Part shown: in pieces, positions 1 through 37,025 of the stretch | Layout: each line of letters starts with the position of its first letter | Numbering within the stretch: the first letter of the stretch is position 1 | IMG/VR virus record: IMGVR_UViG_3300042516_002397 | Coordinates: 1 to 37,025 of that record | Length of the DNA: 37,025 nucleotides | Strand: one strand, 5' to 3' | From: a virus | Translations under genes and position numbers: made by a program | Notes under the pieces: model-generated | What the model was told of the DNA's origin: nothing | Database searches by the model: none | The model's input: only the letters and a program-made list of their open reading frames with translations

Positions 1-137
1 GTTTCCGCCATGATTAAGGTCATCAGACCTACACGCTCAGACTTAGTAAGTCTAAGACGGCTAACAGTATCGGACTTGATACCGCCATGATTATATTCGA
101 ACAAAAGTTCGGTATAGATGTCATTTAATTTATTCAT
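1..137 (-). CDS. partial hypothetical protein (N-terminal 45 residues)
   Basis: The minus-strand ATG at 137 opens a frame that runs off the left edge of the window without a stop. A ribosome site AGAAAGGAT lies 7-8 nt upstream, which supports this start. The visible part begins MNKLNDIYTELLFEYN and continues with a charged segment (SRLRLTKSERVG). I do not recognise the family. It diverges from the plus-strand accessory genes across a repeat-rich intergenic region, so a regulatory or early-gene role is possible but not shown. Confidence 0.6.
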   Translation of the reverse strand, partial: MNKLNDIYTELLFEYNHGGIKSDTVSRLRLTKSERVGLMTLIMAE

Positions 138-350
138 TTTAAGTTATCCTTTCTAAGATACTTTCTTGGAGAGCGGTTATTTGCTAGGCTCACCCTTTTG
201 GGATTATTTGCTAGGCTCACGCTCTAATTCTTTATTTAATTTGTTATACTATAAGCCTAACAGGGGGGACTGACATTTTGCCTATCACAAATCGGACATG
301 TCGGACATTTCAAAATAAATCTTAGAATAATCGTGTGATATACGCCACAT
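138..350. promoter_or_regulatory. divergent intergenic region with two repeat families
   Basis: This non-coding stretch separates the minus-strand gene at 137 from the plus-strand genes. A perfect 17-bp direct repeat TTATTTGCTAGGCTCAC lies at 177-193 and 204-220 in the leader of the minus gene. An octamer TCGGACAT occurs at 292-299 and 301-308 in direct head-to-tail order, and again at 373-380. An extended -10 (TGTTATACT, 242-250) faces the plus strand. Repeated motifs in a divergent promoter region look like repressor or activator sites, but no binding protein can be named. Confidence 0.45.
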
Positions 351-452
351 ATGGTCGCTCTATCTGGACAAATCGGACATTTTAAATACGTGGATCATAC
401 AAATAAAATCTCTATTAACATTTTGGTAGATATGAATATTATAGTCGACTAG
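351..452 (+). CDS. possible 33-aa leaderless peptide
   Basis: A short frame begins MVALSGQIGHFKYVDHTNK and ends at TAG 450-452. Its only support is a promoter-like TG-A-TATACG (336-344) placed exactly 6 nt before the ATG, the geometry seen at better-supported genes of this window. There is no Shine-Dalgarno site and no recognisable domain. Its end overlaps the -35 region of the next gene. It may be a chance frame. Confidence 0.3.
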   Translation: MVALSGQIGHFKYVDHTNKISINILVDMNIIVD

Positions 453-472
453 GATTATATATGGTATATAAT
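445..472 (+). promoter_or_regulatory. promoter of the 481 oxygenase, probably leaderless
   Basis: TCGACT (445-450), a 16-nt spacer and TATAAT (467-472) precede the ATG at 481 by 8 nt, leaving no room for a ribosome site. The -35 lies inside the palindrome TAGTCGACTA (442-451). A close variant, TAGTTGACTA, occupies the same place in the promoter of the 27-aa peptide at 3608. Confidence 0.6.
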
Positions 473-480
473 ATACATAT

Positions 481-1206
481 ATGAAAATATCTAATCTTGG
501 TCCAAATATTTGGTATTACGAAAATGCAATACCAGAATCTAAAAAATTTATTTCTTTGCTTAATGAAAATAATGATAATGAAAGAATTACATCCATAATT
601 CCTAAATGGTCTACATGGATGGACGGGGGACCTAAGAAAGATGATTACTCCCAGTGGAATCAAATTGGATCTCCTATGGGAGAGGATAAATTTATTGACT
701 GGGATCGTACATTAAATGGCTTCGGTAAAATTTGGCCAAAGATACAACCTAACTCAGATGCACATACAGAGGCATATGAGATACTTAAGTTAATAGATAT
801 ACCATTCAATGAGGTAATTGAGCATTATTGGTCTACCCGCCCAAAACTTCCTAAATTAAATTATGTATCTAAAAATTATCCAGTGAGAAAATATAATACT
901 GGAGCTTCCATGGGGGCACATATAGACATAAATAAATATAGCCCATCTATGGACATATCAATATTAATATATTTAAACGACGATTACACTGGAGGAGAAA
1001 TATATTTTAATGATTTAAATTTGAAAATTAAACCAACTGCTGGCTCTATTTTGATTTTCACTTGCAATCATTTACATGAATCTTTACGCATAGAATCTGG
1101 AAATAAATTATATATACCTATGTTTGTGCATTCTGAATATGGCATAATAACTGGATTTAGAGAAGAATATAGCGCCATGCTTCCACTTATTAAAAATAAA
1201 AAATAA
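481..1206 (+). CDS. 2-oxoglutarate/Fe(II) dioxygenase (prolyl-4-hydroxylase-like)
   Basis: This 241-aa protein has the double-stranded beta-helix signature of Fe(II)/2-oxoglutarate oxygenases. The iron site is H147-x-D149 (GAHID) with distal H199, and K209 is the likely 2-oxoglutarate carboxylate ligand. The strand motif ISILIYLNDDYTGGEIYF is the one shared by P4H-like enzymes of this phage. Such enzymes couple decarboxylation of 2-oxoglutarate to hydroxylation of a side chain or small molecule. The N-terminal third (to about residue 125) is presumably substrate-specific. It is a single gene with its own leaderless-type promoter, followed by the two tRNAs. Family assignment is firm; the substrate is unknown. 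Confidence 0.85.
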   Translation: MKISNLGPNIWYYENAIPESKKFISLLNENNDNERITSIIPKWSTWMDGGPKKDDYSQWNQIGSPMGEDKFIDWDRTLNGFGKIWPKIQPNSDAHTEAYEILKLIDIPFNEVIEHYWSTRPKLPKLNYVSKNYPVRKYNTGASMGAHIDINKYSPSMDISILIYLNDDYTGGEIYFNDLNLKIKPTAGSILIFTCNHLHESLRIESGNKLYIPMFVHSEYGIITGFREEYSAMLPLIKNKK

Positions 1207-1248
1207 GCTCTACTTTTCGACGCACTTTCAATTTCGCACTATATTTAG

Positions 1249-1254
1249 TATACT
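1249..1254 (+). promoter_or_regulatory. -10 box of the tRNA pair
   Basis: TATACT at 1249-1254 would start transcription near 1261, only two nucleotides before the mature 5' end of tRNA-Asn. No convincing -35 is seen. Confidence 0.4.
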
Positions 1255-1262
1255 GGACATAT

Positions 1263-1335
1263 TGGTCCATAGCTCAGCTGGCAGAGCGCAGAGCTGTTAA
1301 CTCTGATGTCCCAGGTTCGAGCCCTGGTGGACCAG
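1263..1335 (+). tRNA. tRNA-Asn (GTT)
   Basis: The cloverleaf folds fully: acceptor TGGTCCA/TGGACCA (1263-1269 with 1328-1334), D stem GCTC/GAGC, anticodon stem CAGAG/CTCTG around loop CTGTTAA with anticodon GTT, T stem CCAGG/CCTGG with loop TTCGAGC, and discriminator G1335. A complete CCA tail is not encoded (CA follows). It probably supplements host Asn decoding for this Asn-rich, AT-rich phage, whose fibres use many AAT/AAC codons. Confidence 0.93.
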
Positions 1336-1338
1336 CAT

Positions 1339-1410
1339 GGCTTCATCGTCTATCGGTTAGGACATCGCCCTTTCACGGCGGAAAGACGGGTTCGATTCCC
1401 GTTGAAGCTA
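1339..1410 (+). tRNA. tRNA-Glu (TTC)
   Basis: The cloverleaf has acceptor GGCTTCA paired with TGAAGCT (one G-U pair), an anticodon loop CTTTCAC with anticodon TTC, a T arm GACGGGTTCGATTCCCGT and discriminator A1410. It lies three nucleotides after tRNA-Asn and is probably co-transcribed with it. The -10 box of the next protein gene begins eight nucleotides downstream. Confidence 0.93.
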
Positions 1411-1414
1411 CATT

Positions 1415-1423
1415 TGATATAAT
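1415..1423 (+). promoter_or_regulatory. extended -10 promoter, leaderless start of 1430
   Basis: TG-A-TATAAT at 1415-1423 is followed by exactly six nucleotides and then the ATG. A -35 box would fall inside tRNA-Glu and is not recognisable, so the extended -10 probably carries recognition. Confidence 0.65.
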
Positions 1424-1429
1424 GTCAAT

Positions 1430-2071
1430 ATGAGTATACCTAAAGTAATTTGGCAAACACATGAATGGGAATATTCCGATCTTCCAGAAATATATCTAGA
1501 AAATAGTAAAAAATGGCAACAAGAAAATCTAGACTGGGTCTATAGATATCATAGCTCTAAAGACCGTAGAGACTTTTTACTAAATAATAATTTTTTGCAA
1601 TCTAAAACTGCCATTACAAGGTACGATAATATGTTTAAACAGCAACAAGCAGATTTTTGGAGAGTGGCTGTAGTTTATTTAAACGGGGGTGCCTATATAG
1701 ATATGGATTCTATTCCTAAAGGCCAAAACATGCTTGATAAGGCCGTAGTGGACGCAGACTCTTTAGGTACACCATATAGCATAATATGTACTTATGACCC
1801 AAATCATTTAGGTGTAGGGTGTAATAATTCTCATTTTATAGGAAAAACAAAATCTGAGTTTTTAAAAAATTTGTTAGATAAGTATTATATAGGTTTTCAT
1901 AAAGAATGGGATTACGAGCTAGATATACAAATAAAAAGATTAGAATTTATAGTCAACTCAATTAATTTCGGCAGAACAGCTTTATATAGAGATGACGTTG
2001 CTTTTACCTTTGGAGAACTTTATCATGGCGATGAATATAAGCCTGAAAACTGGGAAAGTTTGACAATCTAA
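1430..2071 (+). CDS. DXD glycosyltransferase, GT32/OCH1-like
   Basis: This 213-aa protein starts SIPKVIWQTHEW, the classical opening of sugar-transferring enzymes of the GT32 type. It then carries ADFWRVAVVYLNGGAYIDMDS, where D91-M-D93 is the metal- and nucleotide-sugar-binding DXD motif. It would move a sugar from a nucleotide donor to an unknown acceptor in the cytoplasm. It has no membrane segment or signal. The start has no ribosome site but sits 6 nt after an extended -10 box. With the GT4-like gene at 8081 it is one of two glycosyltransferases here. Possible acceptors are hydroxylated phage fibre residues, host wall glycans or phage DNA; the sequence does not decide. Confidence 0.8.
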   Translation: MSIPKVIWQTHEWEYSDLPEIYLENSKKWQQENLDWVYRYHSSKDRRDFLLNNNFLQSKTAITRYDNMFKQQQADFWRVAVVYLNGGAYIDMDSIPKGQNMLDKAVVDADSLGTPYSIICTYDPNHLGVGCNNSHFIGKTKSEFLKNLLDKYYIGFHKEWDYELDIQIKRLEFIVNSINFGRTALYRDDVAFTFGELYHGDEYKPENWESLTI

Positions 2072-2089
2072 TTTTTTAAATGCTACAAT
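2060..2089 (+). promoter_or_regulatory. strong promoter of the structured RNA
   Basis: TTGACA (2060-2065), an 18-nt spacer and extended TG-C-TACAAT (2081-2089) form one of the best promoters in the window. Counting six nucleotides past the -10 box puts the start at 2096, where the first stem of the proposed RNA begins and where no coding frame opens. Confidence 0.6.
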
Positions 2090-2095
2090 CTTAGC

Positions 2096-2290
2096 CTTGG
2101 ACAGTTTTCGGAGATAATATCAAGGGGTTAAACTCCAAGTGCGACAATGACGGAAGTTATTAGTCTGATGATCTAATCCATAGATTATTCAACCGATGAA
2201 TTGCAGGCTTACAACCTTAAAAGACAATTTCGGGGTCCTTTTACAAAAAAGGGGTGTAGGGGTTGTATGCTCCAAATCTGGAAGTATCCA
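2096..2290 (+). ncRNA. putative structured non-coding RNA, family unknown
   Basis: Between the glycosyltransferase and the HNH gene lies about 270 nt with no supported plus-strand gene but several local stems. CTTGGA 2096-2101 pairs with TCCAAG 2134-2139. ATTAG...CTAAT, AATC...GATT and TTCA...TGAA follow in series. TACAACC 2210-2216 pairs with GGTTGTA 2261-2267 and encloses AAAAGAC/GTCCTTTT (2219-2225 with 2235-2242, one bulge). The predicted transcription start falls exactly on the first stem. It does not match a tRNA, tmRNA, or group I intron core as far as I can judge. The 3' end is a guess. Confidence 0.4.
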
Positions 2291-2331
2291 ATTAAAAGAA
2301 CATAATATAATAGATTATAATAATATAAAGA

Positions 2332-2337
2332 TATACT
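2332..2337 (+). promoter_or_regulatory. -10 box of the HNH operon, leaderless
   Basis: TATACT is followed by six nucleotides (TAGATT) and the ATG at 2344; there is no ribosome site and no extended TG. Confidence 0.45.
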
Positions 2338-2343
2338 TAGATT

Positions 2344-2628
2344 ATGAAGTCGGAGAAGACGACTGATCGTAAACATAAAGCTTTTTTGATAGAATATATC
2401 CAAAAGCTAAAGTCTTCTACTCCTTGTATGGATTGTAAAATTTCTTATCCATACTACGTTATGGATTTTGATCATGTCCGTGGGCGTAAGCAAAAAAATG
2501 TAATGGAACTCATCCCTACATTATCTAAAAAGAAAATAGATGAGGAAATAGCAAAATGCGAAATAGTGTGTTCAAATTGCCACAGAATCAGAACTCATCG
2601 AAGGATAGTAAAAAAAGCGGGGAAATGA
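2344..2628 (+). CDS. HNH endonuclease
   Basis: This 94-aa protein has a complete small HNH module: zinc knuckle C28-x2-C31, the first histidine in DFDHVRG (H44), a helical spacer, and C76-x2-C79-H80 with H85 in CSNCHRIRTHRR. HNH proteins of this size in phages are free-standing nicking or homing enzymes, or DNA-packaging helpers. There is no DNA-binding domain fused to it. The start has no ribosome site and follows a -10 box by 6 nt. Its stop overlaps the start of the next tiny gene (ATGA). It sits just downstream of the structured RNA, but being only an HNH module it is not an IscB-type protein. Confidence 0.82.
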   Translation: MKSEKTTDRKHKAFLIEYIQKLKSSTPCMDCKISYPYYVMDFDHVRGRKQKNVMELIPTLSKKKIDEEIAKCEIVCSNCHRIRTHRRIVKKAGK

Positions 2629-2759
2629 GAATTTGGGACTTTGATCTTAGACCAATACCAGTAGATCATGAGACTGATTGGGAATACATTAATAGATGCC
2701 ATAAGGTCCATATATACGTAGTTGGTCCTAATCCTCCAGCTATATGGTGGAGTATATAA
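2625..2759 (+). CDS. 44-aa hypothetical protein coupled to the HNH gene
   Basis: The ATG at 2625 overlaps the HNH stop as ATGA, with a G-rich GCGGGGAA upstream that also codes the end of the HNH protein. The product starts MRIWDFDLRPIPVDHETDW and ends PNPPAIWWSI, rich in Trp and Pro. No domain is recognised. The tight coupling suggests a partner of the HNH enzyme or simply economical packing. A longer frame open from 2556 overlaps the HNH gene and is less likely. Confidence 0.55.
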   Translation: MRIWDFDLRPIPVDHETDWEYINRCHKVHIYVVGPNPPAIWWSI

Positions 2760-2760
2760 T

Positions 2761-2907
2761 ATGCAACTTTGCCACGTATCAGATCATATTTTTGAAAAAA
2801 ATTCAGAAAATCAGCTATTATGTGTTAACTGCAATGTAGGGTATTTAGATTATTTAAAGGCATTAGATCAAGTAGCTGAATCTTTTAGGCAATCTAAAAA
2901 AATCTGA
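2761..2907 (+). CDS. 48-aa zinc-ribbon-like protein
   Basis: I start it at the ATG of 2761, with GGTGGAG about 9 nt upstream, one nucleotide after the preceding stop. A longer frame from 2722 has no ribosome site. C4/H5/H9 and C21-x2-C24 (LCVNCNVGYLDY) suggest one bound zinc. The C-terminal half is helical and charged. It is probably the third gene of the HNH unit, and its role is unknown. Similar one-zinc proteins occur at 7214-7426 here. Confidence 0.6.
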   Translation: MQLCHVSDHIFEKNSENQLLCVNCNVGYLDYLKALDQVAESFRQSKKI

Positions 2908-2913
2908 TATAAT
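2905..2913 (+). promoter_or_regulatory. extended -10 promoter, leaderless start of 2920
   Basis: TG-A-TATAAT, overlapping the stop of the upstream gene, then six nucleotides to the ATG. Confidence 0.65.
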
Positions 2914-2919
2914 TAATTC

Positions 2920-3552
2920 ATGTCTATATATGATATTTCGCTAAAATCTTGGGATGGTAAAGAAAACATCTTATCAAATTATAAGGGTAAAGTAACCTTA
3001 ATCACTAATGTCACTGGAGATTGTGGAAATGCTCCTCAATTTTCTGTAATAGAAACACTATATAAAAAGTACAAAAATGATGGTTTTGAAGTACTAGCTA
3101 TTCCAACAAATGATTATTGTGGTGCAAATTTAACATACGGAGAGCACGTACATGGAACTGAAGATGCTTCGGGAGCTAAAGATTTTGCCGAAAACCTATA
3201 CAATGTTACATACAATTTTTCTGAACTAATTAGTTCAAATCCAACACCAGAAGAGGTTATTCCTGGTCTAGCTTCAAAATATGGACAAAATCCCGTACAC
3301 GAAGTATATCAAGAAATTTTTAATCAAATGGCAGAGTCAGAATATTCCAATAAAAAATATATGTTCGGAAACTTTGAAAAATTTTTATTTGATAAAAATG
3401 GAAAATTAATTAAGCATTACTCTAATGGATCTTTGTTAAATCAAAATTATGAAAATTATTTGATGGGTCTAAGTGATAAGCCTAATGCTGACAGGGCAGA
3501 TAAAGAATATATGCAAATATGCTCAGACATAGAAATGGCGCTAGCTTCTTAA
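2920..3552 (+). CDS. glutathione-peroxidase-like thiol peroxidase
   Basis: This 210-aa thioredoxin-fold protein aligns by eye with GPx/BtuE. ITNVTGDCGNAPQFSVIETL matches the NVAS-x-CG-x-T active-site loop, with C35 the presumed peroxidatic cysteine. Then come KYKNDGFEVLAIPTND and NFEKFLFDKNGKLIKHYS, the usual C-terminal strand. Two features are unusual. The catalytic Gln and Trp of the GPx tetrad appear replaced (ND at the FPCNQF site, G-N-F for WNF), and there is a Cys- and His-bearing insertion of some 60 residues after residue 65. It may reduce peroxides or act as a redox chaperone. Its promoter is leaderless, with no operon partner. Confidence 0.75.
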   Translation: MSIYDISLKSWDGKENILSNYKGKVTLITNVTGDCGNAPQFSVIETLYKKYKNDGFEVLAIPTNDYCGANLTYGEHVHGTEDASGAKDFAENLYNVTYNFSELISSNPTPEEVIPGLASKYGQNPVHEVYQEIFNQMAESEYSNKKYMFGNFEKFLFDKNGKLIKHYSNGSLLNQNYENYLMGLSDKPNADRADKEYMQICSDIEMALAS

Positions 3553-3572
3553 ATAACCAAGTAATATTCTAG

Positions 3573-3601
3573 TTGACTAAGATATATATTAGATATATAA
3601 T
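3573..3601 (+). promoter_or_regulatory. consensus promoter of the 27-aa peptide
   Basis: TTGACT (3573-3578), 17 nt and TATAAT (3596-3601), then six nucleotides to the ATG at 3608. The -35 lies in TAGTTGACTA, similar to the palindrome of the 481 promoter. Confidence 0.7.
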
Positions 3602-3607
3602 AAATAT

Positions 3608-3691
3608 ATGAGATCTATTTATCAGAAATTAATAGCAAGTGCTTTAATTATTATGATGGCATACATAGCATTTGCCTACATCTTAGCCTAA
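3608..3691 (+). CDS. 27-aa single-span membrane peptide
   Basis: The frame reads MRSIYQKLIASALIIMMAYI and ends in AFAYILA before TAA at 3689-3691. A positively charged N-terminus (R2, K7) and about 19 hydrophobic residues make a clear membrane span. It is too short for default gene callers. Its reality is supported by a near-consensus promoter with the same -10 to ATG spacing as other genes here. Small phage membrane peptides act in lysis control, superinfection exclusion or receptor masking; which applies here is unknown. Confidence 0.6.
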   Translation: MRSIYQKLIASALIIMMAYIAFAYILA

Positions 3692-3800
3692 ATTTAAAAT
3701 AGCCTTTAAAAGCCTTCTAAGGCCTATATCCCGATTTTCTGGGTATATAGCTAGGGGTAAGTATGGGTCTTCTACTTCCGCCGCACTGAAATTTTTGCAA
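3692..3800 (+). other. non-coding stretch with hairpins, possible terminator
   Basis: CTATATCCC and GGGTATATAG (3731-3758 region) form a stem with one bulged base, preceded by the small palindrome GCCTTCTAAGGC. There is no clear U-run, so termination of the 3608 transcript is only a possibility. I see no gene here. Confidence 0.3.
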
Positions 3801-3829
3801 TTGCACTTATTGAGAGGATTTAGTATCCT
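3801..3829 (+). promoter_or_regulatory. promoter of 3836, leaderless
   Basis: TTGCAC (3801-3806), 17-nt spacer, TATCCT (3824-3829), then six nucleotides to the ATG at 3836. Confidence 0.55.
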
Positions 3830-3835
3830 ATAACT

Positions 3836-4333
3836 ATGGAACAATATATTAGGGGAGATAAGCCCCTCTGGGAGTATCTAAATGAAGAACCTTATACTAT
3901 CAGACAAAGAATGGCTGAATATTTTTTAGCTGACGAACCGTTGGTAATAGATATAGGTACCTATAAAGTTCCACTTAAGACTAATCAACAATTAATATCT
4001 ATAGATCCACTTAAGACTTTTGAGGGTGGATACAATAAGGACGTTAAAACATTTTTAAAAGAAGTAAATCCAATTAATTTTTCATTATCTTGTCTAGGAC
4101 TAGCTATTGAAGGTGGTCAAGATCAATGGGATGCATTTATAGAATTATTTAAAAGATCTAAGATATCAGTAGTAGAGTATTCTAGGGATGTGCATGATCA
4201 TTCGTATTTTGATCAAATAGAGACCTTGTGTAATTATAAAAAGGTTTATTTTAAAGCATTTTTAGATATGCCAAATGTTGAGGTTGAAGGTATTAAGCCA
4301 TACCCTAGAAGAAAATTTTTAGTTTTTAAATGA
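3836..4333 (+). CDS. hypothetical protein, possibly Rossmann-like
   Basis: The 165-aa product has a short beta segment LVIDIGTY (residues 36-43) followed by QQLISIDPLKTF, which resembles motifs I and post-I of SAM-dependent methyltransferases, but lacks a glycine-rich loop. The remainder (FSLSCLGLAIEGG, KISVVEYSRDVHDHSYF) fits alternating strands and helices. It converges with the methyltransferase gene on the other strand, with a 15-bp overlap of the 3' ends. A degenerate methyltransferase or FkbM-like protein is possible. I am not confident of function. Confidence 0.55.
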   Translation: MEQYIRGDKPLWEYLNEEPYTIRQRMAEYFLADEPLVIDIGTYKVPLKTNQQLISIDPLKTFEGGYNKDVKTFLKEVNPINFSLSCLGLAIEGGQDQWDAFIELFKRSKISVVEYSRDVHDHSYFDQIETLCNYKKVYFKAFLDMPNVEVEGIKPYPRRKFLVFK

Positions 4334-4927
4334 GTATTGTAAGGTTTCTTCTACACTAATAGGTTTAGGTAATTTATTGTATTTTTCAATATATTCAATA
4401 ATCTTATTATGATCTATACCGTAATTTTTTACTATATCCATATCTGTATTGTAAATCTCTTCCATCTGCCAACCCCAAATAACTGAATAGTTGGGTATAT
4501 TTTTAGATACCTTAAATATTTCCTTAGACACTTCAGATAATCGAAGTATCTCATAATGATCAATAAATATACAATCGTAAGATTCATCTGATTTACACTC
4601 AGAGGCGTCATCAATTATTACTTTTACCTTATTAGGCATTTTATTATTTTTTAAAAAGCATTCTATAACATCTGGATATTTTTCTATAACATGCACTTCT
4701 GTGACATTATCTTTAGAGGCTATCCAATCAGACAATACCCCAAAACCAAATCCAGTAAGCAGTACTTTGCCATATGCTAAATCATAGCATGTATAAAGTT
4801 GTTCTCTAGATATGTAAGAATCATCAAATCTCATCCATTCTACCCCATCTACTATAAGGGCATAGGATACTTCTTCTCTTTTTATTATTGTATTATTTAC
4901 TTGCGTTTCAGCAAAAACAACCGCCAT
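4319..4927 (-). CDS. class I SAM-dependent methyltransferase-like protein
   Basis: This 202-aa product shows a Rossmann methyltransferase core: motif I KVLLTGFGFGVLSDWI (54-69), acidic end of strand 2 at E82 (VHVIEKY), a DDAS segment (106-109) and YDCIFIDHYE. This arrangement recalls the spermidine-synthase-like subgroup. Its substrate cannot be told. The start at 4927 lies inside the upstream 50-aa frame (31-bp overlap) with only a distant GAAGG, so translation is probably coupled. The codon use and AT content match the neighbours. Confidence 0.7.
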   Translation of the reverse strand: MAVVFAETQVNNTIIKREEVSYALIVDGVEWMRFDDSYISREQLYTCYDLAYGKVLLTGFGFGVLSDWIASKDNVTEVHVIEKYPDVIECFLKNNKMPNKVKVIIDDASECKSDESYDCIFIDHYEILRLSEVSKEIFKVSKNIPNYSVIWGWQMEEIYNTDMDIVKNYGIDHNKIIEYIEKYNKLPKPISVEETLQYSFKN

Positions 4928-5049
4928 AGTTTTTTTAAAAACCCTTCAAGTTTATTTTGCATTTTAAGCTCAACACTTTCATTTTTATAATGATCTGACT
5001 GGAAGTATGGGCTAAACATTTGATCACTAAAATATCTTCTTGGACTCAT
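4897..5049 (-). CDS. 50-aa basic hypothetical protein
   Basis: The frame starts MSPRRYFSDQMFSPYFQ and ends with a Lys/Leu/Trp-rich tail (FLKKLWRLFLLKRK) that would form a cationic amphipathic helix. It has TATAAT placed exactly 6 nt before the ATG, so the start codon and the transcription start coincide. It precedes and overlaps the methyltransferase gene. No family is recognised. The tail could bind membrane or nucleic acid. Confidence 0.55.
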   Translation of the reverse strand: MSPRRYFSDQMFSPYFQSDHYKNESVELKMQNKLEGFLKKLWRLFLLKRK

Positions 5050-5055
5050 AATATA

Positions 5056-5061
5056 ATTATA
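5056..5061 (-). promoter_or_regulatory. -10 box of the 5049 unit, leaderless
   Basis: On the minus strand TATAAT (5061 to 5056) is followed by TATATT and ATG at 5049. It lies just downstream of a terminator for the converging-from-right oxygenase operon. Confidence 0.6.
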
Positions 5062-5075
5062 CACCAATATAGTAT

Positions 5076-5109
5076 AAAACCCAATCAGAGGCGGATCCGA
5101 TTGGGTTTT
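5076..5109 (-). terminator. rho-independent-type terminator of the oxygenase pair
   Basis: A perfect 11-bp stem AAAACCCAATC/GATTGGGTTTT (5076-5086 with 5099-5109) with a 12-nt loop follows the stop at 5201. Read on the minus strand it begins GATTGGG and is followed by an AT-rich tail. Confidence 0.7.
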
Positions 5110-5200
5110 GCTACTTATTGTAGCTACGTAAGGAGCCTAAGCTCGACCTACAAAATAATTGTATAATTATTATTTTTCAAAGTCAATAAGATAAATTAAA

Positions 5201-6004
5201 TTATTCCTTAGATATTCTTTCATTCATAAATTTTGTTTTTTCTTCTATAGTATCAGCAAATTTTGGATTTACTTTAAATGGGCTACACCATTCATCTAAT
5301 TGTTGCTCTGTAGGATTTTCGTATTTTCCTATTTGTTCTTGCCATTCTGGGCTTCTGTAGTTATAAAACGTTCCAGGATTATCTTCAGCATTTAATGCAA
5401 AATTAGAAAATACAAATCTTGTACCAGAAGTTGTTTTTTTAGTTCCATGATCGTAAGGTTTACAAGCGCCATGTAAAACAACATCTCCAGCCTCTGGCTG
5501 AACTACAAGACAAGGCTCTTCTAGTCTTTCTTTGCTAATATCTGTTCCATTTTTAATGCTTCCATCTGGATTAATATTTGGGTAAAATAATTCTCCCCCT
5601 GTAAATTGTCCAAAATAGGCAGTCATTCCATATTGTAATGAACAACAAGCAGACCAAGTATCTATTTCAAAAATTTCATCTTCTGCACCCATTCCAGGAC
5701 TGTCGGCATGAACAAACATTCCTTCATCGTGAGGCTCTGCAATCATTAAGCTTCTCATTGGATGTATTACAATTTCTGGATGTATCAGCTCAGACATAAA
5801 TTTCCAAACAAGAAAAGTGCTTGGCATAGGGGGGCAAACCTTATCTTCATACCAGTTATTTGTACTCCATATATTTTGAGGCATGGTTCTTTGAAAATCT
5901 TTTAAATCCTTATTAACCTCATTCATAATTTCTTGAGGAATTATATTTTTGTAAATAAATATTCTATCTGATAGTTTAATACATTTTGGATTGTCGTAAA
6001 ACAT
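5201..6004 (-). CDS. 2-oxoglutarate/Fe(II) dioxygenase, paralogue 1 of a tandem pair
   Basis: This 267-aa protein carries H99-x-D101 (FVHADSPG), distal H186 (YDHGTKK) and R196 for 2-oxoglutarate. The core motif is AYFGQFTGGELFYPNINPDG. Compared with the P4H-like enzymes elsewhere it has a longer loop between the GGELFYPN strand and the QPEAGDVVLHGA strand. It shares most landmarks, including length and the start MFY(N/D)xPxCxKLSDRI, with the gene at 6010-6795, so the pair arose by duplication. Its ATG is 5 nt after the upstream stop with a weak purine tract, suggesting translational coupling. Confidence 0.85.
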   Translation of the reverse strand: MFYDNPKCIKLSDRIFIYKNIIPQEIMNEVNKDLKDFQRTMPQNIWSTNNWYEDKVCPPMPSTFLVWKFMSELIHPEIVIHPMRSLMIAEPHDEGMFVHADSPGMGAEDEIFEIDTWSACCSLQYGMTAYFGQFTGGELFYPNINPDGSIKNGTDISKERLEEPCLVVQPEAGDVVLHGACKPYDHGTKKTTSGTRFVFSNFALNAEDNPGTFYNYRSPEWQEQIGKYENPTEQQLDEWCSPFKVNPKFADTIEEKTKFMNERISKE

Positions 6005-6009
6005 TTTAT

Positions 6010-6795
6010 TTATTTGATCTCTTGTTCATATTTTTTAATTATTTTTTCAAATTGAGGATTTGCTTTAAGTGGCGTATTCCAATTATTTAATTGATCACTT
6101 GTAGGATTCTTATATTTTCCTATTTGATCTTCCCATTCAGGAGTTTTATAATTATAAAAAGTTCCTGGGTTATCTATTCCTAATAAAGCAAAAGTAGAAA
6201 ATGCAACTCTAACCCCAGACCTAGTTTCTCTAGTTCCATGGTCATATGGAGAACATGCCCCATGTATGACTATATCCCCAGGTTCTGGTTGAATTTCTAA
6301 ACAAGGTTCTTCAAATCTTTCCTTTGTTGACTTACTATCTTTTTTTATCGTTCCATCTGGATTAATGTTTGGATAAAATAATTGACCGCCAGTAAATTCA
6401 TTAAAATATGCAATTGCCCCGTATTCTAATTCGCAACAAGTTGTCCATTGATCTATCTCAGAAAGCATATTACAATTTCCTTTTCCTGGACTATCAGAAT
6501 GTACGAACATTCCTTCATCTCCAGGCAAATTAACCATAAAACTGGTTACTGGATGTATGACGAGTTCTGGGTAAATTAAATCAGAAATAAATTTCCATAC
6601 CAAAAAACTACTTTTATAAGATTCGGTCATTTTGTCTTTATACCAATCACGGACGCTCCAGTCATTCTGTAAACTTTCTCTTTCATAAGAAGAAAGATCA
6701 GAATTAACTAAATCCATTATTTCTTTTGGAATTATATTTTTAAATACGTATATTCTGTCTGATAGCTTAGTGCAATTTGGCTTATTATAAAACAT
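6010..6795 (-). CDS. 2-oxoglutarate/Fe(II) dioxygenase, paralogue 2 of a tandem pair
   Basis: This 261-aa protein has H99-x-D101 (FVHSDSPG), distal H186 and R196 in positions identical to its downstream neighbour, and the strand motif AYFNEFTGGQLFYPNINPDG. It is the promoter-proximal gene of a two-gene transcript. The ATG stands 6 nt after an extended -10 box, so the message is probably leaderless. Differences cluster in residues 33-62 and 103-118, probably substrate-facing loops. Confidence 0.85.
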   Translation of the reverse strand: MFYNKPNCTKLSDRIYVFKNIIPKEIMDLVNSDLSSYERESLQNDWSVRDWYKDKMTESYKSSFLVWKFISDLIYPELVIHPVTSFMVNLPGDEGMFVHSDSPGKGNCNMLSEIDQWTTCCELEYGAIAYFNEFTGGQLFYPNINPDGTIKKDSKSTKERFEEPCLEIQPEPGDIVIHGACSPYDHGTRETRSGVRVAFSTFALLGIDNPGTFYNYKTPEWEDQIGKYKNPTSDQLNNWNTPLKANPQFEKIIKKYEQEIK

Positions 6796-6801
6796 ATAAT
6801 A

Positions 6802-6810
6802 ATTATACCA
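6802..6810 (-). promoter_or_regulatory. extended -10 promoter of the oxygenase pair, leaderless
   Basis: On the minus strand TG-G-TATAAT (6810 to 6802), then six nucleotides and ATG at 6795. Confidence 0.65.
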
Positions 6811-6821
6811 CTTATATATTT

Positions 6822-7007
6822 TTATTTAATAATTGATTTTTCTACTAATCTATCATACATACTTGATGATATTGCTTCAAAAGAAGGTTTTCCTTGTTCT
6901 ATGTGCTGCTCAGACTCTTCATCAGAAATTCCAGCATTAGAATATATCAATCTCATATCTTCAATAAAGCCATCAACCATTATTTTTATTACTTCTTCTT
7001 TATTCAT
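6822..7007 (-). CDS. 61-aa hypothetical acidic protein
   Basis: I choose the ATG at 7007 because GGAGA lies 5 nt upstream; an ATG at 7019 has no ribosome site and overlaps further. The product (MNKEEVIKIMVDGFIEDMRL...) is acidic and predicted helical with no domain I recognise. It is the last gene of the lysin operon and overlaps its neighbour by 8 nt. Confidence 0.6.
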   Translation of the reverse strand: MNKEEVIKIMVDGFIEDMRLIYSNAGISDEESEQHIEQGKPSFEAISSSMYDRLVEKSIIK

Positions 7008-7221
7008 TTGAGTCTCCATTTTCTGTTGTCAATGCAGGGGCTGGGCCTAATAAAAATCCCTTTTCATGATACTCTATCAGTTTAGCCACTTCATCCCCAT
7101 CATCCTTTGATGAGTATTTTGCTAATAACGTTAAAACATCGTATATTCTATGTAGCATTATATAATTTACCATAGGCAAATTATCTTCAAGGTTCTTAGA
7201 TTGATTATTCTCGTCAGACAT
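7000..7221 (-). CDS. 73-aa hypothetical protein
   Basis: Start at ATG 7221 (MSDENNQSKNLEDN) with AAAGAG 9 nt upstream; a TTG at 7230 touches the purine tract and is less likely. The middle (VNYIMLHRIYDVLTLLAKY) is an amphipathic helix. It overlaps both neighbours by a few bases, consistent with co-translation in the lysin operon. Function unknown. Confidence 0.6.
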   Translation of the reverse strand: MSDENNQSKNLEDNLPMVNYIMLHRIYDVLTLLAKYSSKDDGDEVAKLIEYHEKGFLLGPAPALTTENGDSNE

Positions 7222-7426
7222 TTTTACCAACTCTTTCTTTTATATCGTTATACAATTTTTCTCCAATAAATTTTTTATAGGAGCATGACAAACAATATAA
7301 GTATATATTGTCTTCCAAATCTAAATTAGATTGAAGAAGGCCTTGGTCCATTGGGCATTCAAGCCTAGGCACAAGACCCTCTTCTGATAAAGCTATATAT
7401 TGAGATACATATTGTATCTGTCGCAA
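7214..7426 (-). CDS. 70-aa zinc-ribbon-like protein, TTG start
   Basis: The start is TTG at 7426, placed 5 nt after AAGGAG, which itself overlaps the stop of the lysin gene. Motifs LECPMDQG and YCLSCSYK give three cysteines, typical of short phage zinc-ribbon proteins. There is no catalytic motif. Its position directly after the lysin suggests co-expression in late infection rather than a lytic role of its own. Confidence 0.65.
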   Translation of the reverse strand: MRQIQYVSQYIALSEEGLVPRLECPMDQGLLQSNLDLEDNIYLYCLSCSYKKFIGEKLYNDIKERVGKNV

Positions 7427-7435
7427 AATTGCTCC

Positions 7436-7996
7436 TTAAGCTTTAGGGAATTGATTAATCAACTCCTTGGCCTTTCCTATTGAGTTAGGCCATGATGACC
7501 AATCTTTACCGCCCTTGGTCATATAATACGTTATCTCTGCGTTTGTTACTGGATCAAATAATTCCTTATTTGACACTAAATTGAATTTTTCTAATCTATC
7601 TACACCAAGTTCCCCTAGCATATTAATTTGAAAAATCCCGTAAGATTTATCACCAGTTGATTTGTTGTCGTTTAGAGCAAGCGGTCTTCCGTTAGACTCT
7701 ACCCTAGCAACAGCCCAAGCTGTTTTTAAAGCAATTCCTTCAAATCCCACAGCCCATAATAAATCTTTTAAATCTTCGGCTGCAAGCATTTCAGAATGCT
7801 TATAAGTTTCATTGCTGAACTTATTTATTATTTCTCTCTTTAGTTGTTTTTCGGTTTTTTGTACCTTCTCAGGCGCAGTTGTTAAAGCTTGACTGATTGT
7901 AGGACCAGGCTGGACTGTAAATAAAAATAATGTTATCATTATAATAACAGTCCAATTATGAACTACATCGCTCAAACTTTGTTTGATTCTCTCCAT
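7436..7996 (-). CDS. signal-anchored lytic transglycosylase / endolysin
   Basis: A start at 7996 (MERIKQSLSDVV) lies 7 nt after AGGAGG; the ATG at 8002 is one base from it and cannot be used efficiently. Residues about 14-28 (NWTVIIMITLFLFTV) form a signal anchor. A lysozyme-like fold follows: AWAVARVESNGRPLALN with catalytic E100, then SYGIFQINMLGELG and DPVTNAEITYYMTKGG, the order seen in SLT-type enzymes. It would cleave the glycan strands of peptidoglycan. The membrane anchor suggests sec-dependent export or a signal-arrest-release mechanism. It heads a four-gene minus-strand operon. Confidence 0.8.
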   Translation of the reverse strand: MERIKQSLSDVVHNWTVIIMITLFLFTVQPGPTISQALTTAPEKVQKTEKQLKREIINKFSNETYKHSEMLAAEDLKDLLWAVGFEGIALKTAWAVARVESNGRPLALNDNKSTGDKSYGIFQINMLGELGVDRLEKFNLVSNKELFDPVTNAEITYYMTKGGKDWSSWPNSIGKAKELINQFPKA

Positions 7997-8024
7997 TGGC
8001 ATTCCTCCTTTAGAGATAACGAAC

Positions 8025-8030
8025 TATAAT
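8025..8030 (+). promoter_or_regulatory. possible -10 box for the 8081 glycosyltransferase
   Basis: TATAAT on the plus strand, about 50 nt before the ATG; the leader carries a purine tract AGAAAG before the start. No -35 is evident. Confidence 0.35.
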
Positions 8031-8059
8031 AGTAGCATTGATTACTTAAGCGTGTCAAC
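8029..8059 (-). promoter_or_regulatory. promoter of the lysin operon with inverted repeat
   Basis: On the minus strand TTGACA (8059 to 8054) precedes TACTAT (8034 to 8029) with a 19-nt spacer. The -35 is one arm of the inverted repeat GTCAAC-CCA-GTTGAC (8055-8069), a candidate operator controlling the divergent pair. Confidence 0.5.
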
Positions 8060-8080
8060 CCAGTTGACCAGAAAGAATTT

Positions 8081-9070
8081 ATGAATATTTCATTTTCTAC
8101 GCCTATAGTTAACCTAAGAACTAATAATGGATACGGATATGCAAGTAAAAATATAGTAAAATCTTTAAATAATCTAGGACACTTCACTCCATTTCAAGAT
8201 CCAAAATCTAAATTACAATTAAATTTTTCACAACCATCACATTTTAAATTACATAAAAATCAATATCAAATTAGTTATACACCATGGGAATCTACCGTAA
8301 TTCCAGAAGATTGGAAATATTATATGGATGCATGCGATGAAGTTTGGGTAACTTCAGATTGGTGTGCAAATGTATTTGAAGATAATGGCTTTAAGGTTTC
8401 TAATGTATACCCACACGGCATTGATCCTATGTGGATACCAAATAGAAGAAAAGAAAACGGTGTAATTAAATTTTTGCATATAGGAGAACCAGCACCAAGA
8501 AAAGCTGGACAAATGGTACTAGATGCATTTGGTAGCTTGTTTGGAAATAAAGAAGGATATTCGTTAACCATTAAAGCAGATCAAATAAATACAACTAGAG
8601 TATATAACAATTATTTAGATAAAAATATTTTAGGCGTTCCAGATAAATATTACAACAACGTGTCTATAATTACAGATGTTTTGAATGACGAAGAACTTGT
8701 AAGCCTGTATCAGTCTCATGATGTTTTAGTATATCCAAGCTATGGAGAAGGATTTGGATTTATTCCACTTCAAGCACTAGCAACTGGCATGCCAACAATT
8801 TGTACAAGCGGCTGGGCACATTATGAAAAATATTTAGGGCCATTAAAATTAAAATCAGAACTAATAGATTCACCTTGGCCATTCCCACACGAAGGAAAAG
8901 TTTTTGAGCCAAACTATCAACACCTACTTGAACTTATGAGAGACGTTTCAATAAACTTTAATGCATATTCAGGATATTATTTTGCTCAGTCAACTAAAAT
9001 ACATAAAGATTATAATTGGAAACAGTTGACCAAGAATTCATTTGATAAAATTTTAAAAAAACTTAATTAA
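8081..9070 (+). CDS. GT4-like glycosyltransferase
   Basis: This 329-aa GT-B enzyme shows an N-terminal acceptor half with a GYGYASKN loop (17-24), the linker FLHIGEPAPRKAGQMVLDAF where the nucleotide-sugar domain begins (131-150), and the donor site YPSYGEGFGFIPLQALATGMP. The family E-x7-E motif is here E223-x7-Q231, a notable change in the second acidic residue. It would add a sugar to an unidentified acceptor from a nucleotide donor. A short purine tract AGAAAG serves as ribosome site. It is divergent from the lysin operon and upstream of the reductase gene. Confidence 0.8.
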   Translation: MNISFSTPIVNLRTNNGYGYASKNIVKSLNNLGHFTPFQDPKSKLQLNFSQPSHFKLHKNQYQISYTPWESTVIPEDWKYYMDACDEVWVTSDWCANVFEDNGFKVSNVYPHGIDPMWIPNRRKENGVIKFLHIGEPAPRKAGQMVLDAFGSLFGNKEGYSLTIKADQINTTRVYNNYLDKNILGVPDKYYNNVSIITDVLNDEELVSLYQSHDVLVYPSYGEGFGFIPLQALATGMPTICTSGWAHYEKYLGPLKLKSELIDSPWPFPHEGKVFEPNYQHLLELMRDVSINFNAYSGYYFAQSTKIHKDYNWKQLTKNSFDKILKKLN

Positions 9071-9094
9071 AACCTAGACCAATAAAATAAAGTT

Positions 9095-9103
9095 TGGTAC
9101 ACT
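9095..9103 (+). promoter_or_regulatory. candidate extended -10 for nrdJ
   Basis: TG-G-TACACT would start transcription near 9110, giving a leader with the ribosome site GGAGAAAAGG before 9157. Confidence 0.4.
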
Positions 9104-9156
9104 TAGACTTCAATCAAATTTTAAAGCTGCGTTGGCGGAGAAAAGGTCGTATATAA

Positions 9157-11091
9157 ATGTCATTTACAATTGAAAACCCATATGAAAATTTTATTGCATT
9201 ATCTAGATATGCAAAGTGGGTTCCAGAAGAAAACCGCAGAGAAAATTGGCAAGAAACTGTAGATAGATATTTTTCTTTTATGTTAGATCATTTATTTAAA
9301 GAGTATTCATACGAACCTTCGGCAAAATTAATATCAGAATTAAAACAAGCAGTTCTAGACAGAAACGTTATGCCATCAATGAGAGCAGTAATGACTTCTG
9401 GCCCAGCATTAGAAAGAGATCATGTTGCTGGATACAATTGTTCATTTGTTCCAGTTGATTCACCACGTTCATTTGATGAAACAATGTATATTCTTATGTG
9501 TGGTACAGGTGTAGGATTCTCTGTTGAGTATAAGTATATTAATAAACTTCCTGCCGTCCCAGAATCTTTAGAAAAATCAACTACAGTAATTACAGTAGAA
9601 GATTCAAAACAAGGTTGGGCAAAAGCATATCGTGAACTATTAGCATTACTTTGGTCTGGACAGATTCCAGCAGTTGATGTAACTAAACTTAGACCCGCAG
9701 GCGCAAGACTTAAAACTATGGGCGGAAGATCTTCTGGACCACAGCCATTAGTAAATCTTTTTGATTTTACAATTAAGATATTTAAAAATGCAGTTGGAAG
9801 AAACTTAAAGCCAATTGAATGTCACGACCTTATGTGTAAAATTGGAGAAGTTGTTGTAGTTGGTGGCGTTCGTAGATCTGCAATGATATCTCTTTCTAAT
9901 ATTAATGATATTGAAATGGCAGCAGCTAAGTCAGGTAATTGGTGGGAGAACAGTCCACAAAGAGCATTGTCAAATAACTCAGTTGCTTATTCTAGAAAAC
10001 CAGAAATGGCACAATTTATAGCAGAATGGAAAAATCTTTATGACTCAAAATCTGGAGAACGTGGAATTTATAATGTTGCCGCTGCACAAGCACAAGCAGC
10101 TAGATATGGAAGGCGGGATCCTGAAATACACTATGGGACAAACCCTTGCTCAGAAATTATTTTGCGTCCTTATCAGTTTTGTAACCTTTCAGAAGTCGTA
10201 TTACGTGAAAAGGATACAGTTGATGATGTTAAAAATAAAGTAAGACTTGCCACTATTTTAGGAACGTGGCAATCTACATTAACAGACTTTAAATATTTGC
10301 GTAAAATTTGGAAAGATAATACAGAAGAAGAAAGACTGCTTGGCGTATCTTTAACAGGACAATTTGGACATAAATTCTTTTCTGGACAAGAAGGTTTAGA
10401 CAAACTAGAGCAAACTCTTGTATCTCTCCGTGAATCAGCAAGAAAGGTAAATGCTGAAGAGGCTAAAAAAATTGGAATTCAAGAGTCAGCAGCAATTACT
10501 TGCGTTAAGCCATCAGGTACAGTCTCGCAACTAGTCGGCGTTTCTTCTGGAATGCATCCGTGGCACTCTAAATATTATATTAGAACAGTTCGTGGATCAA
10601 AGACAGACCCAATCTCTGTTTTCTTAAAAGAAGTGGGCATACCAGTCGAAGATGATGTCATGAAACCAACAGAAACATATGTATTTTCTTTTCCAATAAA
10701 ATCTCCAGACGATGCAATTGTTAGAAATGATTTAACCGCTATAGATCATTTAAACACATGGCTTGTTTATCAAAGAGCATGGTGTGAGCATAAGCCTTCA
10801 ATTACTGTGTCAGTAAAAGAAGACGAATGGATGGAAGTTGGCGCTTGGGTATACAAAAACTTTGATGAAGTTTCTGGAATCTCATTCTTGCCTTCTTTTG
10901 ATCATTCATACAAGCAAGCACCATATCAGGAAATAACAAAAAAAGAATACGAAGACTTGTTGTCTAAGATGCCAAAGTCTATTCGTTGGGAAGATTTATC
11001 TTTTTATGAAACAGAAGATGGAACTTCTACAAACGCCACGCTTGCATGTACGTCTGACGGAAATTGTGAACTTGTAGATATCTCTGCATAG
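9157..11091 (+). CDS. nrdJ: adenosylcobalamin-dependent ribonucleoside-triphosphate reductase (class II)
   Basis: The 644-aa protein reduces ribonucleotides to deoxyribonucleotides for phage DNA synthesis. It has the monomeric class II landmarks. C95 in AGYNCSFVPVD is one half of the redox pair. NPCSEI holds the thiyl-radical C331 and E333. C342 (FCNLSEV) is the second redox cysteine; the 11-residue spacing from C331 matches the Lactobacillus enzyme (408/419). A C-terminal pair C631/C637 probably relays electrons. At 644 residues it is shorter than the roughly 740 of the Lactobacillus enzyme, so part of the allosteric region may be reduced. It depends on host or environmental B12. Confidence 0.92.
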   Translation: MSFTIENPYENFIALSRYAKWVPEENRRENWQETVDRYFSFMLDHLFKEYSYEPSAKLISELKQAVLDRNVMPSMRAVMTSGPALERDHVAGYNCSFVPVDSPRSFDETMYILMCGTGVGFSVEYKYINKLPAVPESLEKSTTVITVEDSKQGWAKAYRELLALLWSGQIPAVDVTKLRPAGARLKTMGGRSSGPQPLVNLFDFTIKIFKNAVGRNLKPIECHDLMCKIGEVVVVGGVRRSAMISLSNINDIEMAAAKSGNWWENSPQRALSNNSVAYSRKPEMAQFIAEWKNLYDSKSGERGIYNVAAAQAQAARYGRRDPEIHYGTNPCSEIILRPYQFCNLSEVVLREKDTVDDVKNKVRLATILGTWQSTLTDFKYLRKIWKDNTEEERLLGVSLTGQFGHKFFSGQEGLDKLEQTLVSLRESARKVNAEEAKKIGIQESAAITCVKPSGTVSQLVGVSSGMHPWHSKYYIRTVRGSKTDPISVFLKEVGIPVEDDVMKPTETYVFSFPIKSPDDAIVRNDLTAIDHLNTWLVYQRAWCEHKPSITVSVKEDEWMEVGAWVYKNFDEVSGISFLPSFDHSYKQAPYQEITKKEYEDLLSKMPKSIRWEDLSFYETEDGTSTNATLACTSDGNCELVDISA

Positions 11092-11100
11092 TGGTATTAT
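11092..11100 (+). promoter_or_regulatory. candidate extended -10 before the holin-like gene
   Basis: TG-G-TATTAT immediately after the nrdJ stop, with a predicted start near 11107 and a leader containing GGG-TAA-CCC. Confidence 0.4.
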
Positions 11101-11160
11101 ATTAGTATTGGGTAACCCCCAAAATTCCTGGGCACAAGGCTCAGAAATAGGAGGATCTTA

Positions 11161-11388
11161 ATGAAAAAAGATCTAAATAACGATGGAGTAATAACAATGA
11201 CAGAACAAATCCTAGCAGCGCTTGGAACTTATGCTCGTGCATTTCTTTCAGCAGCTATCGCTTTGTACATGACTGGCAATACAAATCCAAAGGACCTTTT
11301 GATGGGTGGAATTGCAGCAGTAGCCCCAGTAATTTTAAAGGCTCTTTCACCAAGCAATCAAGAGTTTGGTTTCAAGTCAGCTAAGTAA
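11161..11388 (+). CDS. small two-span membrane protein, holin-like
   Basis: The 75-aa product follows an ideal AGGAGG (6-nt spacing). An acidic EF-hand-like loop DLNNDGVIT opens the protein. A first hydrophobic stretch at about 22-41 (ALGTYARAFLSAAIALYMTG) and a second at about 47-63 (LLMGGIAAVAPVILKAL) are separated by a short polar turn. Size and topology fit small holins that permeabilise the membrane for the lysin. However, the lysin operon is 3 kb away on the other strand, so the assignment is tentative. Confidence 0.55.
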   Translation: MKKDLNNDGVITMTEQILAALGTYARAFLSAAIALYMTGNTNPKDLLMGGIAAVAPVILKALSPSNQEFGFKSAK

Positions 11389-11411
11389 TTTAGTAAACTG
11401 AATTAAGAAGG

Positions 11412-11441
11412 CTCCTGTGCTAAAATAAGCATAGGAGTTTT
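11412..11441 (+). terminator. rho-independent terminator
   Basis: CTCCTGTGCT and AGCATAGGAG (11412-11421, 11428-11437) form a 10-bp stem with one G-U pair, followed by TTTT. It separates the holin-like gene from the fibre genes. Confidence 0.7.
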
Positions 11442-11463
11442 CCTATTTTAGGAGATTTTGAAA

Positions 11464-11814
11464 ATGGCAGTACAAAAGAATTTTGAAGTAGATCAAAATG
11501 CTACATTCACCTTTGAGGTTCAATACACCTTAGAGGATGAAGTCACACCAATAAGTTTAGTAAATGCAACTGCAAAGATGCAAGTACGTGATACTAAAGG
11601 TGGATCCAAACTAGCATTTACACTAACATCACCTTCTGGTGGTATAACAATTAATGGCGCAACTGGAACACTAACCGTTAAAATGACACCTACCCAGACA
11701 AATAAACTCTTTTATCCAAAATCTTCTTATGACATTATGGTTGTCGATTCTAACGGGAATAAAATAAAACTCCTTGAAGGGTTTTTAACTCTCAGTAGAT
11801 CGGTAACTATATAA
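11464..11814 (+). CDS. tail/baseplate accessory protein with Ig-like (BppU-type) fold
   Basis: Started at ATG 11464, 9 nt after AGGAG; a TTG at 11458 is too close to that site. The 116-aa all-beta sequence contains NATAKMQVRDTKGGSKLAFTL and GATGTLTVKMTPTQTNKL, the pattern of N-terminal beta-sandwich domains in phage baseplate upper proteins. Similar N-terminal beta strands precede the connector domain of the protein at 35351. It opens the fibre module and its stop overlaps the next start. Confidence 0.6.
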   Translation: MAVQKNFEVDQNATFTFEVQYTLEDEVTPISLVNATAKMQVRDTKGGSKLAFTLTSPSGGITINGATGTLTVKMTPTQTNKLFYPKSSYDIMVVDSNGNKIKLLEGFLTLSRSVTI

Positions 11815-12269
11815 TGTCAACAGAAAAAGTAATAGTAACAGAAGTAAAAAATAAAGTAATTATAAAATCACCAGGACCACAAGGTCCCGCTGGAAGAACT
11901 ATATTAAATGGAAGCTCTGCCCCATCAAATAATCTTGGGGTTACAGGAGATTTTTATGTTAATAATACTACACATGAATTCTATGGACCAAAGCTCACAG
12001 ACGAATCTTGGGCTAGCGCAAATATAATTCAATTGGTTGCAGAAGGTGCAGATTTTGCATTTTCTCAATCATGGGAAATAGCTCAAGTAACTGGACCAGT
12101 TAACAACGTATATTCAGTATCAATAACACATAATTTAGGATTTTTTCCAAACGTAACAACAAAAGATAGTTCAGGTGAAACAGTTGAAACTGGACTAGAA
12201 TATGTTAATGCAAACACGATTAAACTGACAATGGCTCAACCATTTTCAGGGACAGCATACCTGTCATAA
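11814..12269 (+). CDS. small tail-fibre protein with collagen-like turn
   Basis: This 151-aa protein begins with a short Gly-X-Y stretch (SPGPQGPAGRT, about 19-29), then GDFYVNNTTHEFYGPK, a segment typical of fibre proteins. Its C-terminal beta module (VYSVSITHNLGFFPNVTTKDSSG) resembles the end of the next protein, TVTHNLGSTDVLVQV. It is probably a trimeric fibre subunit or adaptor. The start ATG overlaps the preceding stop. Confidence 0.65.
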   Translation: MSTEKVIVTEVKNKVIIKSPGPQGPAGRTILNGSSAPSNNLGVTGDFYVNNTTHEFYGPKLTDESWASANIIQLVAEGADFAFSQSWEIAQVTGPVNNVYSVSITHNLGFFPNVTTKDSSGETVETGLEYVNANTIKLTMAQPFSGTAYLS

Positions 12270-12281
12270 AGGAGAAGTAAA

Positions 12282-13649
12282 ATGGCAAGAAAATTTTTAG
12301 TTAGCTTAGACCTTAACAAAAATGAATTACAAAATGCTCGAATTCAAAACCTTAGTACTGCGCCTTCAAGCCCAGTAGAAGGTCAAATATATTTTAACAC
12401 AGTAGATAAAATTGTATACTTTTATGACGGAACAAACTGGATTTCTACATCTGGATCCTTAGAAGTAATTCAAGATGCTATTGGGGCATACGTTTCTGGT
12501 GGCACTGGCCTAACAGCGACATATAGTGACTCAACAGGCACTACAACAATTGATTTAGATAATACAACAGTAACAGCTGGATCATATGGATCCACAACAG
12601 CAATTCCTACATTTACAGTAGACGCACAAGGTCGTTTGACTGCAGCAGGAACAGTAAACGTAGCAACTAATCTTTCAATTGCTGGAGATACTGGAACAGA
12701 CACAGTTGATTTATTAACTGACACACTAACTGTTGCAGGTGGAGAAGGAATTGACGTTGCTGTAACAAACAACACAATTACAGTTTCAGCAGAAGATGCA
12801 ACTTCATCAAACAAGGGTGTTGCCAGCTTTGATTCAACAGATTTTACAGTAACATCTGGAGCAGTAACATTAAACGCTGAGCGTGTACAAGATATTGTAT
12901 CCTCACAAATTGTTGCAGGCGAAGGCATTGATGTAACATACGATGACAACGCAGGAACTCTAACAGTAGATGCAGAAATTGCAACAACTACAAATCGTGG
13001 TGTTGCTTCCTTTGCTACAGCAGACTTTACTGTAACAGATGGCGCAGTAAGTATCAAAAATGTTGATCTTGCAACACAGACAACTGGTAACTATATTGCA
13101 ACAATTGCTGGAACAGCTAATGAAATTGAAGTTTCTGGCTCTGGATCTGAAAATTCAGCAGTAACAATTGGACTTCCAGACAGCGTAACAATTACCAGCG
13201 ACTTAACAGTTGGTGGAAATTTAACAGTTAATGGAACATTAACTTCTTTAAATACTGAACAAGTAACAATTGAAGATAACGTAGTTGTTTTAAATAGCAA
13301 CGTTACAGGTTCCCCATTAGCAAACGCTGGAATTGAAGTAGAGCGTGGAACTTCTACAAATACATCAATTATTTGGAATGAAACAGATGACAAGTGGACA
13401 CTTACAAATAACGGTGCCGACTATCATGCTATTACTAGGAAGTATGTAGAAACCCTTTCAACCTCTGCAACTTCTTATACAGTAACTCACAATTTAGGAT
13501 CTACTGATGTATTAGTTCAGGTTTCAGAAGTAGCCTCTCCATATGCTAAGGTTGAAACAGATGTAGAACTTACATCCGATTCAGCGGTAACAATTAAATT
13601 TGCAACCGCACCATCATCTGGAGCATATAAAGTAGTAGTTATAGGATAA
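12282..13649 (+). CDS. tail fibre protein
   Basis: The 455-aa protein has a good ribosome site (AAAGGAGAAGT) and starts with the phage-fibre N-terminal signature KNELQNARIQNLSTAP plus GQIYFNTVDKIVYFYDG. The body is Thr/Val/Ala-rich and repetitive: NKGVASFDSTDFTVTSGAV recurs as NRGVASFATADFTVTDGAV. It ends in the TVTHNLGS beta module shared with the preceding protein. This composition fits a long trimeric beta-structured fibre. Receptor specificity cannot be inferred. Confidence 0.75.
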   Translation: MARKFLVSLDLNKNELQNARIQNLSTAPSSPVEGQIYFNTVDKIVYFYDGTNWISTSGSLEVIQDAIGAYVSGGTGLTATYSDSTGTTTIDLDNTTVTAGSYGSTTAIPTFTVDAQGRLTAAGTVNVATNLSIAGDTGTDTVDLLTDTLTVAGGEGIDVAVTNNTITVSAEDATSSNKGVASFDSTDFTVTSGAVTLNAERVQDIVSSQIVAGEGIDVTYDDNAGTLTVDAEIATTTNRGVASFATADFTVTDGAVSIKNVDLATQTTGNYIATIAGTANEIEVSGSGSENSAVTIGLPDSVTITSDLTVGGNLTVNGTLTSLNTEQVTIEDNVVVLNSNVTGSPLANAGIEVERGTSTNTSIIWNETDDKWTLTNNGADYHAITRKYVETLSTSATSYTVTHNLGSTDVLVQVSEVASPYAKVETDVELTSDSAVTIKFATAPSSGAYKVVVIG

Positions 13650-13653
13650 CAAA

Positions 13654-14010
13654 TTGAAACTAAAGTCTTTATTAAATTTAGCAACATTAGCATCCGACCC
13701 TGCGGGGTCGGAAGGCGATGTCTTTTTTAATACAACAGAAAAGGCTTTAAAGATTCATAACGGAGCAATATGGGTAACAATAGCAAGCAATACAGACCCA
13801 GCACCATTTTATTTACACACTCATACATACGATGGAGCAATACATACAATTGATATTGAAAACCCAATAACATTTAAAGAGATAAATAATGTCGCAAGTG
13901 TTTTAGAAAATATTCCTAAAATAACAGGATTTGATGGAGGCCAACCTTCAGATATTGTTGAAGATCCTAGCTTCTTAGAACTATCACTGCTAGATGGCGG
14001 AAACGCTTAA
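13654..14010 (+). CDS. short fibre-associated protein, TTG start
   Basis: A TTG at 13654 starts four bases after the preceding stop, with GGAT just upstream. The 118-aa sequence contains LASDPAGSEGDVFFNTTEKA, which repeats the N-terminal module of the large fibre (SSPVEGQIYFNTVDK), and ends acidic. It looks like a standalone copy of the fibre N-terminal adaptor, or a chaperone-like companion. Confidence 0.6.
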   Translation: MKLKSLLNLATLASDPAGSEGDVFFNTTEKALKIHNGAIWVTIASNTDPAPFYLHTHTYDGAIHTIDIENPITFKEINNVASVLENIPKITGFDGGQPSDIVEDPSFLELSLLDGGNA

Positions 14011-14036
14011 TATTTTAGGCAATTATAAATACCAGA

Positions 14037-14045
14037 TGATATAAT
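14037..14045 (+). promoter_or_regulatory. extended -10 promoter of the fibre block
   Basis: TG-A-TATAAT with predicted start near 14052 and ribosome site AAGAGG before the GTG start at 14075. Confidence 0.6.
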
Positions 14046-14074
14046 TATCTTAAGTCATAACTAAGAGGTAAAAC

Positions 14075-14632
14075 GTGGCAACAAACTTTCCAAACTCATT
14101 AGATACATTGGTAAATCCTAATTCAACGGATCCATTATCTAGTCCGTCGCACTCTGAACAGCATATAAATCTTAATGATGCTGTTGAAGCAATAGAAACA
14201 AAAATTGGAGCAAATGGCTCTAATGATTCAAATTCTATTCAATACAAGATTGCAGCAATACAAACAACTTTAACTGACATAGAAAACAGCACCTCAGTAG
14301 CAGAACTTTTGTTAGGTCTTGAAGGAAATAATGATTTAACAATAAGTGGAATAGAGAACAAAACAACAGTAGACAGTTTTGCCAAATCTCTATATTCAAC
14401 AATAAGATATACACTACAAATCAAAAAAGACAACTTGTTTGTTTCTGATCAACTAGATATAGTCAATGATGGAACAGACTTACATATAAATAGATATGAA
14501 ATATCATCAAATACAAATACTTCTCTTTATACTGTGCAATTAGAAGAAAATGCAGGTATAATTAGCTTGAAAGTAACACCGACAAGTGGATCTATAACCG
14601 CTAGATATTATAGAACCGCCTTAAAGTTTTAA
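14075..14632 (+). CDS. tail-fibre N-terminal-type protein, GTG start
   Basis: The GTG at 14075 is 6 nt after AAGAGG. The 185-aa protein begins ATNFPNSLDTLVNPNSTDPL then SPSHSEQHINLNDAVEAIET, the widely shared fibre N-terminus that attaches to the virion, followed by a coiled segment and a beta C-terminus. It lacks the long shaft normally found after this head, so it may be a short fibre or an attachment adaptor. Confidence 0.7.
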   Translation: MATNFPNSLDTLVNPNSTDPLSSPSHSEQHINLNDAVEAIETKIGANGSNDSNSIQYKIAAIQTTLTDIENSTSVAELLLGLEGNNDLTISGIENKTTVDSFAKSLYSTIRYTLQIKKDNLFVSDQLDIVNDGTDLHINRYEISSNTNTSLYTVQLEENAGIISLKVTPTSGSITARYYRTALKF

Positions 14633-14653
14633 GGCGTAAGGGGAAACAAAAAA

Positions 14654-16261
14654 ATGGCAACAGTAGATAAAAACTTTAGAATTAAGAATGGTTTAGTTGT
14701 TGAGGGATCAACAGCTACAGTAAATGGATCTAATATCCTTACTGAAAACTCACTAGAATTTATTCAAGATACCGTAGCGGCACAACTTGTAGACGGAACA
14801 CATACAAACATTTCAGTAAGTTATAATGACACTACTGGAACAATTAGTTTAACTGGCGCAGTAACATACACAGACGAGCAAGCACAAGATGCCGTCGGTA
14901 ACGCAGTCGGAACTGGACTTTCATACAACGATACAACAGGTGCAATATCTGTTGACACAGCCACAATTCAGGCTCGTGTTGCAGATGTATCTGACACTGA
15001 AATTGGATACCTTAATGGCGTAACATCTTCAATTCAGACACAATTAGACGATAAGTCAACTGCAAGCAAAACCGAAACATTAACAAATAAGACCTTAACA
15101 TCACCAAACATAAATGAAAACGTAGCTCTTACAGCAACCGCTACAGAACTTAACATTCTTGATGGTGCAACACTTTCTACAACAGAACTTAACTATGTAG
15201 ATGGCGTAACTTCTTCAATTCAAACACAATTAAACAATAAATTTGATTCAGCAAATGCTTCAACAACAAATATTTCAGAAGGCACAAACCTTTACTTTAC
15301 AGATGAAAGAGCACAAGATGCTGTAGGAAATGCTGTAGGTAATGGTCTTGATTATGATGATGCAACAGGAGCAATTTCTGTAGACCCTTCAGAGTTTACA
15401 TTAAACTCTATCGGCGCACCATCTGCAGCAGTGGCTTTAAACAGTCAAAAGATTACTGGCCTTGCAACACCAACAGATTCAACAGATGCATCAACTAAAG
15501 GCTATGTTGACGGATTAATTACAACAGAGGTATCAAATCGCAACACTGCAATTTCAACAGCAGTTAGCAATTTAGTAGACGGCGCACCAGACCTTCTTAA
15601 TACTCTTAATGAATTAGCAGCAGCAATTAATGATGACGCTAACTACACAACAACTATTACAACAGCATTGGGAACAAAGGCCCCACTTGCTTCACCAGAT
15701 TTAACTGGAGTCCCAACAGCGCCTACTGCAGCAGCAAACACAAATACTACTCAAATAGCTACAACAGCTTTTGCTAAAGCAGAAGCAGACGCAGCACAGT
15801 CAGCAGCGGAAGCCACAGCATCAGGAGATGCAACATCAAAGGCTAACGCCGCTCAAGCAGCAGCAGAAGCCACAGCATCATCTGCTCTTTCTGGAGTAAC
15901 TGCAGGAACCACAGCGTTTACAGCAGTAAATGTTAACTCAGTAGCTAAGCAAATTGCTGCAACCACAGGTAATATTGTTACCGCAGCCGCAACTACAGCT
16001 TATGCATGGGCAAAGGCTTCATACCGAAGCGGAGAATTCCTTGTTAAGTCAAAAAATGGAAATCACACAGAAGTTGCAAAAATTATGGTAACTCTAGACT
16101 CTTCAGATAACGTCTATATCACAGAATATGGAATGTCATCAACAAGTGGAGTTGCACTTCAAACAGTTTCAGCAGATGTAAGCGGAACAGATGTAAGAAT
16201 TCGTGTAACACCTGCAAATAACAATACCGAAGTATTAATTACTGGTACACTGTTAGTATAA
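14654..16261 (+). CDS. long tail fibre protein with TELN/SSIQTQL repeats
   Basis: This 535-aa protein has a strong ribosome site (AAGGGGAAA). It opens ATVDKNFRIKNGLVVEG, a module repeated in the next gene. It then shows recurring fibre repeats: LNYVDGVTSSIQTQLNNK, LNGVTSSIQTQLDDK and two DAVGNAVG units. An Ala-rich coiled-coil region lies near residues 370-425 (AEADAAQSAAEATAS), and a beta-rich C-terminus would carry receptor contact. A transmissible shaft of this kind trimerises. Confidence 0.75.
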   Translation: MATVDKNFRIKNGLVVEGSTATVNGSNILTENSLEFIQDTVAAQLVDGTHTNISVSYNDTTGTISLTGAVTYTDEQAQDAVGNAVGTGLSYNDTTGAISVDTATIQARVADVSDTEIGYLNGVTSSIQTQLDDKSTASKTETLTNKTLTSPNINENVALTATATELNILDGATLSTTELNYVDGVTSSIQTQLNNKFDSANASTTNISEGTNLYFTDERAQDAVGNAVGNGLDYDDATGAISVDPSEFTLNSIGAPSAAVALNSQKITGLATPTDSTDASTKGYVDGLITTEVSNRNTAISTAVSNLVDGAPDLLNTLNELAAAINDDANYTTTITTALGTKAPLASPDLTGVPTAPTAAANTNTTQIATTAFAKAEADAAQSAAEATASGDATSKANAAQAAAEATASSALSGVTAGTTAFTAVNVNSVAKQIAATTGNIVTAAATTAYAWAKASYRSGEFLVKSKNGNHTEVAKIMVTLDSSDNVYITEYGMSSTSGVALQTVSADVSGTDVRIRVTPANNNTEVLITGTLLV

Positions 16262-16276
16262 TTAAATAAAAGGCCA

Positions 16277-16297
16277 GGGGAGAGCCTGAATCTCCCC
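16277..16297 (+). terminator. intergenic hairpin
   Basis: GGGGAGA/TCTCCCC with a 7-nt loop. It is followed by A-rich rather than U-rich sequence, so it may protect or punctuate the transcript rather than terminate it. Confidence 0.4.
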
Positions 16298-16329
16298 ACA
16301 AAAAACAATTAGGGGATATGTGAACTTAA

Positions 16330-16686
16330 ATGGCAACAGAGAATAAAAACTTTAAAGTTAAGAATGGAATAAATGTCGCAGGAGATGCCACATTTGATTC
16401 TAACGTCGTATTAGGTTCAACCCCCCTTAGATTTGACACAACAACAAACAAACTACAGATCCAATTAAATGGAACCTGGAGTCCAATTGCATTTGTGGCA
16501 GATATTCCAGATATGGCAACAGAAATAGGCTTTATGGATGTTGGTCTGGCTATTGATTACAATGGTCTTCCAATCTATACAGTTCAGGCAAACGGAGTAA
16601 GTACAACAGCAACTAAATTCGCAGACGGTGGAGCCCCATCAACTTCAACATATGGGTTAACATTCGATTCTGGAGTTATAGTCTAA
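16330..16686 (+). CDS. short fibre protein sharing the N-terminus of the 14654 fibre
   Basis: The 118-aa product starts ATENKNFKVKNGINVAGDAT, matching ATVDKNFRIKNGLVVEG of the upstream fibre, followed by LRFDTTTNKLQIQLNGTWSP, a beta hairpin common in fibres. It lacks a shaft. It may be a truncated duplicate or an alternative tip. The ribosome site AGGGG is about 15 nt upstream, so translation may be weak. Confidence 0.65.
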   Translation: MATENKNFKVKNGINVAGDATFDSNVVLGSTPLRFDTTTNKLQIQLNGTWSPIAFVADIPDMATEIGFMDVGLAIDYNGLPIYTVQANGVSTTATKFADGGAPSTSTYGLTFDSGVIV

Positions 16687-16697
16687 TAAAAAATAAA

Positions 16698-16706
16698 TGC
16701 TATAAT
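16698..16706 (+). promoter_or_regulatory. extended -10 promoter of the 16729 fibre
   Basis: TG-C-TATAAT; the predicted start is near 16713, immediately followed by AAGGGG and the ATG at 16729, giving a very short leader. Confidence 0.6.
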
Positions 16707-16728
16707 TAGCAAATAAGGGGTAATAAAT

Positions 16729-19194
16729 ATGTCAACAGTAAGAATTCAAGTAAGACGAGGAACAGCATCAGAATGGACCTCAGCAAATCCTACACTAGCC
16801 GCAGGTGAACTAGGTGTTGAAACAGACACCAGAAAAATTAAGGTCGGATCTGGAAGCACAGCATGGACCAGCCTTTCATACATTGCAGCAGACTCACCAG
16901 CAATTTCAGAAATTGCACAAGATGCAATTGATGCAGCCCTTTCAATGGGAGCAGGTCTTACAAAATCTTACAATGACAACGGTAATACAATTTCTATTAA
17001 CATCGATGATTCTGTTGTTGCACTTAAAACTTATGTTGACTCCCAAGTAGGCTCATTACAAAATACTGTAACTCAAGACTACGTACCAGTAGAAGATGTT
17101 GGAAACCCTGGCGGACCAGCAAAATTAGATGTTGATGGAAATTTATTAATTCCTAAATCAAGCATTATAATTGAAGGATCTACAGCTAATGAATTTGAAA
17201 CAACACTTACAGCAACAAATCCAACAGCAGATCGAACTATTTCTTTGCCAGATAATTCAGGAACCGTAGCTTTAGTAGGAGATATTGCAGAACTTTCACA
17301 AGATGCAATTAATGACTCTATTTCTGCAGGATTTGGTATAACAAAATCTTATAACGACAATACAAATACAATAGAATTAGTCGTAGACACCTCAGAAGTT
17401 GCAACTGTAGTAGCACTAAACTCAGTAGCTTCTTCTTTAAATATACATAAAGCAGCGCATGTTGCCACAACATCTGCCTTAGCAGCAACTTATACAGCAG
17501 GATCTGCTGATTTAGGAAATGGAACTGGAATTGGTGCAACATTAACAATGAACTCAAATGGAACATTATCAATAGATGATGTTTTATTAGTTGCAGGATA
17601 TAGAGTTGTTGTAAAAGATCAAGCAAATAACATTCATAATGGTATTTATGAGGTTACAAATGCTGGATCAGCATCCGCCCCAGTAGTTTTAACTAGAGCT
17701 CAAGACTACAATAATTCAAATGAACAATTACCTCTTGATGTAGAACAGGGCGATGTTATCTACGTAATAAGCGGAACAGAAAATGGCCTAAAGCAATTTT
17801 CTCAAATATATACAGGAACAAATACAGATGGATCTGTTAGAATTGGTACAGATGCAATAGACTTTACACAAATATCAGGAACATCAAGCTTTAATGTAGG
17901 AGATGGAATACTTAAAACAGATAACACTATTCGTGTAGATACAGAATTTGTTTTAACTACAGCAGAAGCAGATACAACATATTTGAAAATTTTAGATGCA
18001 GGTACAACATACTTAAGCCAAGCAGATGCTGCATCAGATTATTTAACAATAACTGGTGCAGAAACAACTTATTTAACCCAAGCAAATGCTGGCACAACAT
18101 ATTTAACTCAAGCAAATGCAACAAGTACTTATTTTGCAAAAAATACAAATGAAATTGGCAATGCAAACATTGCATCTAATGCTGGTATTCAGGCTACAAA
18201 AATATCTGGAACTGCAATTACAGGAGCAGATACAGCAACAGTAACAAATACAATGCTTGCAGGATCTATTGCTAATGATAAGCTTTCTAATTCAACAATT
18301 TCAGGAAAAGCACTTGGAACTAATTTAGATGCATTAACAATTGGAACTGGTTTAACTGGTACATCTTATAATGGTTCATCACCAGTAACAGTTGAAATAG
18401 ATTCAACAGTTGCTACTTTAACTGGCTCACAAACACTTACAAATAAAACAATTACTGCACCTCTTGGATTAGTAAAAGGAGATGTCGGCCTTGGTAACGT
18501 AGATAACACTACAGATGCTAATAAGCCAGTGTCATCAGCAACACAGACAGCTCTTGATCTAAAGGCACCGTTGGCCTCACCAGCACTTACTGGAGTCCCA
18601 ACAGCCCCTACAGCAGCAGCAGCAACTAACACTACGCAAATTGCTACTACAGAGTTTGTTCGTGCAGAAGTTGCAGCACTTGTAAATAGTGCAGGTTCAA
18701 CACTTGATACTCTTGGAGAAATTGCAACCGCTCTTGGAAATGATGCAAACTTAAGCACAACACTTACAAACAGCATTGCATTAAAAGCCCCACTTGATTC
18801 ACCAACATTTACTGGAACAGTAACAGTTGCAGCAGCAGGTGTAGCATTTACAGATGGAACTCAAACTAAAGAAGGCGTTCCTTCAAGAACTCCAATTATT
18901 TCAAAAACTGCAAACTACACACTTTCAGCAGCATCTGAAAGAGATTCATTAATTGAAGTAAACTCTACAGATCCTGTAACAATTACAATTCCAACAAATT
19001 CAGCAGTTGCTTTCCCAACAGGAACAACACTAGATATACTTGGAGTTAATACAGGATTAATTACAATTGCAGGAGATACAGGCGTAACAGTAAATGCTAC
19101 TCCTGGATTAAAACTACGTACTCAATGGTCATCATGTACATTATTCAAGAGAGCAGAAAACTCTTGGGTAGTATACGGCGACCTGAAGTCATAA
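16729..19194 (+). CDS. large tail fibre / receptor-binding protein
   Basis: At 821 aa this is the largest gene here. It starts with TVRIQVRRGTASEWTSANPT and LAAGELGVETDTRKIKVGSG, the N-terminal domain found on many tropism and fibre proteins. The shaft includes tandem TTYLTQANAGTTYLTQANA repeats (about 415-470) and an SPALTGVPTAPTAAAATNT block also present in the 14654 fibre. The C-terminal domain (about 725-821, GDTGVTVNATPGLKLRTQWS) recurs at the end of the collagen-like fibre at 26443, so the tip is modular. It is a likely main adhesin. Confidence 0.75.
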   Translation: MSTVRIQVRRGTASEWTSANPTLAAGELGVETDTRKIKVGSGSTAWTSLSYIAADSPAISEIAQDAIDAALSMGAGLTKSYNDNGNTISINIDDSVVALKTYVDSQVGSLQNTVTQDYVPVEDVGNPGGPAKLDVDGNLLIPKSSIIIEGSTANEFETTLTATNPTADRTISLPDNSGTVALVGDIAELSQDAINDSISAGFGITKSYNDNTNTIELVVDTSEVATVVALNSVASSLNIHKAAHVATTSALAATYTAGSADLGNGTGIGATLTMNSNGTLSIDDVLLVAGYRVVVKDQANNIHNGIYEVTNAGSASAPVVLTRAQDYNNSNEQLPLDVEQGDVIYVISGTENGLKQFSQIYTGTNTDGSVRIGTDAIDFTQISGTSSFNVGDGILKTDNTIRVDTEFVLTTAEADTTYLKILDAGTTYLSQADAASDYLTITGAETTYLTQANAGTTYLTQANATSTYFAKNTNEIGNANIASNAGIQATKISGTAITGADTATVTNTMLAGSIANDKLSNSTISGKALGTNLDALTIGTGLTGTSYNGSSPVTVEIDSTVATLTGSQTLTNKTITAPLGLVKGDVGLGNVDNTTDANKPVSSATQTALDLKAPLASPALTGVPTAPTAAAATNTTQIATTEFVRAEVAALVNSAGSTLDTLGEIATALGNDANLSTTLTNSIALKAPLDSPTFTGTVTVAAAGVAFTDGTQTKEGVPSRTPIISKTANYTLSAASERDSLIEVNSTDPVTITIPTNSAVAFPTGTTLDILGVNTGLITIAGDTGVTVNATPGLKLRTQWSSCTLFKRAENSWVVYGDLKS

Positions 19195-19206
19195 GGAGAA
19201 TTATAA

Positions 19207-20544
19207 ATGAGTAAAAGAGCTGGTAGAAAATCACAGTCATCAAATGACTTTTTAGAGCCAAAACCCGTAGAAAATTTAACTGTAACAGATGTTGGAACAA
19301 GTAGGACGTATAACGATGGCGCAGCAGATCTTTCTTGGGAGCTACCAGCTGGATCACCGCCAGCAACTTCTTACTCAATAACAACAAATCCTAGCTCATC
19401 AACTTTTACAACATCAAATACATCATATAGAGTAGAAGGATTATCATCTGACACCTCTTATGTATTTTTAGTAACTGGATCTAATGCTGCTGGAACATCT
19501 GCTGCAACATCATCTAGTTCGACATTAATCACTACTGTACCAGCACAACCTGTTTCTGTAAGCGCATCTTCACCAACTGTAAATCAAGATAGCGTTTCCT
19601 GGTCATCAGGAGGAACTGGCGGTAAGACAATTACAAGCTATACCGTTGTTTCTTCAGATGGACCTGAGTACACAAATCAAACTTCACCAGCAACAATTTC
19701 AGAAACTGGAGGAACATCACAGACCTATACAATTTATGCAATAAATGCTAATGGAACGTCTTTGGGAGCAACCACCGCTTCTGTAACTACAACGGCACCG
19801 TTCTTCCCACCGTTCTTCCCGTACTTCCCACCGTTCTTCCCGTACTTCCCACCGTTCTTCCCGTACTTCCCACCGTTTTTCCCATTCTTCCCGTTCTTCC
19901 CACCGTTCTTCCCGTACTTCCCACCGTTCTTCCCGTACTTCCCACCGTTTTTCCCATTCTTCCCGTTCTTCCCACCGTTCTTCCCACCAAGATTTGGACC
20001 GTTCTTCCCACCAGCATTTGGACCTTACTTCGTCAGATGCGTAGATGGAGACACTTTAATATTAACAAGCGAAGGATTAAAACCTGCTAGAGATATTAAG
20101 ATGGGTGACAAGTTGCTAACAGTAGACGCTAAAGCAATCTCTGAAGAGTCTAACTTTGCACCACTTCAAATAAATGTCAATGATTTGCAAATAGGAAATC
20201 TTGTACACACTGAAGTGACAAATATAATAGCCTCAGATAAAGTAGATAGAGTTTACTTTAACGATGACGTAACAGCTCAATTTACTGAAACTCACCCAAT
20301 ATTCGTAAAGCGAAATAATGAATATCGTGTAGTAGAAGCAGGCACAGTGCAAGAAGGAGATTCTTTAATAAAAATTAATCTAGAGTCTCTAAAAGAAACA
20401 CTGTCTATGCCAGAGGTGATATCAGAAATAGAGGTTACAAAGGTAAATAAAGTAACTTTAGATTCACCAAAAGATGTATACACATTTAGTTGTGATTCAT
20501 ATAACTGGTATTTTGCTGGTAATATATTAACTCACAATAAATAG
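19207..20544 (+). CDS. FN3 / Phe-Pro repeat / Hint (intein-like) surface protein 1
   Basis: The 445-aa protein has three parts. Residues about 20-197 are two fibronectin-III-like domains. Residues 198-275 are almost only Phe, Pro and Tyr (PPFFPYF and PPFFPFFPFF units). Residues 278-444 are a Hint domain: C278 opens CVDGDTLILTSEG, block B is T360-E-T-H363, and the C-terminal block is YNWYFAGNILTHN, ending H443-N444 followed by K445 and stop. Because the +1 residue is Lys, not Cys/Ser/Thr, ordinary splicing is impossible; N-terminal thioester cleavage or transfer to a nucleophile is expected. The ribosome site is AAGGAG. Copy 2 is at 27575. Confidence 0.85.
   Translation: MSKRAGRKSQSSNDFLEPKPVENLTVTDVGTSRTYNDGAADLSWELPAGSPPATSYSITTNPSSSTFTTSNTSYRVEGLSSDTSYVFLVTGSNAAGTSAATSSSSTLITTVPAQPVSVSASSPTVNQDSVSWSSGGTGGKTITSYTVVSSDGPEYTNQTSPATISETGGTSQTYTIYAINANGTSLGATTASVTTTAPFFPPFFPYFPPFFPYFPPFFPYFPPFFPFFPFFPPFFPYFPPFFPYFPPFFPFFPFFPPFFPPRFGPFFPPAFGPYFVRCVDGDTLILTSEGLKPARDIKMGDKLLTVDAKAISEESNFAPLQINVNDLQIGNLVHTEVTNIIASDKVDRVYFNDDVTAQFTETHPIFVKRNNEYRVVEAGTVQEGDSLIKINLESLKETLSMPEVISEIEVTKVNKVTLDSPKDVYTFSCDSYNWYFAGNILTHNK
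19828..19971 (+). repeat. two identical 72-bp tandem repeats coding PPFFPYF units
   Basis: 19828-19899 and 19900-19971 are identical base for base. They lie in a run of shorter 21-bp units that together span about 19793-20030. The plus strand is strongly pyrimidine-rich and the codons (TTC, TAC, CCG) are GC-richer than the rest of the genome. Confidence 0.85.
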
Positions 20545-20551
20545 TAAAATA

Positions 20552-20580
20552 ATTATTAGGGCCCAAAAGGCCCTAATAAT
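20552..20580 (+). terminator. terminator after the Hint protein
   Basis: A perfect 12-bp stem ATTATTAGGGCC/GGCCCTAATAAT with loop CAAAA lies directly upstream of a new promoter, marking the end of the fibre transcript. There is no long U-run. Confidence 0.65.
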
Positions 20581-20581
20581 C

Positions 20582-20610
20582 TTGACAATATATATATAAT
20601 TATATATAAT
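20582..20610 (+). promoter_or_regulatory. consensus promoter of oxygenase operon A
   Basis: TTGACA (20582-20587), exactly 17 nt, TATAAT (20605-20610). This is a perfect sigma-70-type match. A leader with AGAAAG precedes ATG 20634. Confidence 0.85.
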
Positions 20611-20633
20611 ATATTTCTAGCAGAAAGAATAAA

Positions 20634-21353
20634 ATGTCAGATATTTATGATATAGACAGCAATCCTTGGTTTACAAAAGATAGGTCGGAATCAACTTCTT
20701 TTAGAGTAGAAAGATCTTTTGGAAATATTAAAGTTTTAAATCCAGGAATTGGATTAAATATTTATCAATCAGCTATTACAAGCGATGTTTGTGAAACATC
20801 AATTAAAACATTAGAAGATAAATTAACTAACGGATCACTTTATAAATGGTCAGAGGCACAAGTTACAACTTCCGACAAGCCAGTAAAATCTGCAAGAGAC
20901 TGTGTTGATTTTAAATTCAAGCCAGAAAACCTTGGACAAAGAAATGAAAACAATGCAGAACTTTTAGATATGCATAAATCAATATATGATGTATTAAAAA
21001 AATGTATAGATGATTATTGTCAATACTGGGGAATTAATGTAATATATTATGAAGCATTTAACTTTGTAAAATACACAAGCCCAGGACAACACTTTAGAGT
21101 TCATGCAGATCATGGACCGCATTATAATTGTACAGTATCTGCTGTAATTTATTTAAACGATAACTACGAAGGCGGAGAAATAGCATTTCCAAGATTAGAC
21201 AAATTAGTATACAAACCAAAACGTGGTGATGTAGTGATATTCCCATCAAACTATATATATGAACACTCTTCAGAACCAATGATTTCTGGGGATAAGTATT
21301 CAGTTGTAGTTATGATGGATATTAATCTATTAGGACATAAGGAGAACAAATGA
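20634..21353 (+). CDS. 2-oxoglutarate/Fe(II) dioxygenase, operon A gene 1
   Basis: The 239-aa enzyme has H157-x-D159 (FRVHADHGPHYNC), distal H211 and K221 as the likely 2-oxoglutarate ligand. The core strand is AVIYLNDNYEGGEIAFP. The metal loop HADHG with the following YNCTVS is shared only with the next gene, so these two form a subfamily. ERDC/VDFKF-type segments (RDCVDFKF, 88-95) upstream also match. It has the position of a P4H-like enzyme acting on a protein, but substrate evidence is only contextual. It is first of a four-gene operon. Confidence 0.85.
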   Translation: MSDIYDIDSNPWFTKDRSESTSFRVERSFGNIKVLNPGIGLNIYQSAITSDVCETSIKTLEDKLTNGSLYKWSEAQVTTSDKPVKSARDCVDFKFKPENLGQRNENNAELLDMHKSIYDVLKKCIDDYCQYWGINVIYYEAFNFVKYTSPGQHFRVHADHGPHYNCTVSAVIYLNDNYEGGEIAFPRLDKLVYKPKRGDVVIFPSNYIYEHSSEPMISGDKYSVVVMMDINLLGHKENK

Positions 21354-22009
21354 CAAATACTCAGACATGGTCTAGCGCAGAAGATTTAGGTTCTGGAATT
21401 TGGGTGTACAGAGATGTTTTAACAAAAGATTTAAATTTAATTGAAAGATTAGAAAAAGAACTAGATGGCAAGTCTCCAAATTACACCTGGCAACCAGCAT
21501 ATGTTGGATATCAAGAAAGAATGCCAGAGTATAGAGAATGCGTTGATTTTAAATTTAAAAAAACAGACATAGAGCAAGACAAATCAGAAGTTTCTTTATC
21601 TTTACAGCAAATATGGCAAGACTGCTACGACAAACAAGCACCAGCAGTTCAAGATTATTGTAAAAAACATAATATACATAAACTGCAATACTGGGAAGCT
21701 TTTAATTTTATTAAATATGTGCCTGGTCATCACTTTATGGAACATCATGATCATGGGTTCTCCTATAACTGTACAGTTTCATTGGTAGGGTATTTAAATG
21801 ACGACTATGAAGGTGGAGAGTTATATTTTAGATTACAAAATTTAAATATTAAGCCAAAAACAGGAGATTTATACATATTCCCATCTACATATATGTATCC
21901 TCATCAAGCTAAAGTAGTTAAATCAGGAACTAAATATTCTTTGGTTACAATGTTAGATTATAGTGCTAAATTCCATACTCAGGAAATGTATCAAGATACT
22001 GGCAACTAG
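21350..22009 (+). CDS. 2-oxoglutarate/Fe(II) dioxygenase, operon A gene 2
   Basis: This 219-aa protein carries H132-x-D134 in EHHDHGFSYNCTVS, distal H185 and K195, with LVGYLNDDYEGGELYF as core strand. RECVDFKFK and LQYWEAFNFIKY match the upstream gene closely, showing a tandem duplication. The start is coupled (ATGA overlap) with AAGGAG upstream. Expect related but not identical substrates. Confidence 0.85.
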   Translation: MTNTQTWSSAEDLGSGIWVYRDVLTKDLNLIERLEKELDGKSPNYTWQPAYVGYQERMPEYRECVDFKFKKTDIEQDKSEVSLSLQQIWQDCYDKQAPAVQDYCKKHNIHKLQYWEAFNFIKYVPGHHFMEHHDHGFSYNCTVSLVGYLNDDYEGGELYFRLQNLNIKPKTGDLYIFPSTYMYPHQAKVVKSGTKYSLVTMLDYSAKFHTQEMYQDTGN

Positions 22010-22728
22010 TGTCAATACTAAAAGCGTACAAGACTAATCCAGACTCATTTATTATAGAGCCTCTTTCTATAAAAAGAGATTGGATGGAAAACACACCTGA
22101 TAAACATGCTTATCATTGTTTTCCTGTCACTATGGCAAATTCAATTGGCTGGACACTCTCTTGTCCAGTTGATTTAAAATTTATATGGAATGGAATAACA
22201 GATACAACACCAGATACTGTTAAAATATTGTCTGGAGAGCAATACGGATATACTGGTAGAGGACAAGGAACAGTTAGTCTTATGACTGGTTTAATATTTA
22301 AATCAAAACAAGACGTCAGTTTATTAACTATAAATTGTTTAAATTACTTTTATGAAGACTTTGAAGTAATGGCTTCATTAATTAGTACATCATTTTATCC
22401 AAACGAATTACCATTAGCAATAAAAGCAAAAACTGCAAATAAAGAAATTATAATAAAAGCTGGCACTCCAATAGCAACAATTATTCCAATTTCATTAACT
22501 AAATTAAAGGATGAGTTTATAGAAATAGAAAATTTTATACACAATCCAGAATATGCTCAAAAACAAAAAAGTTATGGAGATGCTGCTCAAGAAATAAACA
22601 AATCTGGGCAGTGGACAGACTGGTATAGAGATGCTGTAGATGAAAATAAAAATTCAGTTGGATCACACGAAGTTAAATCATTAAAACTAAAAGTAATAGA
22701 TAATACCTTGGATAAAAATAATGAATAA
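22009..22728 (+). CDS. DUF6065-like protein, GTG start
   Basis: GTG at 22009 overlaps the preceding TAG by one base, with no clear ribosome site, so translation is coupled. The 239-aa product contains HAYHCFPVTMANSIGWTLSC, which I recognise from memory as the DUF6065 type, followed by beta strands and KAGTPIATIIPIS. The predicted fold is beta-rich (possibly jelly-roll). Its C-terminal strands resemble the next protein. The function of this family is not known to me; the linkage to oxygenases suggests a helper or substrate-recognition role. Confidence 0.65.
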   Translation: MSILKAYKTNPDSFIIEPLSIKRDWMENTPDKHAYHCFPVTMANSIGWTLSCPVDLKFIWNGITDTTPDTVKILSGEQYGYTGRGQGTVSLMTGLIFKSKQDVSLLTINCLNYFYEDFEVMASLISTSFYPNELPLAIKAKTANKEIIIKAGTPIATIIPISLTKLKDEFIEIENFIHNPEYAQKQKSYGDAAQEINKSGQWTDWYRDAVDENKNSVGSHEVKSLKLKVIDNTLDKNNE

Positions 22729-23449
22729 TAAAATTAAATTTGTTTCTAATAGACCATGGCTAAACAAAGATAGTATATCAAAACCCTCCCCATCAATTAA
22801 AGAAATACCAGAATGGTTTAGGAAAGCAGATAGATTTGCAATAAATCCATTAACAAAAGATTACTGGAAAGGTCCAGACGGAGGCAAAATACCAACCTGG
22901 AAAGCGTGTCCAGCAATATTTGATATTCTTGGAACAGGATATGTTTTAAAAACTCCATGCGATGTTAAATTTTATTTAAAAAATAATAAAATGTCAGTAG
23001 AAATTAAAGAAGAAAAATATAAAGACTTTTGTTCTGAAAGACAACCAATGCCGCAATTTGTTCATCCGCAGGGATATTATAAAGAACATTTTGCATGGTA
23101 TCCAGACTGGGCAATAGAACTTCCAGAAGGATATAGTGCATTATATACAACCCCATTTAATAGATTTGACTTGCCATTTCTTATGTCTGCAGGAATTGTA
23201 GATAATGATAAAATAAATTTACCAGGTACAATGCCCTTTTTTATTATAAAAGGATTTGAAGGCGTGATTCCAGCAGGAACACCTTATGCACAAATAATTC
23301 CATTTAAAAGAGAAGATTGGCACTCAGAAGTTTTTATAGAAAATCCAAATAGTCTATATAAAAAAAATCAAAATAACAGCGATAAATATAGAGTAAAAGA
23401 TGGTGGAGTTTATAAAAATGAAGTTTGGTCTAAAAGAAACTATGAATAG
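22721..23449 (+). CDS. DUF6065-related beta protein
   Basis: The 242-aa protein overlaps its neighbour by 8 nt. Landmarks are EIPEWFRKADRF, WKACPAIFDILGTGYVLKTP and FIIKGFEGVIPAGTPYAQII. The last of these matches the C-terminal strands of the DUF6065-like neighbour (IKAGTPIATIIPIS), so the two are distant paralogues. No catalytic metal triad is obvious. It closes operon A. Confidence 0.6.
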   Translation: MNNKIKFVSNRPWLNKDSISKPSPSIKEIPEWFRKADRFAINPLTKDYWKGPDGGKIPTWKACPAIFDILGTGYVLKTPCDVKFYLKNNKMSVEIKEEKYKDFCSERQPMPQFVHPQGYYKEHFAWYPDWAIELPEGYSALYTTPFNRFDLPFLMSAGIVDNDKINLPGTMPFFIIKGFEGVIPAGTPYAQIIPFKREDWHSEVFIENPNSLYKKNQNNSDKYRVKDGGVYKNEVWSKRNYE

Positions 23450-23451
23450 GA

Positions 23452-23460
23452 TGGTATAAT
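23452..23460 (+). promoter_or_regulatory. extended -10 promoter of oxygenase operon B, leaderless
   Basis: TG-G-TATAAT two bases after the operon A stop, then AAATAT and ATG at 23467. Confidence 0.7.
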
Positions 23461-23466
23461 AAATAT

Positions 23467-24150
23467 ATGGATAGAGAATTAGCTAATGATACAAAAAATT
23501 ATAACAATAGGATTTCTATAACACCATCTGGATTTTTTGGATCTTCTCCAGATATGATTCAAGCAAGAGAAAATTTTATGACACCAGAAGAGTTAGAATT
23601 CCTATCTAATTGTGCAAGAAATATATCAGAGTGGGACGTCACACAAACACACTATAATGAAAATGGAACAATTATTTATGATTCATCTTATTGGGATAAT
23701 AGGGTAGCGTCTAGACCTATTTTAGATAAAGCGGACCCAGAAATTTCAAATGTTATTGGAAGAATGGTTGATAGATTAAAAATTGAAGTAGATAACTTTT
23801 TTAAAGTCGATGCGTTTCCCACCAGCCCAGCAATAGTAAGGTGGATGCCAGGATATAAACAACTCCCTCATGCTGATAAAGAACTTCATGAGGGATTAGA
23901 CGCAGGAAAACCAAATGATTTTCCGTACTATGACTTATCTGGATTATTTTATTTAAATGATGATTATGAGGGAGGGGAACTATATTTTCCACAGCATAAC
24001 ATACAATTTAAACCAAAACCAGGAGCAGCATATTTTTTTCCTGGAGATATGAATTATATTCATGGTGTTACTGAAATTACAAGTGGCATTAGATATGTAA
24101 TCCCATTTTTTTGGACAATATTAAAGCACACTGGAGAAAAACAACTATGA
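23467..24150 (+). CDS. 2-oxoglutarate/Fe(II) dioxygenase, operon B gene 1
   Basis: The 227-aa enzyme has H135-x-D137 (QLPHADKELHEG), distal H199 (MNYIHGVTEITSG) and R209 as the 2-oxoglutarate anchor. The core strand is SGLFYLNDDYEGGELYFP followed by FKPKPGAAYFFPG. Of the set it is closest to canonical prolyl 4-hydroxylases in the H-G-V...G-x-R-Y end. It is leaderless and first of a five-gene unit. Confidence 0.87.
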   Translation: MDRELANDTKNYNNRISITPSGFFGSSPDMIQARENFMTPEELEFLSNCARNISEWDVTQTHYNENGTIIYDSSYWDNRVASRPILDKADPEISNVIGRMVDRLKIEVDNFFKVDAFPTSPAIVRWMPGYKQLPHADKELHEGLDAGKPNDFPYYDLSGLFYLNDDYEGGELYFPQHNIQFKPKPGAAYFFPGDMNYIHGVTEITSGIRYVIPFFWTILKHTGEKQL

Positions 24151-24968
24151 GCAAAGAGATAGAGTTTATCTCTATATATCCTAAAATAAATGTTTATAAA
24201 AATGTTTTTAATGATGTTGATAGTTTTTTAGAAAAATCAAAAAAATTAACTAGTTGGGATTCATGGTATACATTTGGGGAAATGACTGCATTAGCAGAAA
24301 AAGTTTTAGAATTTGATAATTTTCCAACAAGAAATGAATTTATAAATTCAAGAGATTGGGAAATTAATGAAAATGAGTTTGAAAAACAAATTAAAAAAAC
24401 ATTATCTATAGAGGTGGGAGAAATTTTTTATGATGTAACCAGTCATTTTCTAAAAATGTACCCAGAAACCTCTTTACCAAATTACTATAAACAATCAGCT
24501 TCAATTAATAAATATATTAAAAATGGTGAAGGCGTATCTAAAAATTATTTTATGAATTACCATACAGATTTCGTACAAGCAGAAAAAGAGGTCCCAGGTA
24601 ATAAATTTGGCATAACTACTACTTTTTACCTTAACGATGACTATGAAGATGGCGAAATTTGTTTTAAGATTAATGATGAGTTTATTTCTTATAAACCAAA
24701 AAAGGGAGACGTAATTGTTTTCCCTTCAAGACCACCGTACTACCACGGAGTTAAAAAAGCTTTTGGAAACGATAGATATATGATAAGATCTTTTTGGCAA
24801 TATAAATATGAAGGTTCAAAAGAATGGCTAGATAATCAAAAAAAATATGGAAAAGACTTATGGGCACAGATGGAAAAAGAAAGAATAAAAGAAGAAGCTT
24901 TTGATAATCAAATAGATTCAGAATCTGTAAATAGATTTATGGGAAAAGATAATGGTAAATATTTATGA
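24147..24968 (+). CDS. 2-oxoglutarate/Fe(II) dioxygenase, operon B gene 2
   Basis: I use the ATG at 24147, which overlaps the previous stop as ATGA and has GGAG about 10 nt upstream; a frame open from 24111 would overlap needlessly. The 273-aa protein has H139-x-D141 (NYHTDFVQ), distal H200 (PPYYHGVKKAFG) and R210. The usual core EGGE is EDGE here (YLNDDYEDGEICF). A long acidic C-terminal extension (residues 225-273) ends with KDNGKYL. Coupled in turn to the CDGSH gene by ATGA. Confidence 0.85.
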   Translation: MSKEIEFISIYPKINVYKNVFNDVDSFLEKSKKLTSWDSWYTFGEMTALAEKVLEFDNFPTRNEFINSRDWEINENEFEKQIKKTLSIEVGEIFYDVTSHFLKMYPETSLPNYYKQSASINKYIKNGEGVSKNYFMNYHTDFVQAEKEVPGNKFGITTTFYLNDDYEDGEICFKINDEFISYKPKKGDVIVFPSRPPYYHGVKKAFGNDRYMIRSFWQYKYEGSKEWLDNQKKYGKDLWAQMEKERIKEEAFDNQIDSESVNRFMGKDNGKYL

Positions 24969-25084
24969 AACAATGTACTTGTGGAAGGTCTAATGCGTAT
25001 CCATATTGCGATGGTACACATAAATTAAAAAAAATACAAAAAGAAGAAAATTTAGAGATTAAAGCAAAAGAGGAAAAAGAATGA
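24965..25084 (+). CDS. 39-aa CDGSH iron-sulfur (mini-mitoNEET) protein
   Basis: The frame begins MKQCTCGRSNAYPYCDGTHK and satisfies the CDGSH motif exactly: C4-x-C6-x2-S-x3-P-x-C15-D-G-T-H19. This motif binds one [2Fe-2S] cluster through three Cys and one His. The remaining 20 residues are a Lys/Glu helix. At 39 aa it is among the smallest possible forms and would act as a homodimer or tandem. Both ends overlap neighbours as ATGA, which strongly supports translation. It may donate iron or electrons to the surrounding Fe(II) oxygenases; that is inference. Confidence 0.85.
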   Translation: MKQCTCGRSNAYPYCDGTHKLKKIQKEENLEIKAKEEKE

Positions 25085-25845
25085 AAAATGGAATTATAGA
25101 ACATATAGATAAATCTAATTTTATTTATTTGCAAAACGAAGAAGTTCCTGTTGATAAAATGGGAGTCCTTGGTGTTAAAGTAAATACAATAGTAGAAATT
25201 CCTAATTTTATAGATCCTCAAATTGTTCCAAAAATGATAAACTTTTTTGAAAATTGTGATGTTGACTGGGGAGATATTGCATTTTATGGATCATCTGGAA
25301 AAGGAATTAAAACAGATGCAGAAACAATGAAAAAATTTGATCTCCCAGAAGGATTTTTTGATAAATTAAAAGATAAATATCAAGAAGCAGTTCAAACAGT
25401 ATTTGAAAGAGAAGTTAGGGCAAATACATCTCATGCACAAAAATGGGACATTGGAGGATTTGCAAGCCCGCACTCAGATAATTCAGATAATGATGGAAAA
25501 CCAAATGCTTTTGAAATAAATAAATATGTAGGAATATTGTATCTTAATGACGACTATGAGGGCGGAGAACTATACTTTTGTGATAAAGATAATAATATGG
25601 AAACGTATTTATCGTTTAAACCAAATGTTTATTCTTATTATGTTTTTCCTGGTGGTTATGAAAATATTCACGGAGTATCAGAAATAACTAAAGGTACAAG
25701 ATACACCATGGTTTCATTCTGGGACTACGCAGATTCAGTTTATGATCAAGAAACATTAGATCGATGGGAAGAAGAAGAAAAAGAAGTAAGAAGGCAACAA
25801 GCAATTCAAAAAGAAGAATGGCTAAAAGGAAACAAATATGCTTAA
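25081..25845 (+). CDS. 2-oxoglutarate/Fe(II) dioxygenase, operon B gene 4
   Basis: The 254-aa protein has ribosome site AGAGGAAA, H131-x-D133 (ASPHSDNSDNDG), distal H197 (ENIHGVSEITKGTRY) and R207. Core strand: GILYLNDDYEGGELYF, followed by an insertion (CDKDNNMETYL) before FKPNVYSYYVFPGG. A charged C-terminal helix (EEEEKEVRRQQAIQKEEW) may serve docking. Its start overlaps the CDGSH stop and its end overlaps the next gene by 8 nt. Confidence 0.86.
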   Translation: MKNGIIEHIDKSNFIYLQNEEVPVDKMGVLGVKVNTIVEIPNFIDPQIVPKMINFFENCDVDWGDIAFYGSSGKGIKTDAETMKKFDLPEGFFDKLKDKYQEAVQTVFEREVRANTSHAQKWDIGGFASPHSDNSDNDGKPNAFEINKYVGILYLNDDYEGGELYFCDKDNNMETYLSFKPNVYSYYVFPGGYENIHGVSEITKGTRYTMVSFWDYADSVYDQETLDRWEEEEKEVRRQQAIQKEEWLKGNKYA

Positions 25846-26440
25846 TGTAGAAAGATTTGATAAAATATCTTACTACAAAAATGTTATAAAAAATCCAGAA
25901 TCTTTAATTGATTTAATAGAGGCATCAGATAAAAATTTAAATAATAATACAAGTATTCCTGTATGGCAAGAATGGATTGCAAGCGGGGACGAAGAGTATG
26001 TTTTTGGATATCAAAAAAGATTTAGTAGCTCTGTCGAATACGATACAGACCAGGATATACAAAAAATAAACTATATTCTTAAAAAAGCAATAGTCGACTC
26101 GTCAGAAGATTATTCAAAATATTATTCAATAAATATAGGTAGCCTAATGCCATTGTCTATAAGTAAATATTCTACTGGAAAATCTATGGGGCCACATGTT
26201 GATGATTATAATAACGGAGATGACCCTAATATATCAGTAGTGCTATATCTTAATGATAATTATGAAGGTGGAGAAATTAATTTTCCAAATCAAGATATAA
26301 CTATAAAGCCAGAAGCAGGAAGCATTGTAATATTTCCATCTGTGGAGCCCTACTACCATCAGTCTTTACCAGTTATTTCTGGAATTAAATATATGTCTCC
26401 TGGATTTTGGCGTAAAACCCAACAAGGTGGTATAATTTAA
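25838..26440 (+). CDS. 2-oxoglutarate/Fe(II) dioxygenase, operon B gene 5
   Basis: At 200 aa this is the most compact member: H120-x-D122 (MGPHVDDYNNG), distal H174 (PYYHQSLPVISG), K184, and core VVLYLNDNYEGGEINFP. The KYSTGKSMGPHVD segment closely matches KYNTGASMGAHID of the separate oxygenase at 481, so these two are sister genes far apart in the genome. The -10 box for the collagen-like fibre lies inside its last codons. Confidence 0.86.
   Translation: MLNVERFDKISYYKNVIKNPESLIDLIEASDKNLNNNTSIPVWQEWIASGDEEYVFGYQKRFSSSVEYDTDQDIQKINYILKKAIVDSSEDYSKYYSINIGSLMPLSISKYSTGKSMGPHVDDYNNGDDPNISVVLYLNDNYEGGEINFPNQDITIKPEAGSIVIFPSVEPYYHQSLPVISGIKYMSPGFWRKTQQGGII
26428..26436 (+). promoter_or_regulatory. 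extended -10 promoter of the collagen-like fibre, leaderless
   Basis: TG-G-TATAAT embedded in the last codons of the upstream oxygenase, then TTAAAA and ATG at 26443. Confidence 0.65.
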
Positions 26441-26442
26441 AA

Positions 26443-27573
26443 ATGGCCACTATTTCAAATGATAAAAACTGGAGATTTCCAGATTACACAGACTCCCCAG
26501 ACATCCCAAGAGACATTTCATATTTAGCTGCTGATATTTCTGAATATATTGACAATCATCCTGGTCCAACTGGCGCAACTGGCGCAACTGGCGCAACGGG
26601 GCCATCAAACGTTTTATCTGTAGGAACAGTAACAACTGGAAACGCAGGCTCATCTGCCTCAGTTACAATTGCGGGCACATCGCCAAGCCAAACAATAAGT
26701 TTTACAATTCCTCGTGGAGATACTGGTGCAACTGGCTTAACTGGCGAACAAGGAATTCAAGGCGTACAAGGTATTCAAGGCGAACAAGGTATTCAAGGAC
26801 TTAAAGGCGACAAAGGAGACACAGGAGAAACTGGAGCAACTGGTGCAACTGGACCAACTGGGCCACAAGGTGAACAAGGTATCCAAGGCATACAGGGAAT
26901 TCAAGGAGAACAGGGAACTGGTGTTAATATACTTGGCTCTTATGCAAACTTAACAGCGCTACAAGCAGCACATCCTACTGGAAGTCCTGCAGATGCATAT
27001 TTAATTAATAATGATTTATATGTTTGGTCACAATCAACATCTTCTTGGATAAATGTTGGAACAATAAGAGGTCCACAAGGAGATCAAGGAATACAAGGTA
27101 TTCAAGGACTTAAAGGCGACAAGGGAGACACAGGAGATACTGGTGCAACTGGCGCAACTGGTCCGCAGGGTCCGCAAGGAGAACAAGGCATACAAGGAAT
27201 TCAAGGTATTCAAGGAGAAACTGGTTTAACTGGAGCAACTGGAGAAACTGGTGCAGCTGGACAAGATTTAGTTTCAGTATTTACAATTGCACAAAAATCT
27301 TCATCTTACACAATAGTATCTTCAGATCTTGGAAAGCTAATAGAAATGTCAAGCGGAGGAACTATAACCGTACCGACAGACTCAGAGATATTTGCCGTAG
27401 GATCAACAGTTGATATTGTTCAAACTGGATCTTCACAAGTTACAATTGCAGGAGATACAGGTGTTACTGTTAATGCAACTCCTGGATTAAAATTAAGATC
27501 ACAATGGTCATCTGTAACATTAATAAAAAGAGGAAATAATCTTTGGGTTGCACTTGGCGATTTGAGCGCCTAA
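26443..27573 (+). CDS. collagen-like tail fibre protein
   Basis: The 376-aa protein has three Gly-X-Y tracts (about 41-54, 92-159 and 210-274) with GATGAT, GEQGIQGIQG and GLKGDKGDTG units, separated by beta modules (SYANLTALQAAHPTG and DLYVWSQSTSSWINVG, both common on fibres). Prolines occur in X positions; four lysines (121, 124, 224, 227) occupy Y positions before Gly, the context used by lysyl hydroxylases. The C-terminal domain (GDTGVTVNATPGLKLRSQWS) is shared with the 16729 fibre. It is a collagen-type triple-helical shaft beside six hydroxylase genes. Confidence 0.85.
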   Translation: MATISNDKNWRFPDYTDSPDIPRDISYLAADISEYIDNHPGPTGATGATGATGPSNVLSVGTVTTGNAGSSASVTIAGTSPSQTISFTIPRGDTGATGLTGEQGIQGVQGIQGEQGIQGLKGDKGDTGETGATGATGPTGPQGEQGIQGIQGIQGEQGTGVNILGSYANLTALQAAHPTGSPADAYLINNDLYVWSQSTSSWINVGTIRGPQGDQGIQGIQGLKGDKGDTGDTGATGATGPQGPQGEQGIQGIQGIQGETGLTGATGETGAAGQDLVSVFTIAQKSSSYTIVSSDLGKLIEMSSGGTITVPTDSEIFAVGSTVDIVQTGSSQVTIAGDTGVTVNATPGLKLRSQWSSVTLIKRGNNLWVALGDLSA

Positions 27574-27574
27574 A

Positions 27575-28549
27575 ATGCCAAAATCAAGTCGTGGTAGACA
27601 CGGAGTAAGAAAAACTTCAGTTCCAAATATTACTGGACAATCTTATACTACTACGCAAACATATTTAACAAATTTAGGATTTATATACATACAAACAACC
27701 ACAGATACAAATACAGAATCAAATAATTTAGTAATATATTCACAAGGATTAACTAGCGGATCAGTAGTACCACTTGGAACACCTATACCATTTCAGTATT
27801 ATGTTTATGTCCCACCATTCTTTCCACCTTTCTTTCCACCTTTCTTTCCACCTTTCTTTCCATTTTTCCCACCAGCCTTTCCTTTCTTCCCAGATTTTCC
27901 ACCATACGTCCCACCAGTTGAGCCAATCCCACCATTCTTCCCATTCTTCCCATTCTTCCCACCAGCATTTCCATTCTTTCCATATTTTGCACCACCTTTC
28001 TTTCCATTTTTTCCACCAGCATTTGGTCCATACTTTACAAGATGCGTAGATGGAGATACCTTAATACTAACTAGCAATGGTCCAAAAAAAGCTAGAGATA
28101 TTAAAATTGAAGATGTGCTTTTAACAGTTAATTTAGAATCATTAACCGAAGAATCAAATGCAACTCCATTACAAATTAATGTGCAAGATTTGAAGTTAAA
28201 TAATTTAGTACATACTAAAGTTACAAATGTAATTGCTTCTAATAAAGTGGAAAGAGTATATTTTAACAACGATAAAACAGCTCAATTTACTGAAACTCAT
28301 CCAATATTCGTAAAACGCAATAACGAGTATCGTGTAGTCGAAGCAGGCACAGTTCAAGAAGGAGATTTTTTAATAACTATTAATCCAGATGAATTATCAG
28401 AAAATTTAGATATTAATAAAATTATATCAGAAACAGTGGTCACTAAGGTAAATAAAAATATTTTAAATCTTGAAAAAGATGTTTATACATTTAGCTGCGA
28501 TCCATACAATTGGTATTTTGCAGGAAATATATTAACACACAATAAATAA
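27575..28549 (+). CDS. PASTA / Phe-Pro repeat / Hint surface protein 2
   Basis: This 324-aa protein keeps the architecture of 19207 but swaps the binding domain. Residues about 14-78 (VPNITGQSYTTTQTYLTNLG ... GSVVPLGTPIPF) form a PASTA domain, which in bacteria binds peptidoglycan. Residues 79-155 are Phe/Pro/Tyr repeats (PPFFPPFF, PFFPFFPPAFPFFP). A Hint domain runs from C157 (CVDGDTLILTSNG) through TETH242 to H322-N323-K324. The RYVYF...FAGNILTHNK C-terminus is nearly identical to the other copy. It has no clear ribosome site and is probably coupled to the collagen-like gene two bases upstream. Confidence 0.85.
   Translation: MPKSSRGRHGVRKTSVPNITGQSYTTTQTYLTNLGFIYIQTTTDTNTESNNLVIYSQGLTSGSVVPLGTPIPFQYYVYVPPFFPPFFPPFFPPFFPFFPPAFPFFPDFPPYVPPVEPIPPFFPFFPFFPPAFPFFPYFAPPFFPFFPPAFGPYFTRCVDGDTLILTSNGPKKARDIKIEDVLLTVNLESLTEESNATPLQINVQDLKLNNLVHTKVTNVIASNKVERVYFNNDKTAQFTETHPIFVKRNNEYRVVEAGTVQEGDFLITINPDELSENLDINKIISETVVTKVNKNILNLEKDVYTFSCDPYNWYFAGNILTHNK
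27815..28040 (+). repeat. degenerate Phe/Pro repeat array (copy 2)
   Basis: CCA/CCT and TTT/TTC codons build PPFF and PFFP units, less regular than in the first Hint gene and without its 72-bp exact duplication, so the arrays evolve independently under the same amino-acid constraint. Confidence 0.75.
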
Positions 28550-28568
28550 TCAGGGGATAAACGGTAAA

Positions 28569-30419
28569 ATGTCATATAAGATTAAAATATTAAAAGACCA
28601 TCCAGTTGGATTCTGGCAACTAGATGACGTTGCAGTAAATCCAACTTTTGACTTTACTGATATTTTAGATAAATATGATACATACCAAGATCTTCTAGAT
28701 GCGTATGAAGAATATGGAAACATTAACTATTTAGCAGAAGACAGTTCTGGATGCTCTAATTTTGGTTTATATGTAGGAGACTTTAATAATAATCCAAAAC
28801 ATTTTCCTTTATCTCCAAGCGGTAATCATTCTATAGAAATTACATCCTCTAAAAGCATAGAATTTCCAATTGTTAATAGTTATTATAAAAACAATGCTCC
28901 TGGAGGATTTGGTACAATTTATTATGGAGATAATGATTTTACACTAGAATGCTGGATGTATCCAGAAATAAGTACAGACTCTTTAACTACAATATTAGGA
29001 GACAGTACAAAAAATGTTGGAATATTTTATGAAAATGGAAACATAATTTTTAAACTAGGTCAAGAAATTTTAGAACATACTTTACCATTTATTAATAAAT
29101 CTATACACATAGCCTGCGTGTATTCAGTCACAGAAGCTCACATATACATAGATGGTAATCTTTGTGTAAGTAAATTAATATCATCTAATCCATTTACAAA
29201 CAATGAAATATTATTAACTTCTGGACCTACATCAGACTCAGACGATAAGTTTTTAATAGATGACGTAGCGGTATATAGATACGGGCTGCCTTATGTAAAA
29301 ATACTAGATCACTATTCTAATCATAGCCATACTAATCCTTCTCAAATATCTCAAACAGATAATGGAGAATTTTTTGAATTTTATGACACCGATATAAGTA
29401 AAGTTTTTACATATTCTTATCCTTTTAATAGAACATGGGAAGAATTAATAACAGACGATTTATATTATGATCAAACAAATAAGTATATTCAAATTAAAAA
29501 AGGCGAAACTCTTGATAGCAAAACAGTTATATTGACAGATACTATATATTTACCAGCGGCGACAATTATGGATTCTTCAAAAATAGAATGGTTTGCGGAT
29601 AATGGGATAACTGTTCAAACCAGTACAGACGGAATAAACTATAGCGCATGTGTAAATGGAGAATCTATTCCACAATACAAAAGTTCAGAATTTAGTAGCA
29701 GTAAGGTTTTAAATATAAAAATAATAATGTCTTCTGGAAACATATCTAAGTATCTACCAAAATTATATAATTTAGATATTAGTTTTTATAATAATCAAAT
29801 AATGTATTCTAAAAATGGATCAAGTTATTTATCAAAAATTCAAGGCCTAGATTTTTATTTAGGTAAAGATGTGTATTCAATTGTAAATAGAGATCCGAGA
29901 AACGGGGCATTGGTCCCAGAAAACTCTGGATTTAAAATTAATCTTTCTGAATTAAAGCAGTCTATAGAATTTTTTTATACTCCCTATTCTTTAAACAAAA
30001 GCCTACTTGTTAGCTCTATTGTAAACGGAGTAGGAGCGGCTAGCGAATATTCATGGAATACAAATGGGTCAATTAATAAAACAAATATAGCCTCTATATA
30101 TGTTAATGGGGTAGATGTATCTTCCCAAACCCTAATATCTAATATATTTAAGGTAAATGATATACACCATGTCGTTATTAATTTTACAGCTCCAATATAT
30201 GGGGAAGTTACAGTAAATTATAAATCCTCTGGATCAGTTAAATCTTTATATCAATATATGTCATTTTATAAGGAATTGCTAGACTATAATAAGATTATTA
30301 ATCATTATGATTTATATACCTCTAGGCAGTCCTATCAAACCAGCGGATCTTCCATAACCTTGTCCGAAAATTCAATAAACCTATATAATAATGACTGGCT
30401 TGTGATACAAAACTCATAA
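28569..30419 (+). CDS. LamG/concanavalin-A-like tail protein
   Basis: The 616-aa protein has CAGGGGAT as ribosome site. Residues about 110-240 form a LamG-type jelly roll: NDFTLECWMYPE, then IHIACVYSVTEAHIYIDGNL and FLIDDVAVYRYGLP, the classic strand pattern for sugar-binding lectin domains. A second beta-rich half (ELSITSPF-like repeats, VNGVDVSSQTLIS) ends the protein. It probably binds host-surface glycan and is the last adhesion gene before the head module. Confidence 0.75.
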   Translation: MSYKIKILKDHPVGFWQLDDVAVNPTFDFTDILDKYDTYQDLLDAYEEYGNINYLAEDSSGCSNFGLYVGDFNNNPKHFPLSPSGNHSIEITSSKSIEFPIVNSYYKNNAPGGFGTIYYGDNDFTLECWMYPEISTDSLTTILGDSTKNVGIFYENGNIIFKLGQEILEHTLPFINKSIHIACVYSVTEAHIYIDGNLCVSKLISSNPFTNNEILLTSGPTSDSDDKFLIDDVAVYRYGLPYVKILDHYSNHSHTNPSQISQTDNGEFFEFYDTDISKVFTYSYPFNRTWEELITDDLYYDQTNKYIQIKKGETLDSKTVILTDTIYLPAATIMDSSKIEWFADNGITVQTSTDGINYSACVNGESIPQYKSSEFSSSKVLNIKIIMSSGNISKYLPKLYNLDISFYNNQIMYSKNGSSYLSKIQGLDFYLGKDVYSIVNRDPRNGALVPENSGFKINLSELKQSIEFFYTPYSLNKSLLVSSIVNGVGAASEYSWNTNGSINKTNIASIYVNGVDVSSQTLISNIFKVNDIHHVVINFTAPIYGEVTVNYKSSGSVKSLYQYMSFYKELLDYNKIINHYDLYTSRQSYQTSGSSITLSENSINLYNNDWLVIQNS

Positions 30420-30422
30420 TCC

Positions 30423-30473
30423 TGTCAATTGTCTTGACAAAATATGGACTTTAACCACAAGTAATGGTAGAAT
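30423..30473 (+). promoter_or_regulatory. inverted repeat and promoter before the head module
   Basis: TGTCAA-N5-TTGACA (30423-30439), similar to TGTCAA-N5-TTGACC at 8054-8070, overlaps a TTGACA. An extended TG-G-TAGAAT (30465-30473) lies 9 nt before the ATG at 30483. The box pair is not spaced as one promoter, so the inverted repeat may be an operator. Confidence 0.5.
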
Positions 30474-30482
30474 TAATACCTA

Positions 30483-30818
30483 ATGGATATTAAAAATGTT
30501 AATCAAAAAGTAATAGAAGAAACAACTTTAGGAATATACGTATGGGAAATGCCAGACGGAAGATGGATTGGCGATGACGATGGAAACTTTTTATCAATAA
30601 CAGCTAAAAAAGGTAATCGATCAAAGATAGATTTATTGGCTAGAGAAGTAAGATCATTTGGAATATACGAAGGCCAACCTAAATTTTTATCAGGCAGACG
30701 TAAAATCGATGATGAAGAATTTGAACATCAAAAACAAAGATTAGATTGGGGTCTAACACCAGATCCACTAGATATCGGCGTATACAAAGATTCAATTAAA
30801 AATGGAGGAAAGCCTTAA
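30483..30818 (+). CDS. hypothetical protein upstream of portal
   Basis: The 111-aa protein has no ribosome site (probable leaderless start). It is charged and soluble (YVWEMPDGRWIGDDDGNFLS, GRRKIDDEEFEHQKQRLDWG). Such small genes often precede portals, but I do not recognise the family. Its stop overlaps the portal start. Confidence 0.65.
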   Translation: MDIKNVNQKVIEETTLGIYVWEMPDGRWIGDDDGNFLSITAKKGNRSKIDLLAREVRSFGIYEGQPKFLSGRRKIDDEEFEHQKQRLDWGLTPDPLDIGVYKDSIKNGGKP

Positions 30819-32404
30819 TGGAATTTATTAATGATGATACAGAGTTTGTTCAAAATATAGATATATCAAATTCTGCTGATTGGGCAAGATTTAATAGCAA
30901 AGAGGTTGTAGTAGATAATGACCCATTTAATATCGGAGAATCAGAATTAAAAAAAGTTAATGGCCTTAGCACTAATTTTAAACGAAAAATGTCTAGAGAG
31001 TTTTCAAAAAGATTTATTGGTCAAGACGGAACTGGAACGCAACAAAATTTATTGCAACAGGCAGTTACTGGATATGCAATGTTCGATTTGGTTCAACCAG
31101 TCTATAACCTAGAATACCTTTCAAAAATTTATGAAATATCACCGTACAACTACGCAGCAATTAATGCAAAGGTTGCAAATATTGTAGGACTTGGGTATAC
31201 ATTTATAGAAACAAAAAAAGCAAATGATGCTTTAGACAATATTTCAGACGACAAACAATTAGATAGAGCACGTAGAAAATTAAACAAGCTTCGCCAAGAT
31301 TTAGATAATTGGCTAGAAGAAACAAATGAAGAAGAAACATTTACAGAAACATTAATTAAAGCCTATACAGATTTAGAAGCTACGGGTAATGGATTTATTG
31401 AAATTGGTAGAACTACTTCAGGAAACATAGGATATGTCGGACATATCCCAGCTAAGACCATGCGTGTTCGTCGTTTGCGTGATGGATTTATTCAATTGTT
31501 ATACGGAAAAGCCGTATACTTTAGAAATTTCGGTGATCAAGAAACTCCTAATCCAATAGCCGACGGAACAGATAGACCAAATGAAATTATTCATTTAAAG
31601 AAATATACACCAATGAACAATTACTATGGCTTGCCAGATATAGTCGCAGCACAAACATCAATGGCTGGCAATGAGTTTGCTGGTAAATATAATTTAGATT
31701 ATTTTGAAAATAAAGCAGTTCCAAGATATATAATTACTGTTAAGGGCGCAAAGCTCTCACCAGAATCTGAAAGAAAACTATTGGAGTTTTTTCAAGTAGG
31801 GCTAAAGGGTAAAAATCATAGATCTCTATATGTCCCACTTCCACCAGATAGCCCAGACTCAAAAGTTGAATTTAAAATGGAGCCAATTGAGGCAAACTCT
31901 CAAGAGTCTTCATTTAATGTTTATCGTAAATCAAATAGAGATGAAATACTATTAGCTCATAGAGTTCCTATAAATAAAATAGGGGTTCCAGAGGGAATTA
32001 GTTTGGCGTCTGCTCGTGATGCAGATAAAATGTTTAAAGAGCAAGTATGTAGACCAGCACAAGATATTTTAGAGAAAAAATTAAATAGAATTATTTCAGA
32101 AAAAACAGATGCATTAATGCTTAAATTTAATGAATTAACTTTAACAGATGAGGACACTCAGTCTAAAATTGATGAGCGATATTTAAGAATGCAAGTAATT
32201 ACCCCAAATGAAGTTAGAATTAGAAAGGGCATGGTTCCTAGGGATGGCGGAGATGATGTCGTTGATTTAAAAGCACAGGGAGCGGCAGAGCAAAGAGCCC
32301 AGGCTGGTAATTCAAGACAAAGAACTCAGGAGAGATCTGCAAATTCTCCCGATATTTCTGGGGAGGCCAGAAATCCAAAAGGTGAGGGTAGAACCACAGC
32401 TTAA
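30818..32404 (+). CDS. portal protein
   Basis: The 528-aa protein with GGAGGA ribosome site shows a phage portal pattern: SPYNYAAINAKVANIVGLGY, ATGNGFIEIGRT, YGLPDIVAAQTSMAGNEFAG, NKIGVPEGISLASARDAD and a Lys/Arg/Gly-rich tail. The portal dodecamer is the DNA gate of the capsid and nucleates assembly. Its order before protease and capsid genes is canonical. Length is normal for PBSX/SPP1-like portals. Confidence 0.88.
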   Translation: MEFINDDTEFVQNIDISNSADWARFNSKEVVVDNDPFNIGESELKKVNGLSTNFKRKMSREFSKRFIGQDGTGTQQNLLQQAVTGYAMFDLVQPVYNLEYLSKIYEISPYNYAAINAKVANIVGLGYTFIETKKANDALDNISDDKQLDRARRKLNKLRQDLDNWLEETNEEETFTETLIKAYTDLEATGNGFIEIGRTTSGNIGYVGHIPAKTMRVRRLRDGFIQLLYGKAVYFRNFGDQETPNPIADGTDRPNEIIHLKKYTPMNNYYGLPDIVAAQTSMAGNEFAGKYNLDYFENKAVPRYIITVKGAKLSPESERKLLEFFQVGLKGKNHRSLYVPLPPDSPDSKVEFKMEPIEANSQESSFNVYRKSNRDEILLAHRVPINKIGVPEGISLASARDADKMFKEQVCRPAQDILEKKLNRIISEKTDALMLKFNELTLTDEDTQSKIDERYLRMQVITPNEVRIRKGMVPRDGGDDVVDLKAQGAAEQRAQAGNSRQRTQERSANSPDISGEARNPKGEGRTTA

Positions 32405-32409
32405 TTATT

Positions 32410-32433
32410 AGGCAACTAGTTATTTGCCTTTTT
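32410..32433 (+). terminator. weak terminator after the portal gene
   Basis: AGGCAA/TTGCCT with an 8-nt loop followed by TTTT. It lies six bases after the portal stop and argues against the TTG at 32424 being the start of the next gene. Confidence 0.55.
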
Positions 32434-32459
32434 ATGTATACAAAGATAAAATTAAGCAT

Positions 32460-33764
32460 ATGAATATCGAAAAATCTTATTGGTCCAGTAATGGCGATGA
32501 TATTAGTTTATCTATTCCTTTCACAAAAGTCAATCGTGAAAAGAGAACAGTTTCTGGTTTTGCAACACTAGACAACATTGATCAAACAGGAGATGTTGTA
32601 ACCGCAGAGGCAAGCTTAAAAGCTTTTGAAGGTTTTAGAGGCAATATCAGAGAAATGCATTCATCCAATGCAGTTGGTAAAATGGTTTCATTTAGACCAG
32701 AAACTTATTACGATACAAAATCAGGTGAATTTTATAATGGAGTATATGTAGATGCATACATATCAAAAGGCGCACAAGATACCTGGGAAAAGGTTTTAGA
32801 CGGAACTCTTCAAGGATTTTCAATTGGCGGAAAGATTGTAGATTCAGAAAACGAAGTAAATAAGTCTACAGGAAATCCAGTAAGATTTATTAAAGAATAC
32901 TCATTGATAGAACTATCAGTTGTAGATTCACCAGCAAATGAATTATGTAATATTTTATCTATTCAAAAAATGAATGGACAATTAATTTTTAAAGGAATAG
33001 CAGCAGATACCATTACGGAAAATATTTTTTATTGTGAAGATAGTGATTCCGTATTTATGTCAACAGAAGCAACCTATACCTCACCAGTAACTGGCAAACT
33101 AGCAAGTTTAATTGGCTGGGTAGAAACTAACGATGTTAACAAAGCAAAAGAAATAGATAAAATTCTTGCTTCATTTAAGAAGTCAAGATTTACGTTGCCT
33201 GAAACACAAATAGCAAAACAGGCAAACGCAAAAGGAGGTAATGAAGTGTCAGAAAACACAGAAACAGTAGCAGTTGAAGAAACTGCTCCAGTAGAAGTTT
33301 CAATCCCTGCAGAAGCAGTAATTGAAAAAGCTGTTACAGAAGATGTAGTAGCAGATGCTTCTGCCGAAATCGTTGAAAAAGCAGCAGACGTCTCAGAAGT
33401 CGTCGTTGATGAACCTGATTTTGCAAAAATGTTAGGTGACCTAAAAGGCTTTTTCTCAGAAACTCTAAGCAAGGCTTCAGAAGCAAATGCAGCACAAGTT
33501 ACAACTATTAAAGAAACAGTTGAATCTTTTAGCAAGAGCGTAGAAGCCAGAATATCAGAGTTGGCAGAACAACACTCAGAACTCAACAAAACTGTTGAGA
33601 ACATCAAAAACACGATTGATGGTGTAGAAAAGCGTGTCGATGCAGTAGAATCAGAGACTGCAATTAAGAAGTCCTCAGACCTTGGCGGGTCTCAGGAAGT
33701 AAAAATCCAAAAATCAAAATGGAATGGTTCTTTCCTCGGTTCCGTAAACGAACTATTTAAATAA
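32460..33764 (+). CDS. XkdF-like prohead protease with C-terminal scaffold
   Basis: Starting at ATG 32460 (434 aa), which avoids an overlapping TTG inside the terminator. The N-terminal 200 residues match prohead proteases: H67 in IREMHSSNAVGKM and S121 in LQGFSIGGKIV, close to the catalytic His/Ser of the HK97 protease, then YSLIELSVVDSPANEL. After residue 263 the sequence is acidic and helical (SENTETVAVEET ... SVEARISELAEQHSELNKTVE), typical of a capsid scaffold. An internal start probably makes the scaffold separately. Confidence 0.82.
   Translation: MNIEKSYWSSNGDDISLSIPFTKVNREKRTVSGFATLDNIDQTGDVVTAEASLKAFEGFRGNIREMHSSNAVGKMVSFRPETYYDTKSGEFYNGVYVDAYISKGAQDTWEKVLDGTLQGFSIGGKIVDSENEVNKSTGNPVRFIKEYSLIELSVVDSPANELCNILSIQKMNGQLIFKGIAADTITENIFYCEDSDSVFMSTEATYTSPVTGKLASLIGWVETNDVNKAKEIDKILASFKKSRFTLPETQIAKQANAKGGNEVSENTETVAVEETAPVEVSIPAEAVIEKAVTEDVVADASAEIVEKAADVSEVVVDEPDFAKMLGDLKGFFSETLSKASEANAAQVTTIKETVESFSKSVEARISELAEQHSELNKTVENIKNTIDGVEKRVDAVESETAIKKSSDLGGSQEVKIQKSKWNGSFLGSVNELFK
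33246..33764 (+). CDS. nested scaffold protein from an internal GTG start
   Basis: Inside the protease gene, AAAGGAGGT (33231-33239) is the best ribosome site in this region. It lies 7 nt before an in-frame GTG at 33246. Starting there gives a 172-aa acidic coiled-coil protein consisting only of the scaffold half, ending with the same C-terminus. Phage protease-scaffold fusions often use exactly this nested-gene trick to make excess scaffold. The start is predicted, not shown. Confidence 0.6.
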   Translation: MSENTETVAVEETAPVEVSIPAEAVIEKAVTEDVVADASAEIVEKAADVSEVVVDEPDFAKMLGDLKGFFSETLSKASEANAAQVTTIKETVESFSKSVEARISELAEQHSELNKTVENIKNTIDGVEKRVDAVESETAIKKSSDLGGSQEVKIQKSKWNGSFLGSVNELFK

Positions 33765-33782
33765 AGGGTAGGTAAACAAATT

Positions 33783-34841
33783 ATGAGCAATGAATTATTA
33801 GAAAAGGCAATTGCAACTGGCACAACAGCCACAGGCACTTTCGCTTCAACAACTGGAGGAGAGGGAATTCACACAGGGTCAGAAAGTGGCAATGGTGGAT
33901 TACTTAATCCAGAACAATCAGCTCGATTTCTAGACTACATGTTCGACGCAACCGTAATTGGTAAAGTCGCACGTACCGTTAGAATGAAATCTGATACAAC
34001 TGAAATTGATCGCATGGGCGTAGGCGAAAAGCTTATGAAGCTTGCGACAGAAGGAGATGACGCAAACAGTGGCAACTCTGCTGTGACATTCTCAAAAATT
34101 TCTTTGACAACAAAGAAGTTACGTCTAGATTGGGAACTTTCAACTGAGTCTCTAGAAGACAACATTGAAGGTGCAGATCTAGAAGATCATATTGCACGTC
34201 TGATGGCAACACAGGCTGGTAATGATATTGAAGACTTGGTTCTTAACGGAAACACAGCTCTATCATCTGATCAACTTTACAAAGCATTTGACGGAACAGT
34301 TAAGCTTGCAAAAGCAAACGGTCACGTAGTAGATGCAGGTGGAGCCGCAATTAGTCGTGCTACATTTAATAGCGCATTAAAGGCACTTCCACGTAAGTAC
34401 AAGCAACGTCGTACAGACCTTCGCTTCTTGTCAGGTTCAAACTTGATTCAAGATTACTTATACTCAGCATCATTACTTGGTGCAGATGGATCAGCTAACC
34501 CACAAGATATCGCTTCAAGCGTTATCCGTGGAGGCGTACAGCCACTAGGCGGTCCAGCAGGATACGTAGCACCTTTCGCATTTGGTATTCCAATTGTTGA
34601 AGTTCCGCTACTAAGCGAGACACAAACTGGCTCATACTCAGGAGCAACAGGATCACACGGTGACGTCCACTTGACATTCCCAAATAACGTAGTTATTGGT
34701 ATCAAGCGTGATGTAACTGTATACCGATTCTTCTGGCCAAAGAAGGACTCAATCGAGTACACAATGTATACTCGTGTTGGCGTTCAAATTGAGCAAGCAG
34801 ACGCTTGGGTAGTAGTAAAGAACGTTAAGATTGCTTCCTAA
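33783..34841 (+). CDS. major capsid protein (HK97-fold type)
   Basis: The 352-aa protein is the expected capsid by position and composition. Landmarks are NPEQSARFLDYMFDATVIGKVA, TKKLRLDWELSTESLEDNIEG (N-arm and P-domain start), DIEDLVLNGN and YKQRRTDLRFLSGSNLIQDY, with GDVHLTFPNNVVIGIKRDV near the end. Codon use is more GC-rich than neighbours (CGT, CTT, AAG), suggesting translational selection for abundance. Ribosome site AAAGGGTAGG. A strong terminator follows. Confidence 0.87.
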   Translation: MSNELLEKAIATGTTATGTFASTTGGEGIHTGSESGNGGLLNPEQSARFLDYMFDATVIGKVARTVRMKSDTTEIDRMGVGEKLMKLATEGDDANSGNSAVTFSKISLTTKKLRLDWELSTESLEDNIEGADLEDHIARLMATQAGNDIEDLVLNGNTALSSDQLYKAFDGTVKLAKANGHVVDAGGAAISRATFNSALKALPRKYKQRRTDLRFLSGSNLIQDYLYSASLLGADGSANPQDIASSVIRGGVQPLGGPAGYVAPFAFGIPIVEVPLLSETQTGSYSGATGSHGDVHLTFPNNVVIGIKRDVTVYRFFWPKKDSIEYTMYTRVGVQIEQADAWVVVKNVKIAS

Positions 34842-34859
34842 TTAGGAATTAGTCTAAAT

Positions 34860-34889
34860 AAAAGCCCCCAATTAATTTTGGGGGCTTTT
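34860..34889 (+). terminator. strong rho-independent terminator after the capsid gene
   Basis: A perfect 12-bp stem AAAAGCCCCCAA/TTGGGGGCTTTT with loop TTAATT, the strongest hairpin in the window. Confidence 0.88.
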
Positions 34890-34905
34890 CATTTGAATTT
34901 AGTAA

Positions 34906-34914
34906 TGATATAAT
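34906..34914 (+). promoter_or_regulatory. extended -10 promoter of the connector operon
   Basis: TG-A-TATAAT after the capsid terminator, with a short leader and AAGGAG before ATG 34940. Confidence 0.65.
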
Positions 34915-34939
34915 TAAAGAACTAGACTAAGGAGAATAT

Positions 34940-35335
34940 ATGTCATTTGAGACATTAAAACTATCTGAAATAAAAAAAATAGCCGAAGACTTTGGCGTAG
35001 ACATACAAGCATTAAAAAGCAAGAACGATATCATTGCATCATTAGCTGAAGAAGGCGTGACATGGTCAATATATCAAAAGACTATTAAAGACATAGACGA
35101 CAATAAAGAAGAGATTGAAGTTTTACCAAGATTTGATGCTAAAAAGAGTCAAGACAAAGATTCAGTTTTAGTTAGAATGGAAAGAGCAAATCATAGATAC
35201 GATGCTATGGGATTTACATTTACAAGTACACACCCATTTGTAGCAATGTCTGAAGAACAAGCTCAAGAAATTTTTGATAGGGAGGAAGGTTTTAGATTAG
35301 CCACACCAAAGGAAGTTCAAGACTTCTATAACTAA
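34940..35335 (+). CDS. HeH/LEM-type head-associated protein
   Basis: The 131-aa protein starts LKLSEIKKIAEDFGVDIQAL ... LKSKNDIIASLAEEGV, a helix-extension-helix domain known from phage head and terminator proteins, followed by an acidic linker and a globular end (ATPKEVQDFYN). Its position after the capsid fits a head-decoration or completion role. Ribosome site AAGGAG. Confidence 0.65.
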   Translation: MSFETLKLSEIKKIAEDFGVDIQALKSKNDIIASLAEEGVTWSIYQKTIKDIDDNKEEIEVLPRFDAKKSQDKDSVLVRMERANHRYDAMGFTFTSTHPFVAMSEEQAQEIFDREEGFRLATPKEVQDFYN

Positions 35336-35350
35336 TCTAAGCCTTTTAAT

Positions 35351-36331
35351 ATGGCAGAGATATTAATTAATTCACAATCACCGATTGTCCATCAGATCTT
35401 TTGGAATGGTGACATTGCAGATGCTGACGCCTTGCCTGTTGTAAAAATATATGACGTAACGCTAGATGCAACAATTAGTCCTGCCGTACTATCAACAACC
35501 GTACTTAACACAATAACTTCTACCCTAGACGAAAATAATCCTGGAACATATTATGTTAACGTCCCTTATGCTCTTACAAATAGAAACAAGACATTAAAGG
35601 TTAGTTGGGAATACTCCGTGGGAGGAGTGGCGGTAGTAAGAACAGATGAGATACAAGTAATAACTCCATACGTAGATTTTAACTATATTCAAGATCTTGG
35701 ATACAGCACAGATTCTTCAGACCCATCATATAAGTCTTACAAGGAATTAATTAGAGCAGAAAGATATGCTCGTAAGCAAATAGAGCAATACACAGGTCAA
35801 AAGTTTTATCTTTATGATGAAACTGTAATGGTATATGGGCATGAGTATGATACCCTTCCTCTACCAGCTAAAATAAATAAGTTACACACTTTGTCCGTAA
35901 ACGACATATTGCTTTTAGATAACATCAACAATATTGACAACTGGAACTTTCCAGTTCAAATTTCTGAAAGCGGATATGGAATTAGAATTAATAGAGCAGG
36001 AATTGTAGACAATACCGTATACACTGCTAATGGAATGGTTCCTCCAAGCATTCACGATTATTCAGGAGTGTTTAACTCTGGAGTTCCCTACAAAGTATTT
36101 GCAAGATTTGGCTGGGAAAAGGTTCCTGAGAACGTAGAATTAGCAACAGCTGAATTGATGAAAGATTATTTTTCTAAAGATACTGTATGGCGCAACAAGT
36201 ACGTAAAGTCTATATCGACATTTGACTGGGACTTTGAGTACAGGGGAGATGCCTACACTGGCACAGGTAATGCCCTAGCAGATAATCTTTTAGCCGAATA
36301 TGTCTTAACAATTAAAGCAGAGATTATATAA
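35351..36331 (+). CDS. head-tail connector (gp6-like) with N-terminal Ig-like domain
   Basis: The 326-aa protein has a beta-sandwich N-terminus (FWNGDIADADALPVVKIYDV ... YYVNVPYAL) like the baseplate accessory protein at 11464, then a helical connector segment LIRAERYARKQIEQYTGQKF followed by LPLPAKINKLHTLSVNDI, typical of gp6/adaptor proteins. The fusion with a surface-type beta domain is unusual for a connector. No ribosome site is clear. Confidence 0.65.
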   Translation: MAEILINSQSPIVHQIFWNGDIADADALPVVKIYDVTLDATISPAVLSTTVLNTITSTLDENNPGTYYVNVPYALTNRNKTLKVSWEYSVGGVAVVRTDEIQVITPYVDFNYIQDLGYSTDSSDPSYKSYKELIRAERYARKQIEQYTGQKFYLYDETVMVYGHEYDTLPLPAKINKLHTLSVNDILLLDNINNIDNWNFPVQISESGYGIRINRAGIVDNTVYTANGMVPPSIHDYSGVFNSGVPYKVFARFGWEKVPENVELATAELMKDYFSKDTVWRNKYVKSISTFDWDFEYRGDAYTGTGNALADNLLAEYVLTIKAEII

Positions 36332-36759
36332 TGAGTAGCATCGTAGACTCTGTCTTGTCTATGAATTTAGATGTTTATAGACAGTCTGAAATTCAAAATG
36401 AAGATACGGGCGCAATTGTAAAAGAATGGAATTACTATAAAACAATTGCATGTCACGCAAAGGGTGTAATCAGCAACTCTGCAACGACTCGTTCTAGCGA
36501 CAAACAAATATTTTCAAACAAGTATTTAAATGATCAAATCATCCAGGTAAGAACTTCTGAAAAATTAACGGCCAGAGAAAAAGTAACCAACATAAGAGAT
36601 GTTGAGGGTAACACAATCTGGAATGAAATTAATTATCCAAACGAGACCCCAACAGTATTTGAAGTAATGGGAACAACACCAATGACAGATCCATTTGGAA
36701 GAGTGATTGCTTATAACTCATCCCTAAAGAGATCGGAGAATCAGCAAATTGGAATCTAA
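36331..36759 (+). CDS. head-tail stopper / completion protein
   Basis: The 142-aa beta-rich protein (NLDVYRQSEIQNEDTGAIVK, VKEWNYYKTIACHAKGVISN, VRTSEKLTAREKVTNIRD) fits phage head-tail joining proteins that seal the connector after packaging. It overlaps the preceding stop by one base and the following start by 11 nt. Confidence 0.65.
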   Translation: MSSIVDSVLSMNLDVYRQSEIQNEDTGAIVKEWNYYKTIACHAKGVISNSATTRSSDKQIFSNKYLNDQIIQVRTSEKLTAREKVTNIRDVEGNTIWNEINYPNETPTVFEVMGTTPMTDPFGRVIAYNSSLKRSENQQIGI

Positions 36760-37025
36760 CGCAATGCTTCTCCAGGCTGCTTCTGGTCTTGAGAGATTAA
36801 TGTATAATAAAAATCCAAAGGGCGCCATTAATGATAGTAATGTGGCGCAAATATCAGCAGCCTTATATTACCAAGCTAATGTAATAGCCAAACTAAGTAA
36901 TAGCAAAAAGTTTAAAAATTCTTTTAAAAAAATAGTATTTACTCAAATAGAAAAAGATTTTGGAAATTATATAGATGCTCAGGCAAGAACAAAGCCTAAA
37001 TCATTTCACCATGTATATGAATGGA
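36749..37025 (+). CDS. partial hypothetical tail-completion protein, TTG start
   Basis: A TTG at 36749, 8 nt after GGAGAA, opens ESNAMLLQAASGLERLMYNK and continues past the end of the window. The helical Ser/Lys/Gln-rich sequence (NSKKFKNSFKKIVFTQIEKD) and its position suit a gp10-like tail completion or tail-tube gene. The 3' end is missing. Confidence 0.55.
   Translation, partial: MESNAMLLQAASGLERLMYNKNPKGAINDSNVAQISAALYYQANVIAKLSNSKKFKNSFKKIVFTQIEKDFGNYIDAQARTKPKSFHHVYEW

Follow-up and report, generated by a model that had tools for sequence, protein, structure and literature searches.

Why should a phage keep six P4H-type 2OG-Fe(II) oxygenases side by side, and on what would they act? 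The question is raised by positions 20634-26440 of the window, by which we mean the whole 37,025-nucleotide stretch of viral DNA that was analysed (IMG/VR record IMGVR_UViG_3300042516_002397). Oxygenases of the 2OG-Fe(II)/P4H type are common "auxiliary metabolic genes" in aquatic phages, and those of cyanophages and other phages have been taken as metabolic or DNA-repair genes (PMC3037559, PMC9602691, PMC11288001); a survey states that viral use of prolyl 4-hydroxylase "remains cryptic" (PMC9301287). The features of the window that bear on the question are as follows, with FFP standing for (F/Y)FPP repeats.

481-1206, plus strand: Pa, seventh PF13640 oxygenase, outside the cluster
5201-6004, minus strand: Pb, divergent 2OG-type oxygenase (H-x-D...H...R; no Pfam match)
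6010-6795, minus strand: Pc, paralogue of Pb (H-x-D...H...R/K position intact; no Pfam match)
19207-20544, plus strand: FN3 + (F/Y)FPP-repeat + C-terminal Hint protein, 445 aa (FFP segment aa 198-277; Hint aa 278-445; fn3 41.4 bits)
20551-20581, no strand assigned: hairpin of 14 pairs after the FN3-FFP-Hint gene, probable terminator
20582-20610, plus strand: promoter TTGACA-17-TATAAT, perfect consensus, upstream of P1
20634-21353, plus strand: P1, P4H-type 2OG-Fe(II) oxygenase (H157, D159, H211, K221)
21350-22009, plus strand: P2, P4H-type 2OG-Fe(II) oxygenase (41% identity to P1)
22009-22728, plus strand: D65a, DUF6065 family protein (PF19541, 99.3 bits)
22721-23449, plus strand: D65b, second DUF6065-like protein (phrog_7084, 126.6 bits)
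23467-24150, plus strand: P3, P4H-type 2OG-Fe(II) oxygenase (PF13640)
24147-24968, plus strand: P4, P4H-type 2OG-Fe(II) oxygenase (PF13640; the ORF opens at TTG 24111, and ATG 24147 overlaps the P3 stop as ATGA)
24965-25084, plus strand: CDGSH-type iron-sulphur mini-protein, 39 aa (MKQCTCGRSNAYPYCDGTH...) (PF09360; ATGA overlaps with P4 and P5)
25081-25845, plus strand: P5, P4H-type 2OG-Fe(II) oxygenase (PF13640)
25838-26440, plus strand: P6, P4H-type 2OG-Fe(II) oxygenase (PF13640)
26443-27573, plus strand: collagen-like protein (150 aa of GXY in three runs)
27575-28549, plus strand: PASTA-like + FFP-repeat + C-terminal Hint protein, 324 aa (FFP segment aa 81-156; Hint aa 157-324)
28569-30419, plus strand: LamG/concanavalin-like protein, the next same-strand gene, between the island and the portal

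A sequence-only reading had described two adjacent operons filled by six oxygenases and flanked by the FN3-FFP-Hint gene on one side and the collagen-like and PASTA-FFP-Hint genes on the other. The six enzymes and their flanking genes are where it placed them, but two DUF6065 genes and a CDGSH gene also lie inside, and the division into two operons does not stand. The apparent gap at 24968-25081 is the 39-aa CDGSH gene, which overlaps both neighbours, and P1 through PASTA-FFP-Hint is therefore a single promoter-led run of 11 genes (20634-28549; largest gap 17 nt) that comprises six P4H-type oxygenases, two DUF6065 proteins, one CDGSH protein, the collagen-like protein and PASTA-FFP-Hint, with the FN3-FFP-Hint gene adjoining. 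The promoter is kept in 11 distinct intergenic variants, all from the window's own clade; in diverged relatives it mostly scored no higher than shuffles, which makes it a feature of the clade. The hairpin after the FFP-Hint gene is also present in relatives, with a different stem sequence.

All six cluster oxygenases exceed the Pfam cut-off for PF13640 (34.6-50.9 bits; cut-off 27), as does Pa with 42.6 bits, and Pb and Pc gave no Pfam match. An alignment of the six with the three that start at 481, 5201 and 6010 bears out both the count of nine and the intact active sites reported earlier: both His residues and the Asp of H-x-D...H are the same in all nine, each of which also has Lys or Arg at the 2OG position. 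Among homologues in the matches listed, all four catalytic positions are kept in 606 of 610 distinct cluster oxygenases. Nine had also been called very many, and for a 37-kb fragment it is, but it is no record, since relatives of the window phage carry 10-12 oxygenases counted by PF13640 alone and cyanophage S-SCSM1 (229 kb) has 24 2OG-Fe(II) oxygenase genes (PMC9602691). Phylogenetic analysis placed P1, P2, P3, and P5 each in a clade of orthologues from different loci (support 0.80-1.00). The families P1-P5 stay separate from one locus to the next, which is compatible with the sequence-only reading's proposal that each enzyme would have its own site of hydroxylation. Gene order in the cluster is kept in dozens of contigs, and together with the intact active sites this shows that the arrangement is not due to chance. 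Pb-like genes are found within the FFP clusters of other phages, and it is uncertain whether Pa belongs to the same system.

The relatives of P1 point to peptide or protein substrates. Structure prediction and profile comparison, which the sequence-only reading had proposed for each enzyme, were carried out for P1, and both place it nearest to prolyl and other protein hydroxylases. The P1 model (pLDDT 92.5; P1 is the sole oxygenase modelled) has the double-stranded beta-helix fold, and its top Foldseek matches are prolyl hydroxylases, with E-values down to 6e-12. The nearest folds are algal P4H, including its complex with a Ser-Pro peptide, P. putida P4H, PHD2, and PBCV-1 vCPH. The closest relatives of the P1 family profile are P4H, PKHD, LH3, P3H1, PBCV-1 P4H, and EGLN1, almost all peptide or protein hydroxylases.

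The candidate substrates in the window are unusual in composition. The FFP segment of FN3-FFP-Hint has 36 F and 32 P in 80 residues, and that of PASTA-FFP-Hint has 30 F and 31 P in 76, a proline content of about 40%. Literature searches for the FFPPFF repeat returned only a mushroom peptide and unrelated subjects, and those for proline hydroxylation of phage virions returned nothing relevant. To see which gene travels with the oxygenases, FFP loci were sampled by DNA pattern alone and collagen-repeat loci likewise as a control, not matched for habitat or lineage; the prevalence figures describe samples among the matches listed, in which related contigs are not independent. Among these matches, a P4H oxygenase lies within 6 kb in 36 of the 41 FFP loci with at least 5 kb downstream, leaving five without one nearby, versus 3 of 44 loci in the unmatched collagen-repeat control. 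Counted per contig, again among the matches listed and with habitat and lineage unmatched, PF13640 exceeds its cut-off in 34 of 35 FFP contigs, with one lacking any such oxygenase, versus 2 of 35 collagen-repeat contigs. DUF6065 follows the same pattern (50/92 FFP loci and 0/114 control loci among the matches listed). The reverse test started from diverged contigs found via P1 (60-66% identical) and, among the matches listed, recovered an FFP gene on the locus in 39 of 40 and within 6 kb upstream in 37.

The sequence-only reading had suggested a search for oxygenase clusters beside Hint or collagen-like fibres. Such clusters do sit beside FFP-repeat genes, but Hint and collagen are mostly missing. 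Of 92 FFP loci, 11 have a Hint domain; of 40 diverged P1 loci, 4 have one within 6 kb upstream and 6 have collagen repeats on the locus, all among the matches listed. Neither qualifies as the defining partner, and against collagen there are also the control frequencies given above and the lack of Y-position proline described below. The constant partner of the oxygenases is the (F/Y)FPP-repeat protein; collagen and Hint are optional, and most diverged relatives lack them. We also looked for clusters away from fibres and lacking Phe-Pro substrates, and essentially none were seen. P1, P2, P3, and both DUF6065 genes are inherited together with the FFP-repeat gene in many uncultured phage contigs. 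Since 23 of 42 FFP contigs tested (among the matches listed) carry a close homologue of the window portal, part of the adjacency reflects shared ancestry; the oxygenases also stay beside the FFP-repeat gene in phages with different portals. Among uncultured phages the module is widespread, with hundreds of them keeping this pairing; cultured phages yielded neither the module nor any near-identical DNA.

Judged by portal identity and the local synteny of this fragment, the window phage is related to Streptomyces phages. The portals of BillNye and Jay2Jay (Stanwilliamsviridae) are 56-59% identical to that of the window, and the order SLT(-), GT(+), RNR(+), ... portal, protease, MCP is shared; these phages lack the 17-kb fibre/oxygenase island, and no FFP motif was present in the stretches compared. 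The cluster is part of an inserted fibre island that separates the RNR gene from the portal gene in a genome of actinophage type. The contig search with P1 also returned one MAG contig labelled Chitinophagaceae, and because this is probably a binned phage contig the label was not used as a host call.

Both window Hint domains, and those of their clade, have the catalytic Cys1, a TxxH-type block (TETHPIF), and a C-terminal HN (FN3-FFP-Hint ends THNK-stop), although the Pfam Intein_splicing scores (33.0 bits in FN3-FFP-Hint, 26.6 bits in PASTA-FFP-Hint) fall below the cut-off of 35.8, as does the PASTA match of the latter protein (21.8 bits) below its own. These features resemble Hint/BIL-type autoprocessing domains, from which the window domains differ in following an FFP repeat and in having no C-extein, since both proteins terminate HNK-stop. 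A splicing intein would need a C-extein with Cys, Ser or Thr at +1, which neither protein has. In many relatives the FFP protein has no Hint, or one that lacks Cys1, and relatives of the window Hint proteins were not found in cultured phages.

Two further kinds of component accompany the oxygenases. The CDGSH mini-protein scores 32.0 bits against PF09360 (cut-off 29.5), covering 17 of 48 positions, contains the exact motif C-x-C-x2-S-x3-P-x-C-D-G-S/T-H, and, through gene fusion, forms the N-terminal part of P5 in several relatives. D65a is a DUF6065 member by Pfam score (cut-off 26.6 bits) and also matches phrog_7084; D65b matches phrog_7084 and not PF19541. The AlphaFold2 model of D65b (pLDDT 96) has a dUTPase-like core, matched by Foldseek to dUTPase folds with probability 1.00, yet with TM of 0.24-0.35 by query length and a best E of 9e-4, and the profile match to dUTPase is weak (E 0.34). 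Read by eye, D65b retains GIxDxD and AGTPYxQ-like stretches of the dUTPase motifs. No literature on DUF6065 was found. The family occurs in 2 of 297 bacterial genomes, the homologue examined lying among unrelated genes, and in cultured phages no relatives were found outside haloviruses; two copies paired with P4Hs are the module's own feature.

We consider it rather likely that the locus encodes a module of several enzymes that hydroxylate Phe-Pro-repeat adhesion proteins. Could the enzymes instead act chiefly on collagen-like and other fibre proteins, hydroxylating Pro or Lys of GXY repeats in the manner of collagen biosynthesis or of mimivirus L230, with FFP a bystander? The collagen-like gene begins 2 nt after P6 in the same run, has four Lys in Y (GLK, GDK) as a context for a lysyl hydroxylase, and the P1 family profile counts LH3 and mimivirus L230 among its relatives. 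Pro is nevertheless present in 0 of its 50 Y positions, where collagen P4H requires it, making the protein a poor substrate, and given how rarely collagen repeats and these oxygenases share a locus or contig, we regard this alternative as quite unlikely. A different destination for the FFP proteins, as products secreted or displayed on the cell surface (peptides freed by Hint, or a coat on the host) that the oxygenases would still modify, is unlikely too. Many FFP proteins do end in a Hint domain or a small Cys-rich tail, and FN3 and PASTA domains are likewise typical of cell-surface proteins; against this, their genes belong to the late structural region, with fibre-like genes on one side and the portal on the other, and no obvious processing enzyme is present besides Hint.

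The dUTPase-like core of D65b and the halovirus DUF6065 relatives near thymidylate synthase and DNA polymerase raise the idea that DNA or nucleotides are what the cluster modifies, yielding oxidised bases, and that the DUF6065 proteins process or bind nucleotides; a Tet-like dioxygenase is a weak relative of the P1 family profile (1.4e-5). Peptide hydroxylases are much closer to P1 in both fold and profile, however, the neighbours of the cluster are fibre genes and its occurrence follows that of FFP repeats, and GYD of dUTPase motif 1 reads GYV or GWT in the D65 proteins (by eye), so that we think this very unlikely. Auxiliary metabolic enzymes altering host metabolites or 2-oxoglutarate levels, the published view for cyanophages (PMC3037559, PMC9602691), seem highly improbable here, as this offers no account of six or more distinct orthologues kept beside the FFP-repeat gene across different portals.

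The best explanation is that the cluster oxygenases are non-redundant prolyl hydroxylases acting on FFP-repeat, probably virion, adhesion proteins, although activity, substrate, and virion location are predictions. From FN3 domains and position only, we infer that the FFP proteins are virion fibres. The earlier proposal of fibre modification is strengthened by the fibre island, the run shared with two fibre genes, and the FFP neighbours in relatives, but collagen and Hint turn out to be optional partners. In such a system, prolines in the otherwise very hydrophobic repeats, as candidate sites alongside Phe, Tyr, Lys or Asn, would be hydroxylated during protein synthesis, with separate oxygenases serving separate sequence contexts or sites, the CDGSH protein might keep the catalytic iron reduced or supplied, and DUF6065 proteins might be non-enzymatic binding or assembly factors. 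In the window clade, Hint could then convert the C-terminal end of the completed FFP segment into an activated thioester, allowing its release or its attachment to a further virion component, and the outcome would be a surface fibre that carries hydroxyl groups and contacts the host cell. The fullest version, a new protein material of hydroxylated Phe-Pro-repeat fibres built by a modular system not known in cultured phages (hydroxylases each specialised for a site, a CDGSH protein as their dedicated redox partner, DUF6065 factors of dUTPase fold, and Hint domains that in some clades cut the finished chain or ligate it onto the virion), is one we put forward tentatively, at less than an even chance.

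The gene association names a specific candidate substrate, the Phe-Pro repeats of an adhesion-type protein at the same locus. If this is right, a large class of phage genes shifts from host metabolism to virion protein chemistry, DUF6065 gains a role alongside a new repetitive protein material, and the presence of many different oxygenases within one genome would be accounted for.

Several known systems are comparable in part. Collagen prolyl and lysyl hydroxylase systems, including mimivirus L230 (PDB 6AX6), similarly apply 2OG oxygenases to repetitive structural proteins, and the window operon has a collagen-like gene, but one lacking Y-position Pro and dispensable to the module. T4-like cyanophages such as S-SCSM1 carry many PF13640-type oxygenases per phage, some of them in runs that adjoin tail-fibre genes, and in an unrelated cyanophage four oxygenases adjoin tail fibres, one of which has a Pro/Arg/Phe-rich repeat; the best tblastn matches of P1 and P3 are ~24-30% identical. 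PBCV-1 vCPH (PDB 5C5T) is a virus-encoded P4H fold among the nearest to the P1 model (TM 0.57/0.74). The PBCV-1 enzyme is a lone gene, and its substrates are short proline-repeat peptides of the PAPK type. It has been proposed to hydroxylate proline in viral proteins (Eriksson et al. 1999, as cited in PMC9301287). The window differs in having six paralogues, two DUF6065 proteins, and one CDGSH protein beside Phe-Pro repeats, in a bacterial virus.

All six oxygenases of the cluster at 20634-26440 (P1 to P6; ORFs at 20634, 21350, 23467, 24111/24147, 25081, and 25838) score above the Pfam cut-off for PF13640, and three further oxygenases lie outside the operon:

481-1206, the seventh oxygenase of the window
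5201-6004, minus strand, oxygenase, one member of a divergent pair
6010-6795, minus strand, oxygenase, the other member of that pair

All nine retain the H-x-D...H motif, and in each the residue at the 2-oxoglutarate position is Lys or Arg. These comparisons bear out the sequence-only reading, which had counted nine oxygenases, six of them clustered, with this motif and anchor intact, and which had correctly placed the cluster with the FN3-Hint gene on one side and the collagen-like and PASTA-Hint genes on the other. All four catalytic positions are intact in 606 of the 610 distinct homologs among the matches listed. P1, P2, P3, and P5 each form one orthologue clade (21-25 loci, support 0.80-1.00), with P4 and P6 grouping less uniformly, and this retention of intact paralogue sets argues against redundancy or decay. 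Homologs closest to the 5201/6010 pair are located within the clusters of other phages that carry FFP repeats, which are built of (F/Y)FPP units (L075, L076, and L088), suggesting that oxygenases may enter and leave the cluster. A family profile centered on P1 and P2 is closest in the PDB to bacterial P4H, PKHD enzymes, LH3, P3H1, PBCV-1 P4H, and EGLN1. Structure prediction, proposed earlier as a check, was run on P1, and the closest folds to the AlphaFold2 model (pLDDT 92.5) are algal P4H, P. putida P4H, PHD2, and PBCV-1 vCPH, so that the closest structural relatives of P1 are peptide prolyl hydroxylases.

The cluster had been described as two operons, but what looked like a gap between P4 and P5 codes for a 39-residue protein (MKQCTCGRSNAYPYCDGTHKLKKIQKEENLEIKAKEEKE, 24965-25084) with a perfect CDGSH iron-sulfur motif, which passes the PF09360 Pfam cut-off and whose gene has ATGA overlaps with P4 and P5 at its start and stop. 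Because this gene occupies the gap, the two supposed operons are one: 20634-28549 is a single 11-gene run in which no gap exceeds 17 nt, and it includes the collagen-like and PASTA-FFP-Hint genes. Also absent from that description were two genes of the DUF6065/phrog_7084 family, D65a and D65b, between P2 and P3. Several relatives (L018, L029, L037, L040, and L225) encode the CDGSH domain and P5 as one protein, with the domain fused in frame at the P5 N-terminus, which strongly hints that the CDGSH protein and P5 are functional partners. Upstream of P1, an exact TTGACA-17-TATAAT promoter is found at 20582-20610, immediately preceded by a 14-bp hairpin. Near-matches to such a promoter are not rare by chance in sequence this AT-rich, so the weight rests on conservation: in the window's clade the exact hexamers recur in 11 distinct intergenic variants, and the hairpin is present in the aligned variants despite differing stem sequence. 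The promoter is mostly absent from more diverged relatives.

When the Hint domain, P1, and D65b were used as queries, 147 viral loci were gathered, of which several are overlapping segments of a single contig; the P1 query gave at least 592 confirmed relatives. An architecture map of these loci showed a recurrent order, [FN3-FFP(-Hint)] P1 P2 D65a D65b P3 ..., with P1 D65b P2 D65a P3 ... as an alternative. A neighborhood search for oxygenase clusters beside Hint or collagen-like fibers had been proposed earlier. The FFP-repeat gene, in contrast to Hint and collagen, which are usually lost, is retained in diverged contigs (P1 60-66% identical): among the matches listed it lies within 6 kb upstream in 37 of 40, and farther upstream in 2 more of those 40. 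FFP proteins share N-terminal FN3 or PASTA parts, after which FFPP/YFPP/FFPF units follow one another. Their C-terminal end varies: it may be a Hint domain, a Hint domain lacking Cys1, or a small Cys-rich tail, or there may be no further part. The Hint-like domains without Cys1 (L072, L073, L075, L087, L088, and L126; e.g., EYSIASETGILTTEGIKSAKDIVVGD...) look inactive for thioester chemistry since that residue is missing, and their loci still carry the FFP repeat and oxygenases. The second Hint gene of the close relatives L009, L010, and L015 has 13, 20, and 18 FFP motifs, which suggests fast change in repeat length.

Viral contigs were also scanned with a DNA pattern for FFPPFF, blind to oxygenases, with a collagen pattern (GIQGIQ) as the control. 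Among the matches listed, which come from partly related contigs and, for the controls, from unmatched habitats, a P4H-type gene lies within 6 kb of 36 of 41 in-frame FFP loci with at least 5 kb downstream versus 3 of 44 collagen loci, DUF6065 is nearby in 50/92 FFP loci versus 0/114 collagen loci, and on contigs of at least 20 kb PF13640 is found in 34/35 with FFP versus over the cut-off in 2/35 with collagen. Most of these FFP contigs have 5 to 12 copies of PF13640. The one clear contig-level exception is L166 (36.8 kb), which encodes an FFP-repeat protein of 917 aa and has no PF13640 match. Since the portals of FFP contigs are 74-96% or 50-53% identical to that of the window, or have no detectable similarity to it, the FFP set spans more than one lineage; other portals were found in two contigs without a close match to the window portal.

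The D65b model (pLDDT 96.2) has a core resembling dUTPases, including viral relatives, and a weak D65b match to a dUTPase profile agrees with this. About half of D65b is covered by the fold match, and its first dUTPase catalytic motif, as read by eye, is altered; we therefore term D65b a dUTPase-fold protein and not a dUTPase. dUTPases are mostly trimers, as are many tail fibers, and by this likeness one might guess at an assembly role for D65. DUF6065-like genes of the HF2-group haloviruses, which are haloarchaeal tailed viruses (L027:7758-8627 and others), adjoin the genes for thymidylate synthase and DNA polymerase, and no gene close to them is annotated as an oxygenase. This second context for the family makes a nucleotide role possible.

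We lean toward a reading in which the oxygenases hydroxylate an FFP-repeat adhesion protein of the virion. FFP repeats are about 40% Pro and 40-45% Phe, and the P1 to P6 set would hydroxylate their prolines during protein synthesis, which would confer solubility and a definite conformation on these very hydrophobic repeats. In this scheme, the CDGSH protein would serve to sustain the iron center of P5 and perhaps those of other oxygenases, the D65 proteins would aid binding or assembly, and Hint, in the window's clade, would release the completed FFP chain or attach it. Elsewhere in the window, 2920-3552 is a glutathione-peroxidase-family gene (GSHPx, 2e-15); it is unusual among phage genes and may relate to redox protection of the iron oxygenases. 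There are also two glycosyltransferases, at 1430-2071 and 8081-9070, of the DXD sugar-binding type and GT1-like, the latter coordinates being syntenic with Streptomyces phages; by analogy with collagen, these two enzymes could act with the hydroxylases and add sugars to hydroxylated residues.

The window makes up the whole of one IMG/VR virus record (37,025 bases). Its portal is 56-59% identical to portals of Streptomyces phages of the Stanwilliamsviridae, and the candidate host likely lies within Actinomycetota. BillNye and Jay2Jay share the window's order of lysozyme-like SLT (minus strand), glycosyltransferase, ribonucleotide reductase, and, further on, portal, protease, and capsid. The interval between reductase and portal holds a few genes in these phages, whereas in the window it holds a 17-kb island of fiber-like genes, which ends with the oxygenase operon.

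This kind of system is already known, since a passage in PMC9301287 cites PBCV-1 as a precedent for viral prolyl hydroxylation and cyanophages can carry 24 such oxygenase genes (PMC9602691). The module of P1-P3, paired DUF6065, and FFP repeat, joined in the window's clade by CDGSH and Hint, was not detected by our searches of 50,697 phage records, and the P1-P3/paired DUF6065/FFP module was not found in the literature searched. Cyanophage S-SCSM1 (MK867354, L028:5005-9469) contains four consecutive 2OG-Fe(II) oxygenases followed by two tail-fiber genes. One of these two, SSCSM1_245, with no full-length copy among other cultured phages, has an Arg/Pro/Phe-rich repeat of ~220 aa (RQPRNYRQPR..., RAPFNFRAPVPFRVP...) between fiber domains. 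This single parallel suggests that the pairing of oxygenases with fibers may be a wider principle.
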